From: a virus | IMG/VR virus record: IMGVR_UViG_3300045125_000119 | Location: 1-64,000 of that record | Reading direction: 5' to 3' (one strand) | DNA length: 64,000 bases | In this document: piece by piece, positions 1 through 64,000 of the stretch | How positions within the stretch are numbered: the first letter of the stretch is position 1 | How the letters are laid out: every line of letters begins with the position of its first letter | The notes under the pieces: generated by a model | What the model was told of the DNA's origin: nothing | The model's input: only the letters and a program-made list of their open reading frames with translations | The model's database searches: none | Translations under genes and position numbers: made by a program

Positions 1-88
1 AGTGTACTTCGTCAATGGAGTTTAGGTGTTTTAACCGTTTCGCATTTATCGTGAAACGCTTTCGCGTTTTTCGTGCGCCGCTTCATAC

Positions 89-669
89 TCAAAGAGTGAC
101 GTGGTCACACACAACGTCAAGTTCTACAGTGAAATGGTCCTCTTTAGGCTTCGATACCAAGCTTGGCTGTCTTCTCCAACGACAACATCCAGGCCGAATT
201 CTTTGACGACCTTTACGCTCCAATACCCAGGATGACCCCAATCATCCAAACAATAACGCCGCCTGGGAGGAGTCGTGGCAGGAAATATTCCAATGCCGCT
301 TGTGTGGACTGGCGGGTGTCTGCATCGTAGTGAACGGAAACTAAATTTTAGGTGTTCGAGTCCCTTGGTTGTTCCGGGGAACACTCCCGAGTGTGCGAAC
401 ACGGCGTCCGGCAAGATATTTTTCCACTTCTTTTTGCGGGTAAATCGCCCTACTGTGCCGCCTTCTTCGATGTCCGTTTCCGGTATCCCTCCTCGAAATT
501 GTCAAACACATACAGGTCTTGTTCGGGGCGGCAAGAGAAATTGCCATAGCACTGCCGCCCATATAGGTTCCCAATTGGCCATTTCCCCGGCAAGACAAGT
601 TTCACGGGCCAATTTGGTCAGGAGCCTCAACCGCTGAACGCCTGAAGTAGGTTTTTTCGTACACGACAT
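89..669 (-). CDS. TylF/MycF-type SAM-dependent O-methyltransferase (frameshifted)
   Basis: Reading across three frames gives a TylF-family methyltransferase, a class that methylates sugar hydroxyls using SAM. Visible in order are YMGGSAMAISLA (glycine-rich SAM motif), LYVFDNFEEG, VFPGT, the acidic segment SVHYDADTRQSTQ, and LLPGGVIVWDDWG, which match the family's order of motifs. The start ATG at 669 overlaps the TGA of the upstream glycosyltransferase gene (TGATG), which fixes the start and points to one transcript. The likely substrate is a glycan made by the two upstream transferases; this is inferred from neighbours only. The 3' end is uncertain: one frame stops near 124, another near 89. 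Breaks near 480 and 330 look like single-base indels. Confidence 0.72.
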
Positions 670-1386
670 CAAAAGGCTCGATGGGCCATTCGTTCAGCAG
701 AAACCGCAGCGTTTTGCCACTCGAAAAAGCAATTGGGAGGGTTTGCCAGATTCCTTAAACAGGTTTCTTCAAGGCTTCGGCGATGGCTCTTGGAATTGGA
801 CGATTTCCAATAAACATCTTGCACCCGCAATAACCCTAGCCAAATCCGAAAGAGTCAGGGGTCGGGTAGTATCGAATGGTGCCGGGAGGTCTTTAACGAA
901 AGCTTCGTGTTCCTGCGTAGAGCCGACAAATATAGGTTGCTTGCCGGTCAAGCTTGACAATCTGTCTCCAAGGGAACTGCGGATTTTGGGTATCGTGGCG
1001 ACCGGTGGAACACATAATTTGCCACCGGATGCGGGCGTTCGATTTTGGCCCAAGGTTCATTCAGAGGCCAATGTGGTAAATTAAAACATCACACACAAGA
1101 TCGGCAATCGTTAGCCGAGGGTGATAATGGTTCTCCACTGGTCTAAGACAATGCCTTCCGGCTTGTCCTCGAAGCGAACAGATTTCCGCCCAAGTGATTC
1201 AAAAAATGTACGAACCCGTTCGACTTTTTTTCGAGTCCACGGTTCACGAACTTTTGAATTGTCTACCGGGTAGAGTACGAGTTCGCCGCCGCCCATGAGT
1301 TGCATAGCGGGCATTTGGTGAATTAATGTGTCGCCAAGATCGCCGAAACTGCTAAACACCTTGACTGGCTCGTGTCCCCTCATCAT
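669..1386 (-). CDS. Family 9-like glycosyltransferase (heptosyltransferase type), frameshifted
   Basis: The N-terminus reads MRGHEPVKVFSSFGDLGDT, with the short beta-strand plus Gly-Asp loop of GT-B enzymes that use ADP- or GDP-sugars. The C-terminal half contains FVGSTQEHEAF and a DLARVIAGA...FIGN...AIAEAL segment, the signature end of the GT9 nucleotide-sugar-binding domain. It is short for the family (about 240 residues against 320-350). The two ATGs at 1383/1386 overlap a TGA of the upstream gene, and the end overlaps the methyltransferase start, so three glycan genes sit in one operon. A frameshift near 1080-1110 separates the halves. The acceptor is unknown. Confidence 0.68.
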
Positions 1387-2095
1387 GGCCGCAACGTCTT
1401 TTGCCGCCCGTGTTCGCCCCAGCGTAATGCAAAAATTTACGTCCGATCTTACGCTTGAAACACGGTGGTCTTGAACGTAAATCCAAACAAGCTTCAGGGA
1501 CAAATGAAAAATCGGAACGCCGTATTCGACAATCCGTGCGTTGATAAAGGTGTTGTTCGGCCGAAAAAGAGAAAAACATAACGGTATGCGAATGTTCGGG
1601 TGGAACAAACACACTTTTGTGTTTTCGACTAATCACCATGAGGCCAGAATTACGTGAGATTTTCCTATCGGCAAAACCTGCAACCCTTGAGCCTCCCTGC
1701 ATATCTTCCCCCGTCTTGAGCCTCAAGCAATCGTGGCCCGAAATCTTCCTCGACACATACTCTAGTTCGTCTTCTGGAACCAAGGCGAACAGATTTGGTG
1801 CATCCGGTTGCACGATTATGTCAGCGTCAAAATAAATGATACGTTCGTAATCAAAGCACGAACTGATGATTTTAAATTGTCTTCCTGTGGGTACGCAACT
1901 TGGCTGATTGGTCCGTCGATCACATGAAAATCGGCACCGATTTTTGCGGCGTAATTTTTCAGCGACTCCCCGGAAATATTCAACAAATTCTGGCCGTGTT
2001 CTCCGACCGCCAAAACCACAACAGCGTATTTGGTTTGGCGGTCGAATGTGGCAGGAGCGCTATAGGGCAAAAGTGTCGGCCCCCACATTTTGAAA
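1382..2095 (-). CDS. GT-A type glycosyltransferase (GT8/DUF-like), frameshifted
   Basis: The joined frames read KYAVVVLAVGEHG..., then a DYERIIYFDADIIVQPDAPNLF-like segment carrying the metal-binding DAD motif typical of GT-A glycosyltransferases, then a FNSGLMVISRKH segment and HYAGANTGGK near the C-terminus, the usual His-containing end of GT8-like enzymes. At least three single-base breaks interrupt it. The start is uncertain: ATG at about 2095 is chosen, but an in-frame upstream ATG at about 2157 would add a hydrophobic segment. The stop is a TGA overlapping the ATGs of the GT9-like gene. The nucleotide-sugar donor cannot be told from sequence. Confidence 0.65.
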
Positions 2096-2163
2096 TACCG
2101 CTTCAATCGGTATGATAAAGGTAACAGGATCGGCAAGACGATTGGTCGCAATAGCATGGACGC

Positions 2164-2319
2164 ATTAGTTTTCCAGCTCAAGTTGCTTATACTCGCCGAC
2201 GATTTGGTTGAGACTATCAACGATCTTGTGCAAGCAGTTCATGGGCATCCGCCTGAAGCTTGTCGATTCCAGCTTCATTTTTTCCTTTGACGTTTTGTAC
2301 TTCAAGCCCGCTAATCTGC
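2164..2319 (-). CDS. Small hypothetical helical protein
   Basis: A short reading frame, probably with one frameshift, running from LQISGLEVQNVKGKNEAG through a heptad-like helix to GEYKQLELEN and TAA. It begins (TTG) inside the end of the upstream gene and stops before the glycosyltransferase gene, fitting tight phage packing. Charged and leucine residues suggest a short coiled coil. I do not recognise it, and the start codon is uncertain. Confidence 0.35.
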
Positions 2320-2843
2320 AATAGTTAAGGCTTTCTTTTTTTCATATTCGTCTTCCGAACCCTCGACAACTTTTTGCATATAGACGGGCATTCCAGAGGA
2401 GTAATGCAAATCACCGACTTCGCCCATGTTTGGCGAATACCAAATGATTTCTCATACTTTTCTCTGAGGTTGGGAATGATTTTTTTGTGGTCGAAAGGCT
2501 CGCATCGGGGAACGGCTTTCACTCCGGCAAGTGAACACATCTCTTTTGCCGCTGACTGTTCTGAAAATCAGCCGGTTTACCTGTCACGCCCGCGTCGCAA
2601 GTCGGGCATTTCTCCCTGGACAACGTCGGTTTCAGCCAGTTTAACCTTAAAGGGACGCCCGATGGGGTTGCACGGTCCCATTTGATCGCTCGACAAGTGG
2701 GTGTGCTGTTCCACTGAAATGTACTGATCTTGGGCTGAATCCAGCCACTCTTCGTGTGTGTTTTCCATTTTTTTCCCTTTTGCCTTGAGGACGTGGGTTT
2801 CCAAGTCCACAAACCTATTTAGAAAATTGGGAAAGTTTTTCAC
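2314..2843 (-). CDS. Hypothetical phage protein
   Basis: First gene of the minus-strand glycan block, reading divergently from the plus-strand cluster starting near 3069. The joined product starts MKNFPNFLNRFVDLE or, alternatively, MENTHEEWLDSAQ (ATG near 2769), contains CPTCDAGVTGK with a CxxC pair, and ends SEDEYEKKKALTIAD before a TAG. The last bases overlap the next small gene. Two or three frameshifts are needed. A single CxxC pair is too little to claim a zinc site. Function unknown. Confidence 0.45.
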
Positions 2844-3068
2844 GGAGTTTCACCCTTTGAACATGCACTGAAAAACGGAGATGTTTTATTTCGTAAGCTG
2901 TTTCAGAAGGCCACTTTGCGAAGAACGGCGGAAGCGAAATTCCCGACGGCTTGCAACCAAAAACCTCCCTTTTTTGAGATTTTTCTGGCTTTACACCCAG
3001 AACCTTTTGGCGTAGAACTTGGGTGTGGATCGGTTGTGCGTTTCTACCTCAGTTCGGAAAGAGTCAAA

Positions 3069-4302
3069 AATGTCCCGGCAAGCGAAAGCAGCGTCGAGCA
3101 GCAGGCGTCGGGAGCGTGAGCGTCGTGAGCGTATGGAGAACGGCGGCGGCTTGGTGGCGGTCTAAGCATCACCGCAGTCATTCGTGACGGCAGTGGCAGC
3201 CGCACGAATAGCTTCGCCGACCTCATTTTGCGTCAGAACCACTCTTCTTCAGGACAACGCAAAGCAGGAAAAGAAGGCCGAAAGCAAGCCGGAAATGCCG
3301 GAACCGAAGGTCGACGGCCCGGCTGTGGCCGTTGCCCAGTCGTCACTCCTGTCAGCTCCGTCTTCCTCTGATGCCGAGACGGAGACCCAAGCCCTTCTGA
3401 GTCAGAGTCACCACCAGAAGAGGCCATCTGGAAAGCGGCGGAAGAAAACGCCGCTTACTACGCGTCGTCGATCAGGCCGAAGACGCCAGTCGAACGGGTA
3501 CGACGGGCAAGCCGTGGTTCATGTACCCCGTTACGACTACCAGTACAGCGAATTCGTGATGATTTCGCCACTGATGGCTGCCGGACGATGTTGGATCGCT
3601 TGCCGGGCCAAAGACGAGGGCAACCGCAACAAAGAAGAAGCCCGCTCTGGTGGACGCCTACAAGCGGGACATCGTCAACGACCGTTGGATTCCGACCGAT
3701 GAAGGGCCATCGGCGTCAACCTTGTCGATGGAAGTTTACAGCGGCCAGCACCGTTTGTGGGCGATTTTCAGAGTCCGGCAAGGCCATGCCCATTTACGTC
3801 ACCCGGACACGTTGCTGGATGAAGCCAAGTTCTTCATCGAGTCGAGGAGCGATTCGCTCGCTCTCGGGCGTCTCCAGATGGTGGTGGACCCGAAGTTGGG
3901 CAACCGCACGTCCGGTTTCTGCAAGGCCATGATGCGTGGCTTGTCGCCTCGTGTCCAAGTACACCAACGCCGATATCGCCGAATTCGCCTACAAGAGCGG
4001 GATTCGGTGTTGCGAAGTGGGCGGCACAACACTGCCCCATTGGTCGGGCCGAAGTGCAGGCCGCAATCGCCAAGAGCGTGCTTGTGGTACGGCCCGGAGA
4101 AGATCGAACCGTTCGCCAAGCGGTTGCGGGAAATCAAGTTCCCCGACGACGGCGGTCCGGCGAAGGCAGCTGTACGTCTCCGCTCCAGCACGCCAAGCAG
4201 AACCGCAGCAACGTGGCACTGGTGGCGTACAAGAAGACCCTTCAGGCGATTGACGCCCTGATGGACGGTCGGTCGCTGTTGAGGGTCTACGAGCGCGCTT
4301 GA
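3069..4302 (+). CDS. ParB-like 'SGQHRLWA' phage protein, heavily frameshifted
   Basis: The core reads DAYKRDIVNDRWIPTDEG, then YSGQHRLWAIFESGKAMP and IYVTR. This arrangement (an avoided-position helix, a long strand, then a (D/S)GQHRL motif) is typical of ParB-N/sulfiredoxin-fold-like proteins common in phages and actinobacteria. Downstream come NRTSGFCKAMMRG and a helical segment ending SLLRVYERA. The N-terminal part is Ala/Pro/Glu-rich and low in complexity; the start ATG at 3069 (MSRQAKAAS, after GGAAAGAG) is a guess because four or more frame changes occur before 3600. A strong terminator follows at 4373. Whether it binds DNA or nucleotides is unknown. Confidence 0.55.
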
Positions 4303-4372
4303 AGACGGCTCTTCGAGGTGGGGTCCGGGTTGGGAATTGCCGCCGAAGCCGCAGCCCAAGAAGCAACATGCG

Positions 4373-4403
4373 AAAAAACCCCGGCGAATAAAGCCGGGGT
4401 TTC
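4373..4403 (+). terminator. Rho-independent terminator
   Basis: A 7-bp GC stem CCCCGGC/GCCGGGG with loop GAATAAA, preceded by six A and followed by TTTC. It lies between the ParB-like gene and the MoxR ATPase gene and would end the first plus-strand transcript. Confidence 0.8.
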
Positions 4404-4482
4404 ATTACAAGTCGGCACTTCGGTAGTATGTGCCTATCCGAAAACAACCATCTCGATATTCGGCCGCAAAAAGGGCTAGGCA

Positions 4483-6095
4483 ATGAGCAACAAGGTCCGT
4501 GAAGAAAAGCTTGATTTCTGGGTGAAGAACAAGCTGAACGTATTGTTCATCGGCAAGCACGGTGTAGGCAAAACTGCAATGGTGCAGTCGGCCTTCGAGC
4601 GTAATGACCCAGAACTGGATGTATTTCTCGGCGTCCACAATGGACCCGTGGGTCGATTTCATCGGCGTGCCGAAGGAAAATCAGGGCAAGTTGGCCGAAT
4701 CATTCGAGGTCATCAAGCAACTAAACTCTTTCAACCCGGCACTCGCCGTCAGTGAGATCGTTGCCAACTGGAAGATGGACGAACCTGCCGCCATGTCGGT
4801 TATCGCTCACATCGAAAGATGGGCGACAAGCAGAGTTTCCTCGAACTGGTGCGGCCGAAGAACCTCGCCGAAGACTCTGTTCAGGCTTTGTTCTTTGACG
4901 AATTCCAGCCGTTCGCCAAGAAGAGGTTCGCAACGCCGTAATGGAACTGTTGCAGTTCAAGAGCATCAACGGACGCAGAAGTTCAAGAACTTGCAAATGG
5001 TCTGGGCTGCTGCCATCAACCCGGGAAGACTGACGAAGACAGCGAGTACGACGTTGAGAAGTTGGACCCGGCCCAACAGGACCGATTCCACGTCAACATC
5101 GAGATTCCCTACGAGCCGCACGGCGAGTGGTTCAAGCTGAGTACGGCGAACAAACCGCCAAAGATCGCCCTACAGTGGTGGGACAGAACTCCCCGACAGA
5201 CGAGAAGAAGAAGGTTTCTCCCCGCCGTCTGGACTACGCTTTGCAGGTTCGCCGCATGAAGGGCGACATGCGGGACGATGTTGCCGATTTCGATCCAACG
5301 TCAGCAAGCTGACCACTGCCCTTAACACCGGCGGCGTTCCAGACAAGCTGGAAGCGTTGATGAAGGCGAACGACGTGACGGCCGCACGCCAGTTCGCCGA
5401 GCAACGAAAACAACTACGCTTCGGCGATGAAGTACATCCCCGGCAGCGACACGATGATGACGTTCTTCCTGCCGCTGCTCAACAAGGAAAAGTTGGCGTC
5501 GGTGATGGCGGATCAGGAAGCGGTGTCCAAGCACATTATCAACAACAGCGACAAGGTTCCGCTGTTCCAAGACGTGTGCAAGTCCATCATCGCCGCCAAC
5601 CAGAACCAGAAGTTGGTGAAGAAGATTCGCAAGGCTCTGACCGAGAATCAGGACTTGGCGAATTCCTACACCGCTTCAAACGGCGAAAGCGTCTCGCCGA
5701 CGGCGGCGTTCTACGTCAAAAAGCCGAACGAGAAGTTCGGCACGCTGTTGACCGAGTTGAAAACCGCACCGCAGTCCACGGCACACCAGCGGAACAACGT
5801 GTTCGAGCGTATCGAGAAGTCGATCCCCGAACAAATGACGGCTGACGAGGCGGCTGACCACCCTCGAAGTCTTGTCCAAGTCGCTGGAAAAAGCGTGGCC
5901 GAGCGTGGTGACTTCGGCTCCGTTGGCGAACCTCATGGGGATCGTCAACCACTGCATCGCCGAAATTCATCGCAGTACCGGTCTGGATTGGACCGCAATC
6001 CTCAACCGCCACGGCACCTGGTTCCGTGAACTGCTGGCAAAAATCAAGGAAGTTGGGCTGGCTCCCAAACTCCTGATGCCCGGGCAGCGAAGTAA
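4483..6095 (+). CDS. MoxR-like AAA+ ATPase, frameshifted
   Basis: Starts MSNKVREEKLDFW. Walker A is GKHGVGKT (about residues 24-31); Walker B reads ALFFDEFQRSP, followed by a sensor-1-like MVWAAINP. These are the marks of MoxR-type AAA+ ATPases, which act with VWA-domain partners to remodel protein complexes. The C-terminal half is an acidic/basic helical extension (from about FFLPLLNKEKLAS on) with no recognised domain. The stop is probably TAA at 6093 (…ARAAK) just before a terminator. At least five frame breaks occur. The next gene encodes a metallopeptidase/VWA protein, the expected partner, so the two probably form a working pair. Confidence 0.75.
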
Positions 6096-6097
6096 AG

Positions 6098-6122
6098 GAA
6101 GGGGGCTTTCGCCCCCTTCTTC
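6098..6122 (+). terminator. Rho-independent terminator
   Basis: Perfect 9-bp stem GAAGGGGGC/GCCCCCTTC with a TTTC loop, followed by TTCATTT. It directly follows the MoxR ATPase stop, so the metallopeptidase gene with its own strong ribosome site may be read from a separate promoter or by read-through. Confidence 0.85.
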
Positions 6123-6186
6123 ATTTACAACCGTCGTAACTCGTGGTAATATACGAGACGAACCCATATCCTTTGGAGGAACTCAA

Positions 6187-7651
6187 GTGGCAGAAAATAA
6201 TGACGGTCTGACTCGTGTTGACGAACTTGGCAAGGAAAAGATCGTCCTGCCTGAAGAGTTCCAAGAACGTAACCGCAAATTGATGGGCGGTGGAGAAAAG
6301 CCCTACGACCCGGCGAAGCGGAAGCGTATTAGCCGGGACGAGTGGTTCGCCATTTCCTCTGCCCTCGAAGAACACCATGCTGTGTTCTACAAGGTGTGGC
6401 AGATGGGCAAGCCGCACTTCACGGAAGAAATCGAAACCGCCGCCGTCCAATTTGATGACGTTGGTGAATTCATCTATTTCCACTTCAACCCGAAGTTTTG
6501 GGACTCGTTGGACTTTTACAACAAGTTGTTTGTAATTTGCCACGAGTCGCTGCACGTCATCTTGAATCACGGCATCCGTACACGAGAAATCGAACGGGTC
6601 AATCGTGGTGCGTGCAACGCCGCCCTCGACGTTGTTGTGAATCACGCCCTGCTTCGTAGCTTCGGCTTCGAGCGTGAAAAGATCATCAACCAAGAGAAGC
6701 TGTGTTGGATCGACACCGTATTCGCCGGTCGCAAACCGCTGCCACCGGACGATGAAATGTACGAATTTTACTACAACCTCTTCGAGAAGGTGTGCGGGGA
6801 CGGCGGGCGTGGCGACGGTTCGGAAGGCGATGGCGACCCGGACCAAATGGGTGGAATGTCAAACGGTCAGGGCACCGTTGACGACCACTCGTTCATGGGC
6901 AAGTCGGGTGACGAGTGGGGCAAGGTGATCGACAAGCTTCAAGAAGGACTGTCCGACGAAGAGAAGAACTCTCTCAAGAAGATGGTTGAGAAGCACTTCC
7001 AGAAGGGTGTCACCCCGAAGGAAGCACTGAACCAGAAGGCCGGGACCGGTACGGGCGGGCAGTGGGTTTTGCCAACATCGCCAAGGTCAAGAAGAAGAAG
7101 AAATGGAAACGGTCATCAAGAAGTGGGCGTCCAAGTACATGAAGGAAACGGACAAGGAAGTCGAGCAGTGGGCACGGCTTAACCGCCGCATGGCAATGCT
7201 GCCGAGGGGATGTTCCTTCCGTCCGACATGGAAATCGAAGACGACAACGACGAGAAGACCCGAATCAAGGTGTACTTCTACCTCGATACGTCCGGCTCGT
7301 GTTGGGGATTGAAAGATCGGTTCTTCGCAGCGGCACTGAGTTTGCCCGACGACCGGTTCGACATTCGGCTGTTCTGCTTCGACACGACGGTACAAGAAAC
7401 CACGCTCGAAAGTCGCAAGATTTACGGGGGCGGCGGAACCTCGTTCTCCATTCTGGAAGCACACATCCAGAAGGAAATCAAGGAAAAGGGCGAGTACCCG
7501 GAAGCGGTATTCGTCATCACCGACGGCTACGCAGCGACCGTGTGAGCACCTGAAAAGCCGGAGAAGTGGTACTGGTTCATTACGCAAGGCGGAACGAAGT
7601 CGTACATCGACAAGGACTGCAACTTCTTCAACCTTGACGATTTCGAAGTGA
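6187..7651 (+). CDS. Putative metallopeptidase with C-terminal VWA domain (DUF2201-like)
   Basis: GTG start at 6187 is set by a GGAGG seven bases upstream. Residues about 110-125 carry FVICHESLHVILNHG, containing the HExxH zinc-peptidase motif; a second half reads KVYFYLDTSGSCWG, the DxSGS metal-ion-dependent adhesion site of a VWA domain, and later GGGGTSF and FVITDGYA, the remaining VWA elements. This peptidase-plus-VWA layout fits the DUF2201-type proteins that accompany MoxR ATPases, here the preceding gene. Between the domains is a Gly/Asp-rich linker. The frame breaks near 7060-7200 and at about 7545, where a TGA interrupts a continuing coding pattern that ends about 7650. The target is unknown. 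Confidence 0.78.
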
Positions 7652-7662
7652 GTTGTTGCACC

Positions 7663-7683
7663 AAGACGGCCAATGGCCGTCTT
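7663..7683 (+). terminator. Hairpin, possible terminator
   Basis: A perfect 9-bp stem AAGACGGCC/GGCCGTCTT with loop AAT, followed by TGTGTGT rather than a clean T-run. It lies between the VWA gene and the next ATG at 7690, so it may terminate or stabilise the mRNA end. Confidence 0.45.
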
Positions 7684-7689
7684 GTGTGT

Positions 7690-8080
7690 ATGCGAGACGA
7701 ATCAAAATATCAGGAAGCCGTCGATCAGTACATGCACGGATACTGCATGTTCATGGCGGCGGCTTTGCCCACCGATACGGCTTCCCGGTCGGCATCTTGA
7801 CCATCACTCACGCTGACAGAAAGAACGGTTGTGTCACGCCTTTGGTGCTGCCCAACGGCAAATTCATGGACGTTCAAGGCGAGCAAACCTTGAAGAGGTC
7901 ACGCATCCTTCCAAGAAGACGGAATCTCGGACGGAATTACCTACAAAGTTTACAGCCCGACAACCCTCAGCCACCTTGAAAATTGTCTGGCACTCGTCTG
8001 CCAAATAACGAACCGGACGTAAAGTTGGCTCAGAGGTCGCACAAAAATACCTCGACCGTGAACTCCAAAATTGGAACTGA
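7690..8080 (+). CDS. Hypothetical protein
   Basis: Reconstructed product starts MRDESKYQEAVDQYMHGYC, contains HRYGFPVGILTITHAD and an NGKFMDVQGEQ segment, and ends YLDRELQNWN before TGA at 8078. Two bases later the next gene starts. A Cys in the first helix followed by a His/Asp-containing sheet resembles small predicted cysteine-peptidase-like or effector-like proteins of bacteria and phages, but I cannot assign a family. Two frameshifts are needed. No Shine-Dalgarno is visible; a hairpin lies just upstream. Confidence 0.5.
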
Positions 8081-8082
8081 AC

Positions 8083-9222
8083 ATGGACTTCGGCATTTTC
8101 GAGGATCGTGAAAATCTGCCCGTCTTGGCTTGGCTCGGCAAACGTGATTGGGTCAAATATCAAGATTATCCCGAACGGCGTGCGGCATCAGCACTGCCTC
8201 GCAATTTCGTTTTCAAGCCGCAACAGGGCGTGCCGATCCCCGACGGGTCCGTGGTGGTGTCTCGCAAAGAGTACGAGTCATTTTCCGAAGACCATTGGGC
8301 GGTAGCCAAAAGTTTGGTCAACGCTCTGGGCCACGATGTCGTCGCCACATTCTGGTACGACACTCTTTGCAAGAGTTTGGCCGGTGGCCCAAACTCTTTG
8401 TGCCCACCGCAGACCAGTGCGTGGCTCTGGAAAATACCGCAGCCACATTCCCGTTCGATATGTATCAGCAACCGTACCCGGTAATCGATGCTGAAAATCC
8501 CCAAGGGTATCGAACACACCTGAAAGAAAAAATACGGCGTGGCCGATGCGCTCAGCTACGTTCTCGTTCACCACAGCGAGAAAAACAACTACATCACGGT
8601 CAGTGCGTTCATGTCCAAGGACAACATCATTACGCACCTGACGCCGAAACAGGAAGAGTACGAGACTATTGAAGACAGTATAACCAAAAATCGGGACCGC
8701 CGTAAAGATCACATCGGCGGGGCGGTCGGGGAAATTGTTTTGCCGCCCGCCAATGAAGCCGAATTCAATGCCGCAGAGAACGTTCAGCGGCTCGGCATGA
8801 ATTTCGCCATGATGATGACTCTTCTGGGTGTAAAAGACACAGGAGTCGCTAACCCACAAGAATATCGGCGGTGGCAGCAAGACGCTCATGCGGTACGTCG
8901 TGGCGGCATTCCCACGCACCGGGCCGTGGCCGCTCAACAAAACATGGCAGCGGCCATGTATCTGCTCCAGTTCGAGCAGAAGATCGACTTCTACGACGAA
9001 ATTGTGGAAAACATCGAAGTCGCCGACGCCAGTTGAGTTCGAGCGATTGCACAAGTCGCCTCGCACACTGGCGGCGGGGGCATTGAGGCACGGCAGCCTT
9101 ATGGCCCGGAACGCAAACTTCGTGAGGCGATTTTCCGCAAGCCCCTAATGGTCGAGCGGAAATATTTCCTCGGCGATACTCAAAGCACGAGCGTCACTTA
9201 CCGCTCACCCCAAGAAGATTAA
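8083..9222 (+). CDS. Hypothetical protein, frameshifted
   Basis: ATG at 8083, two bases after the previous stop. The joined frames give MDFGIFEDRENLPVLAWLG, FPFDMYQQPYPVIMLKIP, YGVADALSYVLVHHSEKNN, a long middle part with FAMMMTLLGVKD, and an end near VTYRSPQED with TAA at 9220. About 380 residues, soluble, no membrane segment. Three to four indels break it. I do not recognise a family. It lies in a run of tightly spaced small genes that probably form one transcript. Confidence 0.55.
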
Positions 9223-9223
9223 C

Positions 9224-9720
9224 GTGACCGAAAACGACAAAGCATATTACGCCATCGACAAGCGTGTAAACGACGCTTGTCTGGCCGCAGGGCACAAGAA
9301 GGTGTACGTCGATTATTCGGCGTGCCCAACTACTGAAGACGACGAGGGGCGAAGACTGGCCGGTCGATAATCTTGATGCAATCGCCGCCGAAGGAAAAGT
9401 CATTCTCGTCGGATTCGCCGACGAGTTCTGGGGCGGCGAGAAGGCCCGTGACTACGTTTCGCCAGTTTTGGAAAATCCGACGTGGCTACAGGTCTGTGTT
9501 CATGCCAATCGAGATGATACTTCGGACTCGTGACGGCCATCATGTGTTTCTCGAAGGCATTGACAAAGTCAATTGGCTCAATGACAAGCCAGACGCCGAC
9601 GCTCGTGTATCTAAATGGAAAAAAAGCATCGTTGACAAGGTTCGGAAAGCCCTGAACCTGCCGGATGATGCACCGGTCCCAAAAGACGTAACCGTGTACG
9701 AATTCTCAATGGGGAGCTAA
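9224..9720 (+). CDS. Hypothetical protein
   Basis: Probable GTG start at 9224, one base after the preceding stop. The product reads VTENDKAYYAIDKRVNDAC, then VILVGFADEFWGGEKARDY, then IDKVNWLNDKPDADAR and ends VTVYEFSMGS-TAA. One or two indels lie near 9340 and 9480. Mixed alpha/beta composition, no recognised motif. The stop is followed by GTG at 9723 for the next gene. Confidence 0.5.
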
Positions 9721-9722
9721 AC

Positions 9723-10107
9723 GTGTACTCGATCTGCAACGTCGTCGTCGGAACCCCGGTGCCGCATCGGATTTCTAATTTCCAACAGGAAGCAGATTTC
9801 GATCCGGCCGACATTGGGTTCAAAATGCTCTACAGCGGCAACGCCGATACCCAGCCGGGCTACTGCGGCGTGAAGCTGTGTTCGTTCGATGAGTGTGACA
9901 CTCAGAAGGTGTCCAATCTCAAACTGGTCCCGAACGAGGAACAGATCGAGAGAGGCCACCGAAATGCTGGCTCAGGCTAGGGTGAAACTACAAGAGTGGT
10001 TTGGCGAAAACGATCCAGACGGCGAGTGGGACGAAGATGAACGTAATTACATTGTCAATTCGATCCCCCTGAAGCCCGACGTGTACCTCGTTTGGAGTAC
10101 GTCGTGA
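9723..10107 (+). CDS. Hypothetical acidic protein
   Basis: GTG start at 9723 (VYSICNVVVGTPVPHRI) two bases after the previous stop; a frame change near 9950 joins it to ATEMLAQARVKLQEWFGEN and DVYLVWSTS. The terminal TGA overlaps the GTG of the next gene (GTGA). Two cysteines near GYCGVKLCSFDEC could bind metal, but nothing more supports this. Unknown function. Confidence 0.5.
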
Positions 10108-10478
10108 ATCCCCTGCTTGATGCTATACAACCCGACAAAATCGAGGTAGAATGGTGGGCACTTGGGTTCGCCCAAGCGTTTCGTAGCTTTCTCGAAAAGC
10201 AGGACAGAGTTCTGAAAATCAGAGAAGGCTACAGGAGAGAACGATCTGACAGTCGATCAAGTTCGTGAATTTGTAGAAACCATTTTACAGATTCACTTCA
10301 AGAAGAGGCTTTCAGTTCTGGGGCGAACGGACGTTGTCGGCATTGGTCGTGGCGTTGGAGCCGATCAGGGACAATTTCACCGACGAATTCATCAACGACT
10401 TGGCCGCTTTGAACATTGCAGAAATCACTCTCGCCAATCGTGTGGCGAGACTGTGCAAAGAAAAGAGGGAATCCGATG
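10104..10478 (+). CDS. Hypothetical helical protein
   Basis: GTG start overlaps the preceding stop. The product starts VNPLLDAIQPDKIEVEWW, continues LTVDQVREFVETILQIHF and DNFTDEFINDLAALNIAEI, and ends near RLCKEKRE with a TGA overlapping the next ATG. Mostly alpha-helical by composition. Two indels are needed. No family recognised. Confidence 0.45.
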
Positions 10479-11235
10479 AACGAACCGAAAGAAAACCCGG
10501 AGTTCACGGACATCAAGAATCAGATCAATCTTGATGAAATGGACGACTCGCAGAAAGAGTTCTGGAAGTTGATGACCACGAAAGAAGACTTGCACCCCGA
10601 TCTGGTGCCGTACCTTTGCAGGTCTTCTTTCGGCACGAAGTCTGAAGCATCCACTCTACTTCGAGATTTTCTACAGCCCTCAGTTCAACGCCAGAATCAA
10701 CAAGGTTATCTCGCCAAGAAAGAATACGTCCGAAAAACTCGAAGCCCAAAGGGGACTACTCTGGCGTTCTTGGGTTTTACGAGCGTCCGTACCGCATGGA
10801 AAAGCTGTGCGAACTACAGCACGACATGACCGACGATCAATACTGGAAAACACTCGGCTGGGTCTGGACGGATGGCGAAAACCTTTGGCAGTATAACATC
10901 ATTCTTCGGTCCATGCTCAACGCCGAGCGGCCGGGGCGGGGAAGATGATGAACGAAGAGGAACACGAGTTCCTTGCCAATCTGCCCGAATTCTTCGCAGT
11001 GTACCGGGGGCACCACAGGCGAAACCGACTTGGGTTTAGCTGGAGCCTGTCGCCGGCAAAGCCCTGTGGTTCGCCAGCCGGTTCCGACCAAAAGCGGCGG
11101 GGCGTTCTCCGGGCCACTGTGAAAAAACAGGACGTGATTGCCGTGCTGTTGGGGCGCGCTGAAGTACGAAGTGGTTGTCGATCCCAGAAATCTCACGGAA
11201 GTGAAATCCGTTCGCAAGACAAAGCGCTGGCTTGG
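10476..11235 (+). CDS. 'VYRG...GLSWSL' family phage protein (possible ADP-ribosyltransferase-like fold)
   Basis: Joined frames: MNEPKENPEFTDIKNQ, FYSPQFNARI, YWKTLGWVWTDGENLW, MMNEEEHEFLANLPEFFAVYRG, GLAWSLSPAKALWFASRF, KKQDVIAVLLGRAE, VVVDPRNLTEV. The order 'VYRG - GLSWT - A..FA.RF - G.V.K.DV - ...VVDP' is a conserved layout of widespread phage and bacterial proteins; the R, the WS/T strand and the late acidic position recall the R-S-E triad of ADP-ribosyltransferases, but that link is my inference. At least four frame breaks. It directly precedes an HD-domain gene. Confidence 0.55.
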
Positions 11236-11681
11236 ATGGAATACGTCTTCGGGGAGGCTTGTGCCGAGTTTGAGTTGGGCCAACGAAGTCACCACGGCCC
11301 CGAACATTGGGAGCGTGTGGAACGAAACGGTCTTTGCTAATCGCCAAACTAACAAAAGGCGCAGACAAAACGGTGGTACAACTGTTCGCCCTCGTCCACG
11401 ATTGCAAGCGGGTCAACGAGAATGACGACCCGGAACACGGACACCGGTCAGCGGCTTTCGTAGAAAAGCTGCACAAACGTTCGATACTTCCATTGTCTGA
11501 TGAGCAGCGGCGACTCCTAGTTGAAGCCTGCAAGTATCACAACGACGGGCAGGTGAGTGACGATCCGACAATCGGAGCCTGTTGGGATTCCGACCGACTC
11601 GACTTGACTCGTGTCGGAATTGTCCCGGACCCAAAACTGCTCTCGACAGAATCGGCAAAACAGCTAATTTGGAGAGTCTGA
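11236..11681 (+). CDS. HD-domain phosphohydrolase-like protein
   Basis: Starts MEYVFGEACAEFELGQRSH. Visible motifs are HHGPEHWERVERNG (first His), FALVHDCKRVNENDDPEHG (HD pair plus downstream His), ACKYHNDG and ACWDSDRLDLTRVGI (last Asp), the metal-binding set of small bacterial HD proteins. The substrate of this subfamily is unknown. One frameshift lies near 11340. The stop TGA overlaps the ATG of the next gene (TGATG). About 148 residues, the usual size. Confidence 0.7.
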
Positions 11682-12250
11682 TGAAAGAGCCGATGACCGG
11701 GAAGTTGTGGTATTTGCTCAGTAATGGTGAACCGAAGAGTCCCGGTACGTCTTTACTGTCGGGTACGACGACGAGACACACGAAGATCGGTTGAACGAGT
11801 TTCTGGCAGACAACCCGCAGTACGAGCGGATGCAGACTCCGACCTACACGGACGTACCGGCTCTCGGCGTCAAAAGTATCGTGCCGAAACACGACATGAA
11901 ACCTCTGGATATGTTGTTGGACGAGGGTGGAAAAAGCGAACCTTTGATGCTCGTGATGCCATTGTCGAGTACATGAAGGACAAAGACGAAACTACAGTCG
12001 AGAAGTTGGCAGCAGAAATCAGAACGGCCGACCCACTACCATTTGCTTTAGCTATTCAGTGGATGGTGGAAGAACGATGGGTAGTTCAGTCTTACAAATT
12101 GCGGCGTCGTGACACCGGGAAGCTTCTGGCAGAACGATATTAGGAACCGCTCGATATACCGGACGAAATCTACGACGGTGACGAGCAAGTGCCCACAAAC
12201 AATCTCGATCTGTACAGTGAGATTCTCAAAACAGCAATATTCGGGAGAGT
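11681..12250 (+). CDS. Hypothetical protein, 3' end uncertain
   Basis: Starts MKEPMTGKLWYLLSNGEPK, continues RYVFTVGYDDETHEDRLNEF, ALGVKSIVPKHDMKPLDM, then YMKDKDETTVEKL and QWMVEERWVVQSYKL, and reaches LLAERY followed by TAG at 12141. The same frame stays open after this TAG (EPLDIPDEIYDGDEQVPTN...) to TGA near 12252, four bases before the next gene. Either the gene ends at TAG or this stop is an indel artefact. The C-terminal part has a winged-helix-like pattern, not firm. Confidence 0.45.
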
Positions 12251-12253
12251 CTG

Positions 12254-12523
12254 ATGAAAATGATCTACGCAGCGCAGCAAAACGCTGACACGACCGAAGG
12301 TCGAGGTCCGATGGTTACATTCGCCTACTTCACAAATGAAAAATCGGCCAAAAGAAGCCGTCAAGAGCCGAGGGTGATGGGGTACGAAGGCGACGGCGAA
12401 GTAAAAGTGATTCCGCTGTACGACTCTATCGAGGACTGGCGGAAGAGGTGAGAAGAGGAAACAAAACGCGCGTGCTGGCGAAGCTGACGCCGGAAGAAAG
12501 AGCCGCATTGGGGTACTCATAAT
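12254..12523 (+). CDS. Small conserved phage protein
   Basis: ATG start at 12254 closely follows the previous gene. Product begins MKMIYAAQQNADTTEGRGP, then FAYFTNEKSA, IPLYDSIEDW and, after one frameshift near 12450, ends VLAKLTPEERAALGYS. The terminal 'LAKLTPEERxALG' tail is a recurrent ending of small phage proteins. About 88 residues. The TAA overlaps the next ATG (TAATG). Function unknown. Confidence 0.55.
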
Positions 12524-12790
12524 GCGGCCCACGGGGTACGGCGATACCTACGCCGAAGTCAAAAAGCGATACCCGGATGCGATCCGCCGATGTGGAGGCT
12601 CGTATTCGGAAATCGAATCGGCTTCGCGGAATGATCCGTTCGATACATTCAGTGGGAAATTCACGGTGGCATGACAATGGAATACAGCCACCGTCCCGCC
12701 CAGAAACCGTTAGGGTAACGGCGTGGAAAAAGAAACTGTGGCGATGCAGTCAACTCTACAACATATCAGGCAGAGTTAATCCCCGGTAAT
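12522..12790 (+). CDS. Hypothetical, poorly resolved
   Basis: ATG at 12522 overlaps the preceding stop and gives MRPTGYGDTYAEVKKRYPD, which runs to about 12674; a further open segment may continue to about 12790, either as part of the same gene after a frameshift or as a separate small gene starting MTMEYSHRPAQK near 12674. I can only say that the stretch is probably coding up to about 12670. Confidence 0.3.
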
Positions 12791-12803
12791 TGGAGTTTTT
12801 GAA

Positions 12804-13629
12804 ATGGCAGAAGGAAAACTGGTATCTCGTGGACGGACCACACGTTCAACATCGTGTGGGGGTGCGAGAAGGTCTCTCCGGCCTGCAGAACTGTTACGCC
12901 GAGACGTTGGCGTTGCGGTTCGGCTTCGACGTGTGGGGGAAGGGCAAGCCACGCCGCACGTTCGGTCAAAAGCACTGGAACAGGCCGCTGAAATGGAACC
13001 GTTCGGCGGCAAAAGAAGGCGTACAGAAAAAGGTCTTCTGTAGTTCCGATGTGTGGCGTGTTCGAGGATCACCCGACAGTCGAAGCCAGAGTTGAAGAAA
13101 CTCTGGCCGTTGATTCGTCAGACTCCGAATCTTGAGTGGCAATTGCTCACCAAGCGCCCGGAACGAATCGCCCAGAGCCTCCCGGCCGATTGGGGGAATG
13201 GCTACGAAAACGTATGGCTCGGTTCGACCATCGAAAACAGCGACTACGTTGATCGTGCCGATTACCTCCGGGCGGTGAACTGCAAAGTTCGGTTTGTATC
13301 TTACGAACCGGCGTGCGGCCCGCTGGACAAACTCGACCTGACGGGTCTGCATTGGGTCATTTTCGGCGGCGAATCAGGGGCCGGGTTCCGTCAGCACGAT
13401 CCGCAGTGGGCACGAGACATCCGTGACCGTTGTGACGCCGCTGGCGTGTCATTCTTCTACAAACAGGGCAGTTCTTTGTACAGCGGGGCCGACGAAACGC
13501 TCGACGGCCAAACTTACAAGAAATTCCCATTGGCGGTGGTGCATCGAACGACCAGAAGACGACCGTCGAGAAGGCGAATTTCGACGCCTATCTCTTGCGG
13601 AATACGGCCCGCCGTCTGATACCATGCTG
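12804..13629 (+). CDS. DUF5131 / phage Gp37-Gp68 family protein
   Basis: The joined product has GCEKVSPGCQNCYAETLA near the N-terminus (C-x3-C-x2-C-like cluster typical of this family), then GKGKPRRTFG, KLWPLIRQTPNLEWQLLTKR, NVWLGSTIEN, KVRFVSYEPACGPL and HWVIFGGESGAG, which are the full ordered landmarks of Gp37/Gp68 (DUF5131) proteins. These are predicted radical-SAM-like enzymes on family grounds; the reaction is unknown. Frameshifts lie near 12850, 13060 and 13540. The end probably reads NTARRLIPC with a TGA overlapping the next ATG. Confidence 0.8.
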
Positions 13630-13933
13630 ATTCGTCAGATCGGACCATCCTTCAGGCTGGCAAGGGTGGTTTCCGCAGGTCAAATGGGAAGACGGTCAGG
13701 TCGAAATGTTTAACGACGTGCCCGGACTTGCTGATCTGAACAAAGGTCAGCGGTTCGAGGCAATGGTCACACGAACCGCATGGAAAAACCAGTACGAACG
13801 GGGCTGGGATTTCATCAGCATGGCCGACGTGAAAGCTATTGAGCCGCTGCCGGAAATGACTGAAGAAGAGTCGAAAGCACTGTGGGACAGTATTCCATCG
13901 ACCGCTTCCCTGCCACCGGCCAGTTGGGGCTAA
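13624..13933 (+). CDS. Hypothetical protein
   Basis: ATG near 13624 overlaps the DUF5131 stop. After one indel the product reads GWQGWFPQVKWEDGQVEMF, LNKGQRFEAMVTRTAWKNQ, WDFISMADVKAIEPLPEM and ends STASLPPASWG-TAA. About 100 residues; no family recognised. It ends 28 bases before a late-promoter-like box. Confidence 0.5.
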
Positions 13934-13960
13934 AATGTTGCAAAATGGAGGTCGATAACC

Positions 13961-13968
13961 CCTAAATA
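13961..13968 (+). promoter_or_regulatory. T4-late-promoter-like box CCTAAATA
   Basis: TAAATA preceded by CC, 20 bases upstream of the ATG at 13989, in a short intergenic gap. It matches the shared xxTAAATA element found before several late-type genes in this window. Confidence 0.45.
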
Positions 13969-13988
13969 ACCAAAATTTGGGGGTAGTG

Positions 13989-15048
13989 ATGAAATTTCGG
14001 GAATGGATCACACACAACGGAGACTTGTTCTGGGAGTTCGGCGACATCAGCAAGATGGACACGTCGCACCTTTCATTTGACGAGTTGCCGTCAGATGGCG
14101 ACGATTTTGATGAAGATGACGCCTACCGAAGATTGCGAAAGCGACTTGGACTTCGATGACTCTGAATATTTCAGTGACATTTACGAAGACCCAACAGACG
14201 ACCCTAATTTTGACGCACAAACTTCTGACGATTGGGTAGAAGATAACCCCAAACCTGACGAAGACGACGAACAATTTTGGACCCCGCACACTCGTCACCC
14301 TTTGCCAATGGCTGGAGAAGAGGAAGAGGATCGAGACGAGAGGGGTACGTTCAACAAAGAAGCTTTCGATGAAGCTTTAGAAAAGTGGAAAGAAGAGTAC
14401 CGACAGGCACAAGACGACTACGAAACTGCCGAACAAGATTGGTACGCCGACATGAAACGTAAACAGCGTCAAGCAGAACGTGAGGCTGAACAGGCTCGTG
14501 ATGACGCCGTTCGTGATTGCGTAGAAGAAAAGAGAAGCGATCACGAAGAAGACCGCCGAAACAGCGGCGAAAACGGCGGGTACGAAACGTCTTTTCAGCA
14601 CGACGGAAACAACTACAGTGTAAACTTCGAGAGAGATAAATCGCAAGATTACCAAGGAGTTGAAGTTCCGGGGTTTTTCAGTATCGTCTTCACCGGACCC
14701 AAAGGAACCTCGTCCACGAAAATGGCCGGGACCGCCGCTACTGCCATTTACACTCAGTTGATGCTTGCAGTAAAAAAGCTGATCGAAATTGAACAAGTTA
14801 ACGGGCTGGGTTTCTCTCCCGCCGAACCGGGCATGGGGCTTGTGTACCAGAGGTTCTATCGTCAGTATTTGCAGCCGGGCGGGTTCATTCGTGTCGATCC
14901 GTACACATATATTCTCAAGGAATGGATCAAGAAGAACATCAAGAATTCGTACAACTTGAAGAACGCCTACAGCACGATTCTCAAGACGAACCGGGAAGTT
15001 CTGAAGAAGATAAAAGAAGTAGAAGCCGACAAAGCGCTAGATGCGTGA
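13989..15048 (+). CDS. Late phage protein with capsid-targeting-like N-terminus
   Basis: Starts MKFREWITHNGDLFWEFG, like the N-termini of four other proteins here (positions 19338, 29119, 52410, 57527), resembling T4 capsid-targeting sequences. A strongly acidic region (DDSEYFSDIYEDPTDD) and a charged coiled coil (about residues 115-175, EKWKEEYRQAQDDYE) follow; the C-terminal third is folded-looking (VPGFFSIVFTGPKGTSS, GLVYQRFYRQYLQPG). A frameshift near 14130 joins the first 45 residues to the rest. It is preceded by a TAAATA box. Function unknown; packaging into the head is inferred. Confidence 0.65.
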
Positions 15049-15498
15049 GTTCCGGCGTCTCAACAAGATGGCCGGTCAGGTTATTTCGTTCGCTCAACCG
15101 AACGGCGGCACGAGTTGGCCCGCCATCTACTTGATCGGGACCGACGAAAGCCGTTACGACGGGCCGCAGCTTCTGGTTTTGTGTACGATTCGACCGGGCC
15201 TCACAAGCAAACGTGGAAGGCGATCAGTCTGAAGGGGCAAAAACTACAAGAGCCTCAACCGCAAGAAGCATACAAACTGGTGATGCAGATATACAACCAC
15301 CGGAACGATCAGTTGATACAGAACTACATCAAACCGGGGTTGGAAGCTTTGTTGGAGAAGTACGGTGGGCACATTGAAAAATTGCTCACACCCCCATCGG
15401 GCAAACCGGCGATCCAACAGCCTGTGCAACAACCCGCACAGGAAGTTCCGGCTAACGTAGCTCAACCTAACAACAGGCAAAAACCTCCTCCTGCTTAA
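15041..15498 (+). CDS. Hypothetical protein with Pro/Gln-rich tail
   Basis: ATG at 15041 overlaps the previous stop region. The product reads MREFRRLNKMAGQVISFA, NGGTSWPAIYLIGTDESRY, then after one indel near 15165 FVYDSTGPHKQTWKAIS and ends with a low-complexity tail (PVQQPAQEVPANVAQPNN). About 152 residues. Co-directional and tightly spaced with neighbours. No family recognised. Confidence 0.55.
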
Positions 15499-15508
15499 CG
15501 GAGAAACG

Positions 15509-16006
15509 ATGGAAAAGCCACGCTTGGATTTTGTGGCAATGGTAGCCAACCAGATGATGAAGGGTCCGAATTTTGGCTGGCCCGATGCCAGCGATAAACA
15601 AAAGGAACTCTTCAAAATGCGGCACCAGAAGCAGATTGAATGGATCATTTCAATGCTGCCGAAGACCAGTGCGGCGGTGCCAGCGGTTCTCGTGAAGTGC
15701 CTCATTCGTTTTGGGCCGGAAAAGGTCATCAAATTCTGTAAGACGATCAAGAACGGATCGTTCAACGGAATTGACGATCCGGCTCACATGCTGTGGAAGT
15801 TCATGCTCGGACAGAACGGGCGTCGGGCGAATGTGGTGCAGGTTTACCGCAAGACGTGCTATGCGCTCAAGGCGTACATGGAAGACAAGCGGATCGACGG
15901 CATTCGTGAAGCCAAATCGGACATTTTCAATTGGGACGAAGACTACACCGTCCCCGACGAATACCTCGCAAACTGGAAGCCCGACGAAATTCCCCAAGTG
16001 GAGTGA
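15509..16006 (+). CDS. Hypothetical protein, intact
   Basis: A complete 165-residue frame: MEKPRLDFVAMVANQMMKG..., with helical segments IEWIISMLPKTSAAVPAVL and KVIKFCKTIKNG, and an acidic end EYLANWKPDEIPQVE. Start is preceded by GGAG (aacGGAGaaacg) seven bases upstream. No membrane segment strong enough to call. Function unknown. Confidence 0.7.
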   Translation: MEKPRLDFVAMVANQMMKGPNFGWPDASDKQKELFKMRHQKQIEWIISMLPKTSAAVPAVLVKCLIRFGPEKVIKFCKTIKNGSFNGIDDPAHMLWKFMLGQNGRRANVVQVYRKTCYALKAYMEDKRIDGIREAKSDIFNWDEDYTVPDEYLANWKPDEIPQVE

Positions 16007-16009
16007 GCC

Positions 16010-16435
16010 ATGTTCACAGAAGTCCAAAAAGAGGCTATGAACAAGGTAGAGTCGATCAGGATGTGTGGCAAGAAAGCCTACGAAGAACTCAAGGCGGCTT
16101 TGCGTGAACGTGGTCTTGAGGACGACGCTTGGTTCTCATACGATTTCACCGACAAACATCTTGAAGTAGCCAAAGAAGTTTGGGACCGCTGGCACACAAC
16201 CAACAACTTCAAAGTTGGAGACAAGGTCTACGTCGTGCCGCTAACGTCTACGATAATGAAAAACTGCATTCGGGCCACAGTGACCGAAATTACAACGGAC
16301 GGCTGGGGCTACTCATTTGCGGGCATTTGAAAGTGATCTGCCGGGAATCTATATGTTCAACATTTGGGACAAGGATTTGGAGCCTCGCAAGGACAAATCC
16401 GCAAAGCCCGTGCCGCCTGAATTGCGAATCAAATG
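16010..16435 (+). CDS. Hypothetical protein, one frameshift
   Basis: Begins MFTEVQKEAMNKVESIRM four bases after the previous stop; a KOW/SH3-like strand pattern follows (NFKVGDKVYVVPLTSTIM, TDGWGYSF). A one-base shift near 16325 leads to DLPGIYMFNIWDKDLEP and a TGA that overlaps the next ATG. The 'VGDKVYV.P' stretch recalls small phage beta-barrel proteins, but no function is assigned. Confidence 0.6.
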
Positions 16436-16678
16436 ACACAGTTACAATGCAAACGACTGTTGCAAATTGCAAATCGTCTCGGCGTGAAAATGGTTCGCCG
16501 AGACGATTTTCTAAAGATTCACCAGATGGGTAAAACCTTCAAGGTTCAACACCGTGGCGAATGTCTCGTGGTTCCCAATTTGGTTGCCGTGGCAACCCTA
16601 AACTCTCATTACAACGAACTTTTTGACAACCACAAATTCTGGTACGAGCAGAGTGGTGACAATTACGTTATGTTTTGA
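16433..16678 (+). CDS. Hypothetical small protein
   Basis: A complete 81-residue frame MTQLQCKRLLQIANRLGVK ... SGDNYVMF; the ATG overlaps the previous stop (ATGA). A short basic N-terminus is followed by FLKIHQMGKTFKVQHRG. Last gene of the left plus-strand block; its end overlaps the end of the convergent nuclease gene by 16 bases. Confidence 0.6.
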   Translation: MTQLQCKRLLQIANRLGVKMVRRDDFLKIHQMGKTFKVQHRGECLVVPNLVAVATLNSHYNELFDNHKFWYEQSGDNYVMF

Positions 16679-17214
16679 TCGAAGAAGAATTCGTCGTCCA
16701 ATTTGAGCAATTGTTTCAGATCAACTCCGGTCCACTTCCCGTACCGAAGACTGTAGACGAATTGATGACCTTCCAGTTCCGTCGTGTGAACAAAAGCCAG
16801 CCAAGGTTTGCGGTCACGCTTCCAGCACAACATCGGCTTTCGACCACAACGCTTGCTGTCTTTTGTGACTTGATCCAAGAACCCGCTTAGTTCGCTGTTA
16901 CCACAAACCAAGATCGAATTCAAGTCAATGCCTTCGTAGCCGCCTTTGCTCTCGATGACCCATTTGAAGTGTTTGGGAACCACCAAGTCGCCGGAGAACA
17001 CGTCTTGTGCGTGCTTGGGAAGATATGAAACCTGACCCCAACGGTTCCCGGACCCAACGGCACGACTGAACCCTTGCCCGAACCTCTCGGTCAAAACCTT
17101 AACCAGACCCAACTCGGTTCGGCTGCCTTTTTTCTTGCCGTTTCGCCGCTTCTTCTTGCCTTCTCCGTCTCCAAGATCGTCGGTGAAGAAGTCGTCATCG
17201 TCATTATTGTTCAT
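16663..17214 (-). CDS. PD-(D/E)XK endonuclease, Holliday-junction-resolvase-like
   Basis: Intact 183-residue frame. A Lys/Asp-rich N-terminus (DDDDFFTDD, GKKKRRNGKKKG) precedes ELGLVKVLTERFG, SRAVGSGNRWG, then DVFSGDLVVPKHFKWVIESKGG. The E...GD...ESK arrangement is the PD-(D/E)XK metal-binding core as seen in archaeal-type resolvases and related phage nucleases. Likely role: cleavage of branched replication or recombination DNA, with the SbcCD and UvsW homologues nearby; that role is inferred. Start ATG has AGGGAGGG upstream and a TGTAAATA box 16 bases upstream. Confidence 0.68.
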   Translation of the reverse strand: MNNNDDDDFFTDDLGDGEGKKKRRNGKKKGSRTELGLVKVLTERFGQGFSRAVGSGNRWGQVSYLPKHAQDVFSGDLVVPKHFKWVIESKGGYEGIDLNSILVCGNSELSGFLDQVTKDSKRCGRKPMLCWKRDRKPWLAFVHTTELEGHQFVYSLRYGKWTGVDLKQLLKLDDEFFFDQNIT

Positions 17215-17229
17215 ATAGCCCTCCCTGTA

Positions 17230-17237
17230 TTTACAGA
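17230..17237 (-). promoter_or_regulatory. Late-promoter-like box TGTAAATA
   Basis: Minus-strand TGTAAATA ends 16 bases before the nuclease ATG at 17214, with the ribosome site AGGGAGGG between. Part of the xxTAAATA set. Confidence 0.45.
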
Positions 17238-17253
17238 GTAAGGCTTCAATAAT

Positions 17254-18324
17254 TTACTGTTGAGGGATATACACCTCGGTCAGTTCCTTCTTGATCTTGT
17301 TGAGTTTAGAGACAATTTGTTCGTACTCGCTGGGGTGCAAACTGCAATTCTTGACGAGTGCCGACGTTTCGCCAACGATCCGGGCCACCGTTTGATGTAT
17401 TTCTCGGCCGATCCCTTTGACCTCATCGAGTGCAGCGGCTATGGCAGGATTTTCTGCGGGTGGTTCCGGCACCGGGTCTTCGGAAGGCTTTACAACAAGT
17501 CTGTTGCCGTCGAATTTCCAGGGTGTGCCGCCATCGGACTTCTCGACTTCATACCTCTGAACTGAGGGTGTTGGTTCTTTGTCGGAAGACTTAAAGAACC
17601 AAACCTCTTCGACCGGAAGCTCGATCAATTTTTGAGTCTGAGAAATGTTTCTGATTCCGCACTCACGCACAGCCAGTTCCCATATCCGTGGTTCGGAAAC
17701 GAAGAAAATCTGACCCAGCAGTTCACGCATATCTACAACCCACAAAGGTCGGAATCGGTTGCGGAACAGCCACAAGAGATTTTGGTTCTGGTATCGTTCC
17801 CCGATGGCGACGGCCATGTGCCCTTCGTTGATGAAGGAGAATATATCTCTGATGCCCGATAGTCGGTTATCGAATTTGTCTTCGTTGACTTCGGTGGGAT
17901 TTTCAAATATCCTGAGAAGTATTTCCGAATCACATTCGGATTGCACCTCGTATTTTTGCTTGAGAGTTTGGTATTCGTAGTCTTCGATGCGGCCGTTGTG
18001 AATGAGGCCGACGGACTTATCGAAACTGACGAACGGATGGTTGTTTTTGTTGCATTCAGGCTCGCCCACGCCTTTGGAGGCGGCTCGTGCGTGAACGAGC
18101 ATGATCGAAGGGTTCAATTTAGCGACTTTGCGCCACACGTCTTTTTTGACGAAATGGCTGCTGCGACAGGGTTCCTTGTGATACACGATTTCGCCGGTCT
18201 GGGTGCCCCAGAATCCGGCGGCATCGGCACCTCTGATTTCACTTTTGTCGAACAGCTTGGTGATTAACTGATACGTCATCACTGGCTTTTTCGACTCGCC
18301 GATAAACCCACTGATACCACACAT
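17254..18324 (-). CDS. Class II glutamine amidotransferase
   Basis: Intact 356-residue frame starting MCGISGFIGESKKP: Cys2 is the catalytic N-terminal nucleophile of class II (Ntn) amidotransferases. EIRGADAAGFWG, VHARAASKGVG and GLIHNGRIEDY follow as in GlmS/PurF-type glutaminase domains. There is no second synthase domain; instead the C-terminal 130 residues are Pro-rich then helical. So ammonia would be passed to another protein, unknown here. The start ATG overlaps the stop of the upstream gene. Similar stand-alone amidotransferases occur in large phages. Confidence 0.85.
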   Translation of the reverse strand: MCGISGFIGESKKPVMTYQLITKLFDKSEIRGADAAGFWGTQTGEIVYHKEPCRSSHFVKKDVWRKVAKLNPSIMLVHARAASKGVGEPECNKNNHPFVSFDKSVGLIHNGRIEDYEYQTLKQKYEVQSECDSEILLRIFENPTEVNEDKFDNRLSGIRDIFSFINEGHMAVAIGERYQNQNLLWLFRNRFRPLWVVDMRELLGQIFFVSEPRIWELAVRECGIRNISQTQKLIELPVEEVWFFKSSDKEPTPSVQRYEVEKSDGGTPWKFDGNRLVVKPSEDPVPEPPAENPAIAAALDEVKGIGREIHQTVARIVGETSALVKNCSLHPSEYEQIVSKLNKIKKELTEVYIPQQ

Positions 18325-18796
18325 CAGTCTTCCCCGTCTTGTTCGAGCGCCTCTTTTCGATCCCTGAACGACTTACCGAACACTTCTTCGATAAGGGTCC
18401 AGTCTCGCTTACAAATCTGGTCCCATTCTTCGGGCGACGGAGAAACAGGTTCGCCAAAATGTTGCTTGATGAACTCGTCGCACTTTTTCAATTCTTCTTC
18501 CGTAACCGGTCCCTGCCAGTACCGGTGGCCGGGAATCATCGCATCTTGTCTGGCTTCGTCTTCGTACATTTGCGGGTACAATCTGAGAGCCATGTCACCC
18601 AAAATCTTCAGATCGTGTAGCAAACCACAGGTACAAGGAGCATAGCGATACACTTCCATACTGCGGTGAGTTTCACAATCGCCGTGGTGAACCAAATCCC
18701 CTTCCGGGTGCTTTGTATTCGGTCGATAATACCTATCCCGAATCGCTTCGAGGCGGGTACGCATTTTTCTACGTTGTAGTCCCAAATCTTCTTCAT
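18324..18796 (-). CDS. Hypothetical protein
   Basis: ATG at 18796 overlaps the TGA of the preceding gene (ATGA), giving MKKIWDYNVEK; one frameshift at about 18763 leads into RTRLEAIRDRYYRPNTKHP, CETHRSMEVYRYAPCTCG and an acidic C-terminus EEVFGKSFRDRKEALEQDG. Cys/His residues (HHGDCETH, CTCG) could bind zinc. The stop overlaps the amidotransferase start. Function unknown. Confidence 0.6.
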
Positions 18797-19338
18797 TTCA
18801 ATTCAACCTCAGAAGGCTTGAAGCGGGCCAGCATTACCGCCCAATGGCGGTGCGCCCTGACTCAAACCGGGGTTCGAGTTCGGATCGGGCGGGGCGGGCC
18901 TGCGGGAGATGGCATTGTACCCTGTCCGGTCGGAGACGGCTTCTTTTCTGGGGAGGCCGTTCCACTCATTTTTTCTTCTGGTTCGGCCTTTTCTGGGAGG
19001 CTAGTCGGTGGACCGGTACGCCCAACTTTCCAGACAACTCTTCCAACGAAGCAGAAGCACTAGAAATCACAGACGGAAGGTCGTCCCGCTCGTCAATTGC
19101 CTTCATGATCGCCACCCCAATCTTTTGGAGTGACATCAGATGTTTTTTCTTCCCTCGGCCATTGACTGTGAAGAATTCGGCGAATTTGATTGACAATTTT
19201 CTCCGAAAACCGAGTCAAGTCACGGGTGCCCATGTGCTTGCTGTCGTCACGAAGTTGTTGTGCCGCCGTCAAAACGTCGCCAATCTTCTGACCCAGGTAG
19301 GCTCGTTGCTCAACAATAAGGAAATCTTTGAAGTTCAT
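18793..19338 (-). CDS. Late phage protein with capsid-targeting-like N-terminus
   Basis: Starts MNFKDFLIVEQRAYLGQK; the opening is like a T4 capsid-targeting sequence with an I-x-E prohead-protease-like site (IVE). Then GDVLTAAQQLRDDSKHMG, NQIRRILHSQWP and, after a shift near 19150, LMSLQKIGVAIMKAIDERD, and a Pro-rich tail ending RFKPSEVELK. A TGTAAATA box ends five bases before the ATG. The Pro-rich tail needs one or two further indels. Virion location is inferred only. Confidence 0.6.
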
Positions 19339-19342
19339 GCTC

Positions 19343-19350
19343 TATTTACA
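19343..19350 (-). promoter_or_regulatory. Late-promoter-like box TGTAAATA next to start codon
   Basis: Minus-strand TGTAAATA ends four bases before the ATG at 19338 (GAGC between). If used as a -10 box as in T4, transcription would start at or near the ATG, giving an almost leaderless mRNA. Confidence 0.4.
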
Positions 19351-19357
19351 GTCGTCA

Positions 19358-21001
19358 TTACGCAATATTTTCTTGAATCCGTTGCGATGCTGCGGCAATT
19401 AGTCCTTGAAACAGTGGGGCAGCCGTTGTAAGTCTAGATTTGAACTCTGGGTGCGCCTGCGTCCCGATGAAGTACGGGTGCAAACTCCGGTCCAATTCCA
19501 TAACTTCAACGAGTCCGGTTTCCGGGTTTCGTCCGCTCACCTTGAAACCTTTGGCCTCGTACTGGTTAATGTAGTGTGGGTTGACCTCGTATCGGTGGCG
19601 GTGTCTTTCTTTGATGATTTTGTTTCCGTACAAATCCATCGCCAGTGTATCTTTGACCAATTCGCAGTCGTATGAACCCAATCGCATGGTGCCCGATTTC
19701 ACTTCAAGATTCTCCTGTCCCTCTACGAAGTGAATGACCGGATCGGACGTTTCCTTGTTGAATTCGAGGCTGTTTGCGGCCTCCATACCGCAAACATTAC
19801 GAGCGAATTCAATGACTGCGCACTGAAGACCTAGACAGATGCCAAGGAACGGAATTTTCTTCTCACGGACGTACTGGATCGCTTTGATTTTGCCCTCGAT
19901 GCCACGGGTGTCGAAGCCGCCGGGGACAATGATGCCGTGCAAGCCTTCAAAGTATTTGTGAAGACCACGATTGTCCTTGTATTTTTCCAAATCCTCGGCC
20001 TTGATCCAACGTGGTATAACTTTTACGTTGTTGGCGATACCGGCGTGTACCAGAGCCTCGGTGAGAGACTTGTACGCTTCGTCGCCGTCGTATTTGCCGA
20101 ACACGCCGATTTCAACCGCCGGGAGGTGGTTGTTGACGTATTTCTCCACGACTTCACGATATTTGGCAATGTTGCAACGACTCCGATTCAATCGGAGCAA
20201 GTCAACAAAAGATCGTCAACTTGCCGCTCGTAAAAACCGAGCGGCACTTCGTAGATCGTAGAAACGTCGGGAGCCTCGAAAACGTGTTGACGTGGAACGT
20301 TTGTCAACATCGCAACTTTGTCCAGCAACTTGGCCGGTAGGTCTGGACCGCCGCAGAGAGGGCGACAGAAAATCACGTTGGGTTGAAGGCCGTGCCGTTG
20401 AAGCTCCTTCACCGAATTCTGTAGTGGTTTTGTTTTGAATTCCTTGATGGTAGGAATCCAAAGAATTGGAGCCACCATAACGATCAAAACTTCGTCTTTG
20501 TATTTGCCCTCGTCACGCCACTTGAACTGACGCATCGCTTCAAAGAAAGCGAAACTTTCGCTATCTCCCACGGTGCCGCCAATTTCGGCAATGACAATAT
20601 CGTGTGTTTTGCCCAGATCGAGCAGCCGTTGCTGTATTTTGTCGGTCAGGTGCGGCTGAATTTGCACAGTTTGTCCGAGATACCTTCCTTTTTCTTGTTC
20701 CTCGATTAGTTCTTTGTGCAAAGTCCCGGACGTGGCAATATTGGCCTTGGAAACGGTAATGCCACAAATGCGCTCATAGTGACCCAAATCCAAATCGGTT
20801 TCGGTGCCGTCGTCGCACAGGAAGCACTCGCCGTGTTCACGGGGCGCTTAAAATACCTGCGTTCACGTTCAAATACGGATCGAACTTGATTAAAGTGACG
20901 GTGTGACCCCTGAGTCGCAGCAAAAGTCCCAAACTAGCCGCAGAAACGCCCTTGCCCGTGCCGGAAATCACGCCACCGGCAACAATGATATACTTACTCA
21001 T
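19358..21001 (-). CDS. pyrG: CTP synthase
   Basis: Makes CTP from UTP, ATP and glutamine. The start is [19 protein letters not shown], the synthetase P-loop, with [13 protein letters not shown] next; the middle part has [13 protein letters not shown] and the C-terminal class I amidotransferase domain has [20 protein letters not shown] (catalytic Cys) and the GTQAHPEF His/Glu end. About 547 residues, the normal length. Single-base frameshifts lie near 20845 and 20195. Terminator-like hairpin upstream at 21048 isolates it from the preceding gene. Together with NrdJ and PurN it would raise nucleotide supply for phage DNA synthesis. Confidence 0.93.
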
Positions 21002-21047
21002 TAAAATCCTCTCAATATCCTTATCTATCAGAGTAAGGGCAACAAAA

Positions 21048-21068
21048 CAGCGGGGTAAAAACCCCGCC
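21048..21068 (-). terminator. Rho-independent terminator (minus strand)
   Basis: GC-rich inverted repeat GCGGGGT/ACCCCGC with an AAA loop; on the minus strand it is followed by TGTTTTGTTG. It would end the transcript of the upstream gene at 21107-21640, just before pyrG. Confidence 0.65.
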
Positions 21069-21106
21069 GTAAGATAACACAACTGGAGGGAAATAACCAC
21101 ATCAAC

Positions 21107-21640
21107 TAATGCGTGGCATAGGAATACTTTGACGTTTGCGGAAGTACGGGGTGTTGATCTTGTGCCGCCGCAAAAGAAGGTCGTAATCGAAGTTCATGTT
21201 CTTCAAAAAGTCTTTGACTGCCGGGACGTAAATCCGGCACCGAGCGGCCAGTTCGCCACTAGCCGCCGTACTCGGCCCAACTTTCCCGTGTCCTGTAATT
21301 TGAAGCGGTTTTGAAGGTGTTGTAACACTCCATGAACCGCTCGTAATCGGCGGAGGCCGTCATAAGCCGAAGCGAGGTAGATCAACTCTTCCGTGACCTG
21401 AAAGGTCTTCTTTGAGCGACAAATCAGCAACCCCTGATTGCTGAAAGCCGTGATGCACTTGGAACAAGCACTAGAAAGGGAGTCACGAGTTTTGTCGTTC
21501 CGCCCCCAATCCAAAACGAGGTCCGGCGTATCTTCTTCCACTTCTTCCTTGAGAGTGGCGAGAGTGAAAGATTGGCCGACCTGACAATCGGCCAAATAGT
21601 CAGCAAATTGCTTCCAGAGCGGCAACCATACCTTCGGTGG
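21107..21640 (-). CDS. Hypothetical protein, frameshifted
   Basis: Joined frames read [76 protein letters not shown] and end with [18 protein letters not shown] and PMPRIS-TGA. The start may be TTG near 21628 or ATG near 21646 (MKTTEG) if a frame error is present. Helical, with winged-helix-like '[16 protein letters not shown]'. No family recognised. It follows nrdJ on the same strand. Confidence 0.5.
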
Positions 21641-21657
21641 TCTTCATCGGAAAACCC

Positions 21658-23958
21658 TTAACGGAGTTCACAAGACTGTCCACTGCAAGCCCATTCTTGC
21701 TGGACTTTCGTCTCGTCGGTTTCTTCGATCATCAAAGAATAGTCCACGTCCTTGTAGTCACGGGTCAAATCCCGCCACAACTTCCAATTGTTCACTTCTT
21801 CAAGCAGTACGTCATCTTCTTCACTTTGTTGTCGAAGTACCGCTCGGAAAACTGAATGGCTCGGCGAACAAAATCCTTTTGTTCCTTCCACTTGTCGTGT
21901 GCCTCTTTCCATTCCCGGAAGGCGACGAAATCTACAGAGAATTGGTCGCCTTCCGGGGCTGCGGTTCGGGAAGGTTGATCCGGCCCCATTCGTTCCTCGT
22001 GGGGCTTGACCTCTTCCATAACGGCATCACACGCCGCCCACAGGTTATTGTCGAAAGCCCGAAGGCCGTCAACGATCAATCCGCTGGCGAAAAGGCTCCC
22101 TTCTCCGTACTGCGAAACAATTTCTTTCGCCGTGTGGACTGTACACATCGGGGCTTGGGGGTAATCCAAGTCGCCCGACGTGGGGAGCAATGCAATGCCA
22201 GCGAAGTGCTTCCGGTTTTCGTAGATGTAATCGGTCACGTCCTTCCACTCGTCGGGACGGACGTTAATCGTGTTGGAAACGTTGTGAGTGAGCCACGGTT
22301 GCGTACACTCGTCCAGTCTCTGCGCCCGGAATTCGACCCACTCTGCTGAGTATCCTTCACATATTCCAAGTGGTGGACGGCACCCAACTGGTTTTTCACC
22401 TTCGCCCCGTCCGGGACTTCAATGCAGAAAGTGATGACCTCGTCGGTCTTGTTCGCACTCCACACCGACCTTTCGGTGGCGTGTGGGTTTTGTTTCTTGA
22501 AATATTGGAGCGGGGCTTCCATGCTGTTGCCCTGAACCCGTCGGAAGTACCGCTTGGCGTGGTGAGGGTGAATACCACTCGCACTGCCGAGAATGCAACT
22601 CGTCGTTCCGGCGGGCTTCACGCACGTCGCCCGTGCCGCCGGGCGAATCCCGATCTTCTTGGCGAACTCTTTCGTTGACGGCCAACACGAGTTGGGCCAT
22701 CGCCTTTTGAACTTCGGGATCGAAGATCACGTCGGGATTGTCCATCATCCCCGTGATTGAAACTCCCAACAAAGCCTCACGTTCGACAATCTCTTTTGTC
22801 GTCTGCCCCAAGTAAGCGAAATCGGTGTACCCGGCCTGAAGCGTGCCGATAATTGCGGCGGCTTTGGCGGCGAGAGCGAAGTCCTCTTTGGTCTTGATCT
22901 TGCGGCCGTTAATCTCACACAAGCTACACATCTGCCAGCCGGATTCGCCGGTAACAGAGTGGACGGGCCACATGCCGATTTCGACGCACGGGTTGACGCA
23001 CAATTCCGGTGGAGTCCGACCAGACGAACCCCGGTTCGCCGAACTCTTTCACCTTTTCCATCAGCGACTCGAACTGCTGCTTCGTAGTCGAATCCCTGAG
23101 CAGTAAGGCCGAGTTATTGAGCGGGCACGTTGCGGATTTTCACCGTACCAGTTGCCAGTTTTGGCACTCGCCATCAACTCGTCGTCGGGGCTGAACAAGC
23201 AGATCGTAGGCGCTACGACGGACGCCACCGCTCAGGACTGCATCGCTGGCGTGCATGATAATGTCGTAGGCATCAATCGGGCGCAAACGCTCGTGGCCGT
23301 CCGACACCAAAGTGTCCAACATCGTGCGAATAATTTCCAAAGACCGCTTCAGCGGTTCGTGCCCCGGCGCTTTGCCGACGCCAGAAGCCAACACGCTCCC
23401 GGCCTTGCGAATTTGCGAGTAATCAGACTCTACATCACAAGCTTCCCAATCTGCAAACTCTGGGTGAGGCATGTATGTAGCCAGAAGAATGCTCAAGGCG
23501 TCCGACCAGCCTTCAATGCTGTCGGGGATCAACAAAGGTTTTCTTCGGGAACTTCCGCTTGGACAGGCGGTAATCGGAGAAACCGGGTGAAGCTTCGCAA
23601 TGTGGTGATGCTGAACGGAAAACCCGGTCCCGCAACCACATAGCAACAACCAGAACGTCTCCTGAAACATACGAATACGGTCGCAAAATGACACGCAACA
23701 GTTGTAGATTCTGGCGTTCTTTTGCTCGATGGGAGAGCCGCCAAATTGAGCCGCTCTTTGACTACCCAATACCCTCTTTTGCTTCACCAAATCGAACGCC
23801 CATTCGATCTCGTCTCGCCAGCATTCGGATACTTCCGGAAGGTGCATTTCTTTTACCCTATCCACCGCCTCCGACCACGTTTCCCGCCGCTTGTGTTTTG
23901 CGTTAAACCTCGCATATTTGCTGACGTAAGTGTAATCCTGCAAAGACTTTATAGACAT
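21658..23958 (-). CDS. nrdJ: Adenosylcobalamin-dependent ribonucleoside-triphosphate reductase (class II)
   Basis: Reduces ribonucleotides to deoxyribonucleotides using B12, so it needs no oxygen or small subunit. Seen in order: YTYVSKYARFNAKHKRRET, RIYNCCVSFC (substrate-site Cys region), LLCGCGTGFSVQ, GGVRRSA, NPCVEIG, CSLCEI, GTLQAGYTDFAYLG, LLGVSITGMMDNPD, CVKPAGTTS, and a C-terminal redox pair ACSGQSCEL. About 760 residues, normal for monomeric RTPR-type enzymes. At least five frame breaks, including at 23140-23000 and near 22620, 22240 and 21800. It lies between pyrG and the SbcC gene. Confidence 0.9.
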
Positions 23959-24094
23959 CTCTAACTCCGTTTTCCTTCTTTGATATGTTTGCTGGGACGG
24001 TATCTAAGCGTTATTGGTCATTTTTTTCGGCTATTACCGTCAGATACTTTTTGGGAAGGAATATTAGCCATGTCTGGGCAACTTTGCAATGCCA

Positions 24095-26119
24095 TTAGTT
24101 GACCATTTTCGTTATTCCTTTTTCGTGGCACAAACTGATCGTATTGGCCCCGTGCAACATGCGAATAAGGTCGGCGTCGTGCGTAGTTACGAACACCTGT
24201 TTTTCTTCGGCCAGTTCGGAAATCATGTTATAGATGCCTTGAACGCCGAGCGGGTCGATATTCGTGGTGACTTCATCGAGGAACACGACGGACGGCACGG
24301 TTCCGGTGGACACCATCATAATGTGTGCGAAAGCCTGTGATACGGCGAGGTTGAGTCGTCGCCGTTGTCCGGCCGACATTGCGTGATAAATATACGGGTC
24401 GCCGTCGGGCGGGTTCCGCTCGATGAGTTCGTTGAGTTCGTTATCGAATTTAAGGGTAATTTTGTTGTCGATAAGGAACTGGAGCCAGTACGCAATCTTC
24501 CCGTTGAGGGCGGAATAATCCCGTCCACGACCCACTTGCGGATTCCCTTGTCCCCGTATGCTTTTACCCAATATTCGTAATACGGCTTTTTCTTTTCTGC
24601 CTCTTTGACTTCCGCTTCTTTGTTAGCACAGGTCCGAACGTGTTTCTCCAACTCCTTGCGGTCGTTGACGAGAATCTCAACGAAGGGGCTGTCGCCGTCC
24701 GCTTCGGCCTTTTTCGCTTTGGCTTGCTCTTTAAGAGCTTCAATCTGTTGCTGCAACAGGGCCGCTTTGCTGTCGGCTTTCGGTTCACGAACTTGCGATG
24801 CGGTGACGAGGCCGGAACGCAATTTTTTGAGTTCGGTTTCGCCGTTGGACAACTCCACTTCGCCGTCCGAAATGGAGGACCGAACTCGATCCTGTCGGGT
24901 CTTGAGAACCTTGATTTCGTCTGGACAGCCCTTTGGCGCTTTTGCATCTCCTGATTGATGATAGATTTACAGGCCGATGCGTCTGCGGTCGTCTCACGAC
25001 AAGCGTGTTCGATGTTGGCGGATTCAATGACGCCGTGACACTTGTGGCACTTGCTGCCGGGTTCGTTGCCCTGAAGTTCGGCGATCAAATCTTGGTGTTC
25101 TTTGAGTCGAGCCTGCTGATCCTTGACGATCCTCTGGCAGTCTTGCACCTGCTCGGCAATGGCACGAGCTTCTTCCTTGAGTTCGGTTTCTTTCTCTCTC
25201 GTTTCAGAGAGAATCCGACGGCGAGTGTCCTGCTTCTTTTCAAGAATCTCGATCTTGGCCGTCAAAGTCTTAATCTCGTCCTGGGCCTTCTGATACGCAA
25301 CGAGTGCGGCCCCGGTGTCGGTGGACTGAAGCTCTTTGGTTTTGTCTTTGACTTGTTGCACGAGGTTCTTCGCCTCTTGCAACTTGGCAGCCTTCCAGTC
25401 CTTTTCCTTCTGTAGCGTTTTTTCGATGCGGCTTTCGGTGTCCTGCTTGACCCCAGAAGCGTCTCGTACTCACGACCCAAATTGACAATCGTGGCCTTCA
25501 GGCTCTTGAGGTCGCTGTTGGCCGTTTCGTGCCGCTGGCGGTAGATGGATAGTGACAGCAAATTTTCAACGATTTCCCGCTTCGTTGGCGTATCACATTC
25601 CAAGAAACAAGAAGACTGGTCGTCGGTGAATACACAAATATTCACGAACGCTTCGTATGAGAGTCCGATAATCTCTTCGATTTTTTTCTGAGTGACCCGC
25701 ATATCGCCTTGGGTCAATTCGGTCGAATCGTTCCACTCGTGCTTTTCACTCTCCCACAATCGCAAGAAATTCGGCTTGCGGCCCCGCTCGATGCGATAGT
25801 TGTCAACAATCACAGCCGTCTTGCACTTGCCGCCAATGAGGTTGTGAATAACTCCGTCGGCCTTGATCTTTGAAGGGTTTTTGATCGTTTTGCCGTAAAA
25901 AGTCCAGCACAGAATTTCCTGCAAAGTGCTTTTGCCGGTGCCGTTACCTCGATACACGGACCTCTTCTGAAGGAAGATCGGTGTCGATAGGTTTAACGTC
26001 CCGATTTCGCCACGGACGAATACCACTTTGCCGAGTTTATCGAACCGTATTTCAACCCCATCTGGACCGAATGGGAGGAAGTTCCAGGCACCGGCATAAT
26101 GGAGTTTGAGTGTTCTCAT
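24095..26119 (-). CDS. SbcC/Rad50-like ATPase (T4 gp46-like), frameshifted
   Basis: Starts MRTLKLHYAGAWNFLPFG. Walker A is GNGTGKST, the Q-loop region reads NICVFTDDQSS, a long coiled coil follows with a zinc hook GSKCHKCHG (CxxC) at its tip, then the ABC signature MSAGQRRRLNLA, Walker B VPSVVFLDEV and the H-loop VFVTTHDADLI. This is the full SbcC/Rad50/gp46 order; about 670 residues. With the SbcD-like nuclease encoded two genes upstream (26858-27923) it would form the end-resection nuclease. An insertion between strand LGKVVFVRG and Walker A differs from usual spacing and may be an indel effect. Frame breaks near 25450, 24940, 24700 and 24560. Confidence 0.88.
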
Positions 26120-26156
26120 GAAAGGAGTTTATATGCCAATCTCGTTCTCTGCAATA

Positions 26157-26843
26157 TCATTCTGCCTGGATATTTGTTTTGTGATTGTGCAACAGATTTT
26201 TTGGCAAATAAGTACCTCGCCATTTGCGATACACGCTTTGATAGTTGTTCGGGAAGGAGTATTCATCGAGTTGGCTGTTTTGCACAACGGGCACAATGCG
26301 ATCTTTATATCGGTAGCCGTTGTCCCACTTGAGAAGGCTCAGGTCCGAAAAATTCCAAATATCTTCTAAGGGGCGACTCATGCTGGGGATGTGGTTATTG
26401 AATTTGACCACCGTTTCCACAAGGCTCGTCGGACGAACCAGTTGCACGAGTCGGTAAAAATCAAAGAACAATGCCCACACTTCATTGGACCCGCCCAACA
26501 TTCCGGTGCCAGAACTCACTAGCGAATCGGGATATTCGTATACGGGATCAACGGAATCTTGGAAATAAACGTCGCAGTCCCAATGAACGTGAATGCCGGG
26601 GTGTTCGGCGATAAAGTGTTCGGCCAAAGAAATGGTCCGATCCCGGCCAATACCGGGACCAGAATTTGTAATGACTTCTGCGTTAAGTTTCAATTTTTCC
26701 GGCACGTCGGTCCACGAGTAGTCGTGCATGTATACGACTACTCGTCCATCGAACCGAGCGAACTCTTTGAGAGAGGCGATCCAAGAAGTGCCGTACTTGT
26801 TCCAACATTCCGCATCGAATCCGGTGAAAAGATACTTGTCCAT
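26157..26843 (-). CDS. GT-A-like nucleotide-sugar transferase family protein
   Basis: Intact 228-residue frame starting MDKYLFTGFDAECWNKYGT. A Rossmann-like first half ends in HVHWDCDVYFQD, whose DCD resembles the DxD metal site of GT-A enzymes, followed by SSGTGMLGGSNEVWALFFD, similar to the acceptor-binding region of small GT families. Lies between the SbcC and SbcD genes in the same direction, which is unusual for a glycan gene. Donor and acceptor unknown. Confidence 0.55.
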   Translation of the reverse strand: MDKYLFTGFDAECWNKYGTSWIASLKEFARFDGRVVVYMHDYSWTDVPEKLKLNAEVITNSGPGIGRDRTISLAEHFIAEHPGIHVHWDCDVYFQDSVDPVYEYPDSLVSSGTGMLGGSNEVWALFFDFYRLVQLVRPTSLVETVVKFNNHIPSMSRPLEDIWNFSDLSLLKWDNGYRYKDRIVPVVQNSQLDEYSFPNNYQSVYRKWRGTYLPKNLLHNHKTNIQAE

Positions 26844-26857
26844 GACCTACAAGAGCG

Positions 26858-27923
26858 TCACGTCGGAGTCTTTTCGCAGATTTCTCGACCGATCTTGAGC
26901 AGCAAATCTCGGTCGAGGCCGTCGGTTCCGACTTCATCGACGTAACGAGTCAACATCTCGTCTTGCTTGAAAAGAATGGCCTTGGCGTCTTGAATGACGT
27001 GTTCGTCCATCTTCTTCTTTCGCTGCTTAATTTCAAGAGAGCCGACCTTATTGTTCTCTGTGATTTCTCGGCGAACGTTAATCAGGTCCGTGGCTTCCCA
27101 ATTTCGTCAACAATCACTTGAACGAAATTGCCGTCAAGCTTGTGTTTGTCCAAATCCCTTTGTCGCAGAATCAAGTGCTTGGGAGAAAACGTGTTCTCGA
27201 TGTAAGTTTTTGTGTGTTTCAGACAGTCAATTGCCAAGATTTGCTTTTTCTGGTTCGCTTCCCCGAAAGACAGTTCGAGCGGCGAACCGAGGGTACTCAA
27301 CTACGTCCGTAATCTGTTGGGCGCAGTGGTAGTGCCCAAGGATCACCGACTTGTAGTGCGAGAACAAATCGGCACTCACTCGCATCATGTCGCCGTCGTG
27401 TTCGACCACAACGTCGGCCGTGTGATCGCCGTGCAAAATGGCCCCGTCGATAGCAATGTGCCCAAGGCAATATTGCGGACGGCCGGATTCCTGTTTCAAT
27501 TCGTTGACCGCCGTGATGGGGTCGTGAGTAAAAGGAATAAAGTCCCAGGTCGAACCACAGATATTGTGACACCGAGTCGGCTTGTCGATGATCGTCACGC
27601 CCGGCAGGGACGAAAACGGCACGACACTCGATATAGAAGTGTTCTCGTTGAACCACAGGTCGTGGTTGCCGAGAAGAAGGTACAGTTTAATGTCGCCCAG
27701 CAGATTCCGTCTCAGCGTCTCGAACAATCGCTGATAAGTGTAAACTTCGATCTTTTTGGCGGTCGTGCAGCAAGTCGCCGCCGAAAAGAATATTGGTAAT
27801 TCCACGCTTGCGTGCCGTCTGGAAAACCCAATCGACCACCTTCAGGCAGTCTTCGAGTCGCTCCACTTTACGCTTGTGCGGGTGGACGTGTGCGTCAGTA
27901 AAAATAAGGACTTCGTCGCTCAT
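26858..27923 (-). CDS. SbcD/Mre11-like nuclease (T4 gp47-like), frameshifted
   Basis: Starts MSDEVLIFTDAHVHPHKRK. Calcineurin-type metallophosphoesterase motifs occur in order: FTDAHVH (D-x-H), NILFGGDLLHD (GGD), YLLLGNHD (GNHD), HGDHTAD and VILGHYHCAQ (GHxH). The C-terminal part ends IGREICEKTPT. It is the expected nuclease partner of the SbcC-like ATPase. About 350 residues. Breaks near 27770, 27295 and 27090. Confidence 0.88.
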
Positions 27924-27963
27924 ACGAGGCAAGATAATCAATCTCGGAAATAAAAGCAAGGGG

Positions 27964-27971
27964 GATAAATA
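27964..27971 (+). promoter_or_regulatory. Late-promoter-like box GATAAATA
   Basis: GATAAATA ending two bases before an ATG at 27974 and 36 bases before the strong ribosome site at 27997. Lies in the divergent gap between the SbcD gene and the plus-strand HEAT-like gene. Confidence 0.4.
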
Positions 27972-27973
27972 GA

Positions 27974-28036
27974 ATGGCCTTTCGCACGGACGGGAAAGGA
28001 GATAATATGAACCCGTCGCCGAGGGAAACGACATGA
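27974..28036 (+). CDS. Possible leader peptide
   Basis: A 20-codon frame MAFRTDGKGDNMNPSPRET..., or its inner ATG at 28008 with an AAAGGAG site six bases upstream (nine codons). Its TGA overlaps the ATG of the next gene (ATGA), so translation coupling is possible. It may simply be the 5' part of the next gene displaced by an indel. Confidence 0.25.
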   Translation: MAFRTDGKGDNMNPSPRETT

Positions 28037-28637
28037 TCCTTTTAGTTATTGAACTCCTACTCCCACACCTTCTTCTCTGGCAGTGGCTCGGAGAAAAACC
28101 GCTGCCGCCTTCGACGCCAGAAATTAGAAAACTCGTTGATGAATTGGGCGACCCAGAATACAGCAAACGTGAATGGAGCGCAAAAGAAACTCACCGACCT
28201 CGAAATCAAATCCATGCGTGATTGCTTGAGAGCAGCAAATACGAGTGACGACCCCGAAATCCGAAAGCGGGCCGGAGAAATAGTCGGCAAATATTACGGA
28301 GTCAGAAGTGACGACAAGAAAACTCCGATGCCGAGCATTTACATGCTGCCGGATAAAAATCCGCTTCCCGCATGGTGTGAAAATTGAAATGGACGAAGAA
28401 ATGAACGGGGCCGGGTGGTGCAAAACTATGGAGTCGCCGTTTGACTTGGCCGCATTCTACTTTGAAAAAGCCCGTGAGAACTTCAACTCGTTCCTGACAG
28501 AAAATCAAAAGTATTACGGCCACGGAGTCAACGGCTGGCTGGACGACTTCTGCGAGCGAGAGGCGATGAGATTGTTCACTTACGACATGCTGAAGGCGGG
28601 TCAGAAGCAGAAAAGAAGTGAAAGACATAGTGAATGA
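28033..28637 (+). CDS. Membrane-anchored HEAT-like protein, frameshifted
   Basis: Starts MILLVIELLLPHLLLWQWLG, a hydrophobic N-terminal anchor. Then PSTPEIRKLVDELGDPEYS and, after a shift near 28185, LTDLEIKSMRDCLRAANTS, DDPEIRKRAGEIV. The 'LGD..(F/Y)..RE......L......LR.A..s.DPE.R.RA' pattern is a short HEAT-like repeat often seen in planctomycete proteins. A second part (GAGWCKTMESPFDLAAFYF, YYGHGVNGWLDDFCEREAM) follows after another shift near 28355. The stop overlaps the next ATG. Function unknown. Confidence 0.5.
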
Positions 28638-28798
28638 AGCGGCCGAAAGGACGCAGACCCACAAAAACAGTTACCGCCACTACAACGGCGGGAGTTGCAC
28701 AGATGTGGTTCCGGGACCGGCTATACCATCGGCGTCGATCCCGGAAGGGGCCGAGAGAAGGTATGGCGGCTATTACTACCGCCATCCACACAAACTAA
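28634..28798 (+). CDS. Small basic protein
   Basis: A 54-residue frame starting MKRPKGRRPTKTVTATTTA and ending MAAITTAIHTN-TAA. Its ATG overlaps the previous TGA (ATGA) and its stop overlaps by a few bases the stop of the convergent gene, the packing expected for a real gene. Strongly basic (KRPKGRRP, RRRSRKGPR), so nucleic-acid contact is possible but not shown. Confidence 0.5.
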   Translation: MKRPKGRRPTKTVTATTTAGVAQMWFRDRLYHRRRSRKGPREGMAAITTAIHTN

Positions 28799-29119
28799 GC
28801 ACTTTTCAACACACGTTCCAAAACGTCCCAAACGTTATACGCTTTAAGTTTGTCGGCAGCTTGACCACCTCCGGGTGCCCCGGAGGTGCGCCCATTCCGC
28901 CACCCGGAGGTGGGGGACCACCTAAACCGCCACCACCCGGAGGGGGCGGTGGCATACCGCCACCCGCACCGCCCGGCAATGCACCGGGATGCCTAATCCA
29001 CCGGGCGGTCCTAAACCGCCGCCACCCGGAGGGGGCGGGGGCATACCGCCCGGAGCCGGTGCCGGTCCAGCTTCAGCTATAAGTCGTTGTTCCAAAAAAT
29101 ACTTGAAAGTGTACATCAT
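28795..29119 (-). CDS. Pro/Gly-rich late protein with capsid-targeting-like N-terminus
   Basis: Starts MMYTFKYFLEQRLIAEAG; FKYFLEQRLIAE resembles a T4 capsid-targeting sequence and I-A-E before A fits a prohead-protease site. The middle is built of PPPPPGGGG repeats (about 29060-28870), and the end reads GGGQAADKLKAYNVWDVLE then RVLKSA-TAG, a short helix. One indel lies in the repeats. A GGTAAATA box ends two bases before the ATG. A flexible linker between a targeting head and a C-terminal helix suggests a scaffold or packaged protein; inferred. Confidence 0.55.
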
Positions 29120-29121
29120 CT

Positions 29122-29129
29122 TATTTACC
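29122..29129 (-). promoter_or_regulatory. Late-promoter-like box GGTAAATA
   Basis: Minus-strand GGTAAATA ending two bases before the first ATG (29119) of the Pro/Gly-rich gene. Confidence 0.4.
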
Positions 29130-29208
29130 CTTTGGCTTCTGTTTTCCGCTTTACCTCTGAGACTTTTCGGACTACTATGCAGTAGGCAGTTTCCAACTGG
29201 AGCTAAGT

Positions 29209-30061
29209 ATGAACAAAATGATTCAGATGGGCGACACGGTATCTGTTTCTTTTGAAGGAAGAACCGGCACCAAATCGGTTTACAAAGTATCCGGGTACAA
29301 GAAAAACAAGCCCGAAGACTGGCTGGACGAAGATTTTTACGTCGAGGCCGAAGACGGCGAAACGGTGACGGCGGTCTTCGTCGGCTCGGCAGACGAAACC
29401 GATTTCAACGACGAAACCGTTCAAGGAATCCCCAATCGACCGGCCCTCGAAGACGGCGTTAACGAAATTACAATCAAATCCGGCGGGAAAGAATACTACG
29501 CTGCAATTTATCTTGTGCGATGCTCCGAAAGGGTCGGCCACGACAATTCCGGGAGATCGTTTGGGACTCGTACTCGGAAACGTTCGAGTTCGAGGAAATG
29601 GGCTGGGTGTCTGGTCTGTGGGCGTCGGTATTCGGAAGCGAACCTTACGAAGACGATTTTGTGCCCATCAGCATTGAGGCAGATGAAGTGGAAGAAGTCC
29701 ACCACTGCTGCGGTGGACACTGCCACTCTCAAGAAGCCGTAGTCAACATGGACGTTACCCAGCCGGTGGATATGGCTACGCCACCGCCAAGCGAACCCAC
29801 CTACTCGCCGCCGCCAGAGCCGACGTGGACGGCCCCCGAACCCACGCCACCGCCAAGCGAACCCACCTACTCGCCGCCGGAACCGAGTTATTCGCCGCCA
29901 CCGCCCCTCCGAGTTACGACAGCGGTTCGAGCGGTAGCAGTTCTTACGACAGCGGTTCGAGCAGTAGCAGTTCTTACGACAGCGGTTCGAGCAGTAGCAG
30001 TTCTTACGACAGCGGTTCGAGCAGTAGCAGTTCTTACGACAGCGGTTCGAGCAGTTGGTGA
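29209..30061 (+). CDS. Protein with Pro-rich and Ser-rich repeat tail
   Basis: Starts MNKMIQMGDTVSVSFEGRT, with a beta-rich folded N-terminal domain of about 105 residues (FYVEAEDGETVTAVFVGSA, GVNEITIKSGGKEYYAAIY). After a shift near 29515 comes EEMGWVSGLWASVFGSEPY and HHCCGGHCHSQEA, a Cys/His cluster, then Pro-rich PTYSPPPEPTW segments and, after another shift near 29905, five copies of a 30-base unit encoding SYDSGSSSSS, ending W-TGA. A strong terminator follows. The repeats look like a surface or spacer region. No family recognised. Confidence 0.6.
29918..30056 (+). repeat. 30-bp tandem repeat (SYDSGSSSSS)
   Basis: About four and a half copies of a 30-base unit built on TTACGACAGCGGTTCGAGC, almost identical to each other, at the 3' end of the preceding gene. 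Such repeats can change copy number by slippage. Confidence 0.8.
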
Positions 30062-30068
30062 TTTAAGC

Positions 30069-30097
30069 AAAAGACCCCGGTTTTACCGGGGTCTTTT
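30069..30097. terminator. Bidirectional rho-independent terminator
   Basis: Perfect 12-bp stem AAAAGACCCCGG/CCGGGGTCTTTT with a TTTTA loop between two convergent genes; T-runs exist on both strands, so it can end both the Ser-rich gene and the UvsW gene. Confidence 0.9.
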
Positions 30098-30099
30098 CT

Positions 30100-31531
30100 T
30101 TAGAAATCAATACTTTCTTTCACCACTACACTGTGCCCTTGTTCTTTCAGAATCTTGATGCGTTTCTTCGAGTGGTCTTCTAGGTAGTCGTTGATTTTGA
30201 ACAGGAAGTCGTAATATTTGAGCATATCTTTGTCGTCGGCGGTACGAAGCCCACGACCCATCCGCTGAATAATCTGGTGATCTGCCTGACCCCGGCCGCA
30301 TTGATTAAGTTATGCACCTTGACGTTGATGCCCAGTGTTGAAAATCTGCTGGGTAGCAATTGCAACAACGTTTCCCTTCGCCTTCTGCAACTTGTGGATG
30401 ACGCCTTTGCGGGTAGCCGCATCGTCTTTGCCCTGAACCCAGAGGGAGCCGGGAAGCATACTGTGTAAAGCGTCCCCGTGGGCGACACGATCAACCAGAA
30501 TAAGTGTGCGGCCCTTCTGGAGTTTCGTGAGTCTTGTAACGACCTGATGGAAATAGTAGCTCTCGGCGATCCCACGGGTCACGGCATCCATGTAGATGTC
30601 GTGGGGATCATCGGTTCCTCAATCGGATAGAAGAAGCACTCCGAAGCGGCCAGAATTCCCCGATCCTGCAAATCCTTGGTAGTAAGAATGCCGGATTCGG
30701 TGGCGTCGGTCTTGAGTACAGGGCCGAAGAAGCCCTTGACGTAAAACTTCTGAACCTGATCTGTTTCGCCGAACTTAAATGGAGTGCGCTCAAGGCCATG
30801 CGGACGGAACACGACTTGAGCCGCCGATATGTGGCTTTGGGCATGGCCGACATCATATCGTGAATTTCGTCCACGATAACCGCTCGGTATTTGTGCAAGT
30901 CCTTTTCGATCTTGCCAATCGAGGCAATGTTCGCCACGGTGATCGTGTCCGGCTGGCAGAATCCGCCCCACAACCCGCCGACGTTCTTGAACCCCCAATT
31001 CCTGATTTCGTTCGTAGTTCTGTTGAGCCAAAGCTACCCGATTCTGCAAGACCAGTGTCGGACAATCCTGGGGAGAGCCTTGAGAAGCGCCGACCATGAT
31101 GAACGTCTTGCCCGCCGACGTGGGGGCGTAGACGACGCCCCGGTGGTGCTTCGTGATCTTGTTGATGAAGTCCACTTGGTAATCGTGAAGCTTAACCTTG
31201 TCGGCGTTGGGAGCGATCCACTGATTAAGGAAGTTCTCGTCAATGTCGGTGAAGCGAAAATCAACCCTGTTACGTTCGTCGGATACTGTATAAGAAATGT
31301 CCCATTTTTTGAGGGCGGCACGCACTTCGGGAAGCAAGCCGGTGAGAAACTTCCCTGTTTCCATTTTGAAAAATTCTGTGTACCCGTCCCACAACTTCAT
31401 CTTTGTACCGACGATTGTGAAAGTAATTGCGGCTCTCGAAAACGCAACATAGTCCACAACCGGTGCATGATATTGATGTTGTCACAGGTCAAATACGAAT
31501 AGTCGTTACTGATTTTGAGGTGGCTGGACAT
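30100..31531 (-). CDS. UvsW-like DEXH helicase, frameshifted
   Basis: Starts MSSHLKISNDYSYLTCDN. The N-terminal region and the motor core match T4 UvsW: VKLHDYQVDFINKI (Q motif), YAPTSAGKTFI (motif I), AVIVDEIHDMM (motif II, DEIH), TLILVDRVAHGDAL, QRMGRG-like motif VI near 30260 and a C-terminus ending EQGHSVVVKESIDF. About 475 residues. UvsW-type helicases unwind branched DNA and switch origin- to recombination-dependent replication. Frame breaks near 31400, 30990, 30760, 30600 and 30310. The first 26 bases overlap the small basic gene at 31506-31655. Confidence 0.85.
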
Positions 31532-31655
31532 TTGCATCCTTATCGGTCGTTTTCTTTGAGGTCTGATTTTTGACCTTACTCGATCTGATTATCTTACCAG
31601 ATCGAGCCGACTTTCGTCCACCCGGTTTGCGTTTTCCGCCGCCACAACAAGCCAT
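31506..31655 (-). CDS. 49-residue basic protein
   Basis: An intact short frame MACCGGGKRKPGGRKSARS ... KKTTDKDANVQPPQNQ-TAA, about 30% Lys/Arg with a CC pair at the N-terminus. Ribosome site AAGGAGG lies eight bases before the ATG, inside a hairpin. Its 3' end overlaps the UvsW start in another frame, so UvsW translation is probably coupled to it. Function unknown; composition suits nucleic-acid binding. Confidence 0.65.
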   Translation of the reverse strand: MACCGGGKRKPGGRKSARSGKIIRSSKVKNQTSKKTTDKDANVQPPQNQ

Positions 31656-31659
31656 ATAA

Positions 31660-31676
31660 GCCTCCTTATTGGAGGC
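31660..31676 (-). promoter_or_regulatory. Hairpin sequestering the ribosome-binding site
   Basis: On the minus strand GCCTCC-AATAA-GGAGGC forms a perfect 6-bp GC-rich hairpin containing the whole Shine-Dalgarno core GGAGG; flanking ATAT/ATAT-like bases can extend the stem. It would block ribosome access until opened or cut, controlling the small basic gene and, by coupling, UvsW. Confidence 0.6.
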
Positions 31677-31679
31677 ATA

Positions 31680-31687
31680 TATTTATC
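31680..31687 (-). promoter_or_regulatory. Late-promoter-like box GATAAATA
   Basis: Minus-strand GATAAATA three bases upstream of the ribosome-site hairpin and 25 bases upstream of the ATG at 31655. Confidence 0.45.
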
Positions 31688-31714
31688 ATTTTTTGTGTTT
31701 CTGAATGTAATCAC

Positions 31715-31953
31715 TCAAAAATGAAGAACGACGGCGGTCGTCTTGCACGAACCGTCACAAGCGGGAAGATCGGGCCACGGGTTGTCGTACAGAGGGTCAT
31801 CTACGTCCATGTTCTCCAACTCTTCGTGGAACGCCACCGAATCGACGCACGAAACTACGAACTCAGGGCTGACGTAGCCCGTGCCACCACCAGATGCACT
31901 TCGGCATCCGGGTTGTGCTTCGACAACTCTGCCATCAAGTCTTTGATTTTCAT
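31715..31953 (-). CDS. Small hypothetical protein, frameshifted
   Basis: ATG at 31953 gives MKIKDLMAELSKHNPDAEV, a beginning typical of small phage proteins (helix then 'NPDAEV' strand); after a shift near 31860 it ends with VVSCVDSVAFHEELENMDV and KTTAVVLHF-TGA. Its start overlaps the end of the upstream gene in the usual manner. Function unknown. Confidence 0.5.
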
Positions 31954-32255
31954 ATTCCTCTAAAACCTCTTTGGCGGCTAAAATCAGATCGTCTCGTCGG
32001 TTAGTTGTGTAGAACTCGCCCAATATGCCACGGGTGTTATAAACCTTGTATCCCATTGCAGTTAATTCTGCAAACACTTTATCGTGTGTGGGATCGACCA
32101 TACGATCCAAGCCGACGCCGACGGCAAGTGGACAAAAACAACCGTCGCAATAATTGTAGGCATTCAGTACCATATCGTGGGGCCAATTTATGACTCTGCG
32201 AAGTTGCTCAGGGGTGAGTTGTCTGAGGCCGTTCTTCAGACCGGTTTAGCGAGGG
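31950..32255 (-). CDS. Hypothetical protein
   Basis: The product reads TGLKNGLRQLTPEQLRRVI, NWPHDMVLNAYNYCDGCFC, PLAVGVGLDRMVDPTHDKV, MGYKVYNTRGILGEFYTTN and ends KEVLEEY. The first ATG (32257, MEDPR) is out of frame with the rest, so an indel near 32240 is likely. Cys in YNYCDGCFCPLA could form a small metal site. Similar layouts occur in phages of unknown role. Confidence 0.45.
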
Positions 32256-32288
32256 TCTTCCATATAATTCTCCGTGTGTTCGCCAATT

Positions 32289-32607
32289 ATGGACATAGAA
32301 ACTGAAACATTACAAGGCCAAAATAGGAAGTTAAAAGCCCAATGGACCGTAGAAGCGGCCCAAGACTTGGCCGCTTCTTTCACGGCAACGCCGAGAAAAG
32401 AACTGGCAGAGGTATTGGCACAGGAAATTAACGCCGAGATAGATCGTGAGATATTGGAAGACTCGCGGCGGTCTGCACAGGAAATTAACGCCGAGATAGA
32501 GATCGCGAGATATTGGAAGACTTGCGGCGGTCTGCCCAAGAAAAGGAAGCCGCCGCAAAGAAAAAGAAGAAATATAGGAGCATTGACGACCCGTGGGACG
32601 CCGAATG
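32289..32607 (+). CDS. Stand-alone gp23-like (major capsid) helix protein
   Basis: MDIETETLQGQNRKLKAQW, TVEAAQDLAASF, ELAEVLAQEINAEIDREIL, EDLRRSAQEKEAAAKKKKK, ending YRSIDDPWDAE. The part 'RKLKA.W(T/S)VE.AQDL......EL...LA.EI.AEI.REI' matches a stretch of T4-type major capsid protein gp23, here in a protein of about 90 residues (105 as sequenced because of an internal duplication). It may be a capsid decoy, assembly factor or relic. A frameshift lies within the duplicated part. Confidence 0.6.
32429..32548 (+). repeat. Tandem duplication of about 59 bp
   Basis: CAGGAAATTAACGCCGAGAT begins at about 32429 and again at about 32488; the two copies continue nearly identically through GAGATATTGGAAGACT(C/T)GCGGCGGTCTGC, differing by a two-base insertion (ATAGAGATCGCG against ATAGATCGTG). 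Copy two restores the frame used at the gene end. Confidence 0.75.
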
Positions 32608-32608
32608 A

Positions 32609-33043
32609 TTATTGCTCGGTAACGGTTGTAGAAGCCGTCAATTGCGGCGTAACGCCGTTAGAAACAGCAACGTTTGGGCCAACCGTACCGAAGTAAAAGA
32701 AGCTTTCCGGTGCCCGGAACTTGCAGTGCCGATACCAAAGTGAGCAATCGGGTTGCTGCCACCTGTAGCCGCCGGAAAATCCAACGGTCGAAATTGGCGT
32801 AATCGAACCGCCTGTAATTGACCATCCGCCAGTTGTTCTCGCCACAGCAACACGAGCATAAGAAGTATAATCAGCTTCGTTTGAAGTCTGGCTGCCTGAA
32901 GCTGTTGGGCTGCTTGTGTGAAGACTAACGTATAAGTTAGTCAAAGGTGATGAAGCCGCATTGTCCGCAATATTGGCAATGGCTGTGGCCTGAAACACCA
33001 ACTTGGCAAAGTCATTCGTAAATGTACTACCTTTTGCTGCCAT
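32609..33043 (-). CDS. Tail-associated virion protein
   Basis: MAAKGSTFTNDFAKLVFQA, NIADNAASSPLTNLYVSLH, TSSPTASGSQTSNEADYTS, YARVAVARTTGGW, then after shifts near 32790 and 32730 FGIGTASSG and NVAVSNGVTPQLTASTTVT. This order is characteristic of a widespread phage protein usually annotated as tail fibre or tail-associated. About 145 residues, intact apart from two compensating indels. Start has an AAGGG-type ribosome site. Reads the same way as the large fibre gene further along. Confidence 0.7.
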   Translation of the reverse strand: MAAKGSTFTNDFAKLVFQATAIANIADNAASSPLTNLYVSLHTSSPTASGSQTSNEADYTSYARVAVARTTGGWSITGGSITPISTVGFSGGYRWQQPDCSLWYRHCKFRAPESFFYFGTVGPNVAVSNGVTPQLTASTTVTEQ

Positions 33044-33063
33044 ATTTTCCCTTTATATTATAG

Positions 33064-33403
33064 TTATCGGTGCCGACATTGGCTCAGTTGATTTTCAGTT
33101 TCTTGAGTAATGAAATCGTAATATTCTAGAGCATACGCCTGAGCTCTGTGCGTCGGTGCAAAAGGTCGGCCTCGTTCCAAAAGACTGTTTAACGTATCGA
33201 CGTACATGATGTTGGTAGCACCAAATGTCTTCGTGTTGTTAATGAATTTTGCGGTCTTGATACTGATAGCCTCAAAAACGCCTTTTTGGCTTTAACTCAT
33301 TGAGTAAACAGTTGTGTTTTCTGAAAATCGGTACTCAATTGCCGTCGCCCGCTGTCCGTGGGCACACGCATAACTATTTGCAGTTGATGTACCTTTCAGC
33401 CAT
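33064..33403 (-). CDS. Hypothetical, frameshifted
   Basis: ATG at 33403 (MAERYINC) overlaps the end of the upstream repeat gene. Joined frames give SYACAHGQRATAIEYRFSE, KAKKGVFEAISIKTAKFIN, ATNIMYVDTLNSLLERGRP and end ETENQLSQCRHR-TAA. Looks like a small virion or assembly protein by position, but no family is recognised. Two indels required. Confidence 0.4.
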
Positions 33404-34330
33404 TAAGTCTCCGGCAATGAAACAAATGATCTATGTCTCTGTTATTTATCGTCCTAAAAACGAATTTCGGCACCGGATTGGGTTTTGGTTTCCGATTTAC
33501 AATGGACTTAAACCTGTTGTTTACGCTCGCTCGTGCAATCGCCGCTGGCGGTGTAAGGAAGCTGGCGAAGGATGAACAACGTAAGTTTTCCAGAAATATC
33601 GAGAGACACCATAAGCATCAGAACTTGCAATAGATTGACCGACTGCCGTTTTAGCAGATGCACCAACAGCCGTCGCTGTGCTGTCCGCTGTGGCTGTACC
33701 TTCACATTGCAAAGCTGTAAACGTAGAAGAAACTGCTGTGCTGTCCGCTACAGCCGTACCGACAAATGTAGCTGTTGCGGCAAGCGATCCCGTTGCCGTA
33801 CTGTCCGCTGTAGCCGTTCCGACCAAATGCAGAAGCACAGAGCTAGTGCCCGTTGCGGTGCTGTCCGCTGTAGCCGTACCGATGACCCCGGCTTGTCCCG
33901 TTGCGGTGCTGTCCGCTGTAGCCGTTCCGACGAACGCAGCTGTTGCGGCAAGCGATCCCGTCGCCGTGCTGTCCGCTGTAGCCGTTCCGACAAATGTAGC
34001 TGTTGCGGCAAGCGATCCCGTTGCGGTGCTGTCCGCGGTAGCCGTTCCGACAAATGTAGCTGTTGCGGCAAGCGATCCCGTTGCGGTGCTGTCCGCTGTA
34101 GCCGTTCCGACAAATGTAGCTGTTGCGGCAAGCGATCCCGTTGCGGTGCTGTCCGCTGTAGCCGTTCCAATGACCCCGGCTTGTCCCGTTGCGGTGCTGT
34201 CCGCTGTAGCCGTTCCAATGACCCCGGCTTGTCCCGTTGCGGTGCTGTCCGCTGTAGCCGTTCCGACAAATGTAGCTGTTGCGATTAAGACACCATCTGC
34301 GGTGCTATCGGCATGGCTAAACCTTCTCCT
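33396..34330 (-). CDS. Virion-type repeat protein (TATADSTATG repeats)
   Basis: About twelve tandem copies of GTATADSTATGSLAATATFV or the variant GTATADSTATGQAGVI, then a unique end ASAKTAVGQSIASSDAYGV, PPAAIARASVNNRFKSIV, HLFHCRRLNG. Such alanine/threonine beta repeats occur in phage tail or spike proteins. The start was probably ATGGCCGATAGC with one base lost near 34316 (MADSTADGVLIATATF). The repeat DNA is also open on the other strand, which I treat as a shadow because neighbouring structural genes and the unique end are on the minus strand. Confidence 0.55.
33700..34290 (-). repeat. 54-60 bp tandem repeats
   Basis: Units of about 60 bases (or 42 for the GQAGVI variant) such as GTTGCGGTGCTGTCCGCTGT plus AGCCGTTCCGACAAATGTAG are almost identical from copy to copy; four adjacent 60-base copies lie at about 33915-34150. 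Confidence 0.8.
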
Positions 34331-34399
34331 TGACCTTCTGACAATTAGAAGGCCCGAAGAAGAAATCGGGCAGACCTCAGAAATGGGAAATGAGCCAAT

Positions 34400-34428
34400 G
34401 GACATGGAGGTATTTATCCTCCATGTCC
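34400..34428 (-). promoter_or_regulatory. 11-bp inverted repeat with GATAAATA in its loop
   Basis: GGACATGGAGG (34400-34410) and CCTCCATGTCC (34418-34428) are a perfect 11-bp inverted repeat; the seven-base spacer plus flank spells GATAAATA on the minus strand. Lies between the double methyltransferase gene (ending 34444) and the repeat gene. It could be a late promoter whose activity is changed by a cruciform, or a hairpin ending the upstream transcript. Confidence 0.5.
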
Positions 34429-34443
34429 ACGATTGCTGTTATT

Positions 34444-35600
34444 TTACAATTTCAACAAAAAGACTCATTTCTGCAAAAAACTCGTTGGTTTCTTTTAGTA
34501 TTTGGGGGTGTCCAACTCTGGAAAGATTTGATGTGAATGTTGCTGAACCCAGCCTTCTGGAGCAATGGAAGTAAAAGTTTCTACGTCATAGGCCGATTGG
34601 TGTCCGTTGAACAACATTGTCCACAGTCTTCCGGCTTTGCTGTCAAAAGTGTGTTGGATCGAGAAGTTTCATCAAACAACTGACCAATTGCGCCGTCAAG
34701 ATAGTGACGTGCCAGTAGTTGAGTGTCTGGGAACAAAAGGCAGAAACGTAGCCCCTAGGTTTCATGACCCGATGACACTCTTTAAGGAAATTGATGCCTT
34801 CGGAGAAAGTCAAGTGTTCGAGAAAGTGACTTGAGAACATTAAATCCTACGGAATTATCGGAAAATGGCAAACGTTCCCTCAAATCTCTTGAACAAACTT
34901 GTAAAAATTCCGGGTAGCAAAATCATTCAGGTCGATCACGTCCATATTGATCCAACCGTAATGAAACATTGTCGTATAACAACCGACATTTAATTTCAAT
35001 TGACCGTCCGGTTCTGGCAATGCGAGAGGCAATCGGGAACCAGTTTCCAAATCTTCTTTATCAACGACAATTTGTTCTGGCATCCTCTCTTTCCACCAAG
35101 ATTGATTTCTGAGGGTACAGTGAGTTTTATCGAATCCATCATCTTTTTCACCAAAATCAATACCATGCAAGCCTCGCCGACAAATCCTTTTGATTTCACC
35201 GATAACGGCGGGCAAGAACTGTTCGGGAATATGTTCCAGAACGGCAATTGAGAAACAAACATCGAAGGATTGATCGGGAAAAGGCCACGGCGTTTGGCAA
35301 ATATCCCATTCGACTATAGCATCGGCCACCCTTGTGACCATGCAATGCTTCGATATTTCTAAACCGGCGGCACGGATTCCTGCATCCTGTAGGCGTTTGA
35401 CGATGTACCCTACGGGCACAGCCAATTTCGAGAACCGATTCTGGATTCATTGCCATAATCTGTCTGAAAGTGGCCCAATGAATTGGGTAGTCCCAATATC
35501 CTTCTCTGGCGTAACCGCCTACTTTTTCGCCACCGTTGAAGTAATGCCTGTCGAACAAAGACTTGCGATCCGACATAGTTTTCTTGGCCTCAATTATCAT
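34444..35600 (-). CDS. Two-domain SAM-dependent methyltransferase, frameshifted
   Basis: Starts MIIEAKKTMSDRKSLFDRH. The first domain has SVLEIGCARGYIVKRLQDAG (SAM motif I), WPFPDQSFDVCFSIAVLEH. The second domain begins LKLNVGCYTTMFHYGWINM and continues VDLMFSSHFLEHLTFSEGI, NFLKECHRVMKPRGYVRLL, ending AEMSLFVEIVK-TAA. So two class I methyltransferase-type domains are joined in one gene of about 385 residues. The second has GC in place of the usual Gly-rich loop and may only bind. Indels lie near 35410, 34860, 34740 and 34520. It belongs to a minus-strand glycan operon. Confidence 0.65.
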
Positions 35601-35608
35601 GTCAGTTC

Positions 35609-36079
35609 CTAGTTCTCCCAAGGCAAAACAATAATGTCGGTGAAACCAACGTCTTGAAGAAGTTTCATTGCGTAGGTGGGCGACAAACTGTTTTTATGTG
35701 CGTTGTCGCCATAGTCTTGTCCACCAAATATGATGCAAGAAGAGTCATCGTCCCACTCGTTCCGATCTAACACCCAACGCATTTGTTCTTCAGTAAGTCG
35801 GCCGTAATGAAAACGAGACTTACCGTCATCCTTCAAAATTCTGTACACTGCTTCAATAAATTGACGCACTTTCCGCCACGAAATGTGTTCAACGCAATAC
35901 GAGCTAAAAACAACGTCCCATTCGGCCGACTGAATCGGCAATTTGTCGTCTAAATTGGCAACCATGTCCTACCCAGTGGGACCGGGCCGAATGTCAACGT
36001 TGGGCCGGAACCTCGGATTCTCCCCGCCACCGAGTTCAATTACCTTTGACATTGCGTTAAATGGAAACGTATAATTCAT
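35609..36079 (-). CDS. Predicted SAM-dependent methyltransferase
   Basis: ATG overlaps the upstream stop (ATGA). The product starts MNYTFPFNAMSKVIELGGG, with the glycine-rich SAM loop, then NPRFRPNVDIRPGP; a TAG interrupts at about 35967 but the same frame goes on DMVANLDDKLPIQSAEWDV, SSYCVEHISWRKVRQF, YRILKDDG and ends VGFTDIIVLPWEN-TAG. The family normally has 'VDVVADL' here, so three inserted G bases in GGGTAGG explain the internal stop. About 155 residues, lacking a full C-terminal half, as in small glycan-linked methyltransferases. Confidence 0.6.
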
Positions 36080-37121
36080 AGATTGTTCCCGAGGTCCGAG
36101 TAAAGATCACGGACTCTTTTCCCAAGTGTACTTTCTCGCATTTTCTTGAGCGGCAACACCTTGAGCCGCCAAACCAAGCCAGGTCCGATTTATACTTTTG
36201 AATAGCACTTACAAGCAGTTCGGGGTTACAACTTTGTATTACAGTTCCAGCTTCTATCTGCCTATCTCAATCGGAAGCTCCTGCTCCTCTCGCAAGAAAC
36301 AACCGGACGACCGTGGGCCATTGCTTCCAATATTTCGATTCCGGAACCCTTTTTCGGTTACGCTCGGTTGAACGTAAACCGAGCAAGCGTTGTAAAGTTG
36401 AGACGGCGACCGAACGAATCCGGCCAAATGTATTGCGCCGCCGCCCTCACGACGTGCCAAATCCAGTAAGGTAGGAGTATTTCTGATCCGGCTTTATAAT
36501 CAGTTGCGAATCTTTAGAAGAAAGCAATTTCCAAGCACGAATCAAATAGATCAATCCCTTATCTGGACCGGGTTGTCCCAGATAGCCCACTGTGAAAACT
36601 TTGGTAAAGGTGTTGCTTTTGTGACGGGTTCACATCCGTGTGGGATAACTGCCAAACGTTTGTTGCATCTTCGTAACTTGCCATCACTTTCTTGCTGTGT
36701 GTTGACGGACAAATTACAACATCTGCGTCAGAGATTAGCCTTGAACGTACTTCTGGAAGAGAATAGGATCGTTTAGGTGAGGGTAATCAAAAGACAGCCC
36801 TAACTTCTCGTACTCTTTCTGCTTAAATTGATGTCGTGAGCCGCAGCGGTATAGGTAATCTTGACTCCGTCCAACTTGAGAGCTTGGATCAATTTGGAAT
36901 AAGTGCCAGCATAAAAATGAGCGACACTTCGACCGGGGACCATAAGATGCCGGTATTCATTATTGTGAATTCCAAGTGCAATTTCGTCGGCAGCAAACGG
37001 GTCCGGCATGGGGGGCGGATTGATGACAAAAACCGCTCGGCATGGCCTTCAATTCGTTGGCAGTTACAACGCCACCGCCAGTTTCGGTCCCAATAGTATC
37101 AGAAGTCACAAACAGGTGCAT
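36076..37121 (-). CDS. GT4-family glycosyltransferase, frameshifted
   Basis: Starts MHLFVTSDTIGTETGGGVV, the glycine-rich first loop of GT-B enzymes, then VINPPPMPDPFAADEIALG, and the nucleotide-sugar-binding half: VFTVGYLGQPGPDKGLIYL, RAWKLL, AIHLAGFVRSPSQLYNACS, VQPSVTEKGFGIEILEAMA (E-x7-E motif region) and HGRPVV. It ends VRDLYSDLGNNL with TGA overlapping the next gene. About 345 residues. At least seven indels break it, so residue-level claims are limited. Confidence 0.62.
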
Positions 37122-38137
37122 TACCAACCCCCTCCAATCGCTTCCTGACACAATTGATCGTAGCGAGTAATCATTGTCATCAGGAAAACTGTGACGCCCA
37201 TTCACGGCAAGTTTCAGGTTTCATGCCACCGGTAGCATCTCTTGACATCAAATCTTCCATTTGCTGTTGGCTACTTACAAGAAATCCAGTTTCACCTTCC
37301 TTGATGGTTTCTCGCATTGCCCCGTTGTTCCAAGCTATCACTGGCATTCCGCAAAGTTGAGCCTCGACAGGAGCCAAGCCGAACGGCTCACGGTACGTTT
37401 CGTTGGGATGCAACAATGCTTTGTTTTTACAAAACCAATCGACACATTCGGCACGACTTTGAGGTCCGATGTACTGAATCATCGAAGACGCACTGCATCC
37501 TTCTTTTAATTTGCTTGACCAATTCCGGCTCGCCGGTAAGTCGGTCATCGCCGACCATGTCCAAAAACTTCTAGTATTCTTGGCCGCACTCAGAGCAATG
37601 TGTGGGCCTTTAATTGTACTCATACGGGCCAAAATAAATATCTTTGGTTCCTATTCCATTGACGTGACTCTGTTGTAAGAATTTACGTCAACGCCATTGT
37701 AGCAAACTCTAGATTCTACTTTAAGGTGTTCTTTAACCGCTTCAGATTGATCTTTGCTAATCGCCACCAAACACGGCTTCTCGACGGGCGGGGCCGTACC
37801 AAACATGGTGTGAACCGAGCGTGAAGCACTCGAGAATGGGTGCCTTTAATTGGCCCTCCATTTTCAAAATGTAGCTCCAATTTCTGCCAACTGTGGTCGA
37901 TAATTACGTCGTAACTGGTCAGAGTTTGCCAGTATTTACTGTACTCGTCCTTTTCGTGCCCCCAAGGACAGTTTCGTGAAGCTTGCAATTGACTTTAGAG
38001 CCCGCCGGTGCGATAAGTGTGACATCGTGTCCTCTATCGTGGAGTCCGGTGGCAATTTGCCAAGCCAACATCTCCAGCCCGGAATAACCGGGAGGTGGAC
38101 ACGTCATAATTGTGGTGGAAATTACAGCTATACGCAT
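37120..38137 (-). CDS. GT4-family glycosyltransferase, frameshifted
   Basis: Starts MRIAVISTTIMTCPPPGYS then GLEMLAWQIATGLHDRGHD, the typical GT4 N-terminus. Later segments are YDVIIDHSWQ, VAISKDQSEAVKEHL, ILARMSTIKGPHIALSAAK, GPQSRAECVDWFCKNKALL, REPFGLAPVEAQLCGMPVI (E-x7-E region) and AMRETIKEGETGFLV. The end reads ITRYDQLCQEAIGGGW with TAATG overlap to the next gene. About 340 residues. A GAGG ribosome site stands before the ATG. Breaks near 37990, 37660, 37520 and 37195. Confidence 0.75.
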
Positions 38138-38151
38138 ATGTCCTCAAACAA

Positions 38152-38781
38152 TCAGTTCTGCTGGGGTGAATTCGCCGCCAATTCGACTTCTCCGAGGCCA
38201 ATGTGTCGGCATTGGACGGATGTGTCTACAAGTATTTTATATCCATTCTCACGGGCGTACTGACAGAATCTAAAATCTTCCGACATTCTTTCGTGAGCAG
38301 GCAGGTCGTAACGGTCTACACGCCAGTCGAACCAGGGAGCTTTCAAGGTAGTCAAAACGTCTCTGTGGATCAAAAGACAGCCGGAACCGACGAAATCAAC
38401 TTCCATCAAGTCCGGTGCTTTGAATTGACTAATCCAATTGCGGCCAGAAGGAGATTCCTTGAGCATTACAGGAACAATCGGAGGATTGCGGCGATAATAC
38501 AACCCCGCTGACATAGGCTGTTTGTGGGCCATTAGGCGATAAATGGCATCAGGCGGCGGGACCGTATCATCGTCTAAAAAGACGTACTCCCAGCCCAATT
38601 CAAGAAGTTTTTGACATCCGGTATTACGGGCGTGATCGTAAGGCATTCCAGACAGACCGGTGTAAGTTCCGGGTATCTGTAAATTTTTGAAACCAAAAGC
38701 CCAAGCAACAGAAGTTAATTCTCGTGTCAAAATGACAACAAGCACACGCTGCTGGTTGTATATTTCCCAAGCTCCGGCCAT
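38152..38781 (-). CDS. GT-A (family 2-like) glycosyltransferase
   Basis: Intact frame of 209 residues. Start ATG 38781 has AAGGAG ten bases upstream. MAGAWEIYNQQRVLVVILT, then WEYVFLDDDTVPPPDAIYR carries the DxD metal site, then MSAGLYYRRNPPIVPVMLK, EVDFVGSGCLLIHRDVL and MSEDFRFCQYARENGYK (the catalytic ED region) and VDTSVQCRHIG. These match phage and planctomycete GT2-like enzymes. First gene of the glycan operon 38.8-34.4 kb. Confidence 0.78.
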   Translation of the reverse strand: MAGAWEIYNQQRVLVVILTRELTSVAWAFGFKNLQIPGTYTGLSGMPYDHARNTGCQKLLELGWEYVFLDDDTVPPPDAIYRLMAHKQPMSAGLYYRRNPPIVPVMLKESPSGRNWISQFKAPDLMEVDFVGSGCLLIHRDVLTTLKAPWFDWRVDRYDLPAHERMSEDFRFCQYARENGYKILVDTSVQCRHIGLGEVELAANSPQQN

Positions 38782-38789
38782 AATTTGGG

Positions 38790-38917
38790 TACTCCTTGTG
38801 CAAACAAAAGGAGTACGCACGTCTAAAAACAAACAACCGGTCATTAGCAGTCAATATTTTGTCGCCAAATTTAGCTGGATAATTCACTTTTGGATCAATA
38901 CCCGCAGGAGAAAACAT
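38790..38917 (-). CDS. Possible small protein
   Basis: ATG at 38917, right after the LamG stop, opens MFSPAGIDPKVNYPAKFGD and KILTANDRLFVF, with coding-like composition; the end is unclear since the frame runs on into the glycosyltransferase gene. An indel near 38830 would give an early stop. Confidence 0.25.
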
Positions 38918-38918
38918 C

Positions 38919-39662
38919 CTATTTTTGGGAGTCAGAGGCGTCACGCCTTTTGTAAACAAACTGTATTTCCGAAGCATTCAACACACGATTGTAAATTCCG
39001 GCATATGACATATTGCCAGCTAAAGCCTCGGCGGTGCTTGCCCCAGCCCCTAATGTGTTAGGATTTCCAAATTCCAAAACGTTTGTAGTAGAACTAACTG
39101 TGCCTTGTGAGTAAGTTAAAGAAGAAACAGAATTGTCAACATAATAGAACACTTCACCGTTAAGACCATTGTATGTTTACAAACAGCATTGGCTCCATTT
39201 GTTGGCGGTCAACATGCCGGTGGCTGATTCGGTAAATGTCGGAAAACTTGCGTTCACATACAATCTAAATCCGCCACTTGTATTGGTATAAAGAATATAA
39301 CTGACATTAGCAGTTGCTGCTTTAGAAAGCGGCACCAAAATTGGCGAGCGAAGTTATTTGAATCCCAAAACCATGCTAAAACCGCTCATGCCGTCTAACC
39401 AGTCGGAATCTGAGATTTGCAGATAATTGTTCACTCCGTTGGCAAAATTGATGTACGGACCAAACGTCGAGTTGCCCAGCTGCTGGCTGAAATACCGTTG
39501 AAACTGGCATGAGTAGAATATGGGGAAAATCGTAAGCTGTAGTTCCAGTTTGACCAAGGGAAGGGCAAAGAAAAGAACCAAGCCGTCCCATAGCGACGGC
39601 TCCAAAGATTGATACTTGCCACGAGCATAAAAATGTCTGCTCGGAATACTTTTACTTATCAT
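38919..39662 (-). CDS. LamG/concanavalin-like tail-associated protein, frameshifted
   Basis: Starts MISKSIPSRHFYARGKYQS, then SLWDGLVLFFALPLGQTG, HASFNGISASSW, NFANGVNNYLQISDSDWLD and, near the C-terminus, LAGNMSYAGIYNRVLNASE and IQFVYKRRDASDSQK-TAG. The 'W.G.V..W.P..G..G' opening, the 'N.V.NYL' strand and the 'Y.R.L...EI..L' end are standard for phage LamG-domain proteins that bind sugars or form tail appendages. About 245 residues. Indels near 39560, 39380 and 39170. Confidence 0.68.
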
Positions 39663-39713
39663 GCGCTTTCCTGAACAAGTGTCCTTAAAGGTATCAAAAT
39701 GACACGACTGTCG

Positions 39714-40196
39714 TTATCTGAGCTTCAGCAGTTTCATTTCTGATAGATTGTCCCAAAGGTTAACAACAACTGGTGCGACATACCGAGCCGGTGGAATCCA
39801 AATAACAGCGGCTGTCTCAAAATTGTGTTCGTGTCGTTAGTTGCAGTTAAAACGGAGACTGGCGCACCAGTTGTACCTTGTTCGCAGAAACAGGTGGGGG
39901 TAAGCAGCATCACTGCCAGTAACTTTCCCAGGCCAATTTGTATTGTCGTGGGACGAAGCCAAGCACAACTCGACAACAGTCCCAGCAGTAGGAGCCGTAC
40001 CGGTTTCTATCCAAAACAAAACGACGTACTCCCGGTCCCAAGGAGTACCAAGATCAACCGCATCACCCATACGACCGCCGCCGTTTGCCAAGTTGTCCAG
40101 CGTCAAAGCGGCAGTAGGGGCAGGGGACGCACCGCCAGTCACGCCCCAAACAATTGCAGTCCCGTGTTCACTTTTGAAATAATCTGGTAAAGGCAT
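39714..40196 (-). CDS. Hypothetical virion-type protein
   Basis: Starts MPLPDYFKSEHGTAIVWGV; then PTAALTLDNLANGGGRMGD, VVLFWIETGTAPTAGTVVE, LASSHDNTNWPGKVTG, GTTGAPVSVLTATNDTN and, after a shift, PARYVAPVVVNLWDNLSEM, ending LLKLR-TAA. Beta-rich, with 'W.G.V.GS.A.Y' strands as in phage decoration or tail accessory proteins. The ATG overlaps the end of the upstream gene. Two indels. Confidence 0.5.
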
Positions 40197-40668
40197 TAGA
40201 ATCTCCCAAGCGCTCTCGCAATATCGTTCGCACTTACACGAGTGTCAGTTCCAAAAAGTTGTTCGGCACGGCTACCGTCCCGATTGGCAATATTGTTCAG
40301 TCTAACTCGGCTGTTGTTCGTATCAGCGACGTTCAATACGTCTCTAATGTTCCTTAAAATGCGTGTGTTACTTCCAGCTTCGTCAATCAGTTGAAGCGTT
40401 TGCAATTGAGTTGCAGATTCAAACCAAGAACATTGCAAGTTACTTGCGTTAGAAATAAAGTCACGAGTGTCAATTGCTTCAAGAACTTCGGAAGATAAAA
40501 TATTCTTGCGTCTTGTAATTGTTGAGGCCCACCGTTGGTCCCCGTCCTTGGCAAATTCAACATATTTGCCAAAGCAGTATCGTCGCCCGAAGCAATAAAC
40601 TCAGCGTACCCATAAGCAATCGGGTCGGTATTCAATTCAACGCCAAGAGCCGTGTAATCAATAGCCAT
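40196..40668 (-). CDS. Phage structural protein of unknown role
   Basis: ATG at 40668 with AGGAGG seven bases upstream. MAIDYTALGVELNTDPIAY, GYAEFIASGDDTALANMLN, RTGTNGGPQQLQDARIF, then after a shift near 40470 QTLQLIDEAGSNTRILRNI, RDVLNVADTNNSRVRLNNI and NDIARALGRF. The order matches a conserved protein found next to tail genes in many siphophages. About 157 residues. A CATAAATA box lies 26 bases upstream of the start. Confidence 0.6.
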
Positions 40669-40694
40669 GAGTCCTCCTAAGTTGTTTGGTTTAG

Positions 40695-40702
40695 TATTTA
40701 TG
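40695..40702 (-). promoter_or_regulatory. Late-promoter-like box CATAAATA
   Basis: Minus-strand CATAAATA in the gap between the fibre gene and the structural gene starting at 40668. Confidence 0.5.
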
Positions 40703-40717
40703 TAGTTTGATCCAAAA

Positions 40718-43700
40718 TCACATGAAAGTACCAGCATTCAACAACGGCAAACCAGAGGTACAAGGATACCCAGGTTCGACATAAAACTGACCGCTGTGAG
40801 TCGCTATCCCTAGACACTGGCATACGGCACCAGATATGTTGGCAACACCACCGAAGCCGCCGGACAAGAATCCGCCAGAAATGTTGCCTACAAATCCAGA
40901 AGCGTTGACCCAAACCGGACGCCCCGGTCGAATAAGGTTCAAACCACTGGCCGGTGTGACTATGCCGTTCACAACAAATTCAACCACTTGTCCCGACAAC
41001 ACACCGGGTCCGTCATAGTAACCCAAAGCGGGCATTAAACCTGACAATGTACTTTGAGCAATTCTGGCATTCCCGGTGTTGTCTACACAAACAGCACGAC
41101 CACCAGAAATTGTTCCAAAAGCAGTAAGCCTTACGACCTGCCTTTGTGACATCGGATAGCCCTGATAGTTCAGGCCGGAAGCAAACATACCAGAAGAAAT
41201 AGACCCGGAGCCAACAACTCCAGACAAGCCGGTCGGGGGAGCGGCCCATGTGAAGTCGTCTCTCAAGAAACTACCGCCCGTAGGAGTTCCTGTAGTTCCG
41301 AGTCGGCCCGAAGTAACGGCCCCCGAACCAATGTGGAACGAACCAACTTGACCGGATGCGATATTGCCCGAAGTAACGGCCCCCGATGAAATGTGGTTGG
41401 TGCCAACTTGACCGGATGCGATATTACCGGACAAGATTTGACCAGAACCAATATCGAGTGAGCCGATTGTACCGGACGCAATATTGTCGAACGTGCCGAT
41501 GCTACCTTGAACAGAACCGGTTGCAATATGAGTAGAACCGATCTGACCGGATGCGATTCTGCCTGAAACAATTGCCCCCGAACCAATGTGGAACGAACCA
41601 ACTTGACCGGATGCGATATTGCCCGAAGTAACGGCCCCCGATGAAATGTGGTTGGTGCCAACTTGACCGGATGCGATATTACCGGACAAGATTTGACCAG
41701 AACCAATGTCAAATGTACCAATGGTCCCAGAAGCAATATTGTCAATAGTGCCGATGCTACCTTGAACAGAACCGGTTGCAATATGAGTAGAACCAATCTG
41801 CCCAGATGCAATGTTGCCAGACAATACCAAAGATGCAACGAACGGCAAGGACGCTGCAATCCCCATCATCCCGCCACCGCTGTTCAAAGCATATCCAATG
41901 GGCTGTATAACGTCGCCCGATAACAACCCGCCGGAGTTAAATGATCCAGAAGTAGTGACTATTTGACCGGACCTACCAACAAACAAAGATTGACCCAAGT
42001 ATCCCGAAAAATCGACCAAACCAGAAGTAAACTGGAATGCTCCGGCCGTATAAACATTAGCTGGAAGACCTGACAGAGTATTCTGGAACACTACGCCAAC
42101 GGCTGGCATACGACCAGAAACAGACGCCATCGCAATTCTGATGTTGCCGGATTGAGACAAACATACAGCCACACTGCCGGAAACAATTTCTTCCGTCAAA
42201 GCCGTCCATTGTGTTCCACTCACAAACGGAGCGGCGAACTGAGCCTGAGACACATGGGCACCGCTGGCGAAGTCAAAATAACCAACAGTCCCCGAACTAA
42301 TGTGTCTAGTAGTTCCGAAATAACCCTGAACCGTACCGGATGCTATTTTCCAGAACCAATACCACCAGAAGTAACACCGCCACCAGCAGCAGCCCATGTA
42401 AAGTCGTCCCGAAGGAACAATGTTCCGTCAGGAGTACCAGCAATGTTTATGTGCCCCGAAGTAATTGCGTTAGGCGCAAAATCGAACGATCCTATTGTTC
42501 CAGAGGCAATATGTCTGGTGGTTCCGTAAAAACCTTGAACCGTACCGGATGCTATTTTTCCAGAACCAATACCACCAGAAGTAACACCGCCACCAGCAGC
42601 AGCCCATGTAAAGTCGTCCCGAAGGAACAATGTTCCGTCAGGAGTACCAGTAACACCCAAACGGCCACTTGTTACAGACCCGCTTGCTATGTGGACATTG
42701 CCAACTTGTCCCGATGCAATCCTACCTGAAACAATTGCCCCCGACCCGATGTCGAGGTGACCCGATTGTACCGGACGCAATGGTAAATGCGCCACCACCG
42801 GCTTGTCCGAGTACAGCACCGGACCCGATATGGCCTGAGTTGACTGCACCGGACGCATGATGGAATTGACTTATAACACCTGACGCAAGTGTGCCTGATT
42901 GTACGGAAGCATTGGCAAGATGTCCGAAGCCAACTTGCCCGGAAGCGATCTTGCCCGAAACTACTGCACCGGAGCCAATTGTAGAAGCTTGAACCGATCC
43001 GTCGGCAAGGTGTCCAAAGCCAACTTGCCCCGATGCAATTCTGCCAGAAACGATGGCACCCGACCCGATGTCGAGTGACCCGGATTGTACCGGACGCAAT
43101 GGTAAATGCACCACCACCGGCTTGTCCGAGGACGGCACCGGACCCGATGTGGCCGGAGTTAACAGCACCGGACGCATGGTGGAATTGGCTTACAACACCT
43201 GATGCGATGGTGCCGGAAGCAACGGAAGCGTTAGCAAGATGGCCGAAGCCAACTTGACCGGAAGCGATCCTACCTGAAACAATTGCCCCCGACCCAATGT
43301 CGAGTGATCCGATTGTACCGGACGCAATGGTGAAAGCGCCACCACCGGCTTGTCCGAGTACAGCACCGGACCCAATGTGGCCTGAGTTAACAGCACCGGA
43401 CGCATGGTGGAACTGGCTTACGACACCTGATGCAAGAGTGCCTGATTGTACAGAAGCATTAGCAAGGTGTCCGAAGCCAACTTGTCCAGACGCAATCCTA
43501 CCTGAAACGATGGCCCCCGACCCAATGTCGAGTGATCCGATTGTACCGGACGCAATGGTGAAACGCTACCACCGGCTTGTCCGAGGACGGCACCGGACCC
43601 CATGTGGCCGGAGTTGACTGCACCGGACGCAAGGTGGAATTGGCTTACAACACCGGATGCGATGGTGCCCGAAGCAACGGAAGCATTAGCAAGGTGTCCG

Positions 43701-46700
43701 AATCCAACTTGTCCCGATGCAATTCTACCTGAAACGATGGCACCCGACCCGATGTCGAGTGACCCGATTGTACCGGACGCAATGGTAAATGCACCACCAC
43801 CGGCTTGGCCGAGTACAGCACCGGACCCGATGTGGCCTGAGTTAACAGCACCAGAAGCGAGGTAAAACTGGCTTACGACACCGGATGACAAACCGCCACC
43901 AGCAGCAGCCCATGTAAAGTCGTCCCGAAGGAACAACGTTCCGTCAGGAGTACCAGTAACACCCAAACGGCCACTTGTTACAGACCCGCTTGCTATGTGG
44001 ACATTACCAACTTGCCCGGAAGCGATCTTACCTGAAACTACTGCACCGGACCCAATTGTAGAAGCTTGAACCGATCCGTCGGCAAGGTGTCCGAATCCAA
44101 CTTGCCCGGAAGCAATTCTACCTGAAACGACCGCACCGGAGCCAATTGTAGAAGCTTGAACCGACCCGTCGGCAAGGTGTCCGAATCCAACTTGTCCCGA
44201 TGCAATTCTGCCTGAAACGACCGCACCGGAGCCAATTGTAGAAGCTTGAACCGACCCGTCGGCAAGGTGTCCGAATCCAACTTGCCCGGACGCAATCCTA
44301 CCTGAAACGACCGCACCGGACCCAATGTCGAGTGATCCAATCGTACCGGACGCAATGGTAAATGCGCCACCACCGGCTTGGCCGAGTACAGCACCCGACC
44401 CAATGTGGCCGGAGTTGACTGCACCGGACGCATGATGGAATTGACTTACAACACCGGACGCAAGTGTGCCTGATTGTACAGAAGCGTTAGCAAGGTGTCC
44501 GAATCCAACTTGACCGGATGCAATCCTACCTGAAACGATGGCACCCGACCCGATGTCGAGTGACCCGATTGTACCGGACGCAATGGTAAATGCACCACCA
44601 CCAGCTTGTCCGAGAACGGCACCGGACCCCATGTGGCCGGGTTAACAGCCCCAGACGCAAGGTGAAACCGACTTACGACGCCGGACGCAATGGTGCCAGA
44701 AGCAACGGAGGCGTTGGCAAGATGTCCGAAGCCAACTTGTCCAGACGCAATACTGCCTGAAATTACATTCCCAGAACCGAGTACAAATCCACTGACATTT
44801 GGATAATTCAGTTGGATAAGGACAGCGCCCACTATTTGCAGCAACTCCCAATGGCTGCAATATATCACCTGACAACAACCCGCCGGAGTTAAATGATCCA
44901 GAAGTAGTGACTATTTGACCGGACCTACCGACATACAAAGAAGTCCCGATATAGCCTGAGTAATCAGCCAATCCAGAAGACAACTGAGAGAATCCAGCCG
45001 TATAAACATCAGCCGGAATACCGCTTGCAACAGAATCAAACACAACACCAATGGCTGGCATCCGAGAAGGAACCGAAGCCATAGCAACAAGCAAATTGCC
45101 GCTTAAAGACAATGCAACGGCACGACCACCAGAAACTATTTCTTCAGTAAGAACGGACCAGTTGGTTCCACTAACAAATGGTGTTAAAAATTGGGCACGA
45201 GGGGCAGTTGCTCCTGATGCGAATTTATAGGTACTTACAACACCTGATGCGATGGTGCCTGACTGTACAGAAGCATTGGCAAGGTGTCCGAATCCAACTT
45301 GCCCGGAAGCAATTCTACCCGAAACGACCGCACCGGACCCAATGTCTAGTGATCCGATTGTACCGGACGCAATGGTGAAAGCTCCACCACCGGCTTGGCC
45401 GAGTACAGCACCCGACCCGATGTGGCCGGAGTTAACAGCACCGGACGCATGATGGAATTGGCTTACAACACCTGATGCAAGAGTGCCAGAAGCAACGGAA
45501 GCATTAGCAAGGTGTCCGAATCCAACTTGCCCGGAAGCGATTCTACCCGAAACGACCGCACCGGACCCAATGTCGAGTGATCCGATTGTACCGGACGCAA
45601 TGGTGAAAGCACCACCACCGGCTTGTCCGAGTACAGCACCCGACCCGATGTGGCCTGAGTTGACTGCACCAGACGCATGATGGAATTGGCTTACAACACC
45701 TGATGCAAGAGTGCCAGAAGCAACGGAAGCATTAGCAAGGTGTCCGAATCCAACTTGCCCGGAAGCAATTCTACCCGAAACGACCGCACCGGACCCAATG
45801 TCTAGTGATCCGATTGTACCGGACGCAATGGTGAAAGCACCACCACCGGCTTGTCCGAGGACGGCACCGGACCCGATGTGGCCTGAGTTGACTGCACCGG
45901 ACGCATGATGGAATTGGCTTACAACACCTGACGCAAGTGTGCCTGATTGTACAGAAGCATTAGCAAGGTGTCCGAATCCAACTTGACCGGAAGCGATCTT
46001 ACCTGAAACTACTGCACCGGAGCCAATTGTAGAAGCTTGAACCGATCCGTCGGCAAGATGACCGAATCCAACTTGACCGGAAGCGATCTTGCCCGAAACT
46101 ACTGCACCGGACCCAATTGTAGAAGCTTGAACCGATCCGTCGGCAAGATGACCGAATCCAACTTGCCCGGAAGCGATCCTACCCGAAACGACCGCACCGG
46201 ACCCAATGTCGAGTGATCCAATCGTGCCAGACGCAATGGTAAATGCACCACCACCGGCTTGTCCGAGGACGGCACCGGACCCGATGTGGCCTGAGTTAAC
46301 AGCACCAGAAGCGAGGTAAAACTGGCTTACGACACCGGATGACAAACCGCCACCCGCAGCAGCCCATGTAAAGTCGTCCCGAAGGAACAACGTTCCGTCA
46401 GGAGTGCCGGTAACACCCAAACGGCCACTTGTTACAGACCCGCTTGCTATGTGGACATTACCAACTTGTCCAGACGCAATCTTACCAGAAACTACTGCAC
46501 CGGACCCAATTGTAGAAGCTTGAACCGACCCGTCGGCGAGATGGCCGAAGCCAACTTGCCCGGAAGCGATCCTACCCGAAACGACCGCACCGGACCCAAT
46601 GTCTAGCGATCCGATTGTACCGGACGCAATGGTGAAAGCTCCACCACCGGCTTGACCGAGGACGGCACCGGACCCGATGTGGCCGGAGTTAACAGCACCG

Positions 46701-49700
46701 GACGCATGATGGAATTGGCTTACAACACCTGATGCAATGGTGCCAGAAGCAACGGAGGCATTGGCAAGATGTCCGAATCCAACTTGCCCGGAAGCGATCT
46801 TGCCCGAAACTACTGCACCGGAGCCAATTGTAGAAGCTTGAACCGATCCGTCGGCAAGGTGTCCGAATCCAACTTGTCCAGACGCAATCTTACCTGAAAC
46901 TACTGCACCGGAGCCAATTGTAGAAGCTTGAACCGACCCGTCGGCAAGATGTCCGAATCCAACTTGTCCAGACGCAATTCTGCCCGAAACAATTGCCCCC
47001 GACCCGATGTCGAGTGATCCGATTGTACCGGACGCAATGGTAAATGCACCACCACCGGCTTGGCCGAGGACGGCACCGGACCCGATGTGGCCGGAGTTAA
47101 CAGCACCGGACGCATGATGGAACTGGCTTACAACACCTGATGCAATGGTGCCAGAAGCAACAGAGGCGTTGGCAAGGTGTCCGAATCCAACTTGCCCGGA
47201 TGCAATCCTACCCGAAACGATGGCACCGGAAGAAATATGGAAAGAACCAATTTGCCCAGAAGCAATATTGCCTGAAAGGACAACACCGGAACCAAGAGTC
47301 AGACCCCCGCTAATATATTGATTTCCCTAGTCCAATTAGAGCGCCGCCGCTGTTGTTCGGCACGCCTAATGGCTGCAATATATCTCCCGATAGGAAACCG
47401 CCTGAGTTAAACGATCCAGAAGCGGTAACTATTTGACCAGACCTACCGACATACAATGAATTCCCAACATAGCCTGAGTAATCAGCCAATCCAGAAGTAA
47501 ATTGCACCACTCCTGCTGTATAAACATCGGCGGCAATGCCACTGGCTACGTTATCAAACACAACTCCGATAGCTGGCATCCTGCTTGGAACTGAAGCCAT
47601 AGCAACGAGCAAATTGCCGCTTGGGGACATTGCGACGGCACGACCACCAGAAATATTTTCTTCGGCCAATACCGTCCAAGCCGATCCACTTACAAAAGGT
47701 GCAGCAAACTGCGATCTTGTAGTTGCTGTGCCACTTGCTATTTTGTATGTTGAAATTTGACCAGATGCAAGGTGTCCAGCACCAACTTGTCCCGATGCGA
47801 TCCTACCTGAAACGATTGCTCCCGACCCGATGTCGAGTGATCCAATCGTACCGGACGCAATGGTGAAAGCTCCACCACCGGCTTGGCCGAGTACAGCACC
47901 GGACCCGATGTGGCCTGAGTTAACAGCACCGGACGCATGGTGGAACTGACTTACGACGCCTGATGCAAGAGTGCCGGAAGCAACAGAGGCGTTGGCAAGA
48001 TGTCCGAAGCCAACTTGTCCCGATGCAATGGTGCCTGATTGTACGGAAGCATTGGCGAGATGGCCGAAGCCAACTTGCCCGGAAGCGATCCTACCTGAAA
48101 CGATGGCACCCGACCCGATGTCGAGTGATCCAATCGTACCCGGACGCAATGGTGAAAGCTCCACCACCAGCTTGTCCGAGGACGGCACCGGACCCGATGT
48201 GGCCGGAGTTGACGGCACCGGACGCATGGTGGAATTGACTTACGACGCCTGACGCAATGGTGCCTGATTGTACGGAAGCATTAGCAAGGTGTCCGAAGCC
48301 AACTTGACCGGAAGCAATGGTGCCTGATTGTACGGAAGCATTAGCAAGATGACCGAAGCCAACTTGCCCGGAAGCAATTCTACCCGAAACGACCGCACCG
48401 GACCCGATGTCGAGTGATCCAATCGTACCGGACGCAATGGTGAAAGCACCACCACCGGCTTGACCGAGGACGGCACCGGACCCGATGGTGGCCTGAGTTA
48501 ACAGCACCGGACGCATGATGGAACTGGCTTACAACACCTGATGCAAGAGTACCTGACTGTACGGAAGCATTGGCAGGGTGGCTGACCAACTTGCCCGGAA
48601 GCAATTCTACCCGAAACGACCGCACCGGAGCCAATTGTAGAAGCTTGAACCGACCCGTCGGCAAGGTGTCCGAATCCAACTTGTCCCGATGCAATTCTAC
48701 CCGAAACTACTGCACCGGACCCAATTGTAGAAGCTTGAACCGACCCGTCGGCAAGGTGTCCAGAGCCAACTTGCCCGGAAGCAATTCTACCCGAAACGAC
48801 CGCACCGGACCCGATGTCGAGTGATCCAATCGTACCGGACGCAATGGTGAAAGCTCCACCACCGGCTTGGCCGAGGACGGCACCGGACCCGATGTGGCCG
48901 GAGTTAACAGCACCGGACGCATGATGGAATTGGCTTACAACACCTGATGCAAGAGTGCCAGAAGCAACGGAAGCATTAGCAAGATGTCCGAATCCAACTT
49001 GCCCGGAAGCAATGGTGCCTGATTGTACGGAAGCATTAGCAAGATGGCCGAAGCCAACTTGCCCGGAAGCAATGGTGCCTGATTGTACGGAAGCATTAGC
49101 GAGATGGCCGGAGCCAACTTGACCGGATGCAATCCTACCTGAAACGATGGCACCCGACCCGATGTCTAGTGACCCGATTGTACCGGACGCAATGGTAAAT
49201 GCGCCACCACCAGCTTGTCCGAGGACGGCACCGGACCCGATGTGGCCGGAGTTGACTGCACCGGACGCATGATGGAATTGACTTACAACACCGGACGCAA
49301 GAGTACCTGACTGTACGGAAGCATTGGCAAGGTGGCTGAAGCCAACTTGTCCCGATGCAATCCTACCCGAAACGATGGCACCGGAAGAAATATGGAAAGA
49401 ACCAATTTGCCCAGAAGCAATGTCGCCACTGAAATACTTACCTGGGACAATTCCTTGAACGCCAAAAATGGCACCGCCGCTATTTTTTACAGTGCCAATA
49501 GGTTGTACTATTCCACCCAACTGCCCAGATGCAGTAGAAATATCACCAGAAGCACCAACATAAAGTTGTTGTCCAGTATAACCGGAGAAATCTACTTGTC
49601 CACTTCCGAACTGAACGGGACCAGTAGTGTATACATTGACATTTTGTCCGCTGGCAACATTATCGAAAGCGACGCCAATGGCTGGCATACGTCCCGAAAC

Positions 49701-50141
49701 AGCGGCCATAGCAATACGAACATTGCCAGAAACCGGAGAAATGTGAACGGCTTTCAGTCCAGAAATCGGTTCTTCTGCAATGGCAGTGAACTGAGTTCCG
49801 CTAAAATACGGTCCTGAGAACTGTGAACGGTTAATTTGGTTCTGATATCGTGCAGGACTGACCTGCATGACATCTTTCGATCCGGCCGAGAAGTTAACCG
49901 CATTGCCGCCATTGCTGCTGGCATAAATGGTAGTGCGAGTAAGTGTTAGGGCACCAGAATCGTAGGTGCCTCGTCCGACTTCCCAATCGGTGCCGTCGGT
50001 AATACAGTAAGGGGTTTCGTTGCCATTGCCAACAACAGCAAACGACTGATAACCAATCCTGCACCGGCCAAAGTTACGGTGCCAGTACCGGTTGTTGTAG
50101 TCGTTTCCCAAATCTCTGTCGAATAGTGGTAGTTCAGCCAT
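40718..50141 (-). CDS. Giant repetitive tail fibre, multiply frameshifted
   Basis: About 3,140 residues if read as one gene. The N-terminus is a classical phage tail-fibre start: VWETTTTTGTGTVTLAGA, GYQSFAVVGNGN, YCITDGTDWEVGRGTYDSG, TIYASSNGGNAVNFSAGS. The body has about 40 copies of an (I/V)SGxIASGQVGFGHLA motif, in 30- and 76-residue units, with five copies of a longer module (FVSGTxW...AVxxSxSGN...MASVSxRMPAIGVVFDNVASG...VYTAG...DYSGYxGxSLYVGRSGQIVT) and five of GTPDGTLFLRDDFTWAAxGG. It ends LLNAGTFM. A TCTAAATA box and GGGAGAG precede the ATG. More than eight indels interrupt it; assembly of repeats may be imperfect. Role: host attachment, by family. Confidence 0.78.
41330..49480 (-). 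repeat. Tail-fibre repeat array: 90-bp, 228-bp and longer units
   Basis: At DNA level a 90-base unit (GSGAVVSGRIASGQVGFGHLADGSVQAST) and a 228-base unit recur with few changes; three 228-base copies lie in register at about 45480, 45710 and 45940. A longer segment around 42343-42440 recurs at about 42555-42650. Units are shuffled rather than simply tandem, suggesting repeated recombination. Confidence 0.85.
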
Positions 50142-50156
50142 TTCTCTCCCTACACC

Positions 50157-50164
50157 TATTTAGA
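50157..50164 (-). promoter_or_regulatory. Late-promoter-like box TCTAAATA
   Basis: Minus-strand TCTAAATA, 16 bases upstream of the tail-fibre ATG at 50141, with ribosome site GGGAGAG between them. Confidence 0.55.
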
Positions 50165-50191
50165 AGTACAGAAGAGGAAAATTGTAAAAGT

Positions 50192-51575
50192 TTATCCGCT
50201 AATTACTTTCTTAACATCTGGGAACAATATTGAAAAATAATCCAACAAAGAGTCGAAGATTTTGCAGAGTATCGTACATTAGCGTTTTGCAGTTCTCGAT
50301 CCATTTGTCACAAAACGTGTGCCAAAAGAAATTGGTAAGATACTGAAAAGCTAACGGCCAATCTGTAGTCATGTTCTAGATACGTCTGCATCCTCCCAAA
50401 CACAGCGGCGGCTTCCCAATAAAGTTCTTCGCTTATTCCGCCTGATTTGCCATTAAGGAACCGACCGGCATTTTTGATCTTGTTCAAAAAGACGCTTGCC
50501 TTTTTCCATCATGGCTTCATCACACCGGGTATCAGTCCCGACCTGATTCAAAGCGGCCCAATACCGAACACCGGCCATCCCGTACTTTTCGATGTAAGTA
50601 TCGGGGTGAACAAAGTTTCCGGCACTTTTGCTGATCTTCCGGCCGTGACGGTCGAGGGCGTGGCCGCTAATGATGATTCGGTTCCACGGAATCTGGTTGT
50701 TGTGGTAAATGCTCTTGACGATGGTGAAAAAGGCCCACGTCCGAATGATGTCGTCAGCGCCTGAAACCGTGCGTCAAAAATCGGACACTTCAGGCTCGGT
50801 TCGCCGGTGTGCGACATCCAAGCTAGTTGCGGACTCAAACTGCTGGTGAACCAAGTATCGAACACTTGGTCGTCGGCTTCGCCCGGAATGTGGATTCCGA
50901 ACTTTCGCTCACGAGAAATACTCAATCGTATTTCAGATCATCGAGCCACCGGTGCAATCGTTCACGAAAGTGATCCGGGTGCCATTGAATGCTGTCAATG
51001 GCTTCACGCAGCCGTGGCAGGTGATCCATAATGTTGATGAACCAGCCCTCACCGGTGCGCAATTCGACTTTCGCACCGCTGCGTTCGCTAGCAGCCGTTC
51101 TCGTCAATCTCGGATTGGCTCACGGACTCTTTTGTGATCGGGCACCAATAGTAGTCACGGACGGCTTTGTAGGCCAACCCTTTCGACTTCAGGTCGTCAA
51201 AAGAGATGGCACTGAGAGTAATCGCCTTGCCTTGAAAGGTGTGGTATTGGTGCTTACTCCATCCCATCCCAATTTTTGCAAACAAGTCAGAGTACATTTC
51301 CGACTTGTTCTCGGCGAACTTGATGATTTCCGACTGGTCGAAAATGTGTTCTTTGTTAGCCAGTTTCTTTGTTGGCAGACCGTTGCAGTCAAAACAGAAC
51401 GGATACAACAAGATGTCCTCTTTGGACGGCTTGTGTCGGCCCGTTTCTTCATCCCACTCGGCCGCATCGTAAAACGGCGTGTACGAGCGATGAAATCCAT
51501 GTGGCAGTACGAAAAAACGTGCCCCATGTGAAGTTGACCGGAAATTGTGGGCGGCGGAACGTCAATAAGATACAT
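50192..51575 (-). CDS. valS: Miniature valyl-tRNA synthetase lacking the editing domain
   Basis: Class Ia synthetase. Starts [19 protein letters not shown] (HIGH motif HMGH), then [26 protein letters not shown] (Val-type loop), [86 protein letters not shown] (KMSKS as KISKS), [11 protein letters not shown] and an anticodon-binding helix [15 protein letters not shown]. After the WCP segment it goes directly to the GEGWFINI strand: the CP1 editing domain (about 200 residues) found in cellular ValRS is absent. Total about 460 residues against 850-950. It resembles archaeal-type ValRS. Indels near 51430, 51110, 50930, 50760 and 50500. Confidence 0.82.
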
Positions 51576-51584
51576 GATTGCTCC

Positions 51585-51616
51585 AAAAAAGAAACCGGGG
51601 TAGAAACCCCGGTTTC
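51585..51616 (-). terminator. Rho-independent terminator (minus strand)
   Basis: 10-bp perfect stem GAAACCGGGG/CCCCGGTTTC, followed on the minus strand by TTTTTT. Ends the transcript of the 52.3-51.6 kb genes before the ValRS gene. Confidence 0.9.
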
Positions 51617-51642
51617 GAGAAGACTCAAAGTTCTATGGACCG

Positions 51643-51965
51643 TCACCGGGGCCGCTTGGGTCCAGAGTACGGTACGACTACGGTAGCATAGAACTTGTTC
51701 ATGAAAGTATAATACCACGCCCAAGCCAATTTGTCAATCTTTTTGTGAGAACAAGTGAAGTCCACCTTGTTCTTGCCGTCTTCGTACTTGACCAGACAGT
51801 TGTAGTCACAGGTCAGTTCGACTTCGATATCTTCCGCCGCCAGATCGTAGTCAGTGAAAGTTTTCTTGTCCTCAGATTCGTACACCCGAAAAAAGTGTTT
51901 CTCGGTGTACGGATTGTGAGAAGAAACCCACGGACGCCCTTAGCCAGTTTTACTTCTTTTTTCAT
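51643..51965 (-). CDS. Hypothetical protein
   Basis: ATG at 51965 inside the end of the upstream gene. MKKEVKLAKGVRG then, after a shift near 51920, NPYTEKHFFRVYESEDKKT, DIEVELTCDYNCLVKYEDG, VDFTCSHKKIDKLAWAWYY and TVVVPYSGPKRPR. A repeated C-x-Y/S pattern could bind metal. About 107 residues; strong terminator after it. Unknown. Confidence 0.5.
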
Positions 51966-52344
51966 TTTTAGACTTACGTTTGAGTGGCTCGATAAGATTG
52001 GGATATTTGTCCGAGGTCAAGTCCAACGCCGAAACGTACCAATGGCCCGCACGCATGTTGCCGACATCACGTTTTTGCTCAAACAGCTTCACGGAACAGT
52101 AATCTTTGCTGCGGTATTCGACGTAATAGGCGTCGGGGTGTTTGTGACGCAACCGCCCGGTTTCGGTCAGAGTAACGTTCTCGAAAAGAATCTGGTCGGG
52201 TACGAACTCGACCATCGGCCCTTTGCTGGTCATGAGTACCTGTTTGTAGCCGCAGGCAACGGGCAGGCCGTTCGGCGTTGCGAATTTAATCTCTTCTTCG
52301 GATCGTGCCGGGATTTTCAACCGCTCGACGTATGTGTTTGGCAT
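51940..52344 (-). CDS. Hypothetical protein, intact
   Basis: MPNTYVERLKIPARSEEEI, ATPNGLPVACGYKQVLMTS, KGPMVEFVPDQILFENVTL, HPDAYYVEYRSKDYCSVKL and a basic tail LKRKSKNEKRSKTG. 134 residues. A GGAG ribosome site (tagGAGattgacc) precedes the ATG. The end overlaps the next gene by about 26 bases. No family recognised. Confidence 0.6.
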   Translation of the reverse strand: MPNTYVERLKIPARSEEEIKFATPNGLPVACGYKQVLMTSKGPMVEFVPDQILFENVTLTETGRLRHKHPDAYYVEYRSKDYCSVKLFEQKRDVGNMRAGHWYVSALDLTSDKYPNLIEPLKRKSKNEKRSKTG

Positions 52345-52396
52345 GGTCAATCTCCTAATCGGATTGACCTATAATTTAACATCATCTACGCCAATG

Positions 52397-52404
52397 TCTA
52401 TATA
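52397..52404 (+). promoter_or_regulatory. TCTATATA box next to start codon
   Basis: TCTATATA ends five bases before the ATG at 52410; a variant of the TCTAAATA late-promoter-like box seen before the other capsid-targeting-like genes. Confidence 0.3.
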
Positions 52405-52409
52405 TCTTC

Positions 52410-52805
52410 ATGCAATTTCGTGAATACCTTGCAGAATCCGAATTCCGATTTGAAGGGGACAGTGTGGGTATCGTCACGGCCCACAATCCACAAGGCAAAA
52501 AGCTGTCCCGAAAGCAAAACAAAAAACTGAACGGCCAATTGTGGACAGATTTACGAGTAGCGGGGCACGACCCTTGGGCTGTGGCTGGAAATTACCAAGG
52601 GCACAAAGAAGACTCATTTATGATTCCCGACATCAGCCGGGAAGAGTTAGTCAGTTATGCCAAAAAATACGACCAAGCGGCCGTAATTTGGGCCAAAAAA
52701 GTCGATCACGGATACGATGTCGAATGGATCGCCGACGGCAAAACGACTAAGCGGAAAAATATTGCGAACATCCGCTCGTTGTTGGCTCAGTCAGTTTCTT
52801 TTTGA
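52410..52805 (+). CDS. DUF3293 protein with capsid-targeting-like N-terminus
   Basis: Intact 131-residue frame. The first residues MQFREYLAESEFRFEG resemble a T4 capsid-targeting sequence with an L-A-E/S cleavage-like site. The rest is a DUF3293 domain: VGIVTAHNPQGKKLSRKQN, VAGNYQGHKEDSFMIPDIS and KKYDQAAVIWAKKVDHGYD, the three landmark blocks of the family. The biochemical role of DUF3293 is unknown. Its presence on a packaged-looking protein suggests delivery into the host cell, by inference. Confidence 0.72.
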   Translation: MQFREYLAESEFRFEGDSVGIVTAHNPQGKKLSRKQNKKLNGQLWTDLRVAGHDPWAVAGNYQGHKEDSFMIPDISREELVSYAKKYDQAAVIWAKKVDHGYDVEWIADGKTTKRKNIANIRSLLAQSVSF

Positions 52806-53684
52806 GCATCGACATCGAAGCCGAACTGTTTTGCTACGTCAGGGTGGAGCATGATCTTCATGCCCTTGTTTTCTTCGGCAGTTTCCTTGAGTTCGGGAAA
52901 CACTTCTTCTGCGGGGATGGAGTCAGCCAGTCCAGACTTGATTTCGTCCACACGCTCTTTGAGCATGTCTTTGACTTCGTTCTTCTGAGCGGGACCGCCG
53001 TGGAAGCTGATTTCCCAATAGATGGCGTCGAGAACGTCTTGGAGATTGTAGGTGCGTTCGGCGACCATTACGGGACGGGGTTCCGGTTTCGGGCCGGTCC
53101 CTGTCGGTCTTGCTGTACGCCTTGAGAGCAGCGAGGTATTCGTCGGAATCGTAAAAAGAGGCAGTTTGGTTGAGAACGACAGGAAGGTGTGCAATTTCCT
53201 GCATCGGGGTGAAACCGATGCCCCACTGCATCTTTTCGCCAATTTGATCTTCGCCGTAACCAAAATTCTTGACGCAGTTGGGACCGACAAGTCCGATAGC
53301 ATGGAAACTCGGCGTCAAATCAAACGCCTTGCGGCTTTCGTCTTCGTAATGATCGCCCAGATCGCAGGCCCAATACACCTCAAGGGCCGTCATCGGATCG
53401 CCATTCTTTTCTTCGTCTTCGTCGGGACTGTACGGTTCTTCCGCCTGAGCGTGAAAGTCATCAATGCTGCGGCACCACGAATATTGCGAAATGAACAGCT
53501 TCAACATCTTGTACTGACTGACGGTGCGGAAGATGTCGAGAAGGGTGACGCCTTCGGCAATTTCGCAGGCGTCACGGAGGTGCTTCCAAACTGCAATTTT
53601 CTTGACCCGACGGCGAACGTACTTCCGCTTGTCACCGTTCCACTTGTACTCGAACAGCCCGTCCTTCTCGAACTTGACAGTCAT
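52787..53684 (-). CDS. Hypothetical protein, one frameshift
   Basis: MTVKFEKDGLFEYKWNGDK then RKYVRRRVKKIAVWKHLRD, IAEGVTLLDIFRTVSQYKM, EVYWACDLGDHYEDESRKA and PMQEIAHLPVVLNQTASFY, then after a shift near 53100 VMVAERTYNLQDVLDAIYW, ISFHGGPAQKNEVKDMLKE and a C-terminus KQFGFDVDAQKETD. Nearly 300 residues, mixed alpha/beta. The last part looks like a conserved small phage domain (LQDVLDAIYWEISFHG). It converges on the DUF3293 gene and overlaps its end by 19 bases. Unknown function. Confidence 0.6.
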
Positions 53685-53693
53685 GACTAATCC

Positions 53694-53983
53694 TCAAGGA
53701 TTCTCGATCTGGTGCTGATGATTCCGACCTACAAATCGGTCAGACACCAGATCGGCGACCCTCAAATATCCCTTTTCACCCAGATAGGCTTTTAGGTGAA
53801 AAAACAGGGTATCCGGGTCGAGGTTTTGAATTCGGAAGAAAAATCTCTCATATCGTCCCGAAACTCATCGGGCGACCTGTTAGTGCTGGCCCAATATTCT
53901 ACATCCTTGCCCTCGATTTGGACGGAATAAATCCGACACAACAGATCGAGTTTTTGGCAATCCTGCCGTTGTTGGTGTATCAT
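53694..53983 (-). CDS. Hypothetical protein
   Basis: ATG at 53983 (MIHQQRQDCQKLDLLCRIY), then DVEYWASTNRSPDEFRDDM and, after a shift near 53795, FHLKAYLGEKGYLRVADLV and NHQHQIENP-TGA. About 96 residues. The start overlaps the end region of the upstream gene. No family recognised. Confidence 0.45.
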
Positions 53984-53989
53984 ACACCT

Positions 53990-54436
53990 TATGTATTCGT
54001 CTGGCAGTCCTTTTCTGGCATCGAGTAGTGCCGCACTAGACTGAGGGCGGTCGGATTGTCAATCGCCTTCGACCTGTCGCCGAAGAAAACCTTGACAATC
54101 GCTTCGGCCAAAACGTCCGGCACCCGTCCAACTTTTTTGGTCCCAGCAGCAGACTCATGCTCAGATGGTAGCTCGGTTCACCATCAAACTGGTCTAGGGT
54201 CAGCACCAAAGTCACGAAAAGTGCCCGCCCCAGAATGACACAGCGGGTGGTGCCAGAGGTTCGCAGGTCTTCGACAATTTTCGGATTTTTGCCCGCTCGA
54301 AAGCCTCGTCAGCGGTTTTGGAGTACGGCGGCGGCGAATCAATTGGGTCGCCTTTGGCCGCTTTGAACATCTCTTGTGCGAGACTTCTAATGTCTTCGAC
54401 TCGGTCGCAGATCACAGGTTCAAGGTAATCAGCCAC
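53990..54436 (-). CDS. Hypothetical protein, frameshifted
   Basis: Starts at about 54436 (METDVADYLEPVICDRVED), continues IRSLAQEMFKAAKGDPIDS, CEPLAPPAVSFWGG, TLDQFDGEPSYHLSMSLLL, VPDVLAEAIVKVFFGDRSK and ends MPEKDCQTNT-TAA. One or two indels near 54225 and 54130. Role unknown. A terminator just upstream separates it from the coiled-coil gene. Confidence 0.45.
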
Positions 54437-54452
54437 ATCAGTCTCCAATGCG

Positions 54453-54476
54453 AAAAGCCGACCGAAGTCGGCTTTT
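54453..54476. terminator. Rho-independent terminator
   Basis: 9-bp stem AAAAGCCGA/TCGGCTTTT with loop CCGAAG and T-rich flanks on both strands. It follows the probable true stop (…ALAK-TAA near 54482) of the upstream minus-strand gene. Confidence 0.8.
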
Positions 54477-54477
54477 C

Positions 54478-54983
54478 TTTACTTTGCAAGAGCCAAGAAC
54501 TACAGTTCTCATGATGTCTTCTGCGGTCTTTTCCACGATGATGGGCCTGCACTCGCCCATTATCGACAAATCTTCAACCTTCGGCTTGGGCGGCGGTGGA
54601 GGAGGAGGCGGCGGCGGCGGCGGTTCGGGTTCAAGGAGCATTGCCCGAATCGCTTTCAGTTCGTCCAGAATCGACACCAACACCTGCTGCCCTTCGTTGA
54701 ACTGAATCTTCAAGAATTCTTTGTGTTCTTCCTGTTTCTCGGCGAACCAGTACGGCTTGTTCTCGGTCAACCGCCTTTCAATGTCCTTCAACTGTTCTTG
54801 AAGTTCGCTCCGATTTTTCTTTGGCGTCATTGCAATCATACTCTCGATCCGCTCCTTTTCTGCAATTAACGCCTCGTGTTCCTCCGATGCGGTCATGAAT
54901 TTGGCGTCGGGATTGAGAGCCTTCAATTGTGCCAGTTGAAGTTGTCGCTCACGTTCCTTCCGCTGCTTTTTCGTTTTTGCCAA
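54478..54983 (-). CDS. Coiled-coil protein with polyproline segment
   Basis: TTG start at 54983 (LAKTKKQRKERERQLQLAQ). A charged coiled coil spans about residues 5-75, then FAEKQEEHKEFLKIQFNEG, a run of about 12 prolines (EPEPPPPPPPP), and KVEDLSIMGECRPIIVEKT. The frame runs through the terminator stem, so a late single-base error is likely and the real stop is TAA near 54482. Could be a structural or chaperone-type late protein; unproven. Confidence 0.6.
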
Positions 54984-55264
54984 GTACCGGCAGTTTGCGG
55001 GGTGTGTCGGTGATGACGGTTACAAGGCGGAATTCGGTCTTAGGTTACTGGTTCCAGAATGAACAGAATGTCATCTTTGACTGCGTACACCGAATTCGCT
55101 TTGCGAGGCATTCCGTATGGAATCGGTTCGTTCTTTTCTAGCCTCCGAGCCTCCCTAACCGACTGAATGATCGTGTACGCATTGCAATCCGACTGAGTTT
55201 CTGACGCCCGCTCACGCCAACGGACCCAAGCATGGTCCGTAACATGGACGATTTCGGCATCCAC
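54955..55264 (-). CDS. Hypothetical protein (possible DUF4258-like)
   Basis: GTG start at 55264 with a strong AGGAGGGGG ribosome site. VDAEIVHVTDHAWVRWRER, AYTIIQSVREARRLEKNEP, RKANSVYAVKDDILFILEP, then after a shift near 55045 KTEFRLVTVITDTPRKLPV and LGKNEKAAEGT. The order 'H-A-x-R-R-x-E-R ... DDILF...FRLVTVIT' resembles DUF4258 or RelE-like small folds, with low certainty. It starts 27 bases after the RNase P RNA 3' end and so is probably co-transcribed with it. Confidence 0.5.
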
Positions 55265-55290
55265 TTGATACCCCCTCCTGTGTTAGAGAA

Positions 55291-55540
55291 AGAGGCAACC
55301 ATTCCCATAGCCGGGATTTTGTTCTATGTCGTCATTTATCTACCGGTTGCCCGGTGCCTTACGGCTGCTCCAACCCGGCCTCACAGTGCTGCTTTCCCAC
55401 TCGGCCTGTTTGGATTGCACCCTCCGAGGTATGACGATACTTACCTTGCGGCGTTTTCTTCCTCTTTCAGCAGATGGTGTCCCGAACTTCCTCTAAGGCC
55501 GCTTGCACGGCCCCAGCGACGACTCGGAATGGTTGTCTCG
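55291..55540 (-). ncRNA. rnpB: RNase P RNA (bacterial type, compact)
   Basis: Non-coding stretch with the hallmarks of RNase P RNA on the minus strand. P1: GAGACAACCATTCC (55539-55526) pairs 13 of 14 with GGAATGGTTGCCTC (55305-55292). P2: GTCGTC (55523-55518) with GACGAC (55333-55328). P3: GGCCGTGCAAGCGGCC (55512-55497). Then GAGGAAGTTCGGGACACC (55493-55476), matching the conserved GAGGAAAGTCCGGGC block, and near the 3' end AGATAAATGAC followed by ATAGAAC and CCCGGCTATG, matching AGATGAATGAC...ACAGAACCCGGCTTA. P4 pairs TCGGGA (55485-55480) with TCCCGG (55316-55311). At about 250 nt it is shorter than typical cellular forms (350-400). I could not place P15-P17 and L15 surely. Confidence 0.88.
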
Positions 55541-55607
55541 TTCTAAGATACTACCACGAATTCGCTTGGTTCGATAGTAGATTCGCTCAGGATTCAAATT
55601 GGTCCCA

Positions 55608-55628
55608 AGGGGCGTCATCCACGCCCCT
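55608..55628 (-). other. Strong hairpin in the rnpB 5' leader
   Basis: AGGGGCGT/ACGCCCCT perfect 8-bp stem with loop GGATG on the minus strand, 68 bases upstream of the RNase P RNA and just after the helicase stop. No T-run follows, so it may be a processing or stability element rather than a terminator. Confidence 0.5.
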
Positions 55629-55635
55629 CTAGACA

Positions 55636-55643
55636 TATTTACA
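55636..55643 (-). promoter_or_regulatory. Late-promoter-like box TGTAAATA upstream of rnpB
   Basis: TGTAAATA overlaps the helicase stop codon (GTG TAA) on the minus strand and lies about 95 bases upstream of the RNase P RNA. Confidence 0.45.
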
Positions 55644-56731
55644 CCAAATAAGTTGGAATATAGTTCTCGGATTCGATCCATACCAGCCCACGCTTGGCAC
55701 GACTAGCGGCTGTATAGGCCCACCGTTTGTGTTCCCATTTATCGCACTTCTGCTCGTAAACCATTACGTTGTCCCACTCGTCGCCTTGGGCTTTGTGGCA
55801 AGTAATGGCATATGCGTAATCGAATGGATTTGCGCTAGTGCCGAAATCAAAATCGTTCTTCTCTTGGCCGAACTGGTCGGGGTCGTATTGAACCTTCACA
55901 TATTCCTGTCCGTCCGACACGAAATCGAAAAAGAACTTCGTCACTGGTCGTTTTGCGAATCTTCGTGACCGTGCCCTGCATTCCGTTGAACAGTTGTAGC
56001 TTTCTGTTGTTTCGCAGACACATCACCTTGTCGCCCACGGCGATATAACTGAACTCGATTTTTTCTCTTTTCTGACTTGTGAGTTGATTTTGCAACGAGT
56101 CTTGTTGAAAGCGCAAATAACCTGATCGGTGTCGGCCAGATTTTTGGCCGTCACAACACGTTCTTTGACGATCTGGACGGATTTGTCCGTTTTGAAGAGG
56201 CGTGCCAAGCTGCCTTTGCGAAGGTGTTCAGCGAAATAAGCAATTTCACCGGCATTGCGGTGAACCGTTTCGAGAGTGTACATCGGCTCTGACATCAAGT
56301 TAAACTTGGTGCCGCCAATTGGTTCCAACTGTCCGTGATCGCCGACGTAAATGATGGGAATACCGAAAGACTGTAAATCACGGTCTATTTCAGTGCCGAT
56401 CATCGAGGCTTCATCGACAATGAAACCTTCGGTGAAATTGTCGGCCAGTTCATGTTTGCTCGCCAATTCCCATACTGTATCGCCCTTCAAGTCTTTGTAG
56501 GGCCGGTAGATCGTACTGTGGATCGTACCGGCCCCTGTGAGTCCCTTTTTCCTGAGAACGTTTGCCGCTTTTCCCGTATAAGCACAGATGCAAAAATTGG
56601 GCAGCGCTGTGACAAGACTTTGATAACAGTCGTTTTCCCGGTCCCGGCGTACCCGCCGAGAGTCTGGATCATATTGTTCTCTCGGCCCTTCACGATCTTG
56701 CGCACAACGTCTTTTGCTCTGTCGTTAACAT
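55639..56731 (-). CDS. Dda/RecD-like superfamily 1 helicase, frameshifted
   Basis: Starts MLTTEQK then VRKIVKGRENNMIQTLGGY, with Walker A GYAGTGKTTVIKVL. Motif Ia region reads ICAYTGKAANVLRKKG, motif II FIVDEASMI, motif III YVGDHGQLEPIG, later ETVHRNAGEIAYFAEHLRK and, near the C-terminus, YAITCHKAQGDEWDNVMVY (motif V/VI) and YTAASRAKRGLVW. The order and the STIYRP-type Q-region are those of T4 Dda. About 365 residues (T4 Dda 439). Dda-type helicases act in origin initiation and fork movement. Indels near 56700, 56600, 56100 and 55930. Confidence 0.85.
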
Positions 56732-57299
56732 CAGATGTATCTTCCCTTGCCGTATAAAAGAAGCTGTTTATCGAAGTCGGTCGCCATGCTGTTCAGACGA
56801 ACGCCACACTGCTCGCACGCCAATTCCCAAGTGTTGGCGTCGAGGTCGATATCGCCCAGATTTTTGGCAATTTCTTGCTCTTTAGTCTCAATGGCATACA
56901 AAAATTGGTGAAAACTCATCACGTCTTCATAGCCGACTCCGTCTTCGAGTTCGAGACTGCAAAGCACAGCCAAAGTATAATTCGACTTGATCCGATTGTA
57001 CAGATCAGTCGGGGAATATCCGGGTGCGCCTTGCCGGTAATGTGATATTGTTCGGCAAAACCGTGGCACTGCGAACACAGGCTGATGCCGTTCTCTTTGA
57101 CGTACCCGCCCCACGGCATTAGCGTGCGGTCTGTGACGTGGTGGGCGTCGAGAGGCGCAGCGGACGGGATTTGCTGTGGGTGTTCGTAATACGAAGCCCA
57201 AGCCTCTTTCGACGGCTTCCAGCCGCACATTGCGCAGCAGTGATCGTCCCGCTCGTAACAAGCGTGTCGGAATTCGGCACGGACATTTTTCTTGCTCAT
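56731..57299 (-). CDS. HNH-type endonuclease-like protein
   Basis: ATG at 57299 overlaps the upstream stop (ATGA). MSKKNVRAEFRHACYERDD, HCCAMCGWKPS, LDAHHVTDRTLMPWGGYVK and NGISLCSQCHGFAEQYHIT give the C-x2-C / HH / N / C-x2-CH core of zinc-containing HNH nucleases. After a shift near 57025 it continues DVMSFHQFLYAIETKEQEI and ends ATDFDKQLLLYGKGRYI. The C-terminal helical half is not a known specificity domain. Could be a free-standing homing or DNA-processing nuclease. Confidence 0.7.
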
Positions 57300-57505
57300 G
57301 ACTGTTCCCATTCGTCGTCTATCGACCGATATTGTTTCACCTTTGTTTTCGGCAGGGGCAGTTCGCCGGTCCCGCCACAGATGGAACAATCGTAATGATA
57401 TTCGCCGCCCAAACCCGCCTCGTACCATCCGTCGCCGTTGCACACCGGGCATTTTTGCATTACTTCTAAGATACTCCGAACCTTGCCCCTATTTTCACCA
57501 CTCAT
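57296..57505 (-). CDS. Small zinc-ribbon protein (DnaJ-type CxxCxGxG)
   Basis: 69 residues: MSGENRGKVRSILEVMQ, then KCPVCNGDGWYEAGL and YDCSICGGTGELPLP, two C-x2-C-x-G-x-G halves as in the DnaJ zinc domain, and a tail KVKQYRSIDDEWEQS that resembles the end of the gp23-like protein at 32607. Its TGA overlaps the HNH start. Might bind unfolded protein or nucleic acid; unproven. Confidence 0.65.
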   Translation of the reverse strand: MSGENRGKVRSILEVMQKCPVCNGDGWYEAGLGGEYHYDCSICGGTGELPLPKTKVKQYRSIDDEWEQS

Positions 57506-57506
57506 G

Positions 57507-57514
57507 TCTAAATA
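57507..57514 (+). promoter_or_regulatory. Late-promoter-like box TCTAAATA
   Basis: TCTAAATA 12 bases upstream of the ATG at 57527, with GGGGGG between. Lies across the start of the divergent zinc-ribbon gene. Confidence 0.45.
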
Positions 57515-57526
57515 TCCGGGGGGACC

Positions 57527-57867
57527 ATGAAGAGAAAACATTCAGAGAATACGTCGAAACTATTGACGCTGCCGCAAAAGCAGCATGGGACGCTCAACGG
57601 CGAGCAGAGGCGAGCGCACGGGATCGTCAAAAGAGCCAAGAACGTCGCAACTGGATCAGAGACAACAACGTAATCGTCAATACGGCCGAACCCGGTGCGT
57701 GGTTCAAATCACTCAGCCCGCAACAGCAACAAGAACTTTGGATGTTGGCAAAAAACACCGAAGTCAACCAAATTCCGCTGCCACCGTCTTGGGTCACGCC
57801 GGACCAAAGAGTGGCATTCAAAAAGGTCATACAGGCTATGCAGAACCAATTGGAAAAAGCCGCTTAA
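57527..57867 (+). CDS. Late protein with capsid-targeting-like N-terminus
   Basis: ATG 57527 gives MKRKT after one base is removed near 57540, then FREYVETIDAAAKAAWDAQ, RRAEASARDRQKSQERRNW, IRDNNVIVNTAEPGAWFKS and IPLPPSWVTPDQRVAFKKV, ending QNQLEKAA-TAA. The opening 'FREYVE' matches the other targeted-looking proteins. The middle is a charged helix. About 112 residues. Its stop shares TTAA with the convergent small gene. Function unknown. Confidence 0.55.
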
Positions 57868-58028
57868 CGCTTTTGAAAATAGCCAAGAACCCGTTCCATC
57901 GGCGATTGAGCCAAAACCGCACCTTTCGCCATCGAGAGTTGCGGTATTTTTCCATCTTGGTGACACTGTTCTGCGTCTTTCCGAGCAGTTCCAGATAATC
58001 GTTTGAGTTGTTTGCCACAAATCACCAT
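57864..58028 (-). CDS. Small hypothetical protein
   Basis: 54 residues: MVICGKQLKRLSGTARKDA, EQCHQDGKIPQLSMAKGAV and LAQSPMERVLGYFQKR-TAA. The ATG overlaps the PurN stop (ATGGTGA) and its TAA overlaps the convergent gene's stop, so both ends fit tight packing. No family recognised. Confidence 0.5.
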   Translation of the reverse strand: MVICGKQLKRLSGTARKDAEQCHQDGKIPQLSMAKGAVLAQSPMERVLGYFQKR

Positions 58029-58664
58029 TTTACAGGGAACGGGGTCAGGTTTTTCAAGTAGGAGTCAATAACGGCGGGGTACATGGCCCGTTCCGCTTCC
58101 TGTACCCGTGCGGCCAGACTCGTCGGAGTATCGTCCGGGAGAACCGGAACTCTGCTTTGAGCCAAAATCGGCCCGTGGTCGTATTCGTTATCAACCACAT
58201 GAGCGGTACAGCCGGAGTATTCTTCTCCGGCTTCCAGAACCGCCTTGTGAACATTCAGCCCGTACATCCCTTTGCCGCCATATTGGGGAAGCAAAAGAAG
58301 GGTGAATATTCACGACCGCCTCTGCCACATTGGTTTCAAGTGCAGTTTGGCAGTAAACCCGGCCAGCACAACCAGCTTAGGGGACGAGAAAGAAGCCCAA
58401 TCGAACAATTTGTCCGAATAGGCTTCGTCGCTCTTGTAGGCGTCACGTCGGTCGTCTTTCGGACCCCACATCCTTGGGATTTTGATGTAAATCAATCCGT
58501 ATTTGCGAGCGACCTCAGAAGCCTTGATGTCTAATTTGTTGCTTATAACGGCCTTGATTCGAGCGTTCAATTTACCGGAATCACAAGCCTCGGCCAAATT
58601 AGCCAAAGCTGGTTCCGGCACCGGAAACGAATACAACGAGACTATTTCCGGTCGTTCGATCCAT
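58022..58664 (-). CDS. purN: Phosphoribosylglycinamide formyltransferase-like enzyme
   Basis: Reaction by family: transfer of a formyl group from 10-formyl-THF to GAR in purine synthesis. MDRTTGNSLVVFVSGAGTS, then ANLAEACDSGKLNARIKAV, ISNKLDIKASEVARKYGL, LVVLAGFTAKL, VNIHPSLLLPQYGGKGMYG (Asn and His catalytic), GCTAHVVDNEYDHGPILAQ (catalytic Asp region) and ERAMYPAVIDSYL. About 215 residues, the normal size. Indels near 58600 and 58315. The loop SGAGTSF replaces the usual SGSGSNL, so a changed substrate is possible. It ends the GspS operon. Confidence 0.82.
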
Positions 58665-59821
58665 TTCCAAACTCCGTAATGGCGGGCTTTGCCGTAACGG
58701 TGCGGAACAAATCGAGACAAGTTTCCGGTGATAATGGTGTCGTCTTCACGGATGCCGACGCCACCGGCCCATCCATTTACGATCCAACTGCCGATACAGG
58801 GGTGCTTCCCACCGAAACTCGGAAGTTCCCAAATCTGCTGGTAATATCGAGGGGCCGTCATAAGGATCCGTCGGTTTTCATGTACAACCGACCGTGTTCA
58901 AAAATCTGGATATTCGCCCCTTCACGGCTGAACATCGGCTTTCACATAGTCGCCACTCTCGAACGGCTCGAAACTGGATCGGAGCAAGTTCGGGTGGCCG
59001 GGAACAGTTCCCACAAAACCCGGAAGGATGGCTTTGTTGGAAAGGATCGCCTTCCACGGCGGCTCCAACCACTTAGTCGTTCGCTTCAGAATTTTCGGCC
59101 CGAACTCTTCACGTTGCATCCACTCCCAAGGGTACAACTTGAAGCAATTTTCGATTTCATTTTCATCGAGGTCGGTAAAACATCGGCGGCTTTCGTTCCA
59201 GCCAATGTCTTCGATGTCGATGTAAGCGGTGTCGAAACCCGCCTGAATCGCCGTGTCACGAAGGTAATTGACGTTCATGTAGCTCTTCGACCATTCCGGC
59301 AAGACCGGCGAAGTACATGACACCGGGAGTGCGGCTTTTTCACTGCGCTCCACGCCTCAATCAACCGCTCGTGAATACAGTTGAACTGCTTGTAACCGGG
59401 CGAGAGCGTCTTGCAACCAATACACCACTGACCGACGGCAGCTTCGATCAAGCCGGTCGGAGTGTCGGCATTATATTCGAGCATTTTCGGTTCGTGAGTC
59501 CCGTCATAGACGAGGTCAAAACGACCGTAAACGCTGGAGAGCATCATTGTCCCAACTACCCGTAATGTAGCCACGGAACTCGTCGGGAATTTGGAACTCA
59601 TCGAAACGATTGTTCACAATGACGTGTTCGACGGCTTCGAGACACTAATTTGTCAAGTTCGTAAGTTGCGGCTTCGAGAACGTCCACTTCGGCGTCCAGT
59701 GAACTCGTAACACGCCGACTCGTCCCAATACGTTTTGCCGTCGGGAGTGTGGTAGTGTATGCCTTGAGATTCAACAATCCCCGGCCACTCGTGCCGGGGG
59801 ATTCGATTCCGATTCTTTCAT
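58650..59821 (-). CDS. Glutathionylspermidine synthase family ATP-grasp protein (YjfC/YgiC-like)
   Basis: Start ATG 59821 overlaps the lipoprotein stop (TAATG). ESQGIHYHTPDGKTYWDES and ACYEFT open the family pre-ATP-grasp domain; then LEAATYELDKLVLEAVEHV, FDLVYDGTHEPKMLEYNAD (TP), DIEDIGWNESRRCFTDLDE, NCFKLYPWEWMQREEFG, KPMFSREGANIQIFEHG (ATP-grasp lysine region) and GSWIVNGWAGGVGIREDDT, ITGNLSRFVPH. Full synthetase length of about 385 residues, without the amidase domain of E. coli GspS, so closer to YgiC/YjfC. These ligate a peptide or amine by family. At least six indels. Confidence 0.8.
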
Positions 59822-60154
59822 TAGGCACCTGCCGTAGCCGAGTGGCCCATAGAGCCGAACCCGCCACGAACGGAACTCACAGAAGCGGAAGACTTGAAGC
59901 CACTAATCGTCCCACTTCTGGAAACGAATGAGGAACTACCGCTACCGTCACCGGGTACGGGTGGGGGACATAGTGATGATACACGCCCCCACCGCCGCTG
60001 TGGAAATACCAGAAAGAGGTGTGGGATCAACAACGGTGACAGCATCGGCGGGGACTTCTTCGTGATGATGCCCACACCCGCTCAAGATCATCGAAGACCC
60101 AATCAGCACAAGCCCGATTTTTTTGGTCAAACGGTTTGGTCGTAATGGGTGCAT
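59821..60154 (-). CDS. Lipoprotein of the GspS operon
   Basis: MHPLRPNRLTKKIGLVLIG, then SSMILSGCGHHHEE: a basic N-region, a hydrophobic stretch and a lipobox LSGC, so export and lipid anchoring at Cys. After an indel near 60010 the mature part is rich in Gly/Ser/His/Tyr (GGGGVYHHYVPHPYPV, SSSFVSRSGTISGFKSS, RGGFGSMGHSATAGA). This resembles DUF1190 (YgiB/YjfM)-type lipoproteins that sit beside GspS-like genes in E. coli. Stop overlaps the GspS start. A TTG at about 60130 is an alternative start. Confidence 0.7.
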
Positions 60155-60185
60155 CTTTTCAAGGCCCGCCGGGGCCGCTCCCTTG

Positions 60186-60428
60186 TTAATGAATGACGTG
60201 TGCGACGATGTAGGCCAGAGCCAAGAACAGACTGCCCCACGGTCACAGCCACCGCCACGTTGCCCTTCTGGAGTTGGTCTTCAACTTCCAGCTTGGGGTG
60301 ATCCACTCGAACATCTTGAAACCGAGCATCAACATCACCAGACCGATCAGGCCGAAGGCGAAACTGCCGACCAGACCGACGAAAAACGTCTCAGGCAGAG
60401 CGAAACTTGCGAGAAGCGGCGTCATCAT
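60186..60428 (-). CDS. DUF350 membrane protein (YjfL-like)
   Basis: MMTPLLASFALPETFFVGL, VGSFAFGLIGLVMLMLGFK and MFEWITPKLEVEDQLQKGN, then after an indel NVAVAVTVGA and LFLALAYIVAHVIH-TAA. Two hydrophobic segments separated by the 'FD.(L/I)TP.(L/I)...EL..GN.A.A' block define DUF350. About 80 residues: only one DUF350 repeat. Followed after 31 bases by the lipoprotein gene; an operon with GspS matches the E. coli yjfLMC arrangement. Confidence 0.78.
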
Positions 60429-60500
60429 TTTTCTCCGGGTAAAGGAGGGTTTGAGATTCAGAACAGGAAGATTCTACCTCAAGAAAAACGGTTTGTAAAC

Positions 60501-61166
60501 TCATTTCACCATTACGAAATCATTCGTCTTATCGTCGTATTTTCCGATGAGACGAACTTCGGTAACGGCCTCTTTATCCCAAATGACACCAGAAGCACAG
60601 TCCCACCCGTAGTACCAAATCGACTCCAGTCGTTTAGACCACAAATACGGCACGATTTCAACCCCGCCGTACTTCTCGGCCACACGCCCGTAATCAATAT
60701 AACTCGTGAAGTACCGGCCGGAGCGAAAATACGGCGACGGGGCGTCGATTGACCGATATTTTCTGCCGTTGTGTTCTTTGTCGTACATGGCCTCCAAATA
60801 TTCCGGTACACCGTGATACTCGTCCTCGAACGCCTCAAACTCTTGTTCGTTACTGATCCGCAAGATTTTGGACTCATCGACCAAAATCTCGTAAACGTAG
60901 GGCTGGAACCAATCGTGCATGGACTCGCCACGACACCATTCCAGCCAAGAATCATTAAAACCGTACCAGAAAGAGCAGTGATCGGTGCCGCCTCGTTCTC
61001 GCACTCTCATGCCCGGTTTCATTTCTATGCCCGGCTTCGGCATATCCAAAAGTGTCAGGTCGGGAACGTTGGTGATGTGAATGCGGCGCAACGACTTCCA
61101 ACGTCGCATTTTGGCAATCAGCTTGCGACTGGCGACGACCAATTCCATCTCATGAAGTGGAGGCAT
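60501..61166 (-). CDS. Conserved phage protein, ADP-ribosyltransferase-like candidate
   Basis: Intact frame. Start at ATG 61166 (MPPLHEMELVVASRKLIAK) or further upstream. HITNVPDLTLLDMPKPGIE, GTDHCSFWYGFNDSWLEWC, YVYEILVDESKILRISNEQ, EYHGVPEYLEAMYD, GRVAEKYGGVEIVPYLWSK and WYYGWDCASGVIWDKEAVT follow the layout of a widespread phage and actinobacterial family ('GLW.S.....W.EWC ... ILRI ... WYYGWDCASG'). I suspect an ADP-ribosyltransferase-type fold, by inference only. 220 residues. A terminator stands upstream at 61183. Confidence 0.6.
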   Translation of the reverse strand: MPPLHEMELVVASRKLIAKMRRWKSLRRIHITNVPDLTLLDMPKPGIEMKPGMRVRERGGTDHCSFWYGFNDSWLEWCRGESMHDWFQPYVYEILVDESKILRISNEQEFEAFEDEYHGVPEYLEAMYDKEHNGRKYRSIDAPSPYFRSGRYFTSYIDYGRVAEKYGGVEIVPYLWSKRLESIWYYGWDCASGVIWDKEAVTEVRLIGKYDDKTNDFVMVK

Positions 61167-61182
61167 GAATAATTCCAAAAGA

Positions 61183-61224
61183 AAAAACCCCGCCGGAGCC
61201 TTATGGCTGACCAGACGGGGCAAG
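61183..61224 (-). terminator. Rho-independent terminator (minus strand)
   Basis: CCCCG/CGGGG outer stem with an inner AGCC/GGCT stem, followed on the minus strand by TTTTTTCTTTT. Ends the transcript from the upstream 61.7-62 kb genes. Confidence 0.85.
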
Positions 61225-61323
61225 AGATACTCAGGACATTATCGTCCCTCAATCGGCCCGAAGATGCTATCTTCGGGGGAGTTCTGTCCAAGGAAGGGCA
61301 TTCTGACCATGTGGAGCAAAAGA

Positions 61324-61707
61324 TTACTTTGCGGTGCCCACGCCCATCAGGTAAAGGATGGCAGTCGAGGGATTGTTATCCTCTTCGGCCAACATTTCTG
61401 CTGCTTCTGTGACGGCGATTAGGTCAATGTCAGTAACCCGAAGCCCGTCAACGATTCCCGTCACAATCGCCGGTGAAACCGGAAAAGTGTTGAAATCAAA
61501 TTTCGACAAGAGGCCCGTCAACTCCAGAACCGTCAGCGGTTTGCTCTTGCCGGTACGGTCAACGTCGATGAACGGGTGCCCGTCGTGCGTAGTTTTTACG
61601 AGAACAACGGGCATAGCATCCAGATCGCCGCCCACGTCGGTGTAAACTTTCACCGACGAATTGTCGTTGAACGAACTCAGCCGGGCCACAAGCTGAGTCG
61701 TGTTCAT
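61324..61707 (-). CDS. Hypothetical protein, intact
   Basis: 127 residues: MNTTQLVARLSSFNDNSSV, KVYTDVGGDLDAMPVVLVK, TTHDGHPFIDVDRTGKSKP, LTVLELTGLLSKFDFNTFP and a helix AVTEAAEMLAEEDNNPSTA. Looks like a small alpha/beta 'helix then D-x-E-V strand' phage protein. The upstream gene ends about 20 bases before. No function assigned. Confidence 0.6.
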   Translation of the reverse strand: MNTTQLVARLSSFNDNSSVKVYTDVGGDLDAMPVVLVKTTHDGHPFIDVDRTGKSKPLTVLELTGLLSKFDFNTFPVSPAIVTGIVDGLRVTDIDLIAVTEAAEMLAEEDNNPSTAILYLMGVGTAK

Positions 61708-61727
61708 CCGGATTTTCGGCTTGCATG

Positions 61728-61931
61728 TTAGAAAAGTTCCTGTTGGGCATCGCCCCATTCGGTGATGCGGTCATCAGTATGGGTGTCCGCATCTTTTTCG
61801 CCACGCAGAACCCAACTTTTCTCTTTGCCGCTCATGGGAATGGCTCCATATTCGGCGTCCAACTTGTAACCAGCAGTTTTCGCAATCTCAATCGCATCGA
61901 CAGCGGTTTCGGCTTTAACTTCCAGCATCAT
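61728..61931 (-). CDS. Hypothetical small protein
   Basis: 67 residues starting MMLEVKAETAVDAIEIAKT then AGYKLDAEYGAIPMSGKEK, SWVLRGEKDADTHTDDRIT and EWGDAQQELF. Start at ATG 61931 or 61928. It lies directly downstream of tRNA-Ser on the same strand and may be co-transcribed. 'V.A.t..dAieIA...GYkLD' is common in small phage proteins of unknown role. Confidence 0.55.
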   Translation of the reverse strand: MMLEVKAETAVDAIEIAKTAGYKLDAEYGAIPMSGKEKSWVLRGEKDADTHTDDRITEWGDAQQELF

Positions 61932-61971
61932 CGCAGCGACCCTCAAGCAAGCAAACTCAACTTCGCACCAG

Positions 61972-62060
61972 CGGCAAGGCAAGGAATCGAACCCCCGGCA
62001 CCCTTGCGGGTGCGCTCGCTTTCCAGGCAGGTCCGGCTGACCATCGTCCGGCCACCTTCC
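61972..62060 (-). tRNA. tRNA-Ser (GGA)
   Basis: Minus strand. T-arm GGGGGTTCGATTCCTTG, anticodon loop CTGGAAA (anticodon GGA, Ser UCC/UCU), and a long variable arm GCACCC-GCAA-GGGTGC that is typical of Ser/Leu/Tyr type tRNAs. Acceptor GGAAGG pairs mostly with CCTTGCC; one mismatch in the acceptor and one in the anticodon stem may be indel noise. No CCA is encoded. Confidence 0.75.
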
Positions 62061-62091
62061 ATCGAAACTATCTAGCACGAATGATTTCAAA

Positions 62092-63216
62092 TCAAAAAAT
62101 GTAGCGAATTTTACAAAATGGAATTGTTTTTTCCATAATACCTTTAAGAGTGTTGATTGCCTCGCTTTTAATGTTATTTTTATAGCGTAAATTTACCATG
62201 CCATTTTGACTCAGTTTCCTTTGTTGAATAACAGGTAAACCAAAGCGATTTTTGGTCTTATCTTCTTCGCTGTCCCAATGTCGCCAAAGATATTGTTCCT
62301 CGCCCTTGGGATGCCATTCCATATTTAGTTCGTGTAGATTTTCATTGTGAGTCAAGAAAATAACTTCTGCTTTAAGCTGTTCTTTTGCTTTGCAGTCCAA
62401 AATATCGTCCAGTTGACGGAATAATTCCACATAATCTTCTTGCCATCCGTCATAGATGATGACAGGACTCAGGTTGATATGCACTTCATATCCTGCTCGG
62501 ACGAAATCATTGATAGCATTGATCCGCTCATCAATAGGAGAGGTTCGCACGTCCACAACCTTAGACGGCTTATGAGGCATTAGGCTAAACCGCACCCTTG
62601 TTTTTGCCTTTGGGATCGTAGTTAAGCAAATTACGGTTAACGAATTTAGTGGCAAAACTACCTTTAGCGTTAGGGATACGGGCAAACATATTGATTAGAT
62701 CACGAACGTTATTGCTAATCAAATCATCTACACTACAATCGTTATTTTCGCCAATATCCCATGTCCAAAAACGGATCACACTGAGCATTTTCGTCGTTGA
62801 TGACTTTAGGGCCCAAGTCGCTCGCACTTACGCTCTATGTGCTTCATGATCTTGTCAATATTGGCAAACACGAGTGATAGGATTGGCGTACCCTTTGCGG
62901 CGAGCTACATAACAGTAAGAACAAGCCATCGCACACCCTGATGCGTGTGAGGGGGCAATCCAGTCAGTTGAACGACAATTGGGTCGTGAGGCAATACTTG
63001 CTTTGATGCCAAGAACGAGAAATGTGCCTTGACTTGATTCCAATCACGGACCAAATCCGGGTTCTGATTCAGTTCTTCAATTTTCCAATGACTGTTGACT
63101 TCGATAAGCTCTGTATGTGGACTGTACTTATCAAAGATTTCACGCCCACGCTCAAATTCCAAAGCCTTGGGGTCAAAGTAAAGACGACTAATGTCTAGAA
63201 GCGTTTGAGAATTCAT
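62092..63216 (-). CDS. Spore-photoproduct-lyase-like radical SAM protein, frameshifted
   Basis: Starts MNSQTLLDISRLYFDPKAL; then the radical SAM cluster GCAMACSYCYVARRKGYAN (CxxxCxxC), followed after shifts by FVNRNLLNYDPKGKTRVRF, SLMPHKPSKVVDVRTSPID, RINAINDFVRAGYEVHINL, SPVIIYDGWQEDYVELFRQ and IFLTHNENLHELNMEWHPK. These match SplB-like enzymes that reverse thymine spore photoproduct. About 370 residues. Indels near 62990, 62860, 62770 and 62590. A DNA-repair role is by family; phage use is inferred. Confidence 0.78.
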
Positions 63217-63260
63217 TGGATGAGTGTTGTTTTGCTGTTTTGCTGTTTTGCCGACGAAAA

Positions 63261-63285
63261 CCAGACGGAGATGTCTCCGTCTGGT
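63261..63285 (-). terminator. Terminator after tRNA-Leu
   Basis: Perfect 11-bp stem CCAGACGGAGA/TCTCCGTCTGG with a two-base spacer (loop widened in practice); TTTTCG follows on the minus strand. About 25 bases downstream of tRNA-Leu. Confidence 0.75.
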
Positions 63286-63310
63286 GCAGCATCTTTTTCG
63301 TGGTTATCAA

Positions 63311-63384
63311 TAGCCAAGGTGGGACTCGAACCCACAACCTATTGATTTTGAGTCAATCGCCTCTACCGATTGGGCTACTTGGCC
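63311..63384 (-). tRNA. tRNA-Leu (CAA) with short variable region
   Basis: Minus strand. Acceptor GGCCAAG/CTTGGCT (7 bp, one GU), D-arm GCCCAATCGGTAGAGGC, anticodon arm ATTGA-CTCAAAA-TCAAT (anticodon CAA), variable region AGGTT, T-arm GTGGG-TTCGAGT-CCCAC, discriminator A. All stems pair. The variable region is class I sized, unlike normal bacterial tRNA-Leu. No CCA encoded. Confidence 0.85.
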
Positions 63385-63413
63385 TTACTTCACTTCAAAT
63401 CAAATTCGCCTCG

Positions 63414-63632
63414 TTAAAATGTACGTCCCCGCGCCACTAGACAGGCCAAGAATGAGACGAGCGTTCTTTCTCTGTCCGTGAATTCTTCGTCCTTTGGCTT
63501 TTCAGCCAAACTTTCAATCATCGGCAACAGTTCTCGTGCCCGTGCCCATCCTTGATCCTTAACAGCTTGGGCACGAGCGGTTTCCTCTTCAAGTTCCTTT
63601 TGAACTTGTTCTAGTTTGTCTTTCGGGTTCAT
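63414..63632 (-). CDS. Hypothetical helical protein
   Basis: 72 residues from ATG 63632: MNPKDKLEQVQKELEEETA, RAQAVKDQGWARARELLPM, IESLAEKPKDEEFTDRERT and LVSFLACLVARGRTF. Mainly a charged coiled coil. Its ATG overlaps the probable stop of the cysteinyl-tRNA synthetase gene (ATGA), suggesting one transcript through tRNA-Leu. Confidence 0.55.
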   Translation of the reverse strand: MNPKDKLEQVQKELEEETARAQAVKDQGWARARELLPMIESLAEKPKDEEFTDRERTLVSFLACLVARGRTF

Positions 63633-64000
63633 GACATTTCCAGTTGGAGTTTTTGAAAACTTCGGTGGTTCCATTCGGATTGTCCCTAATTTCGTATCCT
63701 TGGTTCAATACGGCCACACGAACAGCATCGGCGGCGAGCCAGTCTTTTGCGGCCCTCAACTTATTTCTGATTGCGACCATCTGATTTATTGCATCAGGAA
63801 TCAAATCAGATTGCAATCGGAAACCCAAAATATCTGCCATTTCAAAGACGGATTCTTTCGCAACTCCGGCCAGCCGCTTTAACGGAGTGTTAAGATCGTT
63901 GTTCAAAGTCAGCGAAAGCGTCAGTTACACCCTTTTCGGGGCGTGTCGCAGTTTTTCCTGAAGCCCAGCCCACTGTAACGCTATAGAACCGTCGTCAAGG
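63629..64000 (-). CDS. cysS: Cysteinyl-tRNA synthetase, C-terminal part (runs off window)
   Basis: Only the C-terminus is inside the window. LDDGSIALQWAGLQEKLRH, then after a shift near 63920 DAFADFNNDLNTPLKRLAG (the DALR-like start 'DFNNDLNTP'), FEMADILGFRLQSDLIPDA, NKLRAAKDWLAADAVRVAV, LNQGYEIRDNPNGTTE. The 'R...RAAKDW..AD.IR..L...GI...D...GT.W' order is diagnostic for the CysRS C-terminal domain. A final indel near 63675 gives QKLQLEMS-TGA overlapping the next ATG. Its catalytic domain lies beyond 64000. Confidence 0.82.

Follow-up and report, generated by a model that had tools for sequence, protein, structure and literature searches.

Why would a phage keep a short piece of its major capsid protein as a gene of its own? 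The question is raised by a small gene in the window, the whole 64,000-nucleotide stretch of DNA analysed here, which is part of a virus record of 146,164 bases (G000). The original prediction described the product as a protein of about 90 residues closely like a segment of the T4-type major capsid protein gp23. Comparison with related phages places the gene in a conserved set of small genes of a huge-phage clade. Each of these genes, here called shards, encodes a single uninterrupted stretch of the major capsid protein, and about half of them end in a usually basic linker followed by a common tag. The tag, its recurrence on shards and other proteins, and the shards that tile gp23 in relatives had escaped the original prediction.

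The capsid-protein shard of the window

The shard gene lies on the plus strand, starts with the ATG at 32289, and encodes MDIETETLQGQNRKLKAQWTVEAAQDLAASFTATPRKELAEVLAQEINAEIDREILED... (Table 1). A gp23-like peptide outside any capsid gene had been predicted, and the profile search against gp23 families proposed for checking it returns a match: the shard aligns to about positions 136-202 of the 376 positions of Pfam PF07068 (Gp23) with an E-value of 1.9e-14 and 54.3 bits, clearing the curated cut-off of 24.4 bits, and it matches PHROG 138, 'major head protein', with an E-value of 4.8e-14. A profile of the window shard and its relatives (alignment A2) finds T4 gp23 residues 249-316 among solved structures with an E-value of 6e-16, a match that is partly built in because A2 has a gp23 segment beside its seven shard rows; the T4 vertex protein gp24 is a poorer match (E 1.5e-6). 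The shard is not a full-length HK97-fold chain, as 66 of the 376 profile positions are matched. It corresponds to 65 of the about 478 residues of gp23 in the clade, forms a separate gene with its own tail, and does not include the E-loop, insertion domain, A-domain, or C-terminus. The predicted structure of an isolated window-type shard (the G006 copy) is one long helix, with pLDDT of about 90 there and pTM of 0.35, and has no globular fold. A model of whole gp23 is poor (pLDDT 47) and was left out of the shard mapping.

Table 1. Features of the window, with coordinates in the 64,000-nucleotide stretch
Feature	Coordinates	Strand	Basis
uvsW-like helicase, frame-broken; conserved divergent neighbour of the shard gene	30103..31403	-	comparison with relatives
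Capsid-protein shard, 65 codons, about Gp23 profile positions 136-202	32289..32483	+	profile matches
Imperfect tandem repeat, unit 57-59 bases, 2.2 copies	32418..32543	+	repeat analysis
Tail: linker, lysine run (32558-32572), YRSIDDPW (32573-32596), DAE, stop (32606-32608)	32508..32608	+	third frame
Another tag carrier: protein of 81 aa, two CxxC pairs, C-terminus KVKQYRSIDDEWEQS	57296..57541	-	sequence
YRSIDAP, internal imperfect tag copy in a 240-aa ORF (60501-61223)	60738..60758	-	motif scan
Possible further shard, weak match to gp23 C-terminal region (EFCPRKGILTMWSKRLL), no tag seen	61258..61329	+	E 0.001-0.002

The reading frame of the gene is broken. The second copy of the tandem repeat carries a two-base difference that shifts the frame, and the tail, read in the third frame, is EKEAAAKKKKKYRSIDDPWDAE, with the C-terminus YRSIDDPWDAE. 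Of the predicted protein of about 90 residues, the 65-residue gp23 stretch is real, but the raw frame gives no clean 90-residue product, and the predicted end of the gene at 32607 fits a reading of the tail in the third frame and no other. The repeat is absent from the orthologues L254, L290, L291, and L293. Because frame breaks occur elsewhere in G000, for example in the neighbouring helicase, the repeat and frameshift may be a sequencing or assembly error rather than natural. Elsewhere in the window, the minus strand encodes highly repetitive proteins (STATG..., SGAIVSGRIASGQVG...) at 33521-34405 and 40721-48239, which are probably fibre or surface repeats.

The place of the gene is conserved. 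A shard divergent from the uvsW-like helicase is found in G000 and in seven other records, for example in G001 (helicase at 451898-453343 on the minus strand, shard from 453411 on the plus strand) and in G006 (helicase at 44448-45893 on the minus strand, shard from 46019 on the plus strand). The helicase is a single 481-aa ORF in G001 and is split over two frames in G000. Among 50 uvsW loci fetched, six, including that of G001, have a window-type shard just upstream of uvsW on the opposite strand, and these are the loci with the helicase closest to that of G001 (69% or more); L292 and L295 nearly duplicate L291 and L294. The part of G011 that was read showed no uvsW. In a tree of the segment, built from about 60 columns with long branches and without L291-L294 and L367, the shards of G000, G001, G006, and G011 cluster together (support 0.96) and not with the gp23 of any one phage. 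The window-type shards of L291-L293 end in another lysine-rich tail; those at L291:2592-2882 and L293:2557-2868, beside uvsW, have the tails VTWNSLFD and VSWSSVFDDF.

Shards in related huge phages and selection on them

The fullest set of shards is that of G001 (IMGVR_UViG_3300049215_000771, 532,729 bases). It has an intact 478-aa gp23 at 338843-340279 together with seven separate shard ORFs, which correspond to gp23 residues 1-58, 45-102, 257-310, 316-368, 307-415, 400-440, and 436-463 and are 36-78% identical to it; the E-loop and insertion region, residues ~103 to 256, is without one. In five of the seven, YRSIDDPW is followed by just two to six further residues and stands mostly behind a K/R-rich linker, a share with a chance probability of 4e-6 (hypergeometric, on a rough 809-gene set). 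Of the remaining two, the N-terminal shard is untagged and the other bears the tag close to its own N-terminus. An intact gp23 is present not only in G001 but also in G002, G004, G006, and G009, and a split capsid gene needing trans splicing is therefore rejected.

Further shards occur in G002, G004, G006, G009, G011, G012, W01 (LR756511.1), and the contigs L291, L293, L294, and L367. Counting partial gp23 matches with an E-value of 0.001 or better, in frames of <400 aa outside the gp23 gene, gives 26 shards in 13 records, 14 of which are tagged. Shards per record, with tagged ones in brackets, are G000 2 (1, across the frameshift), G001 7 (6, one near the N-terminus), G002 1 (1), G004 2 (1), G006 2 (2), G009 2 (1), G011 1 (0), G012 1 (0), W01 2 (0), L367 3 (2), and L291, L293, and L294 1 (0) each. 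By gp23 region, the tag is on 7/9 C-half shards, 4/8 of the P region (the window type), 2/4 of the A region, 1/1 of the E region, and 0/4 N-terminal ones; the RSIxD-type tag is absent from 12 of the 26, including all four N-terminal shards. The count leaves out two gp23-like paralogues of 337-358 aa (L414), a weak match in W02, the near-identical contigs G010, G026, G018, L292, and L295, and matches to the insertion domain only, of which there are three in W01 and one in G000. These last are ORFs at W01 306665, 125926, and 430481 and at G000 128829 that share about residues 129-252, as if the insertion domain travelled alone. Also left out is a tagged, frame-broken piece of G000 at 97.37-97.42 kb (L004), a two-frame stretch that resembles gp23 residues 428-446 (only E 0.1) and is followed by YRSIDDPW.

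A C-half shard lies ~4-11 kb from gp23 in G001, G002, G004, G006, G009, and L367, and a further one in G001, like the C-half shard of W01, lies far from it. When C-half shards from six records are aligned, all six end in the tag, with differing linkers. The sole longer gp23-like gene found in G000, at 110.5-111.5 kb (L005:6500-7500), is diverged, frame-broken, and 30-38% identical to the gp23 of the clade. From its sequence it seems to be without the E-loop and insertion region, and in the seven relatives checked its pieces match gp23s and one shard only.

The shards differ from gp23 and from one another more at synonymous than at nonsynonymous sites. For four of the seven G001 shards, set against the gp23 of that phage, pS is 0.75-0.99 and pN 0.13-0.33; among six window-type shards the values are 0.62-1.07 and 0.20-0.49; and between the window copy and other shards and gp23 they are 0.73-0.98 and 0.32-0.49. 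For gp23 itself, G001 against G004, dN is 0.087 and dS 1.3. The shard ratios are imprecise, as the sequences are short and pS is near saturation. Since synonymous sites are near-saturated and the protein sequence is kept, the shards are old genes under protein constraint, looser than that on gp23 itself. It is thus extremely unlikely that they are decaying, functionless fragments of duplicated capsid genes. The pieces are short, they are absent from some relatives, and the window copy is frame-broken, all of which would suit decay; against it stand the open frames in other records, the conserved place and tag, and the low pN against near-saturated pS, whereas a decayed fragment has neither protein selection nor a conserved place. 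The reading is largely refuted already. A remnant of capsid duplication, one of the roles first proposed for the window gene, is right as to ancestry but not as to decay, given the kept place beside uvsW, the grouping in the shard tree, and pN below pS. The window gene may yet act as an assembly regulator or as a competitor of a related phage's capsid, the other two roles first proposed.

The C-terminal tag and its carriers

The form of the tag, from 57 C-termini, is [Y/W/H/F]-R-S-I-D-D-[P/E/D]-W, and about three of the eight residues preceding it are K or R (about 2.9 K+R). It also emerges from a count of C-terminal four-residue words that was not prompted by the tag and in which expected numbers are derived from internal sequence. 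In G001, RSID is observed 36 times against 1.5 expected, SIDD 30 against 0.9, and YRSI 22 against 0.7, so that tag words are among the most enriched and most frequent C-terminal words; they do not stand out in the other records given the identical test. A loose form of the tag ends 39 of 5,422 G001 ORFs of 35 aa or more, and a similar rule selects 39 of 4,768, including at least one chance hit. A loose motif scan finds 52 places, compared with 11-23 when each of ten shuffled motifs is used; because this margin is small, reliance is placed on the C-terminal tests and on exact patterns. Searched as a DNA pattern, Y-R-S-I-D-D is present 23 times in G001, five in G000, twice each in G002 and G004, and once in W02; it is absent from the other 22 of 27 records, two of which, G006 and G009, have variants, and the reversed pattern occurs in none of the 27. 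Variants on shards are PRSINDDW and HRSITDPW in G006, RFRDLDDDW in G009, and YRSIDDEW and RRTIDDFW in L367. A tag-like ending is found on 2 of 1,757 ORFs in G006 and 1 of 2,120 in G009, all three being gp23 shards, and the reversed C-terminal motif on none in either. In W01 the reversed control has three hits and the motif itself none, and the motif is also found on apparent chance ORFs (2/18 in G001, 1/2 in G004).

The tag is mostly C-terminal. Among 31 copies taken within 40 residues of the C-terminal end, 30 have a stop <=13 residues after RSIDD; a few copies lie near an N-terminus, one of them on a shard. Over the 31 copies every Arg codon and every Ser codon (six each) is used, at roughly genome usage, and two codons are skewed: Ile is ATT in 16 of 31 (30% in the genome) and the first Asp is GAC in 26 of 31 (56% in the genome). 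Because the Arg and Ser codons vary freely, selection on the tag acts mainly at the peptide level, and a DNA element is rejected.

Scanned for exact matches to the YRSIDDPW pattern, IMG/VR returns 13 stretches, eight in G001 and one each in G002, G004, and L046, the remaining two being copies of one sequence without the RSI core. L046 has a 168-aa ORF ending YRSIDDPWEPVEYFAED, and it may belong to the same phage group because it shares a sample number with a contig bearing a 90% identical gp23. Encoding of the tag by the host was rejected: a scan of a prokaryote genome collection (84,980 species) gives five exact pattern matches, none of which is the peptide RSIDDPW. In the open-access literature, neither capsid shards nor the tag are described among the matches listed, and the text RSIDDP has zero matches.

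The carriers of the tag go beyond capsid pieces, and G001 alone bears it on about 40 proteins. For example, a truncated paralogue of the prohead protease (238157-238627, PHROG 207, E 1.5e-15) ends in the tag, the main copy of the protease lying at 337220-337906. Three other G001 carriers are related to single-stranded DNA-binding proteins (SSB): a tag-ended SSB-like protein (36315-36992, PHROG 1192, E 1.8e-4), a tag-ended protein with no PHROG (13759-14031) that is linked by BLAST to SSB-like proteins of W01 and G000, and a protein with the tag near its N-terminus (18099-18464, PHROG 1192, E 3.8e-5). The last looked by eye like a VWA protein, which was ruled out, as PHROGs and alignment make it an SSB-like piece. 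G004 has a tag-ended, truncated SSB-like protein of 236 aa, with an untagged 343-aa SSB-like protein elsewhere in the record, and a tag-ended 155-aa piece related to a 424-aa protein that is ParB-like by a reading of the sequence, with no database hit. Since 5 of 20 tagged G001 proteins match any PHROG family at the thresholds used, origin from a core protein is undemonstrated for most tagged proteins.

Possible roles of tagged capsid pieces

We give about an even chance to the reading that shards are two-part mimics, with a core-protein piece that would serve as bait and a shared tail that would serve as an address. The capsid piece would bind whatever normally binds gp23, and the tail would bring the bound complex to a common partner or place. 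Because the isolated shard is predicted to be a single long helix (pTM 0.35), a window-type shard probably acts by docking on something that recognises its gp23 face; candidate partners are another gp23, the scaffold, a chaperone, or a host sensor. Our leading guess as to their use, which goes a step beyond mimicry itself, is protection or regulation in the infected cell, in which shards would soak up a factor, such as a host sensor or an assembly partner, that recognises core proteins. An address is the best reading of a tail that unrelated proteins have in common, and its occurrence on truncated proteins related to the prohead protease, to ssDNA-binding protein, and to a ParB-like protein fits a general scheme of bait and shared address. 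Against mimicry stand the 12 untagged shards, both of those in W01 among them, the 22 of 27 records without the exact pattern, a tag enrichment that is outstanding in G001 only, the skewed Ile and first-Asp codons, the near-N-terminal tag of one shard, and the many tagged proteins that match no PHROG family. The 'bait', judged by the predicted structure, may also be merely a helix.

Three narrower proposals are special cases of mimicry, and their probabilities overlap with its own. It is tentatively possible that shards are decoys for host immune sensors of the capsid protein, SSB, and other core proteins, the tail serving to sequester or dispose of the sensor. Bacterial defences do recognise capsid proteins and, in the case of Gol, a short segment of one: CapRel is triggered by the major capsid protein of a phage, and Lit is activated by the Gol peptide of T4 gp23 (PMC9712102). 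There the segment triggers defence from within the capsid protein, whereas shards are separate tagged genes. The tagged set holds both capsid and SSB-like pieces, and the G001 shard of residues 45-102 aligns to T4 gp23 residues about 86-134 (numbering shifted by 65 to the precursor), which we take to include the Gol region. A decoy, however, must bind its sensor without activating it, an ability that is putative for shards, and most tagged proteins searched are without a known relative. Somewhat unlikely, in our judgement, is a role as head-assembly cofactors, in which shards would dock on gp23 or scaffold and regulate, cap, or nucleate the lattice, the tail binding the prohead core. The pieces do come from gp23 itself, a tagged prohead-protease paralogue exists in G001, and a C-half shard is near gp23 in six records. 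In addition, a 191-aa G001 protein (57538-58113; L055:17538-18113) directly upstream of the shard of residues 45-102 ends with a copy of the C-terminal peptide of the scaffold gp22, DDLLILSGVK. On the other hand, the same tag is on SSB-like and ParB-like proteins, for which we know of no head role, and two C-half shards, in G001 and W01, are far from gp23. Starts of the form M..F.E[FW], which presumably resemble the T4 capsid-targeting signal, sit on other proteins of the same genomes (9 ORFs in G001, 17 in W01, 15 in G004, 7 in G006, and 6 in G009). A tail that directs proteins to a phage compartment or replication site, where capsid shards would tether capsids, is unlikely, although one tail on many unrelated small proteins and the basic residues ahead of the tag are consistent with it.

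Known proteins with short shared signals offer further comparisons. The capsid-targeting signal of T4 is N-terminal, and the tag lies mostly at the C-terminus. The nearest parallel to the tagged set is nevertheless the internal head proteins of T4, which are varied small proteins with only one short peptide in common (PMC3012670). G001 likewise has one short peptide on different small proteins (39 of 5,422 ORFs); the tag differs in its mostly C-terminal place and its sequence, and in being carried by capsid pieces. The C-terminal peptides that bind the T4 sliding clamp gp45 consist of lysines followed by S-[LI]-x-D-x-aromatic. The tag is alike in both respects and presumably resembles the C-terminus of RB69 polymerase, and the L293 tail has SWSSVFDDF. 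A clamp-binding tail, suggested by a look at the motif, is nonetheless very unlikely, being unsupported by domain searches and by polymerase C-termini: no PolB (PF00136), gp45 C-domain (PF09116), or DnaN domain (PF02767) is found in G000, G001, G004, G006, G009, and W01, several of which are fragments; the gp45-type clamp domain PF09116 is found in 0 of 7 records, some of them fragments; and the Pol III alpha C-termini of W01 and G004 are without the tail. As a separate observation, Pol III alpha of G004 is encoded by two ORFs (8053-10758 and 14595-15968) separated by about 3.8 kb, which may be an intron or intein.

To our knowledge, no phage system has been described in which pieces of the capsid protein are kept as separate genes under selection, many of them end-tagged, with the tag on dozens of other proteins. 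Returning to the two-part mimic, its widest form is more doubtful than the mimic itself: a genome-wide kit in which pieces of the phage's own hallmark proteins (capsid, prohead protease, ssDNA-binding protein, and others), as separate genes, share one C-terminal address that would take them, together with whatever recognises them, to one fate. If true, such a kit would give the phage a means of counter-surveillance or self-regulation made of its own targets. If mimicry holds, the shards would show what bacteria or phage machinery recognise on capsid proteins and would provide ready-made small reagents. The tag itself is a sequence handle on many huge-phage proteins that have no family, and finding its reader may place the whole set at once.

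Follow-up and report, generated by a model that had tools for sequence, protein, structure and literature searches.

A giant tail fibre gene rich in the dipeptide Ser-Gly (SG) and a cassette of glycosyltransferase (GT) and methyltransferase genes are genetically linked, in a conserved order, in the virus analysed here and about a dozen further uncultivated ones. The window covers the first 64 kb of a linear virus contig of 146,164 bp. An SG-rich fibre with an adjoining sugar-and-methyl cassette suggests that the virus's own enzymes sugar-coat the fibre, and we consider it likely, judging from the sequences, that the virus encodes an O-glycosylation system of its own, dedicated to attaching methylated oligosaccharides to the fibre at Ser-Gly. 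On the most economical reading, Ser-Gly would be the acceptor signal or contain it. We lean more cautiously towards the broader claim that the conserved four-gene cassette, with Ser-Gly as a dedicated O-glycosylation signal on giant fibres, constitutes a widespread and previously undescribed phage system.

The fibre gene and its parts are as follows.

40718..50141, minus strand: giant Ser-Gly-rich tail fibre gene, about 3.1 kaa (PHROG tail-fibre matches, SG count)
49842..50141, minus strand: fibre N-terminal domain, about 100 residues, SG-poor
49431..49841, minus strand: beta-barrel module 1
47319..47729, minus strand: beta-barrel module 2 (modelled, pLDDT 76, pTM 0.71)
46358..46408, minus strand: linker GTPDGTLFLRDDFTWAA
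44801..45211, minus strand: beta-barrel module 3 (frame break close to module end)
43904..43954, minus strand: linker GTPDGTLFLRDDFTWAA
42598..42648, minus strand: linker GTPDGTLFLRDDFTWAA
42388..42438, minus strand: linker GTPDGTLFLRDDFTWAA
41849..42259, minus strand: beta-barrel module 4
41240..41290, minus strand: linker variant GTPTGGSFLRDDFTWAA
40775..41185, minus strand: C-terminal variant beta-barrel module (37% identity with module 2)

Positions 40718-50141 lack a continuous open frame; the coding pieces are spread over all three frames with about ten breaks, which are single-base indels like those found across the whole contig. Because stop-free stretches elsewhere in the contig reach at most 447 aa (20-24-kb slices scanned outside the fibre gene), and because fibre relatives in other contigs have unbroken frames of 976-2502 aa, we take the breaks to be indel errors, probably of assembly; genuine stops or frameshifts were rejected on the same grounds. 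The coordinates given in an earlier, sequence-only reading of this DNA were confirmed, as was the coding sequence on the minus strand. Two tail-fibre families, phrog_892 and phrog_28766, matched the fibre with best E values of 1e-18 and 1e-14, and phrog_13518, of unknown function, matched with an E value of 5e-24. A Pfam profile search of the fibre gave no match, nor did a comparison of its DNA with 50,697 phage records, and a scan of viral contigs with the fibre C-terminal domain returned no relatives. The first relatives came from searches with degenerate repeat patterns, one further pattern giving none. The PHROG tail-fibre matches, the decoration/fibre fold of the barrels and the unbroken relatives of ~1-2.5 kaa support the view, already put forward in the sequence-only reading, that the predicted product is a giant modular tail fibre.

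The motif ASGQ[VI]G was counted 44 times in the gene as assembled, and a search of the 146-kb contig located the motif 40 times, in every case inside this gene; the exact repeat number is uncertain. The repeat arrays have periods of 90 and 228 bp and also 60/255/289/348/408-bp combinations. The base period of the stalk is five residues, with Ser-Gly spacings peaking at multiples of five, and in each pentad, SGx(I/V/L)x, the second residue is glycine and the fourth aliphatic; a 15-residue period was dropped in view of these spacings. The modular inventory proposed earlier was recovered in full and lies wholly within this gene, namely some 40 motif copies in 90-bp and 228-bp units (44 ASGQ[VI]G counted, both periods present), five long modules (four with RMPA[IV]G, one with LMPALG) and five short linkers of the GTPxG...FLRDDFTWAA type (four GTPDGTLFLRDDFTWAA and one GTPTGGSFLRDDFTWAA). 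Outside the fibre, the window also holds short tandem arrays at 29914-30055, 32418-32543 and 33734-34283, with units of 30 bp, ~59 bp and 60/48 bp, respectively.

A structural model of the barrel module, built from 19 sequences (pLDDT 76), matched the mycobacteriophage Adjutor protein 8saj in Foldseek (E 3.3e-4, probability 1.00, TM 0.59) and, more weakly, HFTV1 (8qsy) and phi29 gp8.5. Against BFVD it gave 45 matches with E ≤ 0.001, to DUF2190 and tail-fibre-like proteins. The modelled fold is that of a phage decoration / DUF2190-type beta-barrel. At the sequence level the modules gave no consistent match to PHROG, no match among the 50,697 phage records and one weak match (E 0.04) in the PDB profile search.

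The dipeptide SG occurs 315 times in the 3089 aa obtained by joining the frame pieces, 3.3 times the expected number; the first 100-aa bin holds three copies and most later bins 9-13. Nearly all related fibres show the same bias (2.0-4.1x expected), and in the first twelve of them serine precedes 38-61% of glycines. The contigs of these relatives range in GC content from 35 to 67% and mostly use all six serine codons; since both serine codon families are used over this range, selection acts on the protein. The bias also extends beyond the repeats, because the non-repeat barrel modules share it: 19 of them contain 210 SG against 25 GS (expected 47.5), together with only 6 TG, 3 DG and 1 NG. In the barrel alignment the SG pairs rank with the best-conserved columns, and several show no or almost no variation between the window and distant viruses. 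The homologous stalk repeats of P-GSP1, DSS3_VP1, LP65, S-TIP37 and Pkon1 have SG at 0.8-1.5x expectation, their glycines mostly following D, A, N or T. There are counter-cases: the fibre repeats of Terrisporobacter phage TVCOM_ph1 reach 3.3x with no annotated glycosyltransferase, and some fibre-like ORFs near the cassette are weakly biased (SG:GS of 1.0 in L043b). SG-rich ORFs at the start of locus L021 were discarded because they are a collagen-like gene read out of frame; this gene (L021 290-11530) encodes a collagen-like fibre of 3.7 kaa with many GxQG repeats and SG modules at its end. Several SG-rich fibres also lie on L022/L023 (QZIP01000049.1), labelled as a Parcubacteria MAG and probably a phage contig, and a GT-A relative (L025) lies on another contig of the same bin.

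Directly downstream of the fibre, on the same strand, the cassette consists of a GT-A-like gene, two GT4 genes and a methyltransferase gene.

38155..38781, minus strand: GT-A type glycosyltransferase (phrog_1574; Anp1 / family-2 like; conserved DxD)
37183..38137, minus strand: GT4 glycosyltransferase a (frame broken; 50-54% identity to the 390-kb contig copy)
36289..37133, minus strand: GT4 glycosyltransferase b (frame broken; 37% identity to the 390-kb contig copy)
35258..36082, minus strand: SAM-dependent methyltransferase, matched part

A PHROG glycosyltransferase profile matched all four aligned GT-A members, in which the DxD is invariant. Matches to Pfam were weak (best Anp1, E 4e-5), and a fold model with pLDDT 41 was left unused. 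Of the 50,697 phage records, 58 hold a homologue of the GT-A; none of these homologues reaches 60% identity, and just two span 80% or more of the query. A scan of viral contigs with the single GT-A sequence gave no matches. GT4 proteins of G000, G001, G002, G003, G008 and L037 exceeded the curated cut-off of PF00534; in the window GT4a alone passes it, and GT4b was recognised by tblastn. GT4b has sub-threshold similarity to the O-glycosyltransferases SdgA/SdgB and to GtfA, and this likeness to adhesin O-glycosyltransferases is at most a hint of O-glycosylation. An unbroken relative of the methyltransferase has 541 aa with three methyltransferase stretches. In the 235-kb contig (L050 10670-13063; L021 14751-17156) an intein that contains a LAGLIDADG-like domain interrupts the GT4a gene. 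Elsewhere in the window (17254-18324 and 19358-20200, minus strand) lie two glutamine amidotransferase-type genes, with GATase_6/7 (PHROG GlmS-like match) and GATase class I domains, which might supply amino sugars for a glycan.

In G000, G001, G002, G003 and G008 the fibre is followed by the GT-A and GT4 genes, always in one order. The linkage was also tested in reverse, with the GT-A alignment as the only query against viral contigs. This search returned 15 loci, one of which was left out because its contig begins 548 bp before the GT-A. An ORF was classed as SG-rich if it had 20 or more SG and these amounted to no less than twice the expected number; such an ORF lies upstream on the same strand in 14 of the 14 loci with enough upstream sequence. 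When the near-identical contigs L044-L046 are counted as one virus, and likewise L048/L049, eleven distinct viruses remain testable, and seven of these had no part in defining the fibre family. The complete order of GT-A, GT4a, GT4b and methyltransferase is present in 12 of the 15 loci (counting L050 with its intein-split GT4a); contig ends truncate L044 and L046, and L051 has no methyltransferase match in the flank. By the same definition, none of 469 ORFs in ten control phage records (four of them with distant GT-A relatives) and none of 303 ORFs in the remainder of the contig was SG-rich. No GT gene was seen on the short SG-fibre contigs G005-G007, which end 4-7 kb past the fibre, and no SG-rich fibre was found near the distant GT-A relatives of a cyanophage and an archaeal virus. 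Small proteins with SG at 2.5-2.8x lie near the distant GT-A of two Manatee Spring phages; these phages were rejected as independent support, since the proteins are generally rich in Ser, Thr, Ala and Gly and none is SG-rich as defined above. Other genes were noticed beside the fibres. On the 83-kb contig, proteins with CxxCH-like motifs adjoin the fibres (L007 957-3866, L016 13885-17169) and one neighbouring protein has an HZS_alpha domain, perhaps as cargo acquired from a host resembling planctomycetes; on the 390-kb contig the interval between fibre and cassette (L037 3522-9227) holds a run of paralogues that are beta-propeller-like (WD40-like).

The fibre and the cassette might instead merely share a host-interaction region, the enzymes acting on a host surface polysaccharide or on phage DNA and the SG bias being a separate matter. 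Phage glycosyltransferases do modify DNA and host serotype, according to PMC12619734, and among the models similar to the GT4s many belong to polysaccharide synthesis. We nevertheless regard this as unlikely, as an SG-rich fibre accompanies the cassette at all 14 testable loci and appears in none of the ten control records, and the loss of NG, DG and TG from the barrel loops would be left unexplained. Still less probable is a purely structural role, in which Ser-Gly, left unmodified, is favoured as a corner both in the pentads of the stalk and in the turns of the barrels. The period of exactly five residues speaks for it, as do the SG-rich repeats of TVCOM_ph1 with no annotated glycosyltransferase; yet Asn-Gly and Asp-Gly, the best beta-turn formers, are nearly gone from barrels that are unrelated to the stalk, homologous stalks elsewhere carry D/A/N-Gly, and the linkage to the cassette would have no explanation.

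The sequence-only reading had also described many of the repeat copies as almost identical at the nucleotide level and the array as free to change in length and order by recombination; it mentioned neither the SG bias nor the cassette next to the fibre. The 66 pairs among 12 copies of the 48-codon unit do not bear out the former: their mean identity is 98.9% for amino acids and 89.6% for nucleotides (minimum 85%), no pair is identical in DNA, and the longest exact direct repeat is 134 bp. Codon differences per pair average 14.2 synonymous and 0.53 nonsynonymous (20.5 and 0.95 in the 390-kb relative); being mostly synonymous, these differences suggest that the copies are old and under strong purifying selection. 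In a related phage, three sister contigs that are 99.7-99.9% identical share 2.3-2.7 kb of the fibre without gaps and with the repeat order kept; no change in repeat number was seen over this part. Module number and order do vary among distant fibre relatives, and to that extent the proposal of changing length and order holds; rapid recombination is not supported, nor is frequent change in repeat number, given the synonymous-dominated differences and the gap-free sister contigs. A hypervariable fibre, whose frequent recombinational changes in repeat number or order alter host range, would draw on that distant variation, on a nearly exact 228-bp duplication inside L001 and on four-gamete failures that climb with distance (18 of 33 site pairs less than 15 bp apart, 96 of 110 at 45 bp or more). 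Set against the ratio of 14 synonymous to 0.5 nonsynonymous differences per pair, the lack of identical copies and the constant order in the three sister contigs, it seems to us quite improbable; the four-gamete failures fit a degree of gene conversion among the copies on an evolutionary time scale. We give almost no weight to the array being a pseudogene or an assembly artefact: its roughly ten frame breaks lie in a contig rich in indels, but conserved, unbroken relatives exist in independent contigs and nonsynonymous differences between copies are almost absent.

Returning to fibre O-glycosylation, we infer from the genes a scheme in which the fibre is the substrate, and its serine linkage, order of sugars and glycan role are part of that inference. 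The fibre would consist of an N-terminal attachment domain, a long pentad stalk and decoration-fold barrels strung as beads. In the infected cell one transferase would add the first sugar to the serine of Ser-Gly turns, the others would lengthen the glycan and the methyltransferase would cap it by O-methylation, all ahead of the incorporation of the fibre into the virion. The fibre may thereby become extended and resistant to proteases, bearing short glycans, up to hundreds of them, which would govern adhesion and shielding.

Virion glycosylation in phages is already known; XacN1 and mycobacteriophage virions are the closest cases that literature searches on glycosylated phage tails brought up. 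In the Xanthomonas jumbo phage XacN1, virion glycoproteins were detected and two phage glycosyltransferases are present (PMC5852040), with no link to a fibre or a motif. Mycobacteriophage virion proteins bear glycans described as a shield (Freeman et al. 2023, as cited in PMC12619734); there the C-termini of capsid and tail-tube proteins are reported to be glycosylated, whereas the substrate predicted in the present case is a giant fibre that repeats one dipeptide and has a conserved cassette to itself. The stalk repeat resembles that of tail fibres with IADGAVTTAKIADG-type repeats (25-46% identity; PHROGs 892, 13518 and 28766), found for example in the Prochlorococcus phage P-GSP1, the Paracoccus phage Pkon1 and the Lactobacillus phage LP65, but in the present fibres SG is dominant and barrels interrupt the stalk, with a GT cassette next in line. 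The barrels share their fold with the decoration / DUF2190-type barrels of mycobacteriophage Adjutor (8saj), HFTV1 (8qsy) and the phi29 head fibre base gp8.5, and differ in forming several beads within one fibre with conserved Ser-Gly turns. Serine-rich repeat adhesins (GtfA/B, SdgA/B) are likewise long, repetitive, Ser-rich surface proteins adjoining their own GTs; those are cellular, whereas the viral system has a Ser-Gly dipeptide and, in addition, a GT-A and a methyltransferase, and the neighbouring genes listed include no accessory Sec genes.

Were Ser-Gly to prove structural, the conserved linkage between fibre and glycosyltransferases would still want an explanation. If the glycosylation reading is true, phage protein glycosylation would be readable from sequence through a two-residue signal and a four-gene cassette, offering a compact O-glycosylation system for laboratory testing. 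Sugar-coated tail fibres would then be predictable across uncultivated viruses, and sugar chemistry would enter the workings of receptor-binding fibres.
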